Shown here: one piece after another, positions 1-43,428 of the stretch
Position numbering within the stretch: position 1 is the stretch's first letter
Layout of the letters: each line of letters opens with the position of its first letter
Source of the DNA: a virus
Reading direction: 5' to 3' (one strand)
IMG/VR virus record: IMGVR_UViG_3300006737_000060
Span: 1 to 43,428 of that record
Length of the DNA stretch: 43,428 nt
Translations under genes and position numbers: made by a program
The notes under the pieces: model-generated
Told to the model about the DNA's origin: nothing
What the model saw: the letters and a program-made list of their open reading frames with translations, nothing else
The model's database searches: none

Positions 1-4
1 CATT

Positions 5-418
5 ATGTCACTTCCTAAGAAAAAAGACCCGCCAAAGAAAGTTCCACCAAAAAAAGATCCACCAAAAAAACAAGAGGCTTCTGCACCTACAAGACCGAGT
101 ACTAGAACAGGTGATTACCGCGTAGGTGGTGATTTATATAATAAACACCTTCAAAAAAATTTTAGATCTAAAGATGCAGCAGCCTATGCATGGGAGCAGG
201 AAGTGTCTGCATTAGGAAAAAAATGGGATCAATCATATAAACACGGTGGACCTCACCACGCTAAGGGTAGTGACGGTGGTCCAGCTAAGGGTAAATCTAA
301 AGGCGTTGAAGCTAAAGCTAGAATGAGTCATGCAGCTGGCGCTAAAAGAGTGAACAAATCACACTCAGGATTACAATCTCCTCATGACATGAACATAAAA
401 GATCTATTTAACTTATAA
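5..418 (+). CDS. Small basic Lys/Pro-rich protein, function unknown
   Basis: This 137-residue protein opens with a disordered Lys/Pro tract (repeats of the form DPPKK or VPPKK, residues 5-22). A middle section has helical character around AYAWEQEVSALGKKW. A Gly/His/Lys-rich stretch with YKHGGPHHAKG lies near residues 78-88. The HGGPH string recurs near the N-terminus of the 685-residue protein at 28626, so the two may belong to one group of virion-associated basic proteins (inference). The ATG is only four bases from the window edge, so a longer start cannot be excluded. It is followed 12 bases later by the next gene. I recognise no enzyme motif; the function is unknown. Confidence 0.7.
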   Translation: MSLPKKKDPPKKVPPKKDPPKKQEASAPTRPSTRTGDYRVGGDLYNKHLQKNFRSKDAAAYAWEQEVSALGKKWDQSYKHGGPHHAKGSDGGPAKGKSKGVEAKARMSHAAGAKRVNKSHSGLQSPHDMNIKDLFNL

Positions 419-430
419 TAAATAAAAGAC

Positions 431-931
431 ATGGGAAAAATAAAACCAACTTTAACTTTAACATCGAATGCAGCATCAGCTACTGACCCAGGACCATTAA
501 GCTTTGCGTTATCGTTAACAGCAGTTCCTGGAACAGATAATGGTAAACTAACAGTTGATGTAGTAACAACACAGGTTATAGAAGCAGTTGCAGTTGCAGC
601 TGGTGGTGGCGCAGGAACAGCTTTTAGTAGAATAATCCAAGGAGCTGATCACACAGGTGGTGTGGGTGGTACTAACGGATGTTGGGTATACTTAAAGAAT
701 ACTACAGCCTCTGGAGCTGGATTAATCTATATTGGTCATATGACCGATGCTGATTACAATGCTCCGGGTGATGTGGCTTATAGTGCTATAGAGGCAGCTA
801 ATGCTTACGAAAGAATATTTACTCTAAAAGCTGGGGAATTTGCATTCTTTCCATATGATTACACTGGTGATTTAATAGCTGTAGCAAGTACTGCATCTCA
901 ATCACTAGAAGCTTGGACTTTTGATCGATAA
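431..931 (+). CDS. Probable virion beta-structured protein (decoration or fibre-like)
   Basis: This 166-residue protein is rich in Thr, Ala, Gly and Ser, has few charges and predicts as mostly beta strand. The N-terminus (GKIKPTLTLTSNAASA) and C-terminus (FTLKAGEFAFFPYDYTGDL, then LEAWTFDR) resemble small structural proteins often carried by marine phages near their head genes. This is recognition of style, not a named family. There is no signal peptide or catalytic motif. It sits between two small basic proteins in the same direction, with 2 bases to the next start. A decoration or surface protein is the likely role; a domain of a fibre is an alternative. Confidence 0.6.
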   Translation: MGKIKPTLTLTSNAASATDPGPLSFALSLTAVPGTDNGKLTVDVVTTQVIEAVAVAAGGGAGTAFSRIIQGADHTGGVGGTNGCWVYLKNTTASGAGLIYIGHMTDADYNAPGDVAYSAIEAANAYERIFTLKAGEFAFFPYDYTGDLIAVASTASQSLEAWTFDR

Positions 932-933
932 TT

Positions 934-1209
934 ATGCCTAAGTTTAAAAAAAATACAGGGTTTAAGATGGAAGGTCCATCTCCCTTTTTAGGTCTTTGGG
1001 ACGAAGTTAAGAAAAAAGTAGCAACAAAAGGTGTAACAAAAGGTCTTAAAAGAGCTGGAATGATAGGCTCTAAGTTCGCTAGTAGAGCGGGTTTCGCCGG
1101 CGGAATGCTAACTTTTGGTAAATTTCTACACAAAAATAAAGTTGGCCAAAAAAGTGTTAGAGGAATAAGAAACAAGGGAAATAGAAGAATGACTGTTGGA
1201 AAAATCTAA
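934..1209 (+). CDS. Small basic protein of the GFKM/SPF group
   Basis: This 91-residue, strongly basic protein begins MPKFKKNTGFKMEGPSPF. The start is shared almost word for word with the proteins at 1870 and 2881, and partly with those at 2192 and 28626. After the signature comes a Lys-rich amphipathic stretch, then a Gly/Ala-rich hydrophobic segment (MIGSKFASRAGFAGGMLTFG, about residues 44-63) and a basic tail. The start is ATG after an A/T leader (gataattATG), without a Shine-Dalgarno site. The function is unknown. Shared signature, small size and charge suggest a virion-internal or capsid-associated role, which is inference. Confidence 0.75.
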   Translation: MPKFKKNTGFKMEGPSPFLGLWDEVKKKVATKGVTKGLKRAGMIGSKFASRAGFAGGMLTFGKFLHKNKVGQKSVRGIRNKGNRRMTVGKI

Positions 1210-1238
1210 CAGTAAAATACAATAAGGAAAATCCTTAT
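1207..1238 (+). promoter_or_regulatory. Weak promoter-like motif and hairpin in the gap before 1267
   Basis: The 57-base gap holds TAACAGTAAAAT (1207-1218), which resembles the AGTAAAA core of the three stronger promoter-like motifs at 3352, 15682 and 27965. It is followed by a perfect 7-bp inverted repeat, ATAAGGA / TCCTTAT (1222-1238), with a 3-base loop. No T-run follows, so it is not a typical intrinsic terminator. It may be a leader hairpin or chance in AT-rich DNA. Confidence 0.25.
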
Positions 1239-1266
1239 ACCAATTAATTAATAAAACCAAAAAACA

Positions 1267-1560
1267 ATGACATACATATACTATAAAAGTAGTACATATA
1301 CTACAGAACCGAAAATTTCAGAGAAACAATTAGCAGAATGGAAGCATTTAGCTGAAAAAAAGAACTGGAGAATTACACAATTACCTAACGGATTTTACCA
1401 AACAGAGGTAAATTCACCGGAAAATGAAGAAAAATGGGTAGATATAACGCGTAGAGAAACAATGGAAGGTGCGGAGAACGCTGTTGATACTAGTGTTGAG
1501 CATTTTAGTAAGAAAATAGAGTACATAAAGGGCCCAAAAGTGGTCAAAACATTCAAATAG
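1267..1560 (+). CDS. Hypothetical protein, 97 residues
   Basis: This soluble-looking mixed-charge protein starts MTYIYYKSSTY and has a helical segment EKQLAEWKHLAEKKNWR. It ends in a basic stretch (KGPKVVKTFK). It lacks the GFKM/SPF signature of its neighbours. The start is ATG after an A-rich leader (aaaccaaaaaacaATG), and it is preceded by the longest gap in this cluster, with a possible weak promoter. I recognise no family and assign no function. Confidence 0.6.
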   Translation: MTYIYYKSSTYTTEPKISEKQLAEWKHLAEKKNWRITQLPNGFYQTEVNSPENEEKWVDITRRETMEGAENAVDTSVEHFSKKIEYIKGPKVVKTFK

Positions 1561-1567
1561 TAATAAA

Positions 1568-1867
1568 ATGGGATACAAAAAAGAAAAAAGTCCATATGCA
1601 AAAAAAATAGAGGGTTATACACCGTATACATCTCCATTTAAATCAACTCCAGCGTCTAGAATAGCAGATGCTAAAAGAAATGCTAAGTTTGACTATAGAA
1701 ACGCTATAGCTGGAACAAGAGATCCAGCTATAAGAAAACAAGCTAAGGAGGATTACAATAGAAGAATGGCTATGATTAAAGAAAGAGAAAAAGGTTTAAG
1801 AGTTCCTAACTATAAAAAACATCCTAGTTATAAGATGAGTACTCATATGCGTAAAAAAAAGAAATAA
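1568..1867 (+). CDS. Small very basic protein with GYTPYTSPF element
   Basis: This 99-residue protein is dominated by Lys and Arg. Its N-terminus MGYKKEKSPYAKKIEGYTPY carries SPY and GYTPYTSPF elements, a variant of the SPF/TPF signature seen at 934, 2881, 3152 and 42670. The rest is a charged helix (DAKRNAKFDYRNAIAGTRD..., then EDYNRRMAMIKEREKG) ending in a run of lysines. The downstream protein at 1870 has a similar middle (ARMASIKHGMKNAKREYR), so the two may be divergent paralogues. The function is unknown; nucleic-acid or capsid binding is plausible from charge alone. Confidence 0.7.
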   Translation: MGYKKEKSPYAKKIEGYTPYTSPFKSTPASRIADAKRNAKFDYRNAIAGTRDPAIRKQAKEDYNRRMAMIKEREKGLRVPNYKKHPSYKMSTHMRKKKK

Positions 1868-1869
1868 TT

Positions 1870-2202
1870 ATGCCAAACTTTAAAAGAAATACAGGTTTTA
1901 GAATGGGATTTAAACCATATGTTTCAGAACATGGTTCTCCGTTTGCATATAATGCTAGAATGGCTAGTATTAAACACGGTATGAAAAATGCTAAAAGAGA
2001 ATATAGAATAAACACTGGTAAAATTAAACCTAAGTTTTACAATCCACACTTATCTGCTGCTAACCCTGGAAACAAAGCTAACGCAAGAGCAACTTACGAT
2101 AAGAAAATGAGTATACTAAAAGATCAATATAAAGCTGCTAAGAACGCTGGAAGAAAAAAGTATACACTTAATCCTTTTAAAGCTAAAGGTTTTGGGATTT
2201 AA
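1870..2202 (+). CDS. Small basic protein of the GFKM/SPF group
   Basis: This 110-residue basic protein starts MPNFKRNTGFRMGFKPYV and continues into EHGSPFAYNAR, so both halves of the shared signature are present. Helical Lys/Arg/Ala-rich segments follow (NAKREYRINTGKIK; KKMSILKDQYKAAKNAGRKK). The gene begins two bases after its neighbour's stop with leader aaataattATG. Its end overlaps the TTG-started gene at 2192 by 11 bases in the +1 frame. The function is unknown. Confidence 0.72.
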   Translation: MPNFKRNTGFRMGFKPYVSEHGSPFAYNARMASIKHGMKNAKREYRINTGKIKPKFYNPHLSAANPGNKANARATYDKKMSILKDQYKAAKNAGRKKYTLNPFKAKGFGI

Positions 2203-2875
2203 ACTAGGATCTGCTAAAAGAGAGATTAGAACACCTAAAAAAACACCTATATTTAAAAGACTTAGAGATGGTGTTGCTGGTGAAGCTAATAAAGATGGAA
2301 CTATAAATATAGATCCAAGTATACCAGTTGGAAGTCCAGAATATACTAGAGTAATGAAGCACGAACAGCAACATTTACGAGACATGGAGTCTGGAAGGGC
2401 CGATTATGGTGAATCACATGTTGAGTGGGAGGGTAATATATATTTTAGACATAACGTTAATGGACAAGCTTTTATAGATGGTCCAGCTGGTAGACTACCC
2501 GAAGGACACCCAGAACACCCATGGGAACAATCAGCTATTATTGCTGAAGACATGCCAGCTCAAGATGATGTAAAAGGAGATGGCGGTAGAGGTTTTAAAA
2601 TGGGTGAATCTCCTTATAAATTCTCTATAGGTAAGCTTGCACTAGGTGGTTTAGCTGGTGGAATTGCAGAAAAATTTCTAAAAAGGAAAGATGATGGTTT
2701 TGATGACGAAGCAGAAATGCAGCAGGGTGAAGGTGCTGCAATAAGTGAGTTTGAGGAAAAGAAGAAATGGAAAGACATGAATAAACAAGAAAAACGCAAT
2801 AGACTTGGTGAAATGGGTAAAATGACCGCACTTGGAGGTGTAGGAGCGTTAGGAAATAAATTATTTAAAAGATAA
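2192..2875 (+). CDS. HExxH zinc-peptidase-like protein fused to a GFKM/SPY segment
   Basis: This 227-residue protein has a conserved-looking first half: GEANKDGTINIDPSIP, then MKHEQQHLRDMESGRADY. HEQQH (about residues 57-61) fits the zinc-binding HExxH of metallopeptidases; a downstream acidic residue could be the third ligand, so activity is only plausible. A second unit starts near residue 136 with GFKMGESPYKFSIGK, followed by a Gly-rich hydrophobic stretch (LALGGLAGGIAEKFL). It thus looks like a peptidase-like domain joined to a GFKM protein. The first in-frame ATG is immediately before HEQQH and would delete the conserved half. The TTG at 2192 gives MGFKLGSAKREIRTPKKTP, matching the MGFKM starts elsewhere, so I chose TTG. 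A frameshift from the preceding gene is the alternative. Confidence 0.65.
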   Translation: MGFKLGSAKREIRTPKKTPIFKRLRDGVAGEANKDGTINIDPSIPVGSPEYTRVMKHEQQHLRDMESGRADYGESHVEWEGNIYFRHNVNGQAFIDGPAGRLPEGHPEHPWEQSAIIAEDMPAQDDVKGDGGRGFKMGESPYKFSIGKLALGGLAGGIAEKFLKRKDDGFDDEAEMQQGEGAAISEFEEKKKWKDMNKQEKRNRLGEMGKMTALGGVGALGNKLFKR

Positions 2876-2880
2876 AAATT

Positions 2881-3147
2881 ATGCCAAATTTTAAAAAATC
2901 GAGCGGATTTAAAATGCATGGAACACAACTTTACGGTAAATCGCCGTTCACTAAACCTAAGAAAAGAAGAGATTATCTAGACACTGGACTTAAATCTGGT
3001 GGAGGTTTCTTCAATAGACTTAAAAAAGAAGGAGTAGGGTCTGCGGCACTAAACACTGCCCCAGCTAGATATGTTAGAACATTAGGCCATGGACTTTATC
3101 ATGGAATAAAAGATTCTTTTACAAAATCTAAAAAATCTAAAAAATAA
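2881..3147 (+). CDS. Small basic protein of the GFKM/SPF group
   Basis: This 88-residue protein starts MPNFKKSSGFKMHGTQLYG, followed by KSPFTKPKKRR, the fullest example of the shared two-part signature. The remainder is basic, with a Gly-rich turn (LKSGGGFFNRL) and a Lys-rich end (FTKSKKSKK). It begins 5 bases after the preceding stop in an A/T leader (aaaaattATG). There is no catalytic motif and no clear membrane helix. The function is unknown; see the finding on the motif family. Confidence 0.72.
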   Translation: MPNFKKSSGFKMHGTQLYGKSPFTKPKKRRDYLDTGLKSGGGFFNRLKKEGVGSAALNTAPARYVRTLGHGLYHGIKDSFTKSKKSKK

Positions 3148-3151
3148 TAAC

Positions 3152-3322
3152 ATGGGATATCAACAACCAGGCTTCACGCCTTTCACAAAGCGAACACTGA
3201 ATCCGTTTGATAGACATGACAGAACGGATTATCATGGTTTAGGGGCTAAGGGTCTTAATAAAAGAAAAACAAAAAGAGTTCCTAATAGAAAGAGACCAAA
3301 AGAAGGTGCAAGAAAATCATAA
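3152..3322 (+). CDS. 56-residue basic protein with GFTPFT motif
   Basis: Translation gives MGYQQPGFTPFTKRTLNPF, then a His/Asp patch and a basic tail (NKRKTKRVPNRKRPKEGARK). GFTPFT is repeated exactly near the start of the protein at 42670, linking this cluster to the right end of the window. The gene starts 4 bases after its neighbour's stop and ends the first gene block; a promoter-like motif follows. It is short, but the shared motif and tight spacing support it as real. The function is unknown. Confidence 0.62.
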   Translation: MGYQQPGFTPFTKRTLNPFDRHDRTDYHGLGAKGLNKRKTKRVPNRKRPKEGARKS

Positions 3323-3351
3323 AGTAAAAAAACCGATATAGCGGTGATAAT

Positions 3352-3366
3352 CTATATAGTAAAATT
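3352..3366 (+). promoter_or_regulatory. Candidate promoter upstream of groEL
   Basis: CTATATAGTAAAATT matches the core of the motifs at 15682 and 27965 (TAGTAAAA preceded by alternating TA). It lies 30 bases before the groEL ATG, in a 73-base gap after the small-protein cluster. ATATAG (3336-3341) and CTATAT (3352-3357) form a 6-bp inverted repeat overlapping it, a possible operator, though AT-rich inverted repeats arise easily by chance. Confidence 0.45.
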
Positions 3367-3395
3367 AAATTTAATCAAATAAAATATAATAAATT

Positions 3396-4958
3396 ATGGA
3401 ATATAACTTACCAAGTGAGTTGGTTAAAAACCTAAACTTTGGTGATGAAGCTAAAGATAAAGTAATCGCTGGAGTAAATAAACTAGCCCGAGCCGTAAAG
3501 TCCACTTTAGGTGCATCAGGAAGATGCGTAGTCTATGAGGACGGGAGGGGCAAACCGGTCATAACAAAAGATGGTGTAACCGTTGCGGAAAGCGTAGTCT
3601 TATATGATTCGGTTGAAAACATGGGTGCAACACTCATAAAAGAAGCTGCTAGAAATACAGTGCGTGATGCTGGAGACGGAACAACCACCGCAACAGTGTT
3701 AGCCGAAGCACTAATCAAACAAATAGACGCTGCGGTCGCAGATGGTCTTACAATCAGAGAAATTAAAGATGGAGTAAACGAAACACTAGATGATGTTATC
3801 AAGTATCTAGACACTATCGTTATTGATGTAGAAGGTGATATGCTTAAATCAGTTAGCTCTATATCATGTAATAATGATGAGGAGTTAGGTAGTATTATAG
3901 CTAACGCTTACGAACAGGTTGGTAAAGATGGAGTCGTATTAATGGAAGAAAGTGAAACAGAGGATACTCACGTTGAGATCGTTGATGGTACTCAAATAGA
4001 TTGTGGTTTAATATCATCTCATTTTATAACAAATAATGATAAACAAGTATGCGAACTAGATAATCCACTAATTCTAACGTGTTCTTCTGAAATACCTAAC
4101 GTTAGAAAGATACAATCTATATTAGAGCACGTTATAAAATCTAACAGGTCTTTACTTATAGTAGCTCCAGTAGCACAGCAAGTTAAAGCTGCTTTGATGA
4201 TGAACAAAGTCAAAGGCAACATTAAGGTTAATATAATAAATCCACCAGGATTTGGCCCAACTAAAAAAGATGCTATTGAAGATTTAGCTATACTAACTGG
4301 AGCAACAGTGTTAAACGAAGAACTTGGTGATGATTTAGATCTTATGAAACCAGAGCACTTAGGTGAGGCTGAATCATCTATAACAGACGATAAATCCACT
4401 GTGTTAACATTAGAGGGAATGACTGATGAAATTGAAAATAGAATAGACTCGATAAATAAAAAACTAGCAGAAGAGCAAAATGCTTTTATTAAAAAGAAAC
4501 TAGAACAACGTTTAGCAACTTTATCTGGTAGTGTTGGAGTAATAAACGTTGGAGCTAATTCTAAGATTGAACTAAAAGAAAAGAAAGATAGAATAGAAGA
4601 CGCAATCTATGCTACAAAAGCAGCGCTAAAAGAAGGTATTGTACCAGGCGGTGGAGTTGCTCTTCTTAATGCCTCTCAAAAAATTTCGACCGGACCAGCC
4701 GGTAAAGTATTATTAAACGCATTGACTTCACCATTTGAAACAATAATGGATAACGCTGGTTTAAAACTTAACAAAGGAATGAAAGAGGGATATGGTTGTA
4801 ACGTTGTTAACGGTACTTTTGTTAAAATGATTGATGAAGGTATTATTGATCCGGTGCTTGTAACTAAGTCTGCACTTAAAAATGCTGTAAGTGTAGCATT
4901 AACTATTATGTCAGCAGATTGTGTAATTTCAAATATAAGAGTAAATGAAAGCAATTAA
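3396..4958 (+). CDS. groEL: Phage chaperonin GroEL (Cpn60)
   Basis: This 520-residue group I chaperonin folds proteins in an ATP-driven double ring capped by GroES. The equatorial nucleotide motifs are intact: ITKDGVTVAE with the catalytic Asp at 59, DAGDGTTTATVLAEAL with Asp94, and RIEDAIYATKAALKEGI with Asp402, followed by VPGGGVALL. The apical domain is complete but divergent. The Escherichia coli GYLSPYF segment reads GLISSHF here, changing two aromatic residues of the substrate and GroES site. The Gly-Gly-Met tail of typical bacterial GroEL is absent; the protein ends SADCVISNIRVNESN. The stop lies inside groES (14-base overlap), so the pair is probably co-translated. A candidate promoter lies 30 bases upstream. 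Phage GroEL genes are uncommon but known; folding of large virion proteins is the likely job (inference). Confidence 0.95.
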   Translation: MEYNLPSELVKNLNFGDEAKDKVIAGVNKLARAVKSTLGASGRCVVYEDGRGKPVITKDGVTVAESVVLYDSVENMGATLIKEAARNTVRDAGDGTTTATVLAEALIKQIDAAVADGLTIREIKDGVNETLDDVIKYLDTIVIDVEGDMLKSVSSISCNNDEELGSIIANAYEQVGKDGVVLMEESETEDTHVEIVDGTQIDCGLISSHFITNNDKQVCELDNPLILTCSSEIPNVRKIQSILEHVIKSNRSLLIVAPVAQQVKAALMMNKVKGNIKVNIINPPGFGPTKKDAIEDLAILTGATVLNEELGDDLDLMKPEHLGEAESSITDDKSTVLTLEGMTDEIENRIDSINKKLAEEQNAFIKKKLEQRLATLSGSVGVINVGANSKIELKEKKDRIEDAIYATKAALKEGIVPGGGVALLNASQKISTGPAGKVLLNALTSPFETIMDNAGLKLNKGMKEGYGCNVVNGTFVKMIDEGIIDPVLVTKSALKNAVSVALTIMSADCVISNIRVNESN

Positions 4959-5199
4959 TGGATATGTTATAGTTGATAACAAAAAAGAAGAACAACAAAA
5001 GGTTAGTGGTTTAATACTAACTGATCAAACAGATAGTAATAGATTTAAAAGAGCTAACGTTATATCAGTTGGTAATTTAGTTGAGGTTGTTAAAGAGGGT
5101 GATGTTGTTTATTATGATAGATTCGCTGGTAACGATATAGCTTATAACGATGATTTATTTAAGGTTATAAGATATACTGATATAGTTATAGTGGAATGA
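4945..5199 (+). CDS. groES: Phage co-chaperonin GroES (Cpn10)
   Basis: This 84-residue protein has the GroES layout: start MKAINGYVIVDNKK, a mobile loop with KVSGLILTDQ (the bacterial GGIVL position), then VISVGNLVEVVKEGDVVYYD and an end typical of the fold (LFKVIRYTDIVIVE). It caps the chaperonin ring. It is somewhat shorter than bacterial GroES (about 95). It overlaps the end of groEL by 14 bases and the next gene by 4 (ATGA), so expression should be coupled to groEL. Immediate pairing with a phage GroEL makes this the cognate lid. Confidence 0.9.
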   Translation: MKAINGYVIVDNKKEEQQKVSGLILTDQTDSNRFKRANVISVGNLVEVVKEGDVVYYDRFAGNDIAYNDDLFKVIRYTDIVIVE

Positions 5200-5636
5200 G
5201 ATTAACACCAGTTGATTTACAAGAAATGAACCTACTTAAGTACTATAGATTAGTTAGAAAGTGGGCTTGTAAACAAAATAATTTAAAAGACGCTGATTTA
5301 GAATTACTAATATTTCTTCATTGCTTAAAAAGATTTACAAGAAATGACTTTATTAATGGTACTTATGCTTATTCTTGGGACAAGAATAGATGGGAAAGAT
5401 TAAGAAAACAAGGTTGGATTGATGTTTGGAGAAATAGAAATAGAACGACTATTATGTATTCAATTTACAAAACGTCGTTTAAGTGTAATCATCTTATAAG
5501 TAGGATATATAGAATTTTACTTGGAGATGAGGACATACCAATGACAGATAACAATATATTTTATAAAAACAAATCATATACCGATAAGGTAATGAATAAG
5601 TCTATCGATGATATGATTAAAGATAAAGACAGATAA
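5196..5636 (+). CDS. Winged-helix-like hypothetical protein
   Basis: This 146-residue protein begins MRLTPVDLQEMNLLKYYRL. Its core (DADLELLIFLHCLKRFTRNDF, then WDKNRWERLRKQGWIDVWRNR and a beta-hairpin-like TTIMYSIYK) has the spacing of a MarR-like winged helix: helices, a basic recognition helix and a wing. This is pattern recognition, not a database match. It is translationally coupled to groES (ATGA) and followed one base later by the probable holin. It could be a regulator of this block or a virion DNA-binding protein. The C-terminus is charged and probably flexible. Confidence 0.65.
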   Translation: MRLTPVDLQEMNLLKYYRLVRKWACKQNNLKDADLELLIFLHCLKRFTRNDFINGTYAYSWDKNRWERLRKQGWIDVWRNRNRTTIMYSIYKTSFKCNHLISRIYRILLGDEDIPMTDNNIFYKNKSYTDKVMNKSIDDMIKDKDR

Positions 5637-5637
5637 T

Positions 5638-6054
5638 ATGATAGGAAAATTTATAGGGGGTTTATTCGGTAAAGTAGTAGAAAATGCAGAAGGAATACTT
5701 GACAAAGTTATTACAACAGACAAAGAAAGAGATGAAGCAAAACATGCTCTTAAACGATTATTACTTGACGCTGAAAAACAAGCCTTTGCAAAAGAAGTCG
5801 AAGACAGAAAGAGCGCTAGAGATATGTACAAAGACGATGCACTTATTCAAAAAATACTTGCAACGTTATTTACGGCAGCGTACTTTGGGTTAAGCTTCAT
5901 GATGTTTAGAGTTTTTGTTATGCAAGATCTAGACTTAGGAGAGTTTGAGATAAGTTTTATCTCTACAATATTTGGTGCCATGAGCGCTAAGGTTAATACA
6001 GTTGTCGATTTCTTCTTCGGAGGATCGTCAAAGAAAAATGAACAACAAAAATAA
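5638..6054 (+). CDS. Probable holin-like membrane protein
   Basis: This 138-residue protein starts with a Gly-rich amphipathic stretch (MIGKFIGGLFGKVVENAEG) followed by a charged helix containing TTDKERDEAKHALKRLL and VEDRKSARDMYKDDALIQK. A membrane helix (ILATLFTAAYFGLSFMMF, about residues 73-90) and a second hydrophobic segment (FISTIFGAMSAKVNTVVDFF) follow, then a hydrophilic Lys-rich tail. This order matches the phage and gene-transfer-agent holins annotated as three-TM holins, which form the membrane lesion for lysis. No endolysin is nearby, so the lysis role rests on topology alone; another small membrane protein is possible. Confidence 0.55.
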   Translation: MIGKFIGGLFGKVVENAEGILDKVITTDKERDEAKHALKRLLLDAEKQAFAKEVEDRKSARDMYKDDALIQKILATLFTAAYFGLSFMMFRVFVMQDLDLGEFEISFISTIFGAMSAKVNTVVDFFFGGSSKKNEQQK

Positions 6055-6065
6055 AATTTAATATA

Positions 6066-6344
6066 ATGGCAAAAAAAGAAAAAACGGTTGAATTAAAACC
6101 AAAAGTAGATAAAATATCAGAGCAACACTTAACTGAATTACAAGATGTAGTAAACAAACTTAATGAGTATCAGTTTGGGTTAGGTAGAATGGAAGTTCAA
6201 AAACATACAATGCTTCATGATATAGCTGTACTAACAGATAAAATTAAGTTACAGCAGGATATGTTAATGAAAGAGTACGGTAGTTATGATATAAACTTAA
6301 AAGACGGTACTATTAATTGGGAAAATAAAGATGGTAAACAATAA
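6066..6344 (+). CDS. Small coiled-coil protein, 92 residues
   Basis: After a Lys-rich start (MAKKEKTVELKPKVDKISEQ) most of the protein is one predicted coiled coil (LTELQDVVNKLNEYQFGLGR, then HDIAVLTDKIKLQQDMLMKE). It ends in a short beta-like segment, YDINLKDGTINWE. Similar small coiled-coil proteins are common near lysis and terminase genes of marine phages. The start follows an A/T leader (atttaatataATG). Its end overlaps the next gene by 14 bases. I assign no function. Confidence 0.68.
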   Translation: MAKKEKTVELKPKVDKISEQHLTELQDVVNKLNEYQFGLGRMEVQKHTMLHDIAVLTDKIKLQQDMLMKEYGSYDINLKDGTINWENKDGKQ

Positions 6345-6558
6345 TATAATTAGAAAAATCACAATAGGTAAAGATTATAAAAATGATTCTATGCACTACG
6401 CTGTAGATCAAGATGTTTATGGTGGCCACAAGATTTGCGATATAATAGAAGAGAAAGATAAGTATTGTATATATATAAGAAAAGACAACTTAGTAATACC
6501 TTGGAAAGACTTCAATAAAAACATGGCTATATCTGTAGAGTATAATTTGGAATACTAA
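6331..6558 (+). CDS. Hypothetical protein, 75 residues
   Basis: This small protein of mixed beta character (HYAVDQDVYGGHKICDIIEE, then KYCIYIRKDNLVIPWKDF) has no recognised motif. It overlaps the preceding gene by 14 bases, and its stop shares one base with the next ATG (TAATG), so it is embedded in a translationally coupled run. The central YCIYIRKDNLVIPWKDF could be part of a small beta barrel. The function is unknown. Confidence 0.6.
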   Translation: MVNNNIIRKITIGKDYKNDSMHYAVDQDVYGGHKICDIIEEKDKYCIYIRKDNLVIPWKDFNKNMAISVEYNLEY

Positions 6559-7127
6559 TGAAAGCTTACAAAGATTTTATTGTATCTCCAATTGGAGAAC
6601 GTTATAATAATTCTAAAAAGATTGGTGAAAAAGAATTAATACTTAATACAGAAATATTTAATCACCAGTATGTTAATAGAAAGGCAATAGTAATCGCTAC
6701 TCCACTATTATTTCAATCACCTATTAACGTGGGTGATGAGGTAATAGTGCATCATAATGTTTTTAGAAGATGGTATGATATAAAAGCTAGGGAGAAAAAT
6801 AGTAGATCCTACCTAGAAGAAGATAAGTATCTAGTTCAAGTTGATCAAATTTTTTTATATAACAAAAAAGCGATGCCTGGTTATAGTTTTATTAAACCTT
6901 TAAAACGTGATAGTAAATATAATATTAATAACGAGAAACCACTAGTGGGTGTTGTTAAGTATTCCGATGGGGAGTTTGATAAAAATGAACTTGTTGGTTT
7001 TCGTCCTGGTAGCGAGTATGAGTTTATTATTAACGGTGAAAGGTTATATAGAGTTTTAAATAAATTTATTAATGTTAAATATGAATATCAAGGAAACGAA
7101 GAAGAATATAATCCAAGCTGGGCATAA
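6558..7127 (+). CDS. Putative tandem GroES-like co-chaperonin
   Basis: I read this 189-residue protein as two GroES-like barrels in one chain. The first has a mobile-loop-like KKIGEKELILNTE, then RKAIVIATP, INVGDEVIVHHNVFRRW and DKYLVQVDQIFLY, which follow the GroES order (loop, GxV strand, VGDxV, end strand). The second (about residues 125-180) has KPLVGVVKYSDGEF, VGFRPGSEYEFIINGERLYR and VLNKFINVKYE, matching the second half of the fold. Plastid Cpn20 is a known tandem arrangement; T4 Gp31 is a known phage GroES substitute. Here a normal GroES also exists 1.4 kb upstream, so this would be a second lid or a structural relative. The fold assignment is inference from motif order and needs structure prediction. 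Confidence 0.6.
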   Translation: MKAYKDFIVSPIGERYNNSKKIGEKELILNTEIFNHQYVNRKAIVIATPLLFQSPINVGDEVIVHHNVFRRWYDIKAREKNSRSYLEEDKYLVQVDQIFLYNKKAMPGYSFIKPLKRDSKYNINNEKPLVGVVKYSDGEFDKNELVGFRPGSEYEFIINGERLYRVLNKFINVKYEYQGNEEEYNPSWA

Positions 7128-7356
7128 GGCAGTTGAGGAACTAATTAAAGTAGCTAGAGAAGAAATAGTAGATTCAGATGAGGATATATCAGCTGATAGA
7201 TTAAAAAATGCTGCGGCAACAAAGAAATTAGCTATATTTGACGCGTTTGAAATATTAAACAGAATCCACGAAGAAGAAGCAATGTTAGAAGGAAAACCTA
7301 TAGAAGAAGAAAGAAGAACAGCTTTTAAGGGGTTTGCAGAAGGTAGGTCAAAATGA
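7072..7356 (+). CDS. Candidate small terminase subunit
   Basis: This 94-residue mostly helical, acidic protein contains IQAGHKAVEELIKVAREEI and ADRLKNAAATKKLAIFDAFE. It lies directly upstream of the large terminase and shares an ATGA overlap with it. Position, size and helical content fit a small terminase subunit, which recognises DNA and helps load the motor; no helix-turn-helix is obvious, so this rests mainly on synteny. Two starts are possible: 7072 (MLNMNIKET) or 7081 (MNIKET). Both overlap the preceding gene by about 50 bases, an unusually long overlap here. Confidence 0.55.
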   Translation: MLNMNIKETKKNIIQAGHKAVEELIKVAREEIVDSDEDISADRLKNAAATKKLAIFDAFEILNRIHEEEAMLEGKPIEEERRTAFKGFAEGRSK

Positions 7357-9590
7357 GTTACAAGCAAACATTATATAAAGTTGTAGAACATATTAAACTT
7401 AATACTTTAAGTAGGTTGAATAAATCTAAAAAGTGGAAGTATGGTTACAACAGGGAAAACAATGTTGTTGTAATATCGAAAACTGGTATGATTGGTGAAG
7501 TGCTTGAGATACAGGGTTTAAAAATAGCTCTACCAAAACAACCAAAAGAAATATACTCTTGTAGCAAAAATAAATCAGAACAAAAATGGAGACAATTTCC
7601 TGCTAACCCAGATTTTAAAAGAATTAAAACTGTTTTTGACTGGCAAGATTATCCAGATGATTTTAAAGAAAAACACTATGGGTATATAGATGAGGAGTTT
7701 AAGAGAAGAGAAGAAGGTTTTTGGTTTATGAATAATGGTAAACCAACCTATATAACAGGAACACACTACATGTATTTACAATGGAGTAAAATAGATGTTG
7801 GTGCTCCAGATTTTAGAGAAGCAAATAGGTTGTTTTTTATATTTTGGGAGGCTTGTAAAGCTGATAAAAGAAGTTACGGAATGTGTTATTTAAAAAATAG
7901 ACGTTCCGGTTTTTCTTTTATGAGTTCAGCTGAAACAGTTAATTTAGCTACATTAGCAAGTGATAGTAGATTTGGGATACTATCTAAAACTGGTGCTGAT
8001 GCTAAAAAGATGTTTACTGACAAAGTGGTACCAATTAGTTTAAATTATCCATTCTTCTTTAAACCGATACAAGATGGTATGGATCGTCCAAAGTCTGAAC
8101 TAGCTTACAGGGTACCAGCAAAGAAGTTTACTCGTAAAAAAATGAGGGAACGTGAAGAGCAAGATGATATGGAAGGTCTTGACACAACTATAGACTGGAA
8201 AAATACAGGTGATAATAGTTATGACGGGGAAAAACTATCTTTATTAGTACATGATGAGAGTGGTAAATGGGAGAGACCTGATAATATAAAAAATAACTGG
8301 AGAGTTACGAAAACTTGTTTACGACTAGGTAGTAGGGTTATAGGTAAGTGTATGATGGGGTCAACAAGTAATGCTTTAGATAAAGGGGGTGATAATTTTA
8401 AAAACTTATATTATAATTCAGATGTCACAAAACGAAATCGCAATGGACAGACTAAGTCAGGATTATATTCTTTGTTTATCCCTATGGAATGGAACTACGA
8501 AGGATTTATTGATGAATATGGACAACCCGTGTTTAATACTCCTGAACAAGAAACACAAGATCCACATGGAGTAGAGATAGATTATGGTGTTATAGATCAT
8601 TGGGATAATGAAGCAGACGGTTTAAAAGATGACCAAGATGCTTTAAATGAATTTTATCGTCAGTTTCCTAGAACAGAAGAACATGCCTTTAGAGATGAAA
8701 CAGGTAATAGTTTGTTTAATCTTATAAAAATATATGAACAGATAGATTACAATGAAGGTAATAGAAACTCTTCTGTGTTAACAACTGGTAATTTCCAATG
8801 GATACAAGGTATTAAAGACACTCAAGTAGTATTTAATCCAGATCCAAACGGTAGATTTAAAGTTAGTTGGGTTCCAGGACAAAAACTGCAAAATAACGTT
8901 ATATTAAAAAATGGCGTAAAATATCCAGGTAACGAACATATGGGCGCGTTTGGTTGTGACTCATATGATATATCAGGAACGGTAGATGGCAAGGGTTCTA
9001 AAGGCGCTTTACACGGGCTAACTAAGTTTTCAATGGAAGACGCGCCGGCTAATACATTTTTCTTAGAGTATCTAGCTAGACCACAAACGTCTGAGCTATT
9101 TTTTGAGGACGTACTAATGGCATTAGTATTTTATGGTATGCCGATATTAGCAGAGAATAATAAACCTAGACTATTGTACTATTTAAGAAGAAGAGGTTAT
9201 AGAGCGTTTAGTATGAACAGGCCTGATAAAATATGGAATAAATTATCTGTTGCAGAAAAGGAGGTTGGTGGAATACCTAACTCTAGTGAGGATATAAAAC
9301 AAGCTCACGCTGCTGCAATTGAAATGTATATAAATGACCACATTGGATTACTACAAGATGGTACCTATGGTACTATGTATTTTAATAGTACTCTAAATGA
9401 TTGGTCTAAATTTGATATAAATAGAAGAACAAAACACGATGCCTCTATAAGCTCTGGTTTAGCTGTAATGGCCTGTAACAGACATTTATATAAACCAAAT
9501 CCCGATAAAGAGGTAAAACAATTAAATTTAAATATATCTAAGTATAATAATAAAGGAATTTCATCAAGAATAATAAAACAAAATATATGA
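7353..9590 (+). CDS. terL: Terminase large subunit (packaging ATPase-nuclease)
   Basis: This 745-residue protein pumps DNA into proheads and cuts concatemers. A Walker-A-like loop lies near residues 180-192 (LKNRRSGFSFMSS), an unusual variant lacking the usual GK[ST]. A Walker B with catalytic Glu is at about 296-303 (LSLLVHDE). The C-terminal RNase H-like nuclease has its first acidic residues in FGCDSYD (Asp536), an acidic pair in FFEDVLMAL (about 583-584) and a late Asp in KHDASISSG (Asp696). The length is somewhat above the usual 450-650, with an N-terminal extension of about 150 residues. It overlaps the upstream gene and the portal gene by ATGA. Portal, scaffold and capsid follow directly, the classical order. 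Confidence 0.88.
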   Translation: MSYKQTLYKVVEHIKLNTLSRLNKSKKWKYGYNRENNVVVISKTGMIGEVLEIQGLKIALPKQPKEIYSCSKNKSEQKWRQFPANPDFKRIKTVFDWQDYPDDFKEKHYGYIDEEFKRREEGFWFMNNGKPTYITGTHYMYLQWSKIDVGAPDFREANRLFFIFWEACKADKRSYGMCYLKNRRSGFSFMSSAETVNLATLASDSRFGILSKTGADAKKMFTDKVVPISLNYPFFFKPIQDGMDRPKSELAYRVPAKKFTRKKMREREEQDDMEGLDTTIDWKNTGDNSYDGEKLSLLVHDESGKWERPDNIKNNWRVTKTCLRLGSRVIGKCMMGSTSNALDKGGDNFKNLYYNSDVTKRNRNGQTKSGLYSLFIPMEWNYEGFIDEYGQPVFNTPEQETQDPHGVEIDYGVIDHWDNEADGLKDDQDALNEFYRQFPRTEEHAFRDETGNSLFNLIKIYEQIDYNEGNRNSSVLTTGNFQWIQGIKDTQVVFNPDPNGRFKVSWVPGQKLQNNVILKNGVKYPGNEHMGAFGCDSYDISGTVDGKGSKGALHGLTKFSMEDAPANTFFLEYLARPQTSELFFEDVLMALVFYGMPILAENNKPRLLYYLRRRGYRAFSMNRPDKIWNKLSVAEKEVGGIPNSSEDIKQAHAAAIEMYINDHIGLLQDGTYGTMYFNSTLNDWSKFDINRRTKHDASISSGLAVMACNRHLYKPNPDKEVKQLNLNISKYNNKGISSRIIKQNI

Positions 9591-11971
9591 TAGAGTCTAT
9601 TGTAAATTTTCCATCTCAAGCTGTTAGTGACTCAGAAAAGTTGAGCCAAGAGTATGGTATGAAAGTAGCTAGAGCAATTAAACACGAGTGGTTCTCTGGA
9701 AAAACAAATAAATACAGCGGTAATATAAATACCTTTCATAAACTGAGATTATATGCTAGGGGCGAACAATCTATAGATAAGTATAAAAATGAATTATCAA
9801 TAAATGGTGATTTATCTTATCTTAATTTAGATTGGAAACCTGTTCCGATTATCCCTAAGTTTGTGGATATAGTTGTAAATGGTATGGCCCAAAGATCTTA
9901 TGAAGTAAGTTGTTTTTCTCAAGATTCCTTCGGTGTTAGTAAAAGAACTGAATACATGGAGTCTGTGTTAAGAGACATGAGATCTAAGGAGTATAACGAT
10001 GCCGCAAAAGCTACTTTTAATATAGACTTATATGAAAACGATCCAGAAAGATTACCTGACACAGAAGAGGAACTAGCACTTCACATGCAGTTAGATTACA
10101 AACAAGCTGTTGAGCTGGCTGAAGAACAAGCTATAAACGTATTATTAGAAGGTAGTGATTACGATTTAACAAGAAGAAGGGTTTTGTACGACATAACAAC
10201 AATAGGTATAGGTTCCACTAAAACTACGTTTAATTACAACGAGGGTGCTAAGGTAGAGTATGTTGATCCAGCTAATTTAGTTTGGTCACACACTGATTCA
10301 CCTTACTTTGATGATTTATATTATGTTGGAGAAATAAAAGAGATACCAATAAACGAACTAGTAAAGGAGTTTCCAGAAATCGACCAAGGCGAGTTAGAGG
10401 AAATATCAAAATCATCTAATGATCTTGTTAATGCTAAGTTAAATAAAGATGACAACAAAGTTCATGTTTTGTATTTTAATTACAAAACCCATGCTCATAA
10501 TGTTTATAAATTAAAAAACACTGGATCTGGCGGGCAAAAAATTATTCAAAAAGATGACACATTTAATCCGCCACCTGGAATGCAAGGTGATTTTGAAAGA
10601 CTAGAAAGAGTTATAGAGTCTTTGTACGAAGGTGTGTACATACTTGGATCAGACAAACTACTTAGGTGGAGAATGTCTCCTAATATGATGAGAAGTGAGT
10701 CTGATTTTGCTAGAGTTAAAATGAACTATCAAATAGTAGCTCCTAGAATGTATAATGGTAAAATCGAATCACTTGTTAGTAGAATAACGGGTTTTGCTGA
10801 TATGATTCAACTAACTCATCTTAAGTTGCAACAAGTAATGTCTAGAATGGTACCAGATGGTGTATACTTAGATGCAGATGGTTTAGCTGAAATAGATCTT
10901 GGTAATGGAACAAACTACAATCCGCAAGAAGCTTTAAACATGTTCTTCCAAACTGGTAGTGTTATAGGTAGAAGCTACACGTCTGACGGTGATGCTAATC
11001 CAGGTAAGGTTCCAATACAGCAAATACAAAATGGTGCTGGTGGAAACAAAATACAAAGTCTTATTACAACATATAATTATTATATACAAATGATAAGAGA
11101 CACGACTGGTTTAAATGAAGCTAGAGATGCTTCTCCAGATAAGAACGCTCTTGTCGGTGTACAGAAATTGGCCGCAGCAAATTCAAATACAGCTACAAGA
11201 CATATATTGCAATCTATGCTTTATGTAACAGCTGAGGTTGCTAAATGTTTATCGCTGAGAATAGCTGATATAGTTGAGTACTCTCCAACTAGAGAAGCTT
11301 TTATAAGAGCTATAGGTGCTCATAACGTCGCTACACTTGAAGAGTTAAAAGATTTATATCTATATGATTTTGGTATATTTATAGAATTGTTACCAGATGA
11401 AGAAGAAAAGGCTGTATTAGAGAATAACATACAACAAGCATTAGCTCAAAAATTAATTGAGTTAGATGACGCAATAGATCTTAGAGACTGTAGAAACACA
11501 AAACTAGCAAATCAACTTCTTAAAGTTAAAAGAAAAAAGAAGTTACAAAGAGATCAAATGATGGCTCAACAAAATATGCAAGCTCAAGCATCAGCTAATG
11601 CTCAAGCACAACAAGCAGCTGCGCAAGCAGAGATGCAAAAAAATCAAGCTCAAGCATCACTAGAGTCTCAATTAGAGGCTCAAAAGAATCAATTAAAAAT
11701 GCAATATCTAAACCAAGAGGCTAGAGTTAAAAAAGAACTAATGGTATTAGAGTTTGATTTAAACATGAAAATGAAAGGGGAGGAAAGATCAATTGATAGA
11801 AAGTTAGAGGGTATAAGAGAAGATAGAAAAGATGCTAGACTTGATAAACAAAATCAGCATCAACAAAAATTAGCAAACAGTAGAAAAGAGGGTGAATCTG
11901 TTAAAAGATTTGAATCGTCAGGTAATGATATAATTACAGGAGGGTCAAATATGGAAAGATTTGGTCTCTAG
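9587..11971 (+). CDS. Portal protein
   Basis: This 794-residue protein forms the dodecameric ring through which DNA enters and leaves the head. It is assigned from size, position between large terminase and scaffold/capsid genes, and portal-like features: an early KFVDIVVNGMAQRSYEV segment, an alternating alpha/beta core, and a helical crown region near NYYIQMIRDTTGLNEARDAS with LVGVQKLAAANSNTATR. The last about 150 residues are a Gln/Ala-rich coiled coil (MMAQQNMQAQASANAQAQQA) followed by a charged helix, extending the barrel. The start ATG overlaps the terL stop (ATGA). A 26-base A/T gap separates it from the next gene. Confidence 0.85.
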   Translation: MIESIVNFPSQAVSDSEKLSQEYGMKVARAIKHEWFSGKTNKYSGNINTFHKLRLYARGEQSIDKYKNELSINGDLSYLNLDWKPVPIIPKFVDIVVNGMAQRSYEVSCFSQDSFGVSKRTEYMESVLRDMRSKEYNDAAKATFNIDLYENDPERLPDTEEELALHMQLDYKQAVELAEEQAINVLLEGSDYDLTRRRVLYDITTIGIGSTKTTFNYNEGAKVEYVDPANLVWSHTDSPYFDDLYYVGEIKEIPINELVKEFPEIDQGELEEISKSSNDLVNAKLNKDDNKVHVLYFNYKTHAHNVYKLKNTGSGGQKIIQKDDTFNPPPGMQGDFERLERVIESLYEGVYILGSDKLLRWRMSPNMMRSESDFARVKMNYQIVAPRMYNGKIESLVSRITGFADMIQLTHLKLQQVMSRMVPDGVYLDADGLAEIDLGNGTNYNPQEALNMFFQTGSVIGRSYTSDGDANPGKVPIQQIQNGAGGNKIQSLITTYNYYIQMIRDTTGLNEARDASPDKNALVGVQKLAAANSNTATRHILQSMLYVTAEVAKCLSLRIADIVEYSPTREAFIRAIGAHNVATLEELKDLYLYDFGIFIELLPDEEEKAVLENNIQQALAQKLIELDDAIDLRDCRNTKLANQLLKVKRKKKLQRDQMMAQQNMQAQASANAQAQQAAAQAEMQKNQAQASLESQLEAQKNQLKMQYLNQEARVKKELMVLEFDLNMKMKGEERSIDRKLEGIREDRKDARLDKQNQHQQKLANSRKEGESVKRFESSGNDIITGGSNMERFGL

Positions 11972-11997
11972 TATTTAATATTTTATAAAATTTTATT

Positions 11998-13164
11998 ATG
12001 GCAGAAGAAACAAAAAAAGTCGAGGAGACTAAAGAGGAGGTTAAAGACAATGTCACAAAGGCGAGGGTTAAGCCTACTAGAAAAACGGTAGAAGATGATG
12101 TTATTAAAGTTGACTTATCAAAACCAGTTAATAAAGAAGAAAAAGAAGAACCTAAGGTTGAAGAAAAAGAAGAAGACGTTATAGTAGTTAACGAAGAGCC
12201 TAAGGTTGAAGAAAAGGAAGAAGATACTTCAGAAGCGCCAACAATTGAAGAGGTGACCGATGAAGAACCACCTGTAGAAATAGAATCAGACGAGGAAGAA
12301 GTAGTTACTTCAGAGTACGAGGGGAAACCATTATCTGAAAAACTACAAAAAGTTGCTGAGTTCATGGAACAAACAGGTGGAAATTTAAATGACTACGTAG
12401 CATTAAATAGAGATGTATCTAAATTAGATGACTCAGAAGTATTAGATGAATACTACAGAGCAACTAAGTCTCATTTAACACCAGAAGAAAGAAACTTTTT
12501 ACAAGAAGAATCTTTTGGTTACAACGAAGAAGATGATGATCCTAGAGATATACGTAGAAAAAAGATAGCCCTCAAAGAGCAAGTTGCCGAGGCTAGAGCC
12601 CACTTAGACAGGCAAAAGTCTAAATACTATGAAGATATTAACGCTGGATCTAGATTAACAAAAGATCAAGAAAAAGCTGTTAAGTTCTTTAATAGGTACA
12701 ATAAGGATTCTGCAAAACAACAAAAATTAAACCAAGCCACTAAAAAGGTGTTTAAACAAAAAACTGAAAATGTCTTCAATAAAAATTTCAAAGGTTTTGA
12801 TTATGAAATTGGAGATAAAAAATTTAGGTTTAATGTTAAAAACCCTAATGAGGTTAAAGAGGTACAAAGCGATCTTAATAATTTCGTTGATAAGTTTATG
12901 AGCGAAGATAAAACTACAATAGGAGATGCAGCTGGTTACCACAAGTCTTTATTTACAGCAATGAACGCTGATGTAGTAGCAAAGCACTTTTACGAACAAG
13001 GTAAAGCCGATGCTATTAAAGGTCAAATTGCTAAAGATAAAAACATAAATTTAGATCCACGGCAAACGCACGGTGAAACAAACGTTGGGGGAGTTAAGTA
13101 TAAGGTGCTTGGTGATTCTGCAGATGACTTTAAAATTAAGATTAAAAAAAGGTTTAAAAAATAA
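11998..13164 (+). CDS. Scaffold-like head assembly protein
   Basis: This 388-residue protein has a highly acidic, disordered N-terminus (about residues 1-105) containing two copies of EEPKVEEKEED (50-60 and 66-76). A helical body follows (DIRRKKIALKEQVAEARAHL, then KSKYYEDINAGS). It ends in a strongly basic tail, FKIKIKKRFKK. Placement between portal and major capsid, an acidic disordered start, helical body and basic C-terminus match phage scaffolding proteins, whose basic tail binds the coat protein. No protease motif is visible. The scaffold role is inference. The leader is tataaaattttattATG. Confidence 0.7.
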   Translation: MAEETKKVEETKEEVKDNVTKARVKPTRKTVEDDVIKVDLSKPVNKEEKEEPKVEEKEEDVIVVNEEPKVEEKEEDTSEAPTIEEVTDEEPPVEIESDEEEVVTSEYEGKPLSEKLQKVAEFMEQTGGNLNDYVALNRDVSKLDDSEVLDEYYRATKSHLTPEERNFLQEESFGYNEEDDDPRDIRRKKIALKEQVAEARAHLDRQKSKYYEDINAGSRLTKDQEKAVKFFNRYNKDSAKQQKLNQATKKVFKQKTENVFNKNFKGFDYEIGDKKFRFNVKNPNEVKEVQSDLNNFVDKFMSEDKTTIGDAAGYHKSLFTAMNADVVAKHFYEQGKADAIKGQIAKDKNINLDPRQTHGETNVGGVKYKVLGDSADDFKIKIKKRFKK

Positions 13165-13181
13165 TTTAAAAAAAATATATT

Positions 13182-14696
13182 ATGGCATTTGGAATTGATA
13201 ATGGTGCCGGCATAAATGCCGTCGCCAGTCCTAAAAGGGTAACCTTAGAGGCGAATTACTTAGACCTAGCTGACGCGACTAACGCGGGGTGGGGTCAACA
13301 ATATGTGCCAGATCTTATGGAAAGAGAAGCGGAAGTGTTCGGTAACAGAACAGTTTCTGGTTTTCTTGAAATGGTCGGTGCAGAAGAACCTATGACTGCT
13401 GATCAAGTTGTTTGGTCAGAGCAAGGTAGATTACACTTAGCTTACAGTGGTATCGTTAAGGCAAGTACAACTAACACTATAACTATTCAAGATAATATTG
13501 ATGGTGTTACTGTTGGTGCTGATCACGGTGTTAGAGTGGGTGATACTGTAATTATTAGTGTTCACGATGAACAAAGAAAAGCAAGAGTTAGTGTTGCTTC
13601 AGGAACTGCTGATATAGAAGTTCAATGTTACGATTTAATTAATCTAACTGATTCTGCTAAAATCGCTGCTACTGACGCTGTTCAAATATTTGTTTATGGT
13701 TCTGAATATAAAAAAGGAACTGAGGGTAGAGCAAATGCAAATGAACCGGCGTTCAAGTCGTACTCAAACACTCCAATTATAATGAAAGATCTTTACAAAA
13801 TAAATGGTTCAGATGTTTCTCAAATTGGTTGGGTTGAAGTTTCAGGTGAAGATGGTCAAGCTGGTTACTTGTGGTATTTAAAAGCTGCAGGTGATACAAA
13901 AACTAGATTTGCTGATTACTGTGAGATGTCTATGATTGAAGCTGAAAAAGCTGTTACTACAGATTTAGATGCTGGTACAGGTGGTGTACAACCATCAGCA
14001 GCTAGCACAGCTGGTTTCAAAGGAACTGAAGGTTTGTTTCAAGCTATTACAAACAGAGGTAATATTACTTTTGGTGATTTAGCTGGTACAGACGCTGGTT
14101 TATCTGGAGCTACTTCTGTCGCTAATGACATGGATGAGTTTGACTTACTACTTACAGAATTTGACAAGCAAGGTGCTATCGAAGAATACATGATGTTCTT
14201 AAATAGAAAAGAATCATTAAAGATCGATAACATTCTAGCTAGTCAAAACGCTTATGGAGCAGGCGGTACAACTTACGGTGTATTTGATAACTCTGAAGAT
14301 ATGGCATTGAATTTAGGTTTCAACGGTTTTAGAAGAGGTTCTTATGACTTTTACAAAACTGATTGGAAATACTTAAATGACAAGTCTACAAGAGGTGGTT
14401 TAACTATAGATGCGAACATTGGTGCTAATAATGCTCCTGCTGGAGTTATTAGAGGTGTTATGGTTCCTGCTGGTGTTAGTACTGTGTATGATCAACAATT
14501 AGGAAAGAATCTTAAGAGACCTTTCTTACACGTTAGATACAGAGCTTCTCAAATGGATGACAGAAGATTCAAAACATGGACCACTGGTTCAGTTGGAGCT
14601 TCTACTTCTGATTTAGATGCGATGGAAATGCACTTCCTAACTGAAAGATGTCTTGTTGTACAAGGAGCTAATAACTTCATGTTAATGAGAGGATAA
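13182..14696 (+). CDS. Major capsid protein
   Basis: This 504-residue protein follows the scaffold gene and precedes a strong terminator. The N-terminus (VTLEANYLDLADATNAGWGQ, then YVPDLMEREAEVFGNRTVSG and VVWSEQGRLHLAY) resembles major capsid proteins of uncultured marine podovirus-like phages. The C-terminal part (GVMVPAGVSTVYD, HVRYRASQMDDRRF, MEMHFLTERCLVVQGANNF) fits an HK97-fold coat. Two inserted segments around residues 90-180 and 215-270 may be surface domains. Upstream is an A/T-only leader (aaaaaaaatatattATG). The terminator right after it suggests strong, isolated expression. Confidence 0.87.
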   Translation: MAFGIDNGAGINAVASPKRVTLEANYLDLADATNAGWGQQYVPDLMEREAEVFGNRTVSGFLEMVGAEEPMTADQVVWSEQGRLHLAYSGIVKASTTNTITIQDNIDGVTVGADHGVRVGDTVIISVHDEQRKARVSVASGTADIEVQCYDLINLTDSAKIAATDAVQIFVYGSEYKKGTEGRANANEPAFKSYSNTPIIMKDLYKINGSDVSQIGWVEVSGEDGQAGYLWYLKAAGDTKTRFADYCEMSMIEAEKAVTTDLDAGTGGVQPSAASTAGFKGTEGLFQAITNRGNITFGDLAGTDAGLSGATSVANDMDEFDLLLTEFDKQGAIEEYMMFLNRKESLKIDNILASQNAYGAGGTTYGVFDNSEDMALNLGFNGFRRGSYDFYKTDWKYLNDKSTRGGLTIDANIGANNAPAGVIRGVMVPAGVSTVYDQQLGKNLKRPFLHVRYRASQMDDRRFKTWTTGSVGASTSDLDAMEMHFLTERCLVVQGANNFMLMRG

Positions 14697-14709
14697 TCAT
14701 TTTAAAATG

Positions 14710-14740
14710 GGGGCAGCCAAGTGCTGCCTCTATTTTTTTT
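14710..14740 (+). terminator. Rho-independent terminator after the capsid gene
   Basis: A 6-bp GC-rich stem, GGCAGC (14712-14717) pairing with GCTGCC (14723-14728), encloses a 5-base loop. It can extend by one G-T and one G-C pair and is followed at once by TATTTTTTTT. This is the clearest terminator in the window, 13 bases after the capsid stop. Confidence 0.88.
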
Positions 14741-14764
14741 ATTAATTATATTATATATTATATT

Positions 14765-15604
14765 ATGGCAAAAAAGAAAAAAGAAACTATGGTTGAAGAA
14801 CCAGTAGTTGAAGAAACGGTTGTTATGGAAGAACCAGTGGTTGAATCTCCAAGAGTAGAGATTAAACCCGAACCACAAAAACCTAAATGGGAGGTAAGAG
14901 ACAGAATGTACTATCTAGCTAATAACATGTCACCATTAACACTAAAGCTAAAAACAAGTAATTTGTTTTGGTACGATAAGGAAAAGGGATACGAAAGACA
15001 GATAATGTACTCGAGAAATCAAAAAACTGTTTTTGTTGATGAAATGAAAGGTGTTATTAGACCTGGACATGTTGTTTTTGCAGATGGAGTTTTGTATGTT
15101 CCTAAAGAAAAACAAACATTACAGAAGTTTTTAAGTTTATATCACCCACATTTAGATACTATATATCACGAAAAAGATAGTGTCAGTGAAGCCAAAGATG
15201 AGGTTGAAAATATAATGGAGGAAGTTGAAGCTCTAAATATAGCTATGAAAATAGATATTGATATGGCTGAAGCGGTGATGAGAGCAGAGATTGGATCTGA
15301 GGTATCTAATTTAAGTTCTAAGGAGCTTAAAAGAGATTTACTAGTGTTTGCTAAGAATAATCCTAGATTGTTCGTTAATCTTGTTTCTGATGAGAATATA
15401 CATTTAAGAAATATAGGTATAAAAGCTGTTGAATCTGGAATCATTAGAATATCGCAAGATCAAAGATCTTTTCACTGGTCTTCTAATGATAGAAAACTAA
15501 TGACAGTTCCATTTGACGAGCATCCATACTCAGCATTAGCTCAGTGGTTTAAAACTGACGAAGGTATGAATGTTTTAGCTTCAATTGAGAAAAGATTAAA
15601 TTAA
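14765..15604 (+). CDS. Conserved-looking virion-module protein, 279 residues
   Basis: This protein has an acidic Glu/Val/Pro-rich disordered N-terminus (repeats of EEPVVE, residues 10-45). A globular middle follows (WEVRDRMYYLANNMSPLTLK, FWYDKEKGYERQIMYSRN, GVIRPGHVVFADGVLYVPKE). The C-terminal half is helical and ends in HPYSALAQWFKTDEGMNVLA. It stands alone between the capsid terminator and a second strong terminator. I do not recognise a named family. A head-associated structural or completion role is plausible from position only. Confidence 0.72.
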   Translation: MAKKKKETMVEEPVVEETVVMEEPVVESPRVEIKPEPQKPKWEVRDRMYYLANNMSPLTLKLKTSNLFWYDKEKGYERQIMYSRNQKTVFVDEMKGVIRPGHVVFADGVLYVPKEKQTLQKFLSLYHPHLDTIYHEKDSVSEAKDEVENIMEEVEALNIAMKIDIDMAEAVMRAEIGSEVSNLSSKELKRDLLVFAKNNPRLFVNLVSDENIHLRNIGIKAVESGIIRISQDQRSFHWSSNDRKLMTVPFDEHPYSALAQWFKTDEGMNVLASIEKRLN

Positions 15605-15624
15605 TAATCTTTCAAACATTAAAG

Positions 15625-15653
15625 ATAGCCACCCTAATAAGGTGGCTATTTTT
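15625..15653 (+). terminator. Rho-independent terminator before the neck/tail genes
   Basis: A perfect 9-bp stem, ATAGCCACC (15625-15633) pairing with GGTGGCTAT (15641-15649), encloses a 7-base loop and runs directly into a T-tract. It ends the unit carrying the 279-residue protein. A promoter-like motif begins 29 bases further on, so this marks a transcription-unit boundary. Confidence 0.88.
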
Positions 15654-15681
15654 ATTTAGATGCTAACCTTTTCACTTATTA

Positions 15682-15703
15682 TGTAACTATAGTATAGTAA
15701 AAA
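15682..15703 (+). promoter_or_regulatory. Candidate promoter for the neck/tail module
   Basis: TGTAACTATA, then GTATAGTAAAAA, matches the motif at 27965 almost base for base (both begin TGTAACTATA and contain TAGTAAAA). It also matches the core at 3352. It lies just after a terminator and 9 bases before the next ATG, so transcripts would have a very short leader. It does not fit the usual Bacteroidota TAnnTTTG box. Confidence 0.6.
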
Positions 15704-15712
15704 GAATTTAAT

Positions 15713-15874
15713 ATGAAATCAAGAGGATTGGGTGATACTATCCATAAAATTACAAAAATGACAGGAATAAAATCATTAGCACAGCTATCTGCTACAGCTA
15801 TGGGTTTTAAAGATTGTGGTTGTGATGATAGAAAAAACTGGCTAAATAAACAATTTCCATATAAAAAATATTAA
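15713..15874 (+). CDS. 53-residue CxC protein
   Basis: Translation gives MKSRGLGDTIHKITKMTGIK, then a helical SLAQLSATAMG and an end with DCGCDDRKNWLNKQFPYKK. The pattern RGLGDTI...TGI...DCGCxxR...LNxxFPY recurs in many marine phages as a small uncharacterised protein (from memory of the family, not searched). CGC could bind metal or form a disulphide. It follows the promoter motif and precedes the connector candidate by two bases, so it is first in the tail transcript. The function is unknown. Confidence 0.68.
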   Translation: MKSRGLGDTIHKITKMTGIKSLAQLSATAMGFKDCGCDDRKNWLNKQFPYKKY

Positions 15875-15876
15875 CA

Positions 15877-16563
15877 ATGGCTGTAGACATAAACATGGTA
15901 TATCAGAAGGTGCAAATGATGGCTAACAAGGAGCAAAGAGGTTATATGACACCTCAAGAGTTTAATTTGATGGCTGATAAAGCTCAAAATGAAATTTTTG
16001 AAGAGTACTTTTCTGAATTAAAAAGACAACAAGATAGACCTTCAGATGAAAGTGATTGGTCTGATCAAGAACAGGGTTTACATGAAAAACTAAGTCCAAT
16101 AGCAGAAATAGAGAATGTTAGTAGTAGTATAAATATGGCTAATAAGTGGAGGGTAGGAACCGTGTCAGTAAGTGGATCAAACGCTACAGCACCTAATGCT
16201 TTAGTTAGAAGAGTAACAGCTGATGAGTTTTATGAAGCCCTTAGACATCCATTTACGTCCTCAGGTTTTTCTCAAAACCCAGTTATGTATTCTAGTAATG
16301 GTGTGTGGAAATTGTACCCACCCACGAGTGTTACTGTTAATTATTATAGAGAACCAACAAAACCAAAATGGGGTTATGTTGTTGTAAAAAACAAAGCACT
16401 TTATAATCCTAATACTTCAACACACTTCGAACTACATAGATCAGAAGAAGAACTTGTTGTAAATAAGATACTAGAACTAGCAGGTGTTATAATAATGAAA
16501 CCTGGCATAATGGAAATAGGGCAGGTTGGTACTGCTAAAATAAAAACTGAACAAAATAAATAA
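15877..16563 (+). CDS. Putative head-tail connector protein
   Basis: This 228-residue protein begins MAVDINMVYQKVQMMANKEQ, then RGYMTPQEFNLMADKAQNEI. This helical N-terminus is characteristic of a structural protein in phages of Bacteroidota, lying between capsid and tail-hub genes. A mixed beta middle (VRRVTADEFYEALRHPFTSS, VWKLYPPTSVTVNYYREPTK) and a C-terminal helix (HRSEEELVVNKILELAGVII) follow. From position and the helix-beta-helix plan I infer an adaptor or ring protein joining portal to tail. It could also be a neck stopper. Confidence 0.65.
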   Translation: MAVDINMVYQKVQMMANKEQRGYMTPQEFNLMADKAQNEIFEEYFSELKRQQDRPSDESDWSDQEQGLHEKLSPIAEIENVSSSINMANKWRVGTVSVSGSNATAPNALVRRVTADEFYEALRHPFTSSGFSQNPVMYSSNGVWKLYPPTSVTVNYYREPTKPKWGYVVVKNKALYNPNTSTHFELHRSEEELVVNKILELAGVIIMKPGIMEIGQVGTAKIKTEQNK

Positions 16564-16565
16564 AG

Positions 16566-17885
16566 ATGGGTTTAATAACACAAAACAACTATCAATACTA
16601 CACCGGTGGAAACCAAGGTGATTATCAATTTGTATCTTTAGATAGTATAATAGCAGGTTTCTTAATTGCTTACGTTGGTCAAAATAAAATTATTCCAAAA
16701 GCTAATCCTTCTGACGTTAGGTTTCACGCATTAAGAGCAGCTCAAGAACTATCTTACGATGTATTAAGATCTTTTAAGAATCAAGAAATAGAAGTGCCAC
16801 CAACCTTAAAAATGATGTTACCACAAGATTATGTTAATTATGTTAAATTAACTAGGTCTGATGCTAATGGTATAGAAAGAGTGTTATACCCAACTGGTAA
16901 AACATCAAATCCGTTCCCAATAAAACAATTAGCAAGTGGTGATTACGATTTTGGTTTAGCAAAAAGATCTGTTAGGTTAGTAAATAGTATAACAGGAACT
17001 TTTGTAAATGGAGATTACTTAACACTAGCATTTAACTCAACGTACCCTGGTGGTGGTCAGCTTAAGTACTGTCACTTTAGATTTGACACGGATGGTAGTG
17101 GTAGTAGTGGTGCTTTTAATCAGTATACAAACCCAACTGGTGAAGGTCAAGTTATTGGTATAGAAGTAGATAGTTTAACAGCACCAGGAATTGCAACTGC
17201 TATAGCTAATAACATAAATGATTTAGGTCATCACACAGCTATAGCAAGCACAGATGATAATGGCAATGGTGTTGTTGATATAACATATAACGAGTATTTA
17301 GTTGGTACACCAGCAAATGAGGGTGTTTACAAGGCTGACGGTACGGCTGGAGCTGGTAACAACGCTAATGGTCCAGCACTTACTGTTATTGAAAACGGAA
17401 CAGGTCCAGGTACAAACATTCAAGCCGAATCCGCTGATAGTAACACTTGGACGAAATACAAAGCTTATTCTTCAGGTGAAACAAATGATTATGAAAATGA
17501 TGATTTTGAACTAGATGCTAGAGGTAGAAGATATGGTTTAGATCCTCAACACAGTCAACAAAACGGAACTTTTTATATAGACTCAAGAGCGGGTTTTATA
17601 CATTTTGGTTCTAGTTTAGCTGGAAAAACAATTGTACTTCACTATGTTAGTGACGGTATGGGAACTGATGCTGAAATGGTTGTTCATAAATTTGCTGAAG
17701 AGGCTGTTTATAAATCTATAGCTTATGGCATGGTTTCAACTAGAAGTAATATGCCTGATTTTATTGTTAATAGATTTAAAAAAGAACGCTTTGCTGAAAC
17801 TAGAAAGGCGAAAATTAGATTATCTAATATAAAGATAGAAGAATTTACACAAGTACTCAAGGGTATGAGTAAACAAATAAAGTAA
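16566..17885 (+). CDS. Putative neck or tail-tubular protein
   Basis: This 439-residue protein follows the connector candidate by two bases. The N-terminal part (SLDSIIAGFLIAYVGQNKII, RFHALRAAQELSYDVLRSFK, LPQDYVNYVKL) and C-terminal part (FYIDSRAGFIHFGSSLAGKT, VVHKFAEEAVYKSIAYGMVS) look like one conserved fold. It is split by a Gly/Asn/Thr-rich insertion (about residues 150-300) of surface-domain character. The plan resembles gatekeeper or tail-tubular A-type proteins of podoviruses, which line the tail channel. This is inference from order and shape. The insertion may be a host-facing or decorative domain. Confidence 0.62.
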   Translation: MGLITQNNYQYYTGGNQGDYQFVSLDSIIAGFLIAYVGQNKIIPKANPSDVRFHALRAAQELSYDVLRSFKNQEIEVPPTLKMMLPQDYVNYVKLTRSDANGIERVLYPTGKTSNPFPIKQLASGDYDFGLAKRSVRLVNSITGTFVNGDYLTLAFNSTYPGGGQLKYCHFRFDTDGSGSSGAFNQYTNPTGEGQVIGIEVDSLTAPGIATAIANNINDLGHHTAIASTDDNGNGVVDITYNEYLVGTPANEGVYKADGTAGAGNNANGPALTVIENGTGPGTNIQAESADSNTWTKYKAYSSGETNDYENDDFELDARGRRYGLDPQHSQQNGTFYIDSRAGFIHFGSSLAGKTIVLHYVSDGMGTDAEMVVHKFAEEAVYKSIAYGMVSTRSNMPDFIVNRFKKERFAETRKAKIRLSNIKIEEFTQVLKGMSKQIK

Positions 17886-17889
17886 TATT

Positions 17890-20800
17890 ATGCCAGAAAT
17901 TAATCACGAATTTACCGCTGGTAAAATGAATAAAGATCTCGATGAGAGATTAGTGCCAGCAGGAGAGTATAGGGACGCGATGAACATACAGGTCAGAACA
18001 ACTGATGGTAGTGATTCTGGTACTGTTCAAAATTTAAGAGGTAACTCTCTTAAGGGTTTCGTTAACTATCAAACAGGTTATACTAGTTTTGCAAATGCAT
18101 CATTTTCAAACAGTAGCAAGGTTGTTGCTAGTATAGCTAGTGAGAAAAATAATAAAGCATACTTTTTCCACGCGGCACCTCCATTAAGTTCAGTGTTTAG
18201 CGATGTAACAGTTATAAACTCTAAAAAAACATGGATAGATAATATAGTTGAAGTGAGTTCTGATGGAACCTCTATTGAACCAGTGGTAACAGACGTTTTT
18301 GCCATAACAACAACTCGCGATGAATTATTCGGTGGACCTTCATTTAATCCTGTAGATCAGGGTTATCAATTTCCATTTCAAGAGTTTAAAGTGGTAGATG
18401 GTGAAAATATTAGACCTGGAATGAGCGTAAAAATTTACAACTCAAACGGTCAAAATCTAGTAAGTAATTCCTGTGAAATACAAAATGTGTTATATTCTAA
18501 CGGGGTTTATAAATTAAAACTTTACGATCAGGAAAATGGAATAAATTGGAATGGTGTTGATTATATTATTTTCACAGCTGAAAGAGTTTTAAACTTTGAT
18601 AACAAAGCTAGAGCCAATTACATAACTGGTATCAACATAATAGACGACTTGCTTTTTTGGACTGATAATAAAAGTGAGCCAAAAAAAATAAACATAACAA
18701 GATGTAGACAAGGAACAAGTAGCTTAACATCTCACACTAAAAATATTATATACAATCAACTCGATGAAGGCAGTTTGTTTACAAGCTTAGAAGATCAATT
18801 AACACCACTTGTTAATGATTTTTTAAAAGAAGAAGATATAACAGTTATAAAGAAAGCTCCAAAAACTGCGCCAAGTTTAGAAATGGCCACAACATCAAGA
18901 ATTAATGCAGATGGAACTCAAAACACTACTGTAACAGGTGTTTATTTCAATTTCGCTGCACCAACTTCAGCCTCAGAGGCCGATGAAGTTATAATGCCTT
19001 ATCCTGGTTATGACATATCTATTAATAGTGATTTATTCAATGGTGTAAACTATCAGGTTAATGATATACTTAACTTTACTGAAGAAATACAGGGAGTTTC
19101 TGGAACCGTATCTTGTAACGTTAATAGTATAAATACTAACACAAACGGTACAGTTACACTTAATTTAACAATAACAAGTGTTGTTGGTAACGTTGTATTT
19201 CCATCTGCTGATATTATAGGAAGTGGTTATTGGACTACAGAGCTAGATCAAAACAAACCTTTATTCGAATTAAAATTTGGTAGATTTGGTTATAGATATA
19301 AATATACTGATGGTGAATATTCTTCGTTTTCACCTTGGTCTGAATTAGCATTTTTACCTGGAAGATTTGATTATAATCACAAAAAGGGATATAATCTAGG
19401 TATGACAAATAATGTTAGAGAGTTAATAATAAGAGACTTTATTCCACACCAAAGAACTAGACCTAACGATGTTGTTGAAATAGACATATTGTACAAAACT
19501 AGTGTATCACCAAATATTTATGTTGTAAAAACTATAACTAGAGAAAAAGATCCTGAGTGGGATTTATTTACACCTGGTGGACAGCCAAATGCTACTGATA
19601 TGGTTTTTGGTGAACTCAAGTTAACATCAGAAATGATACATAAGGTTTTACCAGAAAATCAACTTCTTAGAGCTTGGGATAATGTTCCAAGATATGCCCT
19701 AGCTCAAGAAATAACAGCTAATAGATTGATATATGGTAACTATACTCAAGGCTACAACATAGAGCAACAGGTTGGATTAATACAATCTTTAAAACACCAA
19801 ACAACAGCAACACTGTCTACTCCTCAGAAATCAATAAAGTCACTAAGAGAGTATAAGTTTGGAATGGTGTTTGGGGATAAGTATGGTAGAGAAACTCCAG
19901 TTATATCTCCTGGTTATATTTCTGGTAACAATGTAACAAACTTTTCGATGTTATCTGGTGATGTTGGGGTTGAAAAAGAGTTTAGTAAATTTAAGAATAC
20001 TTTTGAATTAACACAAAACTGGGATAATCCTTTAGCTGGAACTGGTGAACCTGAAGAGTGGATGTCATATGTTAAATATTATGTCAAAGAAACATCTAGT
20101 GAATACTACAACTTAGTAATGGACAGGTGGTATTACGCTGAAGATGGAAATGCTTGGATATCTTTTCCATCAGCTGATAGAAACAAGGTTGATGAAGAAA
20201 CTTATTTGATATTAAAAAATCAACATGGAAATAATAATCCCGTTGATGAGTTAGGTAGATTTAAAATAATAGCCATAGAAGCTGATGCGCCTGAGTTTAT
20301 AAAAAGAGATCCTAGACCTTTAGGCTCTTGTTACGTTGGTAATGCTAATGTTTACGGTGGAGTTGCTTTTTACATATTTAGCGATACATCTCCAAATACA
20401 AACGTAAACACACCGAACTTATTAATGGGTAACAACAAGGAAATAGTTATTGATAATGGTGATTGGGATAACTTCATAGACGAAGATTATACATTGGGCG
20501 GGGCAAAAGGTGAATTAATGGTTAGAGTTATTGGAGAAAATGGAGATGGTGGTATAAAGATATTTGGAAAGAAATGGAATAAGGTTACGTATATATCTCA
20601 AAATGACTCTGGTGATTGTAAGATTAGATGGAAAGATCCTTTCTTAGAGGATGCCGATATGCAAGAAAAGTTTACTTCATCTGGTATAACATTAACTGAT
20701 CTTAGATACCATTTAGATTTTAAAGAAGAGGTTATTGAAAATAAGGCTGAGTTTGATGGAAAGTTCTTTGTTAAATTAGAGAGAAATGGAGTCTTGCAGC

Positions 20801-23800
20801 AGCATGTTTTAAAAAGTGCTGCTGGTAATATAGATTATGATAACGCTATAAGCTATCCTATTGGATATATAGATAATCAACCTATAAACCCAGGTATAAA
20901 TGGACCTAGATCAAATTACCAATGGTTAGGTTTAACAACGCCAGCTGGTGTATTCTCTGGAGAATCGAATATCGGCGGTAATGACGCTCAAGTAATACCT
21001 GGTACACAAGGCGTTGACTATGTTCAAGCTTTTAATGATGGACAAGACAATGCAACGCTAGCTAATGTTGCTATGAAAGGTTCTTCTAATGAAGGTTATT
21101 GGAGTTATATACCACAAAACGTTTTGCTCTGGCAAGGTAATAACGCTGCAGCAGCTTTAGAAATAACACAGTATTATCAGGGAAATAATAATCTTAGGGC
21201 GTTTATGTCAACATTTTTAGGTATGGGATGTTGGCCAGCTAATAGTAATTGGAATAAACAAAAAGGAAACTACTATAATTTTTTCGGTGAAACATCATTT
21301 GCCGGAGGAAGTAATGTGAATAATATAAATCCAGATGATTTTGACACAGGTGGTCCATATAATGTTATCAACGCGGCTTGGGATAGTTTTAGTTTCTGGA
21401 AGTACATAGCAGCTGTTGCAGAAACTTCTGATGAAGGTGCTAATTATAGATTGTTTATAGATTCAGCTAGAGGTAAAAGAACACGTATGTGGGGTGGGCC
21501 AAATGATGGTAGTTCATCTATTGATGATGGTTGGGAATCAAATTCTATGACTTACTACAAACCAACAGGTCTTGATAGAGGTTACTTAAATGATAGTACA
21601 ATTGGAGTTGTACCTACTAGTAGCACTCATTTTGGTAGAATGCATATCGGGGTGATTAGACCTGAAGCGGAATATCCATTTGGAAGTGGAGATGAGGCTG
21701 GTTTTAAAAATGCTTTTACAAAACCTGGAACTTTATTTAGATTTCAAAAAGATCCAAATGAAAGAATATACCAAGTTGTTACACCAGAGGGTTTTCACGA
21801 AGATTCATTAACGTGGAATTACTCTGCTTACCCAGAAGAAGGTGACGATGGTTGTAATAACGGAGGTGCTGGTCATCATGTTGGTAACTCTGAACTTGGT
21901 CAAGTTTTAAATAATAGTATATCTACTAATGGAGCGAGTATCAATGGTTATTATATAGGTGGACAAGAATTTAGTGGTGTTGACACTAGCTGTGATGTTT
22001 GTAGATCAAAGGTGAGTTATTATGGAGTAACAGAGGGTCTTTCTACTTGCAACCCTGGTGATGTTCTCAATGTTAATCACAAAAGAAATTGTCATAGATA
22101 TGGATTTAGATTTGAATTTAGAAGATTCGACACGGGAACAGGTGCTTTAATGGACAATGGTAATATAGGGTTAGATCCAGATGAGTGGGATCCAAGAGGA
22201 CAAATATGTCATGATGGAAGAGAGGCTATGGGTATAAATATTGTTGAACCAGCTGCCACTGATCCAAGTATTGTAATTCCAGTTGCAAATGCAGCTATAT
22301 GGGAAACTGAACCAAAAGAAAACACTGCACTAGATATATACTATGAAGCGTCAAGTGCTATACCAATGGTACTGACTAGCGAAAACACAACACAATTTGC
22401 TCCTTATAATGCTAAAATAACAGCTAGGTCTTTAGATTTGAATTCAGCGTTTCAATTTATACCACTATCTGGTCAAGATCATCATGTCTGGACAATAGGT
22501 TATACATCTAAAACATCTATTATTGGTATAAAGTATACACCTACTTTAGGTGGCGATACAGAACGTTTTGCATCATCTGAAATTAGTGTAGGTGACTTTT
22601 TAGTTTTTGAACATAAAGATGGTACAAAAACTATGTCAAAAGTTACTAGATATATGGAGCCAGTTGATACACCTTTTGACGATGACGATATAAATTTTGA
22701 AGAACAGAGATTTAGACCATTAGCAGGGGAGAACTCTTCATCGCAGATTAATTTTAGTTTGCAATATATAGGTCCTGATAATCAATGCTTATTAGATAAT
22801 AATAGTGGTAGTTTAGTGCCAGGTATGATACCACAGTCAATTAGTGAAGGTTTAATACCGTCCGGTGTTTTTATAGAAAGTGTTAACGCTAATATAGTAA
22901 TTCTAAACGATACTAGCTGGATGGCTAATGATGCTGATGGTATTCCTCTTACTTATAAGTTATTTAGCTTTGGCACCAATGCTTCTTGTTTTTATGAAAT
23001 AGAAAGTGAGGTTTATAAATACCCAGTTGAACTATCATGGCATAATTGTTGGTCTTATGGTAACGGTTTAGAAACAGATAGAATACGAGATGATTTTAAT
23101 GCTCCACAACTAGATAATGGTGTTAAGGTTTCTACAACATTAATTGATTACGGTAAAGAGGTTAAAGGTAGTAGTATGATATATTCTGGATTATATAACT
23201 CAACTTCTGGAGTTAACGACCTAAATGAGTTCAACATGGCTGAAAAGATAACTAAAGATCTTAATCCAACTTACGGCTCTATACAAAGGTTGCACACTCA
23301 AGACAACGATGTTGTAATATTCGCTGAAGATAGAGTTTTACAAGTAACAACAAATAAAGACGCTTTATTTAATGCTGATGGTAATCCACAGTTAATGGCA
23401 TCAAACAAAGTTCTTGGTACAGCCTCGCCTTTTGCTGGTAGGTATGGGATATCTAAAAACCCAGAATCACTAGCTTGGGATCAATATAGATTATATTTTA
23501 CAGACATGCAGCGAGGTGCTGTGTTGAGATTATCTAACAACGGTATAACACCTATATCAAACGTTGGTATGAAAACGTTTTTTAGAGACAACCTTAAGAA
23601 AACTAAAAGCTTGGTTGGTTCATTTGATACTGTTTTAGGTGAATATAATTTAACGCTAAAATATCAACCAGCTTCAAACGCTCCTTCTAGATCAAACACA
23701 GCTGCATTTAACGAGGGTTCTAAAGGTTGGGTTAGTTTTAGATCTTTTGTACCCCAACAAGGTTTGTCGGTCGGAGGTAAATACATGACAGCTTATAGAG

Positions 23801-24321
23801 ATGCTGGAATATATACACATCACGACGAAGAGGTAGATAGAAATACATTCTACGGTACATTTACGCCTTCGTACGTTGATGTTGTGTTTAACGAACAACC
23901 AGGTGTAATAAAAGGTTTTCAAACAATTAACTATGAGGGTTCACAATCTAAGGTAATACAACTTCAAACTGAAGATGCTTTTGTGGGTATAGGTGGTGTT
24001 AGTGGTACTGATCAATTTTCTGAATTTAACGACGGTGAGTATTACAATTATTCTGAGAAATTTGGTTGGTATGTTGAAAGTATTGACACGGATAAACAAA
24101 GCGGCCATGTACCAGAGTTTATAGAAAAAGAAGGTAAGTGGTTTAATAAAATATCTGGAATCGAAAAAGATGGTTTTACATCACCCGATTTAGCTAGTAT
24201 TACTGTTCAGGGTTTAGGAAATGTTAAAGAAGTATCATCTGGATCTGATGGTGACGTAAGTGCTGATGGCACGACTACACTGTACGTAACTGGTGATATG
24301 ATAAATGACACAACAGATTAA
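17890..24321 (+). CDS. Giant tail-hub/tubular B-like protein
   Basis: This 2143-residue protein starts MPEINHEFTAGKMNKDLDER, then LVPAGEYRDAMNIQVRTTDG, a start I associate with tail-hub proteins of marine podoviruses. A beta-propeller-like stretch occurs late, near residues 1780-1925 (GSIQRLHTQDNDVVIFAEDR, FAGRYGISKNPESLAWDQYR, LYFTDMQRGAVLRLSNNGI). T7 gp12 and P22 gp10 are the best-known relatives by role but are much shorter. The extra length is a large beta-rich insertion between about residues 300 and 1750, including a Cys-rich patch (SCDVCR near 1368, then CNPGD and NCHRYG). The role would be tail nozzle or hub, with the insertion exposed. The first and last parts are the best supported. 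Confidence 0.72.
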   Translation: MPEINHEFTAGKMNKDLDERLVPAGEYRDAMNIQVRTTDGSDSGTVQNLRGNSLKGFVNYQTGYTSFANASFSNSSKVVASIASEKNNKAYFFHAAPPLSSVFSDVTVINSKKTWIDNIVEVSSDGTSIEPVVTDVFAITTTRDELFGGPSFNPVDQGYQFPFQEFKVVDGENIRPGMSVKIYNSNGQNLVSNSCEIQNVLYSNGVYKLKLYDQENGINWNGVDYIIFTAERVLNFDNKARANYITGINIIDDLLFWTDNKSEPKKINITRCRQGTSSLTSHTKNIIYNQLDEGSLFTSLEDQLTPLVNDFLKEEDITVIKKAPKTAPSLEMATTSRINADGTQNTTVTGVYFNFAAPTSASEADEVIMPYPGYDISINSDLFNGVNYQVNDILNFTEEIQGVSGTVSCNVNSINTNTNGTVTLNLTITSVVGNVVFPSADIIGSGYWTTELDQNKPLFELKFGRFGYRYKYTDGEYSSFSPWSELAFLPGRFDYNHKKGYNLGMTNNVRELIIRDFIPHQRTRPNDVVEIDILYKTSVSPNIYVVKTITREKDPEWDLFTPGGQPNATDMVFGELKLTSEMIHKVLPENQLLRAWDNVPRYALAQEITANRLIYGNYTQGYNIEQQVGLIQSLKHQTTATLSTPQKSIKSLREYKFGMVFGDKYGRETPVISPGYISGNNVTNFSMLSGDVGVEKEFSKFKNTFELTQNWDNPLAGTGEPEEWMSYVKYYVKETSSEYYNLVMDRWYYAEDGNAWISFPSADRNKVDEETYLILKNQHGNNNPVDELGRFKIIAIEADAPEFIKRDPRPLGSCYVGNANVYGGVAFYIFSDTSPNTNVNTPNLLMGNNKEIVIDNGDWDNFIDEDYTLGGAKGELMVRVIGENGDGGIKIFGKKWNKVTYISQNDSGDCKIRWKDPFLEDADMQEKFTSSGITLTDLRYHLDFKEEVIENKAEFDGKFFVKLERNGVLQQHVLKSAAGNIDYDNAISYPIGYIDNQPINPGINGPRSNYQWLGLTTPAGVFSGESNIGGNDAQVIPGTQGVDYVQAFNDGQDNATLANVAMKGSSNEGYWSYIPQNVLLWQGNNAAAALEITQYYQGNNNLRAFMSTFLGMGCWPANSNWNKQKGNYYNFFGETSFAGGSNVNNINPDDFDTGGPYNVINAAWDSFSFWKYIAAVAETSDEGANYRLFIDSARGKRTRMWGGPNDGSSSIDDGWESNSMTYYKPTGLDRGYLNDSTIGVVPTSSTHFGRMHIGVIRPEAEYPFGSGDEAGFKNAFTKPGTLFRFQKDPNERIYQVVTPEGFHEDSLTWNYSAYPEEGDDGCNNGGAGHHVGNSELGQVLNNSISTNGASINGYYIGGQEFSGVDTSCDVCRSKVSYYGVTEGLSTCNPGDVLNVNHKRNCHRYGFRFEFRRFDTGTGALMDNGNIGLDPDEWDPRGQICHDGREAMGINIVEPAATDPSIVIPVANAAIWETEPKENTALDIYYEASSAIPMVLTSENTTQFAPYNAKITARSLDLNSAFQFIPLSGQDHHVWTIGYTSKTSIIGIKYTPTLGGDTERFASSEISVGDFLVFEHKDGTKTMSKVTRYMEPVDTPFDDDDINFEEQRFRPLAGENSSSQINFSLQYIGPDNQCLLDNNSGSLVPGMIPQSISEGLIPSGVFIESVNANIVILNDTSWMANDADGIPLTYKLFSFGTNASCFYEIESEVYKYPVELSWHNCWSYGNGLETDRIRDDFNAPQLDNGVKVSTTLIDYGKEVKGSSMIYSGLYNSTSGVNDLNEFNMAEKITKDLNPTYGSIQRLHTQDNDVVIFAEDRVLQVTTNKDALFNADGNPQLMASNKVLGTASPFAGRYGISKNPESLAWDQYRLYFTDMQRGAVLRLSNNGITPISNVGMKTFFRDNLKKTKSLVGSFDTVLGEYNLTLKYQPASNAPSRSNTAAFNEGSKGWVSFRSFVPQQGLSVGGKYMTAYRDAGIYTHHDEEVDRNTFYGTFTPSYVDVVFNEQPGVIKGFQTINYEGSQSKVIQLQTEDAFVGIGGVSGTDQFSEFNDGEYYNYSEKFGWYVESIDTDKQSGHVPEFIEKEGKWFNKISGIEKDGFTSPDLASITVQGLGNVKEVSSGSDGDVSADGTTTLYVTGDMINDTTD

Positions 24322-24333
24322 AAAAATAATAAT

Positions 24334-25563
24334 ATGGCAGTAAATTACACAATAGTTCCACAAAATTACACAGTTGACTCAGGACAGGTTGTCGGCGATA
24401 CTTTTACGGTTAACTATCCTATAGGTAATCCACCTCAAGAACCATTAAAATCAATTATAGTTCCTAATCCAGGATACGAAGCTAGTCATGATAATTTTTC
24501 AATAAAAGGACTAGAGCCAACAGCTCAAAGTTCGTTAACCAATACATGGTGGGTTAATCAATTAGATCCACCATATGATGCTACAAACGGTAGTGGAGCT
24601 CTTCCGGCTAATGTTATGAAGGTTGAAATAAAAACAAACAACCTCGTTGGCGTTAACGGTTCTGATGGAAATCAAATTGAGATATGGACATATCTTTACC
24701 CTTGGTTTAATCCTGGTAATGTCGCAACAGCTGTAATAATGTTAGATATAGATGGTGATGCCACACCAATACCAGGTTACTTTGATGGCGACGACACAAA
24801 TGTTGAAGACGGCAACTCAGATGGTAATGGTGATTTAGATGGCAATACTGACACTGGTTATAATACTAATTTTTATCTGACAAATAATTTATTAGGATTT
24901 GTTAGTCCGTCTGGACCACCTATTCCAGCACCTAATCAATCTATAGCGACGAATAATGTTATAATAACTGGCATACCAAACGTTGCTTTCACTGTAACTG
25001 GTAATTCAACATATAATGACGTTGGTAGTACAATTGCTGCAAATACAATTATTCAGGCAAATAATGTTTTTGTAAGTTGGTTGATAATACCTGAAGAGGG
25101 ATATGTTGTGCATAAGGATATGTTCAGTGTTACTAATCCACTAGTTAGTCAAGTAGTACAATCAGAAACCCCAAACGTTGATGGTGACGTGAACACAGAG
25201 GACCCTTCTTTTCCAATAAATTTTTATCAAGATTTTCAATGGATAAGTAGCTCTGATCTTGGTAGTTATCAAAGTGGTCAAGAAAGTGGTGTTGCTAATA
25301 TACAGTTTTACAACTCAATGGATTATGATGCTGCTTATTCTGGTCAATTTAACATGCCAATAGATCCAAACCTAAGTCCAGCATCTTGGGCAGGTAATAG
25401 GGTTATAGTACGCTTAACGGTGGGTGGCACGTTAACACAACCTAGTTTTAATCAAGGTATATATATTCCAGTTTCTGGTCAACCATTACTTTTGCAAGAA
25501 GATGACGACCAGGAAAATTTATTTAATTTTGAAGTTAGTTTTAACGTAGAGTCAATCGGATAA
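24334..25563 (+). CDS. Beta-rich tail or appendage protein with Asp/Asn/Gly tract
   Basis: This 409-residue protein has the composition of a virion surface protein: rich in Asn, Thr, Val and Pro, no Cys, repeated beta-strand-like segments (NYTIVPQNYTVDSGQVVGDT). Near residues 137-176 is an acidic tract, DIDGDATPIPGYFDGDDTN, then EDGNSDGNGDLDGNTDTGY, reminiscent of calcium-binding thrombospondin-type-3-like or dockerin-like loops. It lies between the tail hub and another beta protein. Appendage or fibre-attachment protein is inferred. No enzymatic motif is seen. Confidence 0.62.
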   Translation: MAVNYTIVPQNYTVDSGQVVGDTFTVNYPIGNPPQEPLKSIIVPNPGYEASHDNFSIKGLEPTAQSSLTNTWWVNQLDPPYDATNGSGALPANVMKVEIKTNNLVGVNGSDGNQIEIWTYLYPWFNPGNVATAVIMLDIDGDATPIPGYFDGDDTNVEDGNSDGNGDLDGNTDTGYNTNFYLTNNLLGFVSPSGPPIPAPNQSIATNNVIITGIPNVAFTVTGNSTYNDVGSTIAANTIIQANNVFVSWLIIPEEGYVVHKDMFSVTNPLVSQVVQSETPNVDGDVNTEDPSFPINFYQDFQWISSSDLGSYQSGQESGVANIQFYNSMDYDAAYSGQFNMPIDPNLSPASWAGNRVIVRLTVGGTLTQPSFNQGIYIPVSGQPLLLQEDDDQENLFNFEVSFNVESIG

Positions 25564-25565
25564 TT

Positions 25566-27479
25566 ATGAGCACAGATAACAAATATTGGATAGGTAAGTC
25601 CACTGACGTAATAAGCCAATCTGTAAGTAACTACAGCACTGGTACAACACCGTTTCCCCAGGAATTGATAACAGTAACACCTAATAATTCTAGTTCTGTT
25701 ACTAGCGAGGTTGCAAACCCTGGAACCACGAGTGAAACTATAAAGTTTACCGTAAAGGGTGTTGTTAATATAAACACACCAACGGTTATAGCTACAATAC
25801 GAATAGAGTGTACAGATAGAACAGTAACAGTGGAAAATAACCTAGAAACTCTTCATGACTATGAGTCAAGAGTTGCTGGATTAGCTGACAAAGGTGAAGA
25901 TATATCATCACAGAAAATACACAGAGTTTTTTCTGCTGAACCATTCATACAATCTATAGGTGAGCAAATTAGTGGCACCAATGTTAAGCTTAGATTAAAA
26001 GAAACAATAAAGAACGAAAAAGGTTATAGCTACAACAATATGGTTGTTGGTTACGTGTACGAATTAGTTTATACTGCGGATAAACATACGACCACCAGTA
26101 GCGGTTTGCTTTATAACTTTAAAAGAAACGTTAGGTATTTATCAAACAAAGAATTAAGACTTGGACATCCTAATAAAATTGTTAAACAATGTATTGTCGG
26201 AAAAAATGGTTTGTCATTAACTGGAGAGGTTAGAGAAATATCTGTAGTTGGTGATCCCGGCGCCAAATTCTGGTTAACAGTAGTTAAGGAAGAGGAAAAC
26301 GGTGGTGGTTTTGGTAGATATGTTGGCCTATTAACAAGGCATCACGAAGCTTTATATTATGATGAATGGGATATAAATGGCACTTCTTCAACAGATTCGC
26401 TGTTTAGTGTACAAGAAAATGCCGAAGTAGCACTTAGGTTTAAAGGTGCTGAAAGACAACCTTGGGAAATAAAGAAAAGAGTAGAGGAAACAAAAATAAA
26501 AAATACTAGTATTATAAAAGTTAACAGAATGCACTGTGTTGTGCCAAGCAGTGGTGTGTATAGGTTTTCTCAAAGATTTCCAAATACAAAAGTTATCAAC
26601 CCGTCTTCTCCAAAAGGTTTGAAATCTAGAGCTCTATACAACACTAAATACATAGTTGTTGTAGGTGGAGAAGATTTAGTTAATCAATTAAAACACTCTG
26701 CATTATCTAAAATAGTAGCGGGTTTTTCAGCTGGCAGTGGAGTTGGGTGGGGTTATTCAAGAGATTATGAAAATTTTAAATATGTGGATTTAAGTAGTAA
26801 TAGATCTATTACTATACCATCGCCAAATACATTTGCTGGTTGGGATTACAATAAGTATCCGTTTGCTGAACCCGTCAGGGAGACACCTAGCGGTGATGTA
26901 GATACAGATACAATTGTTACGCACGACTTAGTTCAAAGAAAAAATATAAAAGTATCATTCAGATTACTTTCTACACTATCAGCGACTAAACCGCTAAACT
27001 GTAATAGTTATTCAGGTACGCCAGCTGGTAGTTGGTCACCGTACACTGGCCAGCCTGCTGGTGGTAATCAAACGGACGAGGTTGCTAATTTTGTAAATCT
27101 ATATCCAGATAGTGTTTCTGCTAATACTATTATACCAGGTGTAACTCAAAACGAGTGGTCACAAACGATGCAAACTCAGTTTACTTTAACTTATCATGTA
27201 GCTGTAACACCTGGGTTGGGTAATAACTTTGTCTTAACACCAATTTCACCTAGTAGTGTAAATTTAATATTTGATGCCTTAAATGAATCTGGTCAATGTA
27301 GTTGGACCAACACTAATCCTACTGAAAACGGTGGAACCAAGTTTACTATAGATGATATATCTGTAGAAAGACATTTAAATACGCATGAAGCAACAATAAA
27401 GTTTCAGGTTACATTTTTAAACTTTGGTGAAGAAGATGTTAACGTTGATTTAGATTTAGATAGTATATTCACTTGGTAA
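25566..27479 (+). CDS. Beta-rich tail-associated protein, 637 residues
   Basis: This protein starts MSTDNKYWIGKSTDVISQS. It alternates beta-sandwich-like segments (TVTPNNSSSVTSEVANPGTT; WLIT-type strands around AKFWLTVVKEEENGGGFGRY) with a charged middle. Its C-terminus is again beta-like (ATIKFQVTFLNFGEEDVNVD). It begins two bases after the previous gene in the tail cluster. I recognise no named family. By position and composition it is a tail fibre, baseplate-like or adsorption-apparatus component. Confidence 0.6.
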   Translation: MSTDNKYWIGKSTDVISQSVSNYSTGTTPFPQELITVTPNNSSSVTSEVANPGTTSETIKFTVKGVVNINTPTVIATIRIECTDRTVTVENNLETLHDYESRVAGLADKGEDISSQKIHRVFSAEPFIQSIGEQISGTNVKLRLKETIKNEKGYSYNNMVVGYVYELVYTADKHTTTSSGLLYNFKRNVRYLSNKELRLGHPNKIVKQCIVGKNGLSLTGEVREISVVGDPGAKFWLTVVKEEENGGGFGRYVGLLTRHHEALYYDEWDINGTSSTDSLFSVQENAEVALRFKGAERQPWEIKKRVEETKIKNTSIIKVNRMHCVVPSSGVYRFSQRFPNTKVINPSSPKGLKSRALYNTKYIVVVGGEDLVNQLKHSALSKIVAGFSAGSGVGWGYSRDYENFKYVDLSSNRSITIPSPNTFAGWDYNKYPFAEPVRETPSGDVDTDTIVTHDLVQRKNIKVSFRLLSTLSATKPLNCNSYSGTPAGSWSPYTGQPAGGNQTDEVANFVNLYPDSVSANTIIPGVTQNEWSQTMQTQFTLTYHVAVTPGLGNNFVLTPISPSSVNLIFDALNESGQCSWTNTNPTENGGTKFTIDDISVERHLNTHEATIKFQVTFLNFGEEDVNVDLDLDSIFTW

Positions 27480-27491
27480 TAAATAAATAAT

Positions 27492-27953
27492 ATGGAAACA
27501 ATAAATATAACAGTAGCGGTAGACATGTATGAGCCGGTTGGAAGTACGTTTGAGTATAACTATAATAAAAATCTTTTAGTTGAAGTTGGTGATTGGGTTT
27601 ACTACACACCTACATCAAACGTGGGTGGCATAGGTGATATAATGACTGAAGCAAATTATATTACTGTTGGTAAAATTAGACACGTTTCAGCTGGACCATA
27701 TATATCTGGTTTTGCTGCTAATGGTTCTGTTATTCATGATGCTTCTAAAATGCAAGTGTCTCTAAACGTTGAGGTTGAAAACCCTCCTATCAATCCGCCA
27801 TCAGCTAATGATTTTGTATTCTTTTCTAAAAATTCAACGGCTAATATAAATTCTATAGTTGGGTATTTTGCGAAAACTAGATTTATAAATGATTCTAAAG
27901 ATAAAGCCGAATTATTTATGGCGTCATGTCAATACTTTGAAAGTAGTAAATAA
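27492..27953 (+). CDS. Small beta-rich tail-module protein, 153 residues
   Basis: This protein begins METINITVAVDMYEPVGSTF and has a predicted small beta barrel (GDWVYYTPTSNVGG; ITVGKIRHVSAGPYISGF; NDFVFFSKNSTANINSIVGY). It ends in a helix (DKAELFMASCQYFE). Its short barrel plan with a GDWVYY segment resembles small phage appendage or connector proteins. It is last in the tail transcript; a promoter-like motif follows 12 bases later. The specific role is unknown. Confidence 0.6.
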   Translation: METINITVAVDMYEPVGSTFEYNYNKNLLVEVGDWVYYTPTSNVGGIGDIMTEANYITVGKIRHVSAGPYISGFAANGSVIHDASKMQVSLNVEVENPPINPPSANDFVFFSKNSTANINSIVGYFAKTRFINDSKDKAELFMASCQYFESSK

Positions 27954-27964
27954 TCGCTAAAAAA

Positions 27965-27986
27965 TGTAACTATATACTAGTAAAAT
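27965..27986 (+). promoter_or_regulatory. Candidate promoter for the ejection-protein module
   Basis: TGTAACTATA, then TACTAGTAAAAT, is the second near-full copy of the motif at 15682. It shares TGTAACTATA and TAGTAAAA at equal spacing. It lies in the 41-base gap after the tail cluster, 8 bases before the cupin-like gene. Recurrence just before two module starts is the main evidence. Confidence 0.6.
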
Positions 27987-27994
27987 TTAATTAA

Positions 27995-28624
27995 ATGAAT
28001 ATAGAAGACATAAACAAACAAGCTATTAATAACCCGCTATCTAAAGATGAATTAAAAAAGCAGTTTGTAGAAAAGACTAAAGAGCTCGGTTTAAAACACA
28101 CGTTTACTTTTGACGAAGCTTGGGAAGTTGCTCAAGAGATTAGAAAGAAACAGGATTACAGAAATAAAATATCTAACTTGCAAAACGATATGGTCAAAGC
28201 TGGTGCTATGACTGGAGATGAGTTAAATAAATTAAATCCAGTTAAACACACTTTTGCTGGAGGTTGTTATATTAGAGAAATATTTAATCCAGCTGGATTA
28301 GTGTTGGTTACAAAAATACATAAAAAAGAACATCCGTTTTTTTTAATGAAAGGTAAGATGTCTATATTAACAGAGGATGGTGTTAAAACAGTTAAAGCTC
28401 CACACAATGGAGTTACACCTCCAGGAACTAAAAGAGTTATATTTACACACGAAGACTGTGTATTTATAACTGTTCACGCTACAGATAAAAAAACCCCCGA
28501 AGAAGTTGAGGAAGATGTTATCGCTAAAGACTTTTCTGATAAGGAAATATCTTTAGATGATATAGAAAAACTAAGTAAAGTACTTGATTTAGATACTAAG
28601 GCTATAATAAACAAAGAACAATAA
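27995..28624 (+). CDS. Cupin-like protein
   Basis: This 209-residue protein has a helical N-terminus (LSKDELKKQFVEKTKELGLK; EAWEVAQEIRKKQDYRNKI). A single cupin-like barrel spans about residues 84-165: GGCYIREIFNPAGLVLVTKI, HKKEHPFFLMKGKMSILTED, GVTPPGTKRVIFTHEDCVFI, TVHAT. The HxxxHPFFLxxG arrangement fits a double-stranded beta-helix with possible metal-binding His, but the Glu of the classical motif 1 is not obvious, so it may be structural. The C-terminus is acidic. It is the first gene after a promoter motif and two bases before the 685-residue protein. Cupin-like proteins occur in marine phages; the function here is unknown. Confidence 0.68.
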   Translation: MNIEDINKQAINNPLSKDELKKQFVEKTKELGLKHTFTFDEAWEVAQEIRKKQDYRNKISNLQNDMVKAGAMTGDELNKLNPVKHTFAGGCYIREIFNPAGLVLVTKIHKKEHPFFLMKGKMSILTEDGVKTVKAPHNGVTPPGTKRVIFTHEDCVFITVHATDKKTPEEVEEDVIAKDFSDKEISLDDIEKLSKVLDLDTKAIINKEQ

Positions 28625-28625
28625 T

Positions 28626-30683
28626 ATGGGATTTAAAATGAATGGTTGGAAACCAGCTAAAGGTGCTGGTTATAAATCACCACTAAAAAGTCATGGTGGT
28701 CCACACTCTTTGACAGAAGCTGAACTACAGGAAATGTATAAACGTGGTTATCAACCGCCGGTTGCTGAACAATTTGGTGGTCAAGATTCTGGTAGATGGA
28801 GAGAGGGTTCTACTGCTCCAACCTATGACAGTAGAAATGCTCAAATGGATGACATGCAGGTTAAAAAGAGACCTAGCCAATGGGATATAGATGGTCAAAG
28901 ATATAGCTATGAAGATGGTAGAAATAAATACATCGATCAAGGTTTAGCGGATGGTTCATTAAAACATCCAGAAGATTGGTATAGAGACCCATCAGGTAAA
29001 ACAGCAAATGAAGGTGGAAGTGTTACCGTTGGCCAACCTTACGAAACTAGAAAAATTCAAGGTCCTAGAGTAAACCAAGAAACTGGTCCACAGCAATCTT
29101 ACTTAGATACAGGAACACCATCTAGTTTAATAGACGGAGGAATAAGTTTTGGTGTAGATAAAGGTGGTAGAGAAACAGTATACGATCCAAGTACAAAATC
29201 ATATAGATACTTTGAGCATCAAACTAGAGAAGATGGTAAGAAAAATAAAAACTACAAAGCTACACCTAAAGAGGGTGGGTTCCAAGGAACAAGTGTGCAG
29301 CATCCAGAAAAAACAGGAACTATAGGTACAGAAGGTGATAACCCAGGAATATGGGCAAACAAAAAAAGAGGTGACATGGATGGTCACGGTGGAATGACAG
29401 AGCAGAAAAAAATAGACTTAGCTAAGCAGGGTTACGAGGGTATAGACTCCATAGTTGGTCAAGGTCACGATCCTAGAAGCAGAAATAGACACACCAATCA
29501 TAGATTAACAGATGAAGGTCATCAAAAGGGAACTCACAGGTATGATATAATGCAAGCTCCTGGAGGTGGAGGTGAGTTTGCTGAAAGAACGCGGATAATG
29601 GGTGATGGAGCGCAAAGAGGTGAATCTCAATCGCGATTTATGGGAAGAAAAGATAGTGCTAGTGGTGGTGGAAATTCATATGATTTCGCTATGACAGGTG
29701 GTTCTGATACTTTCTTTGATAATCCAGTTAGATGGAATCAAGATGCAGATGGTGGAAGAGGTATGTTTGAAAATGTAGATCAAAATAGAAACTATAGAAC
29801 TACAGATGCTGAGGTAAATAGAATAGCAACTAACAGAAAATTAAATATAAATAATGTTGGTCAACATATAAGAGGAGATGTTTATCCTCGACCATCTAAT
29901 GAAAGAGATGCGTGGAACAAGAATTTATTTGCTGATAGATCCTCTGTTAAAGGTACTACTAAAACTTGGCTAAAAAATCTAGACGGAGTACCACAACCAA
30001 GTTATGTGGAAAGGTACATGGAGGGAAAAGATATAAAAAAGAAAACACAAAGAGAAAAGGGTAAGCTTGATAAGTTAGTTGATAAAACTAAATTTAAAGA
30101 CGGCAAGGATGTTAGAACACAGAAAGGTGGTTTTTTAGGATCTCAAAAAAAGAAGGTGTGGGAAGATGGAAAATTAGTATATGATTTTAGAAGTAAAGAT
30201 GGAGTGCCTTACAAGCCTATTAAGCTAGAAAAGAAAACAGTTAAAAAGATTGAAACTAAAAAAACACCAACAACTTTACCGAAACCAAAGAAAGTTACTT
30301 CACCTAAAACTGAAAAGTCTAATAAAAAATCTACTAATTTAAAAGAAATTAAGCTTACAGCAAAGGGACCTAAAACTAAACTAGAAAAGAAAACAGTTAA
30401 AAAGATTCCAACAAAACCTCTAAGCACTAAATTACCAAAACCAAAACCAGCAACTAAAACAACAAAAACAAAAGCGCCTAAAACTAAAACAACAAAAACA
30501 AAAACTCCAAAACAAAAGCGAGAGAAAAAAGATGGTAACATTTTTACTAGAACTAAAGATAAGATTCAAAGTAAAAAATCAACAAAAACAAAAAAACCAA
30601 AAAGAACTAAAAAACCTAAAGGCGGAGGTTCACCTGGAATACTAAGTAAATTTAGAGACGAGATATTAGGACCTAAACAATAA
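28626..30683 (+). CDS. 685-residue basic protein with GFKM start and histone-like tail
   Basis: This protein starts MGFKMNGWKPAKGAGYK, then SPLKSHGGPH, a clear member of the GFKM/SPF group but seven times longer than the others. The middle is low in hydrophobics, Gly/Asp/Arg-rich and probably disordered. The last about 150 residues are a Lys/Thr/Pro tail of the kind seen in histone H1 (repeats such as KTKTTKTKTPK), including two copies of LEKKTVKKI. Such a tail should bind DNA or another polyanion. It lies between the cupin-like gene and the probable ejection proteins. A virion-internal DNA-associated role is inferred. Confidence 0.65.
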   Translation: MGFKMNGWKPAKGAGYKSPLKSHGGPHSLTEAELQEMYKRGYQPPVAEQFGGQDSGRWREGSTAPTYDSRNAQMDDMQVKKRPSQWDIDGQRYSYEDGRNKYIDQGLADGSLKHPEDWYRDPSGKTANEGGSVTVGQPYETRKIQGPRVNQETGPQQSYLDTGTPSSLIDGGISFGVDKGGRETVYDPSTKSYRYFEHQTREDGKKNKNYKATPKEGGFQGTSVQHPEKTGTIGTEGDNPGIWANKKRGDMDGHGGMTEQKKIDLAKQGYEGIDSIVGQGHDPRSRNRHTNHRLTDEGHQKGTHRYDIMQAPGGGGEFAERTRIMGDGAQRGESQSRFMGRKDSASGGGNSYDFAMTGGSDTFFDNPVRWNQDADGGRGMFENVDQNRNYRTTDAEVNRIATNRKLNINNVGQHIRGDVYPRPSNERDAWNKNLFADRSSVKGTTKTWLKNLDGVPQPSYVERYMEGKDIKKKTQREKGKLDKLVDKTKFKDGKDVRTQKGGFLGSQKKKVWEDGKLVYDFRSKDGVPYKPIKLEKKTVKKIETKKTPTTLPKPKKVTSPKTEKSNKKSTNLKEIKLTAKGPKTKLEKKTVKKIPTKPLSTKLPKPKPATKTTKTKAPKTKTTKTKTPKQKREKKDGNIFTRTKDKIQSKKSTKTKKPKRTKKPKGGGSPGILSKFRDEILGPKQ
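30225..30407 (+). repeat. 27-bp exact direct repeat in the Lys-rich tail
   Basis: The 27 bases at 30225-30251 recur at 30381-30407. Both begin CTAGAAAAGAAAACAG and encode LEKKTVKKI. Copies are 156 bases apart in the same frame, embedded in AAAACTAAAACAACAAAA-type repeats. It suggests tail growth by internal duplication. Confidence 0.8.
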
Positions 30684-30702
30684 TTAATTTAAAATATATA
30701 AT

Positions 30703-31317
30703 ATGAGTTTTTTAATAGCAGGTGTGGCAGTAGCGGCAATTGGAGGTGGTCTTCAAATGCACGCTGGTGGTAAACAAAAAAGATTGGCTGAAGAAAAAGA
30801 AAAAGCCGCGATGAAGGAAACTAATCGTTTAAAGAATATATATTCTAATCTTGATACAAGTAATCCATATGCTAACATGGAAAACAAAATGGAAGATTTA
30901 ACTGTTAATCAACAAGCTTCACAGTTTCAAGCTCAACAGTTTCAACAAAGCCAAGCTAATATACTTGGTAGTATGAGAGGTGCTGCTGGAGGATCTGGAA
31001 TAGCAGCGGTGGCTCAATCACTAGCTAAACAAGGTCAACTAGCATCTCAACAAGCTGCTGTTGATATAGGTAAACAAGAGGCTGCTAATCAAATGGCAGA
31101 AAGAGAAGCTGCGTCAGCTATACAAGATAAAGAAAGAGAAGGGGAGGTATGGTCTAGAGAAGCTGAAAGAGAAAAACAAGCAACACTACTTGGGATGTCT
31201 CAAGCAGAAGTTGCGGCAGCTAGAGAACAAGCGGCTGCTGGTCAGGCAGCTAAAATGCAGGGCTTATCAACCTTAACATCAGGAGTAACAAGTGCATTAC
31301 AAGGTGGTGTAGCATAA
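30703..31317 (+). CDS. Probable internal virion (ejection) protein
   Basis: This 204-residue protein has an N-terminal hydrophobic helix (MSFLIAGVAVAAIGGGLQMH). Long Ala/Gln/Glu-rich helices follow (EEKEKAAMKETNRLKNIYSN; QASQFQAQQFQQSQANILGS; KQGQLASQQAAVDIGKQEAA). This plan, a short hydrophobic start and Ala/Gln coiled coil next to larger virion proteins, matches internal core or ejection proteins such as T7 gp14 and P22 gp7. It should be packaged and delivered through the host envelope (inference). The leader is A/T only (tttaaaatatataatATG). Confidence 0.7.
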   Translation: MSFLIAGVAVAAIGGGLQMHAGGKQKRLAEEKEKAAMKETNRLKNIYSNLDTSNPYANMENKMEDLTVNQQASQFQAQQFQQSQANILGSMRGAAGGSGIAAVAQSLAKQGQLASQQAAVDIGKQEAANQMAEREAASAIQDKEREGEVWSREAEREKQATLLGMSQAEVAAAREQAAAGQAAKMQGLSTLTSGVTSALQGGVA

Positions 31318-31332
31318 TAAAAATAATATAAT

Positions 31333-32775
31333 ATGGCAGATAGTTTAAGTTCAAAATTAATAGAAGGAGCGTATAGAGCAGCAACAGCTGGGCAAGCCAC
31401 TAGGTTGGCTATGAATAATCAGATAAATGATTCATTAGCTCAAATGTGGAAAAGTTCAAAAAACACTATTGACTCAAGAAAAAAAGCTTTAGACGAAACA
31501 GTTCAAAAGGTTTTAGCATCAGCTGGTGATTTACCAACAGAAGAATATGAAGCTCTTTATGATAAACTACAAGAAGGTAGAGGTCAGTTTATATTTGGTA
31601 ATAATAAAAACAGAGCTTTAGCTATAAGTGATCTAAATAAAAAAGCTAAAGATTACAGTGAGTACAAGGATGTTAGATTACAACTCAGTGAAGCTGTAGC
31701 TAACGGAGATTTAATGACTGGGTTTGAAGAAAGTGAAAAAGGAATGCAGCTCATGGGGCTTTTAGAAGATGGTGCAAAGCTGGTAGAAAAAACATGTGGT
31801 GAGGGCGTTAAGTGTCCAGATAAAGGTAGAATGGGTGTTATGATTCAAGATTCGGAAAAAGTTGCTGAAGCTGAAGAGGAAATGGAGTTTGTTCACGCGG
31901 AGTTAGATCGTATAGCTCAAGATGCTGAAGTTGATGAATTTGGTAATCCAATGTATACGCCGGAGCAGCAAGTGGAGTTAGAAGAGTTAGATAGATTGGC
32001 CATAGAACTTCAAGGTACGATTGATAATGGTGGTGAAGAATGGGTTAGTGTTAGTAATATAGGTAGTATGATAGAGACTAAGAACACAACAGCTGCTGAA
32101 AATATATCTACACTAGGTAATGCATTGCTAAATGAATCTGAAAACGTTGGCATTGGTGATGCAGAGTTTAATAGAGAAAAAATAGCTAGAAAGGTTGAAA
32201 GTGAAATTATTGGAGATGGTGATCTTAAGTCTTTGGTTTACGATAGAATGATAGATGGTAGACCATCTTCATTTTTTGAAGACACAGTAAGTTTTATACA
32301 AGATAACACATGGGAGGATTTGGGTGTTGCTATAGAAGAGGGAACAACAACAGATCAACAGTTAACAGAGTACGCTAAGTTTATTGGTATAGATGGTCAA
32401 GAAATAGATTCGTTTGATGGGTTGGATGAAGAAGAAAAACAAATCATAATGGAAACTTACGCTGAAAGACAAGAGAGAGGTATGAGAAAGAAAGCCGAAG
32501 CAGAAGAGTATGTTAAAAACAATCCAGTTAGTGGTGTTAACGTAACAGATGGTATAAGTAGAGAAGAAGCTGAGTTGATAACAAAAGCCATGACTGAAGA
32601 TCCATTGTATAAGGACATATTAAAAAAGGAACTAACAAACTACTTTACAGAGTTTATGTCTAATCAGTGGGAAGCTGGTAAAGCCGGAAGAAAACAACAA
32701 GTAGTAAAAAACACAGAAACAGGTGCTTTAGAGGTTTACAATGAGCCAATAGAAGTGACTGAAGATAATTTATAA
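31333..32775 (+). CDS. Putative second ejection or internal virion protein
   Basis: This 480-residue, acidic and largely helical protein (LAMNNQINDSLAQMWKSSKN; SRKKALDETVQKVLASAGDL; AEAEEEMEFVHAELDRIAQD) has no membrane helix. It lies between the 204-residue ejection candidate and the giant protein, the position of a second internal core protein in podoviruses. A CGEGVKCPD segment near residue 155 gives its only Cys pair. I recognise no catalytic motif. The role is inferred from order and helicity. Confidence 0.65.
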   Translation: MADSLSSKLIEGAYRAATAGQATRLAMNNQINDSLAQMWKSSKNTIDSRKKALDETVQKVLASAGDLPTEEYEALYDKLQEGRGQFIFGNNKNRALAISDLNKKAKDYSEYKDVRLQLSEAVANGDLMTGFEESEKGMQLMGLLEDGAKLVEKTCGEGVKCPDKGRMGVMIQDSEKVAEAEEEMEFVHAELDRIAQDAEVDEFGNPMYTPEQQVELEELDRLAIELQGTIDNGGEEWVSVSNIGSMIETKNTTAAENISTLGNALLNESENVGIGDAEFNREKIARKVESEIIGDGDLKSLVYDRMIDGRPSSFFEDTVSFIQDNTWEDLGVAIEEGTTTDQQLTEYAKFIGIDGQEIDSFDGLDEEEKQIIMETYAERQERGMRKKAEAEEYVKNNPVSGVNVTDGISREEAELITKAMTEDPLYKDILKKELTNYFTEFMSNQWEAGKAGRKQQVVKNTETGALEVYNEPIEVTEDNL

Positions 32776-32807
32776 TAAAAATAATAACGGGTAACTAACG
32801 ATACAGT

Positions 32808-35800
32808 ATGAAAAAAGAATTCATGGTAGATGGACAGAAATATAATGTCCCATCTGAACTAGTTGATAAATTTATAGAAAAACACGGTGACAACGCTAAG
32901 ATTCAATATGTAGTTGATGGACAACAATACAACGTCCCAGCTACATTGGAACAAAAGTTTCTTCAAAAACATGGAGAAAAAGCTACATTGCCGGGAAAGC
33001 AAGAGAGTTCCGCGGAGAGTGCGAATGCGGAACAAGAACCAAAAGCACAGAACCCTTACTTCGGTTCTACGGAGTTCAACTTGGAAAGTACTTTATCGGA
33101 ATTACAAGAAGAGAAAGAAGAGTCTGAGAAACCAAGGGAATTAGAAACACAAAACATAGATGATGCATCTCAATATAGAGAAAAGAAAGCTGTTAAAAAA
33201 TTAACGGAAGCTTATTCTCAATGGGGTTTTCAGTTTGCTGAAGCAGACGCGATGAGCGGAAAAGCTGTACAAATTAAAGCTGATCCTAATTGGAAGGGTA
33301 AAAACTCTCCTTATGATGAAAGTAAAGATCAATCAAGAATTTTTTACTTAAACAAACCTGAGGATATCGCTGAAATGAAACAGTGGATGAGTGAGCGTAA
33401 AGTAGACAAGGGTGATAAGTTTATGAACGAGCTTGATGCTGTTAAGATAGATCAAAAAGAAGATTCAAAAATAGAAAAAGAAGATTATGTTAGTGCTGTT
33501 AACGAGGTTGATGTTGGTTATAACGAGAAGCTTGAGCAGTACAACAAGGATCTAGCTACATACAACGCTAATAAGAAAAAAGGCGGAATGTATAGTGTTA
33601 GGGAAGGTACAGGTAGTCTTGACGCTCAAATTCAAGGACCGTTGGCACCTAAAAAACCTGAACTTTCTGAGAAAGGAAAATGGGTTAAAGACTTAAGAGA
33701 AACATTCGTTAAAGAAGAGGCTATAAAAAGATGGGAGGAGGAAAATGGTAAAGAGTTTAAAAAGCTAACATACGAAGAAAGAGTTAATTTAGCTGAAGGT
33801 GATTTAAAAAGAATACAAGGAGAAGTACAAGCGGATATAGAGGAAAACGACGAGCTAAAGGGTAGATACGAAAATTATGTTAGAGAAGGTTTTAAAAGAA
33901 ACGGTAGAGTAGAATTATTAGAAGATAAAGTTTTAAATAAACTAGATGAGGAAGAAACCAGACTATTTACAAAGGGTGAAAAACAAAAGTACTTAGAAAA
34001 AGAAGCTAATAGAAGAAAGGACATTTTAGACGCTAAGATAGATAAAAAAATTGAACAAGTAGAATCGGTTAGAACTGATTTTGATAAAATAAGAACAGAG
34101 TTAGAGGCTACAGAAAACTGGTTTAAAAGTGATGGAGAGAAGATTGTTAATGAAATAAACAAATTAAAAAACGGTAAATACACAACGGAAGAACAGGTTA
34201 ATAAAGCTCAAGCTAGAATAAATACTTTATTTAAAGAGTACCAAGATAAAGCTCATAGACATGAGTTTTTAAGAAATAGAGGTTTAGAATATCAAGATGT
34301 GTTTGAAAAACTAAGCGGACAACTAGATGGTATGTCTGTTGAAGAAGAACAGTTGGGTTCATATGTAAAAGCTATAGCAAGAAACCAAGGTTATGTTACA
34401 GACTTCTTTGCTTCTATGGTTTTAGAGGCTGGTATTGATACTGTGCAAGGTATAATAAGCCAAGCAGATATGTTGTTTCAAATGCCGGAAAACTTAATAA
34501 AGGAAATAAATAATCCAATACTTAGAGGTATAGCTAAGGCTGCATCTTTGTATGCGGCGCCAGTAGCTACAATTGTTGGCGGTGGTTTGTTTGGTGATAA
34601 TTTTACAAACAAAGAAACTGGCATGAGGGAGAGCTTGTGGGATAAAGCTAGTAGAAGTATAGATGAATGGCAAGCAGATGAAATAACAGCTAAAACTAGA
34701 AAAGCAACAACCTACGACGAAATAGATGATTTTGGTTCTGGATTGAGTTGGTTTAGTAACCTAATAGCAACACAAATACCAACACTTGCTACAATGTATT
34801 TATCTGGTCCTTACTCATTATATGTTTTAGGCGCTTCAGCTACCGGAAATAAGTATGACCAACTACAACAAGAAAAAGAATTGTACATGAAGTCTGGGGG
34901 TTTGTATGGTAATAATTATAGTTTTACTACTATGGCTATGAATGCTCAGTTTACTGGTGCTGCAGAAGCATTATCCGAAAGAGTAACATTTAAAGCGCTA
35001 AAGAAAACAAAGGGTATGCTGGGTGGTGCTACAGCAAAACAAGCTAGACTTGGTTTTGAAAAAGAAGTTAGAGAGAATATATTTCAATTTAGAAATTTAA
35101 AAAATACCAGTGTTGAATTATTTGAAGAAGGTTTTTCTGAGAGCTTAGCTACTATATCTGGTAATTTAGCTGACATGTATATTTCTGGAAATGATGATGT
35201 TCATATCTTTGACAATGTTGCTGAATCATTTGTTAGCGGTATAGGTATAAGTGGTTTTATACAATCACCCAGGTTATTTGCTAAAGCTTCTAGTCCTTTT
35301 GCAACCGAGGAAAACAGCACTATATTAGGTAAGATAGGTCAAAGACTACAAGATATAACTAAAGAAATAGCTGAGCTAGATGGTAACCACACTTTGGGAA
35401 CAGGAGCTAAACAAAGGAAACTAGATGAACTAGAAACTGAGTATGCTAACTTAGTAGATGAAAGTAATACTCTTTTAGAAACTGATATTAAACGAATAGA
35501 TTTACTACACCCATCAGAAAAGAAAACGTTAATTGAAATAGACAGGAGAAATCTACAAGATCGTAAAGAAGCTAAGAAAATAAACGAAGACTCATCTTTA
35601 ACTGAAGCTCAAAAGAAAGAACAACTATCCAAACTGCAACAAAAAGTTGACGCAAGAAAAGCAAGAAAACAACAGATACTAAGTAAGTATCCAAAAAACG
35701 TAGTTGATAAAAATTATCAAAGAACTATGGATTGGGTTAATCAATATGTTGCTAAGATTAAAAAAATGGGTGGTGTTAATATATCTTCTAGGGAGGTTTC

Positions 35801-38800
35801 AGCCAAAGAGTTTCAGCAATTAAACGTTAAAGATACTGGAGCTAAGTCTAAAAACGTTTTAGAAAACCTAGCTGCAGAAAAGGAAGGCTTTATAGAAGCT
35901 ATGAACGATATAATAAAAGACAAGTCTTTACCTCAAGAAACTAGAGATGACGCAAAAAGAATGTTAGAACAGGCTAGCAAAGAAGGCATGACAGCTGATG
36001 ATATAGTTGATTTAGCTGGTGATGCATTAATGTCTACGAGTGATTTTGGTATGATGATACCTAAGATTGAAGATGGAAAACTTGTTGGTCTAGAAATTGT
36101 TGTAAACAAAGAGGCTTCATTAAAAGCAGGAGAGTTTCACGTTGGAGCACATGAGTTTGTGCACGCTGTAATGAGAAACACACTAAAAGGAGATCCAAAC
36201 CTTAGAGCTATAATGGGTAAGCAGATAGATAAAATAATGCTTGGTAAGGGTGTAGAGTTTAGAGATCAAAACGCTAAGGATAAATGGGACTTAAAAATGC
36301 AGCAGTATGATGAAAACTCTATTGGTGAAGAAAAGTTAGCCTTTATGGCTGAAATGTTAATAAACGGTGAGGTCATATTTAATGACGGTGCTCTTGGTAA
36401 GTTAAGAGGTTTAATAAGAAGGTTTGTTAGAAACATAACTGGTTCTGATATATCTTTTGACTCTACTCAAGATGTTAAAAACTTTTTAATTGATTTTAAA
36501 AATTCATATGATAACAACACTACTAGCGATGCTATGATAAACTTATTGCAGAAGGGTGCTAGTGGAAAAATATTTAACGACAAAAGACCCGTAAAGCAAA
36601 GAAAAGCAGAAAAAGAATTTTCAAGAGCTGTTAATTTAGCTAGAATAAACGATGTGGATTTAAAGAGAAAACACGATCAATTTATTCAGAATGAAGATGG
36701 AACACCAAAGTATAAGGATCAAGATGAGTTTAAAACATCTCCTGATTATTATAATGCTTTTTTAAATATAGTTGAGGGTAGATCCTTAGATGGTTTAATT
36801 CAACAAGGAATGACTGATTTAGGTTTACCAGCAGAAGCTTTAAGAGAGTTTACTAGAAACGTTAAGGAGTTAATAGGTCAACGTTTTTTAGATAACTATA
36901 GTTACGATAAGAATAAAAGTTTGTTTGGTTGGTTAACGGGTGTATCAGGTGGTGCTGGTAAGTCTATTATATACAGAGCTAAGGGTGACCAAATGAAGAA
37001 ATATAAAAAAGAACAAAATATTTCTGGTCCATCTTTAGACACTCAAATATCAACTAAAGAAGGTTCATCAACACTTGGAGACGTTTTACCTGGAGAACAA
37101 GATTCTGAATTTAATAGAATTGACGATTTAGATTTATCGCTGGGTAGAAAAACAGCATTAAAAGAAAACGTTGAAGATGGTTTAAAATTAAAACAAGAGT
37201 TAGAGCTTTCTGAAAGTACAACTGAGGCTTTAAATAGTATAGTTAAATCATCTAAAGTTCCTATACAAGGCTTATCTTATAAGGGTGTTAAGAGATTACT
37301 TGATGACGCTATTAAGTTAACTAAGAAAGACAAGAGTGGTAACGTAGTAGTTGATAAAAAAACTGGACTACCAAAACTATTTAAACCAAAGAAACCAGCT
37401 GATGTGAAAACTGCTGGAGATTTGTTTGGTATATTAGATGTAGTAGCATCTCACTTTGGTGTAGACGCTAATAGAATAATAGCTGAATCAGACCTTAATG
37501 GTGAACAAAGACTAGCTGCACAAAATTATATATATTCAGTATCAACAAATAAAGATGGTTCTCATAATCCAATCTTACTTGACATGTTACCTGAAGGCCA
37601 AGATAGAGACGGTAGAGCTACAGGTATAGCGAATACAAAGTTAGGTGATTTTTATAGAAAAGGAGCTAGATTGTCTTATGCTAAAGGAGATAGTGGCGCT
37701 GGTAATTATGCTCAAGATAAAAGAAAAGATGTTTCAAGAGAAGAATTTTTAGCTAAGTTTGGTATTAGACCAGACGGTAGTTTTGTCAAGGGAACTAAAA
37801 ACGACCCGGCTATAAGACAGTTAGCTTTATCAGCCGCTCAAACAATTGCTAATCAAGAGTTAAGAATAAATGCAATTGAAAGCGGAACAGAACAAGATGC
37901 TTTAATCGCTAAGCTTGCTGACGGTAGAGGTGATAAAATGTTTAGTAGAAACATAAATAAAGAAAAGGCTATAAACAACGTAGCTAAGAACGTTAACCCA
38001 CAAACAGATCCAGAGGCTATAAAACCTATAGTGCAAGCTTCAGTTGAAGACGCTGCGGATAGTAAAGCTACAACAACTGAAAAAACCAAACTAGTAAATT
38101 GGTTTGTTAAAACAATATCTAAGTTTATTAAAAGAAAAAATATACTTAGAAAAATGTATAACACAACACTAGATAAAGACCTAGAAAAAAGATATGATGA
38201 AGAGTTTGATGAAACAAACGCTAGAGATTTAAAAAAGATATTTGGTTTAAGTAAATCCCCTGGTTCAGAGTTTTTATCTATCGAAGGTATAAACGCTATA
38301 AGAAATACAGTTGTTAACTCTGTTATTAAACTAGCTGGTAATTTAAATAGTCAAGTTAAAACAGGTCAAATGCTTTTAACACACGGCCTAAACTCTTTTA
38401 CTGGATCAGGTAAGATTGGTGACGGTAGATTAATACAAGATCCAAACAACCCTAATGGTGTTATAGAAAACCCTGACTTTAAAGGTAAGAAGGATAATAG
38501 ATATAAAGCTTGGGATACAGTAGCTAATTATATAAATAGTTTAAATAGTATTATTCACCCTGACATAAAAAGAACCAAATTAAAAAATGGTAAAATGGGT
38601 TGGATTCAGGAGTCTAATGTTAAAGGTTATAAATATGAGGTTTGGGATGGCACTAAGTTTGTTCCAACTAAAATAACAATGTTAAAAGAGGATATTGAAT
38701 CTGGTAAAAAAGATGTTGGAAACAAAGAGAGACAAGCTCAGAGAAAGCAAGAGTCTGAGGACGCTAGATGGTTTAGTAAGTTTATGATTGAAGGTGCTTA

Positions 38801-41800
38801 TAATAACGATGGTGTTACTGATTCACAGCTAGCGGCTATAATAATGAACTTAGGTTCTGGAATGAATTCACCAATGAGAAAGTCCGCTTTACTAACAACT
38901 GTTGTAAACAATACAGATAAGATAGAAGCTTGGCATAAGAAAAATAAAAACAAACTTAAAAAAATATTTGGCAAGGTTATACCAGCTTTAAGATACGAAC
39001 ACTCAGAATCTAAGGCTGAAATAAATAGAAGAATAATAAAATCTCTAAGAGACAATAACGGAGTTATAGATAGTAATGTGTGGGATGGTTACCAGGTATT
39101 TATAATACCAGGTTTTTGGGATCAAGCTCAAAACTTTGCAGACTTTAAAACACAGTCCGCTGGAGATGAATTGAGACTTGTAGCGCCAGAAACACTAGCT
39201 GAACTAGCATTGATGGTTCAAGAAGCTGGAGATAGTGCTATGGTTAACCTACAGAGCTTCACAAGTGTTGAGGTTGATGGTAATATTAACTTGGAAAATA
39301 AAATAAAAGAAGCTGTTAAGAATATTAAAAAGGTTTTAGATATGAAACCTGTTAAGAAAAATACTCAATCTATAACACAACAAACAGCTAAGATAGAAAG
39401 AACTCTAAATAAAAAAATACAAAAATCAAAAAGTAGAGGTACTACAAAAACACAGGGCGCTTCTATATTTGATTTTGATGAAACTTTAATTATTGAAGGA
39501 GATAATTTTGTTATTGCTACGAATCCTAAAACTAAAGAAACAGAAAGAATAAGCTCTGAAGACTGGCCAACTAGAGGTACTGAGTTAATGGAGCAGGGTT
39601 ATAAAATGAACTTTGATGATTTTGTAAATGTTAGGGGTGGTGTTAAAGGTCCTTTATTTCAAAAGTTAATAAACAGAATTAAAAAATATGGACCAAAAAA
39701 CAACTTTATATTAACAGCGAGACCACAAGAGGCTGCTGTAGCTATACACGGTTGGTTAAACTCACAAGGTGTTTATATACCTCTTAAAAACATAACTGGT
39801 TTAGGTAATAGTACGGGTGATGCTAAAGCTCAATGGATAGTGGATAAATATCAGGAGGGTTTTAATGATATATATTTCGTTGATGATGCGATGCAGAACG
39901 TCGAAGCTGTTAAACATGTTATGAGTCAATTAGATGTTAAAGGTAGTTCTGTTCAAGCTAAACTGTGGAAAAACGGTCTTAGAAGAATAGGTGACATGAT
40001 TGTAAACACTAATACCAAAGAGGGGAAAGAGTTTATTAGAGACCTAGAAAACATACCTACAGTTAGCTCTTCTGAAACAGATCGTATAACAAAAAGAGAT
40101 ACTATGAAAAGTAAAGCTTTTGATAGTAAAAAAGATCCTAAATCATTAGACCAAGAGTTTAATGATATGATGGAAAGAGATACTAACGTTAAGTCAGATA
40201 AACGTTTTTCAGATGCTGCCGCTAGAAATGTTGGTAAGCGTAAGGGTGGTAATATATTTCAAAGATTTTTTATACCTCCATCAGCTGAGGATTTTAAAGG
40301 AATGATATATAGATTCTTGGGTAAAGGTAAACAAGGGGATATAGACGCTAAGTGGTGGAAAGAAAATTTACTAGCTCCATTTGCTAAGGGAATTAGACAG
40401 TGGAACATATATAAACAAAACATGTCTAATGATTTTAAGGCTTTGAAGAAACAGTTTCCAGATGTCGTTAAATCTTTTAAAAAGAAAGTTGCAGGAACAG
40501 ACTTTACGACTGAACACGCTATAAGAACATACCTGTGGAATAAAGCTGGTTTTGATATACCTGGTTTAAGTGAAACTGAAATTAATACCTTAGTTAACCA
40601 CGTTAGAAACAACTCAGAGCTTTCTTCTTTTGCAGATATGTTGGGTAGAGTTAGTAAAGCTGAAGGTGGTTACATTGAACCAGGTACTAGTTGGGTTGTT
40701 GGTGATATAGGTACAGATTTAGTTAATATATCTAAAAAGGGTAGAGAATTCTTTTTATCCGAATGGATGGAAAACGTTGACCAAGTATTCTCACCTGAAA
40801 ACTTAAATAAAATAGAAGCTCTGTACGGAACTGATTTTAGAAAAAATCTAGAAAAGATAATATACAGAATGAAAACCGGTAGCAATAGAGTTGTTGGTGA
40901 TGATGCTACGTTAAACTGGTTTATGGATTGGATAAACGGTTCTGTTGGAGCTGTGATGTTCTTTAACATGAGATCAGCGTTGCTGCAAACAATATCTACT
41001 GTTAACTTTTTAAACTGGGAAGACAATAATATATTTGCAGCCGCTAAAGCGTTTGCTAATCAACCTCAATTTTGGAGTGATTTTGCAATGATATTTAATT
41101 CTCCAATGTTGAAAGAACGTAGAGCTGGATTACAAACAGATGTATCAGCGTCTGAGCTAACTAAAGCTTATAAAGATGGTAAAAGTAAACCACAAGCTAT
41201 TATCCACTTTCTATTAGAAAAAGGTTTTTTACCAACACAAATAGCAGATAGTTTTGCTATAGCAATGGGAGGTTCTACTTTTTATAGAAATAGGTTTAAT
41301 AAATACGTTGCTCAAGGAATGTCAGAAGCTGATGCAAAGAAACAAGCGTTTTTAGATTTTCAAGAAATAGCAGAAGAAACGCAACAGTCATCTAGACCTG
41401 ATTTAATATCAAATCAACAGGCAAGTCCATTAGGTAGAATAATACTTGCTTGGCAAAATACGCCAATGCAGATGACTAGGTTGATGAAAAAAGCTATGTC
41501 TGATTTGGTTAACGGTAGAGGTAGCGTTAAAGCTAATGTTTCTAGAATAGTATACTACGGTGTTGCTCAGAATATAATATTTGGAGCTATGCAAAGTGGA
41601 TTAATGTTCTTGCTGTTTGGCTCTGACGAGGAGGAAGAAAAGAAAATAGACAAAACAAAAGATGTTTTAAACGGAGCGTTAGATACTATACTTAGAGGTA
41701 CAGGTGTATATGGAGCTTTAGTTTCTACGTTCAAGAATACTATAATGGAACACAAGAAACAAAAGTCATTACCACACTGGAAAAGAGATGACACGTGGAC

Positions 41801-42470
41801 TATAATAGAAGCTATAAACCTATCTCCACCCATTGGTAGTAAGATTAGAAAAGTTTATCAAGCTATACTTCAAGACAAGTGGGATAGAGGTTTATCTGAG
41901 AAATTAAAATATAGAATTGAAAATCCTAAGCTAGGAATATATGGTAACATCGTTGAAGCCTTAACAAACCTACCTGTAGCTAGATTAGTTAGAAAAGCTA
42001 ATAACGTAGAAGAGGCGTTAACTAGCAATATGGAACTATGGCAACGTATAGCTATTGTTAGTGGTTGGAGTAGATGGAGCGTTGGCGCTGGTGATGAAGA
42101 GATTGAGGCAGCTAAAGCTGAGCTTGAAAAAGAAAAAGAAGAACAAAAAAAGATAGATAAAGAAAAGAAAAAAATTGAAGATAAGAAAAAGAAAGAAGAA
42201 GAAAAAATAGCTGAAGAAGAAAGAAAAAAGAAAGAAGGAATTAAAACAGTTAGATGTTCTGGTATAAGATCTAATGGTAAGAGATGTGGTATGACAACGG
42301 AAACAAAAGCTAAAACGTGGAAGTGTATTCATCACATGGAGTTTAAAGATGGTGATGACAGAGATGGAGATGGTATAAAGGAATATCAATGTACTGGCAC
42401 AACTTCTTCAGGTAGAAGATGTAAGAACAAAACAGAGAATACTAACAAGAGATGTTATGCTCACCAATAA
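32808..42470 (+). CDS. Giant polyvalent virion-type protein (zincin, sigma-like, HAD, Cys/His domains)
   Basis: This 3220-residue protein resembles the giant polyvalent proteins that some podoviruses eject with DNA. Visible parts in order: two 25-residue repeats at 7-31 and 36-60; charged helices; hydrophobic segments near 580 and 650; a zincin motif HEFVH at 1115-1119 with possible third ligand in EEKLAFMAEM near 1174; a sigma-70-like region about 1325-1500 (FLDNYSYDKNKSLFGWLTG; SLDTQISTKEGSSTLGDVLP); a HAD-like phosphatase signature DFDET at 2222-2226, ILTARP near 2300 and FVDDAMQN with Asp pair 2359-2360; a late helical part with ILAWQNTPMQMTRLMKK and a hydrophobic stretch near 2915-2940; a Lys/Glu coiled coil; and two Cys/His knuckles at 3150-3176 and 3195-3219. 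The window shows one uninterrupted reading frame. Virion location is inferred from position after the ejection proteins. Confidence 0.85.
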   Translation: MKKEFMVDGQKYNVPSELVDKFIEKHGDNAKIQYVVDGQQYNVPATLEQKFLQKHGEKATLPGKQESSAESANAEQEPKAQNPYFGSTEFNLESTLSELQEEKEESEKPRELETQNIDDASQYREKKAVKKLTEAYSQWGFQFAEADAMSGKAVQIKADPNWKGKNSPYDESKDQSRIFYLNKPEDIAEMKQWMSERKVDKGDKFMNELDAVKIDQKEDSKIEKEDYVSAVNEVDVGYNEKLEQYNKDLATYNANKKKGGMYSVREGTGSLDAQIQGPLAPKKPELSEKGKWVKDLRETFVKEEAIKRWEEENGKEFKKLTYEERVNLAEGDLKRIQGEVQADIEENDELKGRYENYVREGFKRNGRVELLEDKVLNKLDEEETRLFTKGEKQKYLEKEANRRKDILDAKIDKKIEQVESVRTDFDKIRTELEATENWFKSDGEKIVNEINKLKNGKYTTEEQVNKAQARINTLFKEYQDKAHRHEFLRNRGLEYQDVFEKLSGQLDGMSVEEEQLGSYVKAIARNQGYVTDFFASMVLEAGIDTVQGIISQADMLFQMPENLIKEINNPILRGIAKAASLYAAPVATIVGGGLFGDNFTNKETGMRESLWDKASRSIDEWQADEITAKTRKATTYDEIDDFGSGLSWFSNLIATQIPTLATMYLSGPYSLYVLGASATGNKYDQLQQEKELYMKSGGLYGNNYSFTTMAMNAQFTGAAEALSERVTFKALKKTKGMLGGATAKQARLGFEKEVRENIFQFRNLKNTSVELFEEGFSESLATISGNLADMYISGNDDVHIFDNVAESFVSGIGISGFIQSPRLFAKASSPFATEENSTILGKIGQRLQDITKEIAELDGNHTLGTGAKQRKLDELETEYANLVDESNTLLETDIKRIDLLHPSEKKTLIEIDRRNLQDRKEAKKINEDSSLTEAQKKEQLSKLQQKVDARKARKQQILSKYPKNVVDKNYQRTMDWVNQYVAKIKKMGGVNISSREVSAKEFQQLNVKDTGAKSKNVLENLAAEKEGFIEAMNDIIKDKSLPQETRDDAKRMLEQASKEGMTADDIVDLAGDALMSTSDFGMMIPKIEDGKLVGLEIVVNKEASLKAGEFHVGAHEFVHAVMRNTLKGDPNLRAIMGKQIDKIMLGKGVEFRDQNAKDKWDLKMQQYDENSIGEEKLAFMAEMLINGEVIFNDGALGKLRGLIRRFVRNITGSDISFDSTQDVKNFLIDFKNSYDNNTTSDAMINLLQKGASGKIFNDKRPVKQRKAEKEFSRAVNLARINDVDLKRKHDQFIQNEDGTPKYKDQDEFKTSPDYYNAFLNIVEGRSLDGLIQQGMTDLGLPAEALREFTRNVKELIGQRFLDNYSYDKNKSLFGWLTGVSGGAGKSIIYRAKGDQMKKYKKEQNISGPSLDTQISTKEGSSTLGDVLPGEQDSEFNRIDDLDLSLGRKTALKENVEDGLKLKQELELSESTTEALNSIVKSSKVPIQGLSYKGVKRLLDDAIKLTKKDKSGNVVVDKKTGLPKLFKPKKPADVKTAGDLFGILDVVASHFGVDANRIIAESDLNGEQRLAAQNYIYSVSTNKDGSHNPILLDMLPEGQDRDGRATGIANTKLGDFYRKGARLSYAKGDSGAGNYAQDKRKDVSREEFLAKFGIRPDGSFVKGTKNDPAIRQLALSAAQTIANQELRINAIESGTEQDALIAKLADGRGDKMFSRNINKEKAINNVAKNVNPQTDPEAIKPIVQASVEDAADSKATTTEKTKLVNWFVKTISKFIKRKNILRKMYNTTLDKDLEKRYDEEFDETNARDLKKIFGLSKSPGSEFLSIEGINAIRNTVVNSVIKLAGNLNSQVKTGQMLLTHGLNSFTGSGKIGDGRLIQDPNNPNGVIENPDFKGKKDNRYKAWDTVANYINSLNSIIHPDIKRTKLKNGKMGWIQESNVKGYKYEVWDGTKFVPTKITMLKEDIESGKKDVGNKERQAQRKQESEDARWFSKFMIEGAYNNDGVTDSQLAAIIMNLGSGMNSPMRKSALLTTVVNNTDKIEAWHKKNKNKLKKIFGKVIPALRYEHSESKAEINRRIIKSLRDNNGVIDSNVWDGYQVFIIPGFWDQAQNFADFKTQSAGDELRLVAPETLAELALMVQEAGDSAMVNLQSFTSVEVDGNINLENKIKEAVKNIKKVLDMKPVKKNTQSITQQTAKIERTLNKKIQKSKSRGTTKTQGASIFDFDETLIIEGDNFVIATNPKTKETERISSEDWPTRGTELMEQGYKMNFDDFVNVRGGVKGPLFQKLINRIKKYGPKNNFILTARPQEAAVAIHGWLNSQGVYIPLKNITGLGNSTGDAKAQWIVDKYQEGFNDIYFVDDAMQNVEAVKHVMSQLDVKGSSVQAKLWKNGLRRIGDMIVNTNTKEGKEFIRDLENIPTVSSSETDRITKRDTMKSKAFDSKKDPKSLDQEFNDMMERDTNVKSDKRFSDAAARNVGKRKGGNIFQRFFIPPSAEDFKGMIYRFLGKGKQGDIDAKWWKENLLAPFAKGIRQWNIYKQNMSNDFKALKKQFPDVVKSFKKKVAGTDFTTEHAIRTYLWNKAGFDIPGLSETEINTLVNHVRNNSELSSFADMLGRVSKAEGGYIEPGTSWVVGDIGTDLVNISKKGREFFLSEWMENVDQVFSPENLNKIEALYGTDFRKNLEKIIYRMKTGSNRVVGDDATLNWFMDWINGSVGAVMFFNMRSALLQTISTVNFLNWEDNNIFAAAKAFANQPQFWSDFAMIFNSPMLKERRAGLQTDVSASELTKAYKDGKSKPQAIIHFLLEKGFLPTQIADSFAIAMGGSTFYRNRFNKYVAQGMSEADAKKQAFLDFQEIAEETQQSSRPDLISNQQASPLGRIILAWQNTPMQMTRLMKKAMSDLVNGRGSVKANVSRIVYYGVAQNIIFGAMQSGLMFLLFGSDEEEEKKIDKTKDVLNGALDTILRGTGVYGALVSTFKNTIMEHKKQKSLPHWKRDDTWTIIEAINLSPPIGSKIRKVYQAILQDKWDRGLSEKLKYRIENPKLGIYGNIVEALTNLPVARLVRKANNVEEALTSNMELWQRIAIVSGWSRWSVGAGDEEIEAAKAELEKEKEEQKKIDKEKKKIEDKKKKEEEKIAEEERKKKEGIKTVRCSGIRSNGKRCGMTTETKAKTWKCIHHMEFKDGDDRDGDGIKEYQCTGTTSSGRRCKNKTENTNKRCYAHQ
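32826..32987 (+). repeat. Tandem protein repeat at the giant protein's N-terminus
   Basis: Residues 7-31 (VDGQKYNVPSELVDKFIEKH...) and 36-60 (VDGQQYNVPATLEQKFLQKH...) match at about 16 of 25 positions with a 29-residue period. The shared core is VDGQxYNVPxxLxxKFxxKHGxxA. It looks like a small strand-turn-helix module used twice, perhaps a docking tag. Confidence 0.82.
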
Positions 42471-42489
42471 ACGTGTAATAATAATAACT

Positions 42490-42663
42490 ATGGCATATAT
42501 ACAAAAAAATAACCCAATAAAAAAAACCGGCTGTGGTAGAAGAAGATCTATTGCTGCAGGTAATCTCAGTCCTTTCACAAAAAAACCCTGTTGGAAAAAT
42601 TATGAAATGATAGGCACTAAAAAGAAAGGTGGTAGAACAGTTCCTAATTGTGTACCTAAATAA
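42490..42663 (+). CDS. 57-residue basic protein with CWK...VPNCVPK motif
   Basis: Translation gives MAYIQKNNPIKKTGCGRRRS, then NLSPFTKKPCWKNYEMIGTK, ending GGRTVPNCVPK. The tail (CWKxYEMxGxKKKxGxxVPNCVPK) recurs in unrelated marine phage proteins, often at a C-terminus (from memory, not searched). SPFT also links it to the SPF/TPF group. An upstream ATG at 42457 would overlap the giant gene's end by 14 bases and adds MLTNKRVIIIT, unlike the neighbours. I prefer 42490 because its leader aataataactATG matches local style. The function is unknown. Confidence 0.68.
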   Translation: MAYIQKNNPIKKTGCGRRRSIAAGNLSPFTKKPCWKNYEMIGTKKKGGRTVPNCVPK

Positions 42664-42669
42664 TATATC

Positions 42670-42951
42670 ATGAGTTTTAATATGACTGGCTTTACGCCAT
42701 TTACAAGAGTTAGAAAAACAACAAAAGGTAAGAGCAGGAACTTCTTGACAACGGAGGAAGGTGCTGGTATGACTAAAGCTGGTGTAAGAAAATATAGAGC
42801 TCAAAACCCAGGTAGTAAATTAAAAACAGCTGTAACTGGTAAAGTTAAACCAGGTGGTAAAGCAGCTAAACGTAGAAAATCATTTTGCGCTAGATCAAGG
42901 GGTTGGACCGGAGAAAGAGGTAAAGCCGCTAGACGCAGATGGAAATGTTAA
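42670..42951 (+). CDS. 93-residue very basic DUF6321-like protein with GFTPFT start
   Basis: The start MSFNMTGFTPFTRVRKTTKG shares GFTPFT with the 56-residue protein at 3152. The body GAGMTKAGVRKYRAQNPGSK, LKTAVTGKVKPGGKAAKRRK, SFCARSRGWTGERGKAARRRWKC fits the small phage family I know as DUF6321 (AGxxxxGxxxY...NPGSKLKxxVT...KPGxxxxxRRKSFCARxxG...RRWxC). The function of that family is unknown; its extreme basicity suggests DNA or capsid-interior contact. This gene fuses the family to the motif used by the left-end cluster. Confidence 0.75.
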   Translation: MSFNMTGFTPFTRVRKTTKGKSRNFLTTEEGAGMTKAGVRKYRAQNPGSKLKTAVTGKVKPGGKAAKRRKSFCARSRGWTGERGKAARRRWKC

Positions 42952-42965
42952 CTAAATAAATAAAT

Positions 42966-43145
42966 ATGATAAATTGGATAAATTCTTGGAGATCAGGAAA
43001 TAAAAAAGATAAATACGAGATAGCATTAAGAATAAGTACATTAACAGTATTTGAACTAATGTTTTGCCCTTGTTGGAATTGTGGTAATAAAGGAACGTGC
43101 CCAAGATTCAGGTTCATGATTATTAACTTTGGATTTGAAATATAA
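42966..43145 (+). CDS. 59-residue protein with Cys cluster
   Basis: Translation gives MINWINSWRSGNKKDKYEIA, then LRISTLTVFELMFCPCWNCG, NKGTCPRFRFMIINFGFEI. Four Cys in CPCWNCGNKGTC could form a zinc or iron knuckle. The leader is aaataaataaatATG, and the stop overlaps the next ATG by one base (TAATG). The coupled chain of small genes that follows supports it as real. The function is unknown. Confidence 0.5.
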   Translation: MINWINSWRSGNKKDKYEIALRISTLTVFELMFCPCWNCGNKGTCPRFRFMIINFGFEI

Positions 43146-43225
43146 TGTGTCCTTGTCCAATCTGCACCACTGTAGCGATCATAACAGTAGCAGGAGTAAT
43201 AAAATTGTGTAAAAAGAAAAAATGA
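43145..43225 (+). CDS. 26-residue Cys-rich membrane micropeptide (candidate)
   Basis: Translation gives MCPCPICTTVAIITVAGVIK followed by LCKKKK. Three Cys precede a single hydrophobic helix and a basic end, a clear membrane-peptide plan. The start overlaps the upstream stop (TAATG) and the stop overlaps the next start (ATGA). Very short frames can occur by chance, so confidence is limited. The topology and double coupling favour a real gene. Confidence 0.4.
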   Translation: MCPCPICTTVAIITVAGVIKLCKKKK

Positions 43226-43365
43226 ATAACACAGATATATTAAGAGAAGTAATAAAAGATAAGTTTAATAAAAATAGTAATGAGCTCACTACGGGCGAGT
43301 GGAAAGTTGTTGCTGATGAGTTTGCAATTAGATATAGTAAAGTTTTAAATGAAATGGATAGGTGA
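43222..43365 (+). CDS. 47-residue hypothetical protein
   Basis: Translation gives MNNTDILREVIKDKFNKNSN, then ELTTGEWKVVADEFAIRYSK, VLNEMDR. It is a small helical acidic-basic protein. It starts in an ATGA overlap with the micropeptide and overlaps the tail-fibre start by 17 bases. There is no known motif; the function is unknown. Confidence 0.45.
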   Translation: MNNTDILREVIKDKFNKNSNELTTGEWKVVADEFAIRYSKVLNEMDR

Positions 43366-43428
43366 ACATATATGGGATTTTGTATCTAGACTTAGAAATA
43401 AGGTTATCTAGAGTTTTTAGAATCATCA
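43349..43428 (+). CDS. 5' end of a probable tail-fibre gene, apparently frameshifted
   Basis: The frame starts MKWIGEHIWDFVSRLRNKV and then stops after one more codon (stop at 43409-43411). The start closely resembles a conserved tail-fibre N-terminus in marine phages (MKWIGQHIWDxISRFRNDVYLE, from memory). If one T is inserted near 43404, the frame reads ...RNKVYLEFLESS to the window end. So either the assembly lacks one base in the GTTAT stretch or the gene is broken. The fibre body lies outside the window. A 20-residue peptide is the literal alternative. Confidence 0.5.

Follow-up and report, generated by a model that had tools for sequence, protein, structure and literature searches.

Phages inject RNA polymerases or RNA polymerase-modifying enzymes. 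In phage T4, the late sigma factor gp55, which has a region 2 and no region 4, is free-standing, made late and needs gp33 and the sliding clamp. Polyvalent phage proteins are very large, multidomain proteins with a zincin-like metallopeptidase; Iyer et al. (2017, PMC5512222) predicted that they enter the cell together with the DNA and jump-start transcription or replication. The word "sigma" is absent from the main text of that study (PMC5512222), and the transcription domains described there are polymerases or modifying enzymes. Phage P23-45 has a tail-tape-fused virion RNA polymerase in a giant virion protein with a metallopeptidase domain (PMC10770324), and phi14:2 and other Crassvirales carry a large virion RNA polymerase. 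The consulted part of a jumbo-phage survey discusses free-standing phage sigma factors only, and no earlier report of a virion-borne sigma factor was found in the open-licence papers searched.

Here, we describe a giant phage protein that shares its size, several domains and a metallopeptidase motif with the polyvalent proteins (PMC5512222). While the giant of P23-45 holds a polymerase, the protein described here has a sigma-like domain only, and the related genomes revealed no polymerase. The phage has a muzzle protein and the phage type in common with phi14:2; unlike phi14:2, its group has a separate free-standing sigma, no polymerase-like giant was seen, and the relatives of its TerL belong to Elemovirus, Pervagoviridae and Pachyviridae. 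T4 gp55, which is among the structural matches of the domain (7d7c_F), is an example of a factor with region 2 alone that is functional with host RNA polymerase, whereas the domain of the giant is embedded in a virion-type protein. Compared to sigma-70 region 2, which binds promoters (Escherichia coli SigE and RpoD, AlgU; PF04542), the domain is alike in the order of its helices and in the position of regions 2.3 and 2.4, with FDxxK..SLFGWL in register with FEYRRGYKFSTYA and an SLD...GTLxD linker following. It differs in lying below Pfam detection, in lacking DLIQE (window clade), and in having a Gly-rich insert between regions 2.3 and 2.4. In contrast to sigma-70, the giant has no region 3, a region 4 is doubtful, and the domain sits within a protein of 3220 aa. 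With slightly better than even confidence, we propose that a diverged region-2 domain with a region-3.2-like linker, carried in a polyvalent virion protein, aids the first transcription of the phage.

A Giant Protein at the End of the Structural Module

The window, i.e., the whole stretch of DNA analyzed (43,428 nucleotides), represents a 43.4-kb virus record and mainly covers a structural module. Its gene content includes GroEL, GroES, terminase, portal, capsid and tail proteins and a muzzle protein (Pfam and PHROGs). The window belongs to a phage of marine flavobacteria whose muzzle protein is Crassvirales-like. The features that are relevant for this assignment and for the giant protein are the following:

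7353 to 9590, plus strand: terminase large subunit (phrog_6681, E 1e-173)
17890 to 24321, plus strand: muzzle-type virion protein, crAss_MUZ_C (Pfam PF25729, E 1.6e-7; phrog_14478, E 4e-117)
32808 to 42470, plus strand: giant multidomain (polyvalent-type) protein of 3220 aa, last gene of the structural module (ORF; homology to phi38:1/phi40:1 gp101)
36150 to 36164, plus strand: HEFVH (residue 1115), HExxH of a zincin-type metallopeptidase (motif only)
39468 to 39488, plus strand: FDFDETL (residue 2221), HAD-type phosphatase motif (motif only)

The terminase shares 45-63% identity with those of the Flavobacterium elemo phages and MW202828, and its relatives among cultured phages are Flavobacterium elemo (Elemovirus), Cellulophaga (Pervagoviridae, Pachyviridae), Tenacibaculum and Maribacter phages. 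The GroEL homologue (3396-4958) and the GroES homologue (6558-7127) are phage-encoded, and the same is found in related Cellulophaga and Flavobacterium phages.

Residues 634-961 of the giant protein are homologous to gp101 of the Cellulophaga phages phi38:1 and phi40:1 (27% identity, E 9e-15), and the two genes share their position in the gene order. In the record of phi40:1, gp101 is a structural protein, with the annotation deriving from MS/MS of virions. Based on this homology and gene order, the giant protein is likely to be virion-borne, and the original prediction of a virion-borne protein is thereby supported at the level of sequence. The part homologous to gp101 differs from the sigma-like domain, and no copy of the domain was detectable in the syntenic giants of the cultured relatives elemoF, MW202828, phi38:1 and phi13:2. 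The giant agrees with the description of polyvalent proteins (very large, multidomain, with metallopeptidase) at 3220 aa, its enzymatic parts being recognized by sequence motif alone. HEFVH is located about 170 residues ahead of the sigma-like domain and reads HEFIH in the relative L001.

Layout and Conservation of the Sigma-like Stretch

The original prediction placed a sigma-70-like region at positions 36780-37310, which correspond to residues 1325-1501 of the giant protein. The peptides it quoted are all present: FLDNYSYDKNKSLFGWLTG (with SLFGWL at residue 1371, nt 36918), GKSIIYRAKGDQMKKYKKE (residues 1385-1403) and SLDTQISTKEGSSTLGDVLP (residues 1409-1428, nt 37032-37091). The elements of the stretch are arranged as follows:

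36648 to 37034, plus strand: sigma-70 region-2-like helical domain, residues about 1281-1409 (AlphaFold, PDB matches, independent clade, transitive profile homology)
36918 to 36935, plus strand: SLFGWL, region 2.3-like core with an aromatic residue at the place of E. coli Y430 (hhalign register; family count)
36960 to 37016, plus strand: GKSIIYRAKGDQMKKYKKE, region 2.4-like basic helix (alignment, model)
37032 to 37091, plus strand: SLDTQISTKEGSSTLGDVLP, stretch like the sigma region 3.2 linker (hhalign, aligned with sigma 125-163)
37422 to 37478, plus strand: LFGILDVVASHFGVDANRI, residues 1539-1557, weak helix-turn-helix-like match to sigma region 4.2, uncertain (hhalign)

Scans of IMG/VR yielded more than 40 distinct relatives of the stretch, and one scan, counted together with a sister clade of giants (see below), comprised at least 234 loci, making this a large family. 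The core N-SLFGW..G..A..S is invariant in 32 relatives and YRAKGD is nearly invariant, with an alignment consensus of N..SLFGWLTG (Gly-rich insert) SIIYRAKGDVM..Y..(S)(L/I)D.....(G)T.(A)D. The stretch is conserved and is more than a chance run. The Gly-rich insert, GVSGGAG, lies ahead of the region 2.4-like helix and is missing in divergent members, one of which reads RFNPETNNDLGGFVVSELQQFRIGDVVNRYKREQAGSLDVQ.

The place of Y430 belongs to region 2.3 and the pocket for the -11 base. An aromatic W or Y occupies this place in all window-family members counted (46/46). The signature for the beta-prime clamp, DLxQEG..G (D403-G411, region 2.2), is absent in the window clade together with its DLIQE, and the corresponding residues are FTRNVKELIG.

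The linker of region 3.2 follows region 3 in sigma-70, and in ECF sigmas it stands directly before region 4. In the giant protein, the SLD stretch comes directly after the 2.4-like helix, which leaves no room for region 3. An SLD linker preceding region 3, as initially suggested, was not what we found, as the stretch resembles the region 3.2 linker (hhalign, sigma 125-163). It was modeled with low confidence and is probably flexible. The region 4.2 candidate gave a weak, collinear hhalign score of 21.0-21.1 against a shuffle maximum of 16.7-17.5, and a region 4 in the giant protein appears doubtful from its sequence.

Predicted Structures Match Sigma Region 2

The structure of residues 1275-1644 of the window protein was predicted with AlphaFold from an alignment of 32 sequences (model 1). 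Block means of pLDDT were 77-93 for model residues 10-100, and 84 and 77 for model residues 111-130. In a structural comparison against the PDB, sigma region 2 accounted for 39 of the best 40 rows (Z 7.2 to 4.1), led by E. coli SigE (Z 7.2) and AlgU (Z 6.8), and RpoD could be superposed at 2.2 A over 72 residues. The lone unrelated row among the best 40 (Z 5.0) aligns elsewhere in the model, and unrelated rows further down reach a Z of 3.9 at most.

A second AlphaFold prediction (model 2) used L252, a sequence not contained in the first alignment, as query, with an alignment of 16 divergent sequences. The two alignments are practically disjoint, with L182 alone representing the same contig as a member (L044) of the first one. 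Model 2 was of moderate confidence (pLDDT about 60-77); Foldseek ranks 1-14 were all sigma factors, as were 49 of the best 50 VIA rows, which matched sigma region 2. As a background, a search with RpoD finds 86 recognizable sigma chains among 177,635 distinct PDB sequences. The Z values of 7.2 and 5.2 are below the level that unrelated helical bundles can reach. The structural evidence carries weight because of the near-exclusive sigma identity of the matches in two practically disjoint sets, which agrees with the sequence register.

A Sister Clade Links the Domain to Sigma-70

HMMER searches with a single sequence or a single family against Pfam, PHROGs and PDB gave no significant match to a sigma factor. 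PF04542 did not match the window even at E<=10, nor did it match any of the 32 relatives, and an ECF sigma profile did not match the domain. No homologue of the domain was detected in 50,697 phage records, and a scan of a genome collection with the domain gave no match. PDB matches of the window family in HMMER (an efflux pump, TBPIP and dephospho-CoA kinase) were rejected as chance.

For profile-profile comparison, we used a sigma-70 profile made of group 1-4 sigma factors plus phage sigma factors. The window-family profile matched it weakly, with a score of 23.0 compared to a maximum of 17.4 in 100 column shuffles and 10.2 for the reversed profile. One alignment (A8) starts with a stray row of 10 residues, which does not affect the outcome. 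In the resulting register, FDxxKNxSLFGWL is placed over FEYRRGYKFSTYA and the SLD stretch over the sigma SMETPIGDDEDSHLGDF stretch. When the whole 3220 aa were scanned with a sliding segment, the segment starting at residue 1298 ranked best against both sigma-70 profiles (group 1-4).

A sister clade of giants was located via genomes carrying the promoter motif described below and has LLTDEIETGERGILDLIRAYDPESGVPLAAYINKFLPSRAIEAS at the corresponding place. In hhalign, this clade matched sigma-70 with 89% probability (P 2e-6, score 44.6; shuffle maximum 19.3) and the window family with P 9e-7 (score 46.7; shuffle maximum 17.3), both in register. After the addition of 41 sister sequences, the match to sigma persisted (P 3e-5); the enlarged alignment was less closely linked to the window profile in the direct comparison (P 2e-4), with coverage of only the part after region 2. 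The family phrog_1025, "RNA polymerase sigma factor", was matched by 24 of 40 sister members (best E 0.0014), with the next PHROG family matched by three; Pfam gave no sigma match for the sister clade. D-x-I-x-x-G-x-x-G is kept in 45/50 sister sequences, and a Y or F stands at the place of Y430 in each of the 39 members counted.

The two practically disjoint model and fold searches, together with the transitive profile link via the sister clade, support a kinship with region 2. Residues about 1281-1409 therefore very likely form a diverged sigma-70 region-2 domain, and the likeness to region 2 noted at the outset is borne out. We refer to the domain as region-2-like and not as a member of Pfam Sigma70_r2, since the cut-off of PF04542 was not reached. 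The initial proposal had been tied to a profile match or a region-2 helical bundle: A profile match was missing in single-sequence searches, while the comparisons of the window family and the sister clade did reach sigma-70, and both models showed the bundle.

A Promoter-like Motif and a Free-Standing Sigma in Related Genomes

A rigid, 31-base, promoter-like motif, ACAAAnTAAATACGA-N9-GATAATA, occurs in 7 to 10 copies in each of three long relatives. The copies lie on a single strand of the non-structural module, often 7-45 nt upstream of a start codon, and score 26-42 bits, compared to at most 17.5 after shuffling. Of 32 records searched, comprising the window and 31 relatives, 21 contain the motif when up to three mismatches are allowed; the reversed control was found in none.

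For instance G021:C1:31680-41641: motif carriers, comprising G012, G013, G014, G015, G016, G021, G022, G030, G034-G036 and others

No copy is present in the window, because the window mainly covers the structural module. Promoters of Bacteroidota have the boxes TTTG and TAnnTTTG. The motif is unlike these boxes, and the host -7 box TAnnTTTG showed no clear enrichment upstream of genes. The motif was also absent from elemoF, phi38:1 and the examined parts of MW202828 and phi13:2, and no free-standing sigma was shown there either.

With PF04542, 7 of 12 related contigs were found to have a distinct ORF, about 250 aa long, that covers regions 2 to 4. These free-standing phage sigmas (L175-L181) combine regions 2 and 4 with an RIPEH motif, and their identity to sigma factors from phage records amounts to just 22-30%. 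Among 37 long contigs chosen by the motif alone, 30 carry a free-standing sigma; 18 of the 37 match the giant region, mostly after the region-2 stretch. In three genomes, the gene of the free-standing sigma lies downstream of motif promoters on the same strand. Since the sigma is present in 30/37 motif contigs, the motif is, judged by sequence, most simply explained as the target of the free-standing sigma. The original prediction had referred to a phage promoter motif unlike the host box. Such a strong, non-host-like motif does exist in the related genomes, but it tracks the free-standing sigma better, and we rejected it as proof of an active giant domain. In one contig (G058:C1:55767-56520), the gene of the free-standing sigma is split into two overlapping pieces with internal stop codons, which reflects either a defective gene copy or an error in sequencing.

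Possible Role in Early Transcription

As the free-standing sigma gene lies downstream of motif promoters, an earlier initiator would be needed, and a virion-carried domain would fill this gap. A function of the giant's domain as a starter of early transcription is plausible. The giant protein would be carried in the virion, as suggested by the MS-detected homologue at the same gene position, and would enter the cell with the DNA, possibly freed by its own metallopeptidase domain. The domain may then bind the beta-prime clamp helices of the host core RNA polymerase and open a -10 element in the manner of sigma region 2, as its fold suggests. Host polymerase might thus be aided in initiating the earliest phage transcripts, among them the operon of the free-standing sigma, which would subsequently take over the ACAAAnTAAATACGA-N9-GATAATA promoters. 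That the modeled domain is used for starting transcription at all is possible, at somewhat short of even chances. We propose only tentatively that it acts as a virion-carried sigma in the strict sense, i.e., that an injected region-2 domain starts the first transcription with host core RNA polymerase, before the free-standing sigma and without a virion polymerase. No long RNA polymerase-like ORF was seen in the three long relatives. The explanation as a whole is opposed by the lack of a match of the window domain to curated sigma models and to ECF profiles, by the loss of DLIQE in the window clade, by the doubtful region 4, and by the motif tracking the free-standing sigma. We regard a transcription role as a good, testable hypothesis.

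A sigma-derived domain could also bind RNA polymerase without initiating. Upon ejection, it would occupy the clamp helices and weaken host transcription as an appropriation or anti-host factor, and phage promoters would be recognized by the free-standing sigma alone. The domain has the fold of region 2, yet the residues that read the -10 element are not conserved in the aligned register, and a convincing region 4 is lacking. The association of the motif with the free-standing sigma (30/37 contigs) points in the same direction, as do the sister giants, which differ strongly at the place of the domain while motif and sigma stay. The conserved aromatics at the place of Y430 are, however, expected if the flipped -10 base is still bound, and the first phage transcripts would need another initiator. 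We consider this explanation unlikely.

Similarly improbable is a module that derives from a sigma factor, has degenerated and serves the virion structurally or in handling DNA, e.g., by holding single-stranded or entering DNA, without contact to RNA polymerase. The embedding in a 3220-aa virion-type protein, the fast divergence among relatives, the lost DLIQE signature of the window clade and the cultured relatives without a detectable copy would all be in line with such a role. On the other hand, the window clade retains the polar surface motif YRAKGD and an invariant core, which points to a role in specific binding. An unrelated small helical bundle with convergent likeness to sigma region 2 is very unlikely: Z values of 5-7 are common among helical bundles and the window domain has no curated family match, but two practically disjoint clades return almost only sigma factors, the sister clade matches sigma (P 2e-6) and the PHROG sigma family (24/40), and the order of motifs was foretold from the sequence ahead of the structure searches.

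If a diverged region-2 domain indeed aids the first phage transcription, the particle might deliver a transcription-redirecting part along with the DNA, and an injected sigma-type domain would represent a further route to the takeover of transcription at time zero. The related genomes carry a rigid motif and an ordinary phage sigma, with which the giant's domain can be compared on the same promoters.

Additional Features of the Giant Proteins

In the giant protein of L001 (5399-16132), the HAD-type part contains an inserted P-loop kinase-like stretch, VVFLAGGAGSGKSNVVKKL. This arrangement resembles the pairing in polynucleotide kinase-phosphatase; the copy in the window has the HAD motif only. 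The C-terminal end of the giant (42255-42467) contains two Cys/His clusters, CSGIRSNGKRCGM...CIHH and CTGTTSSGRRCKN...CYAH, which are conserved in several relatives and probably bind zinc. The giant genes of L042 and L043 are near-identical, with the frame of L042 stopping at 1528 aa and that of L043 continuing to 3286 aa; the short frame represents a frameshift or an assembly error.
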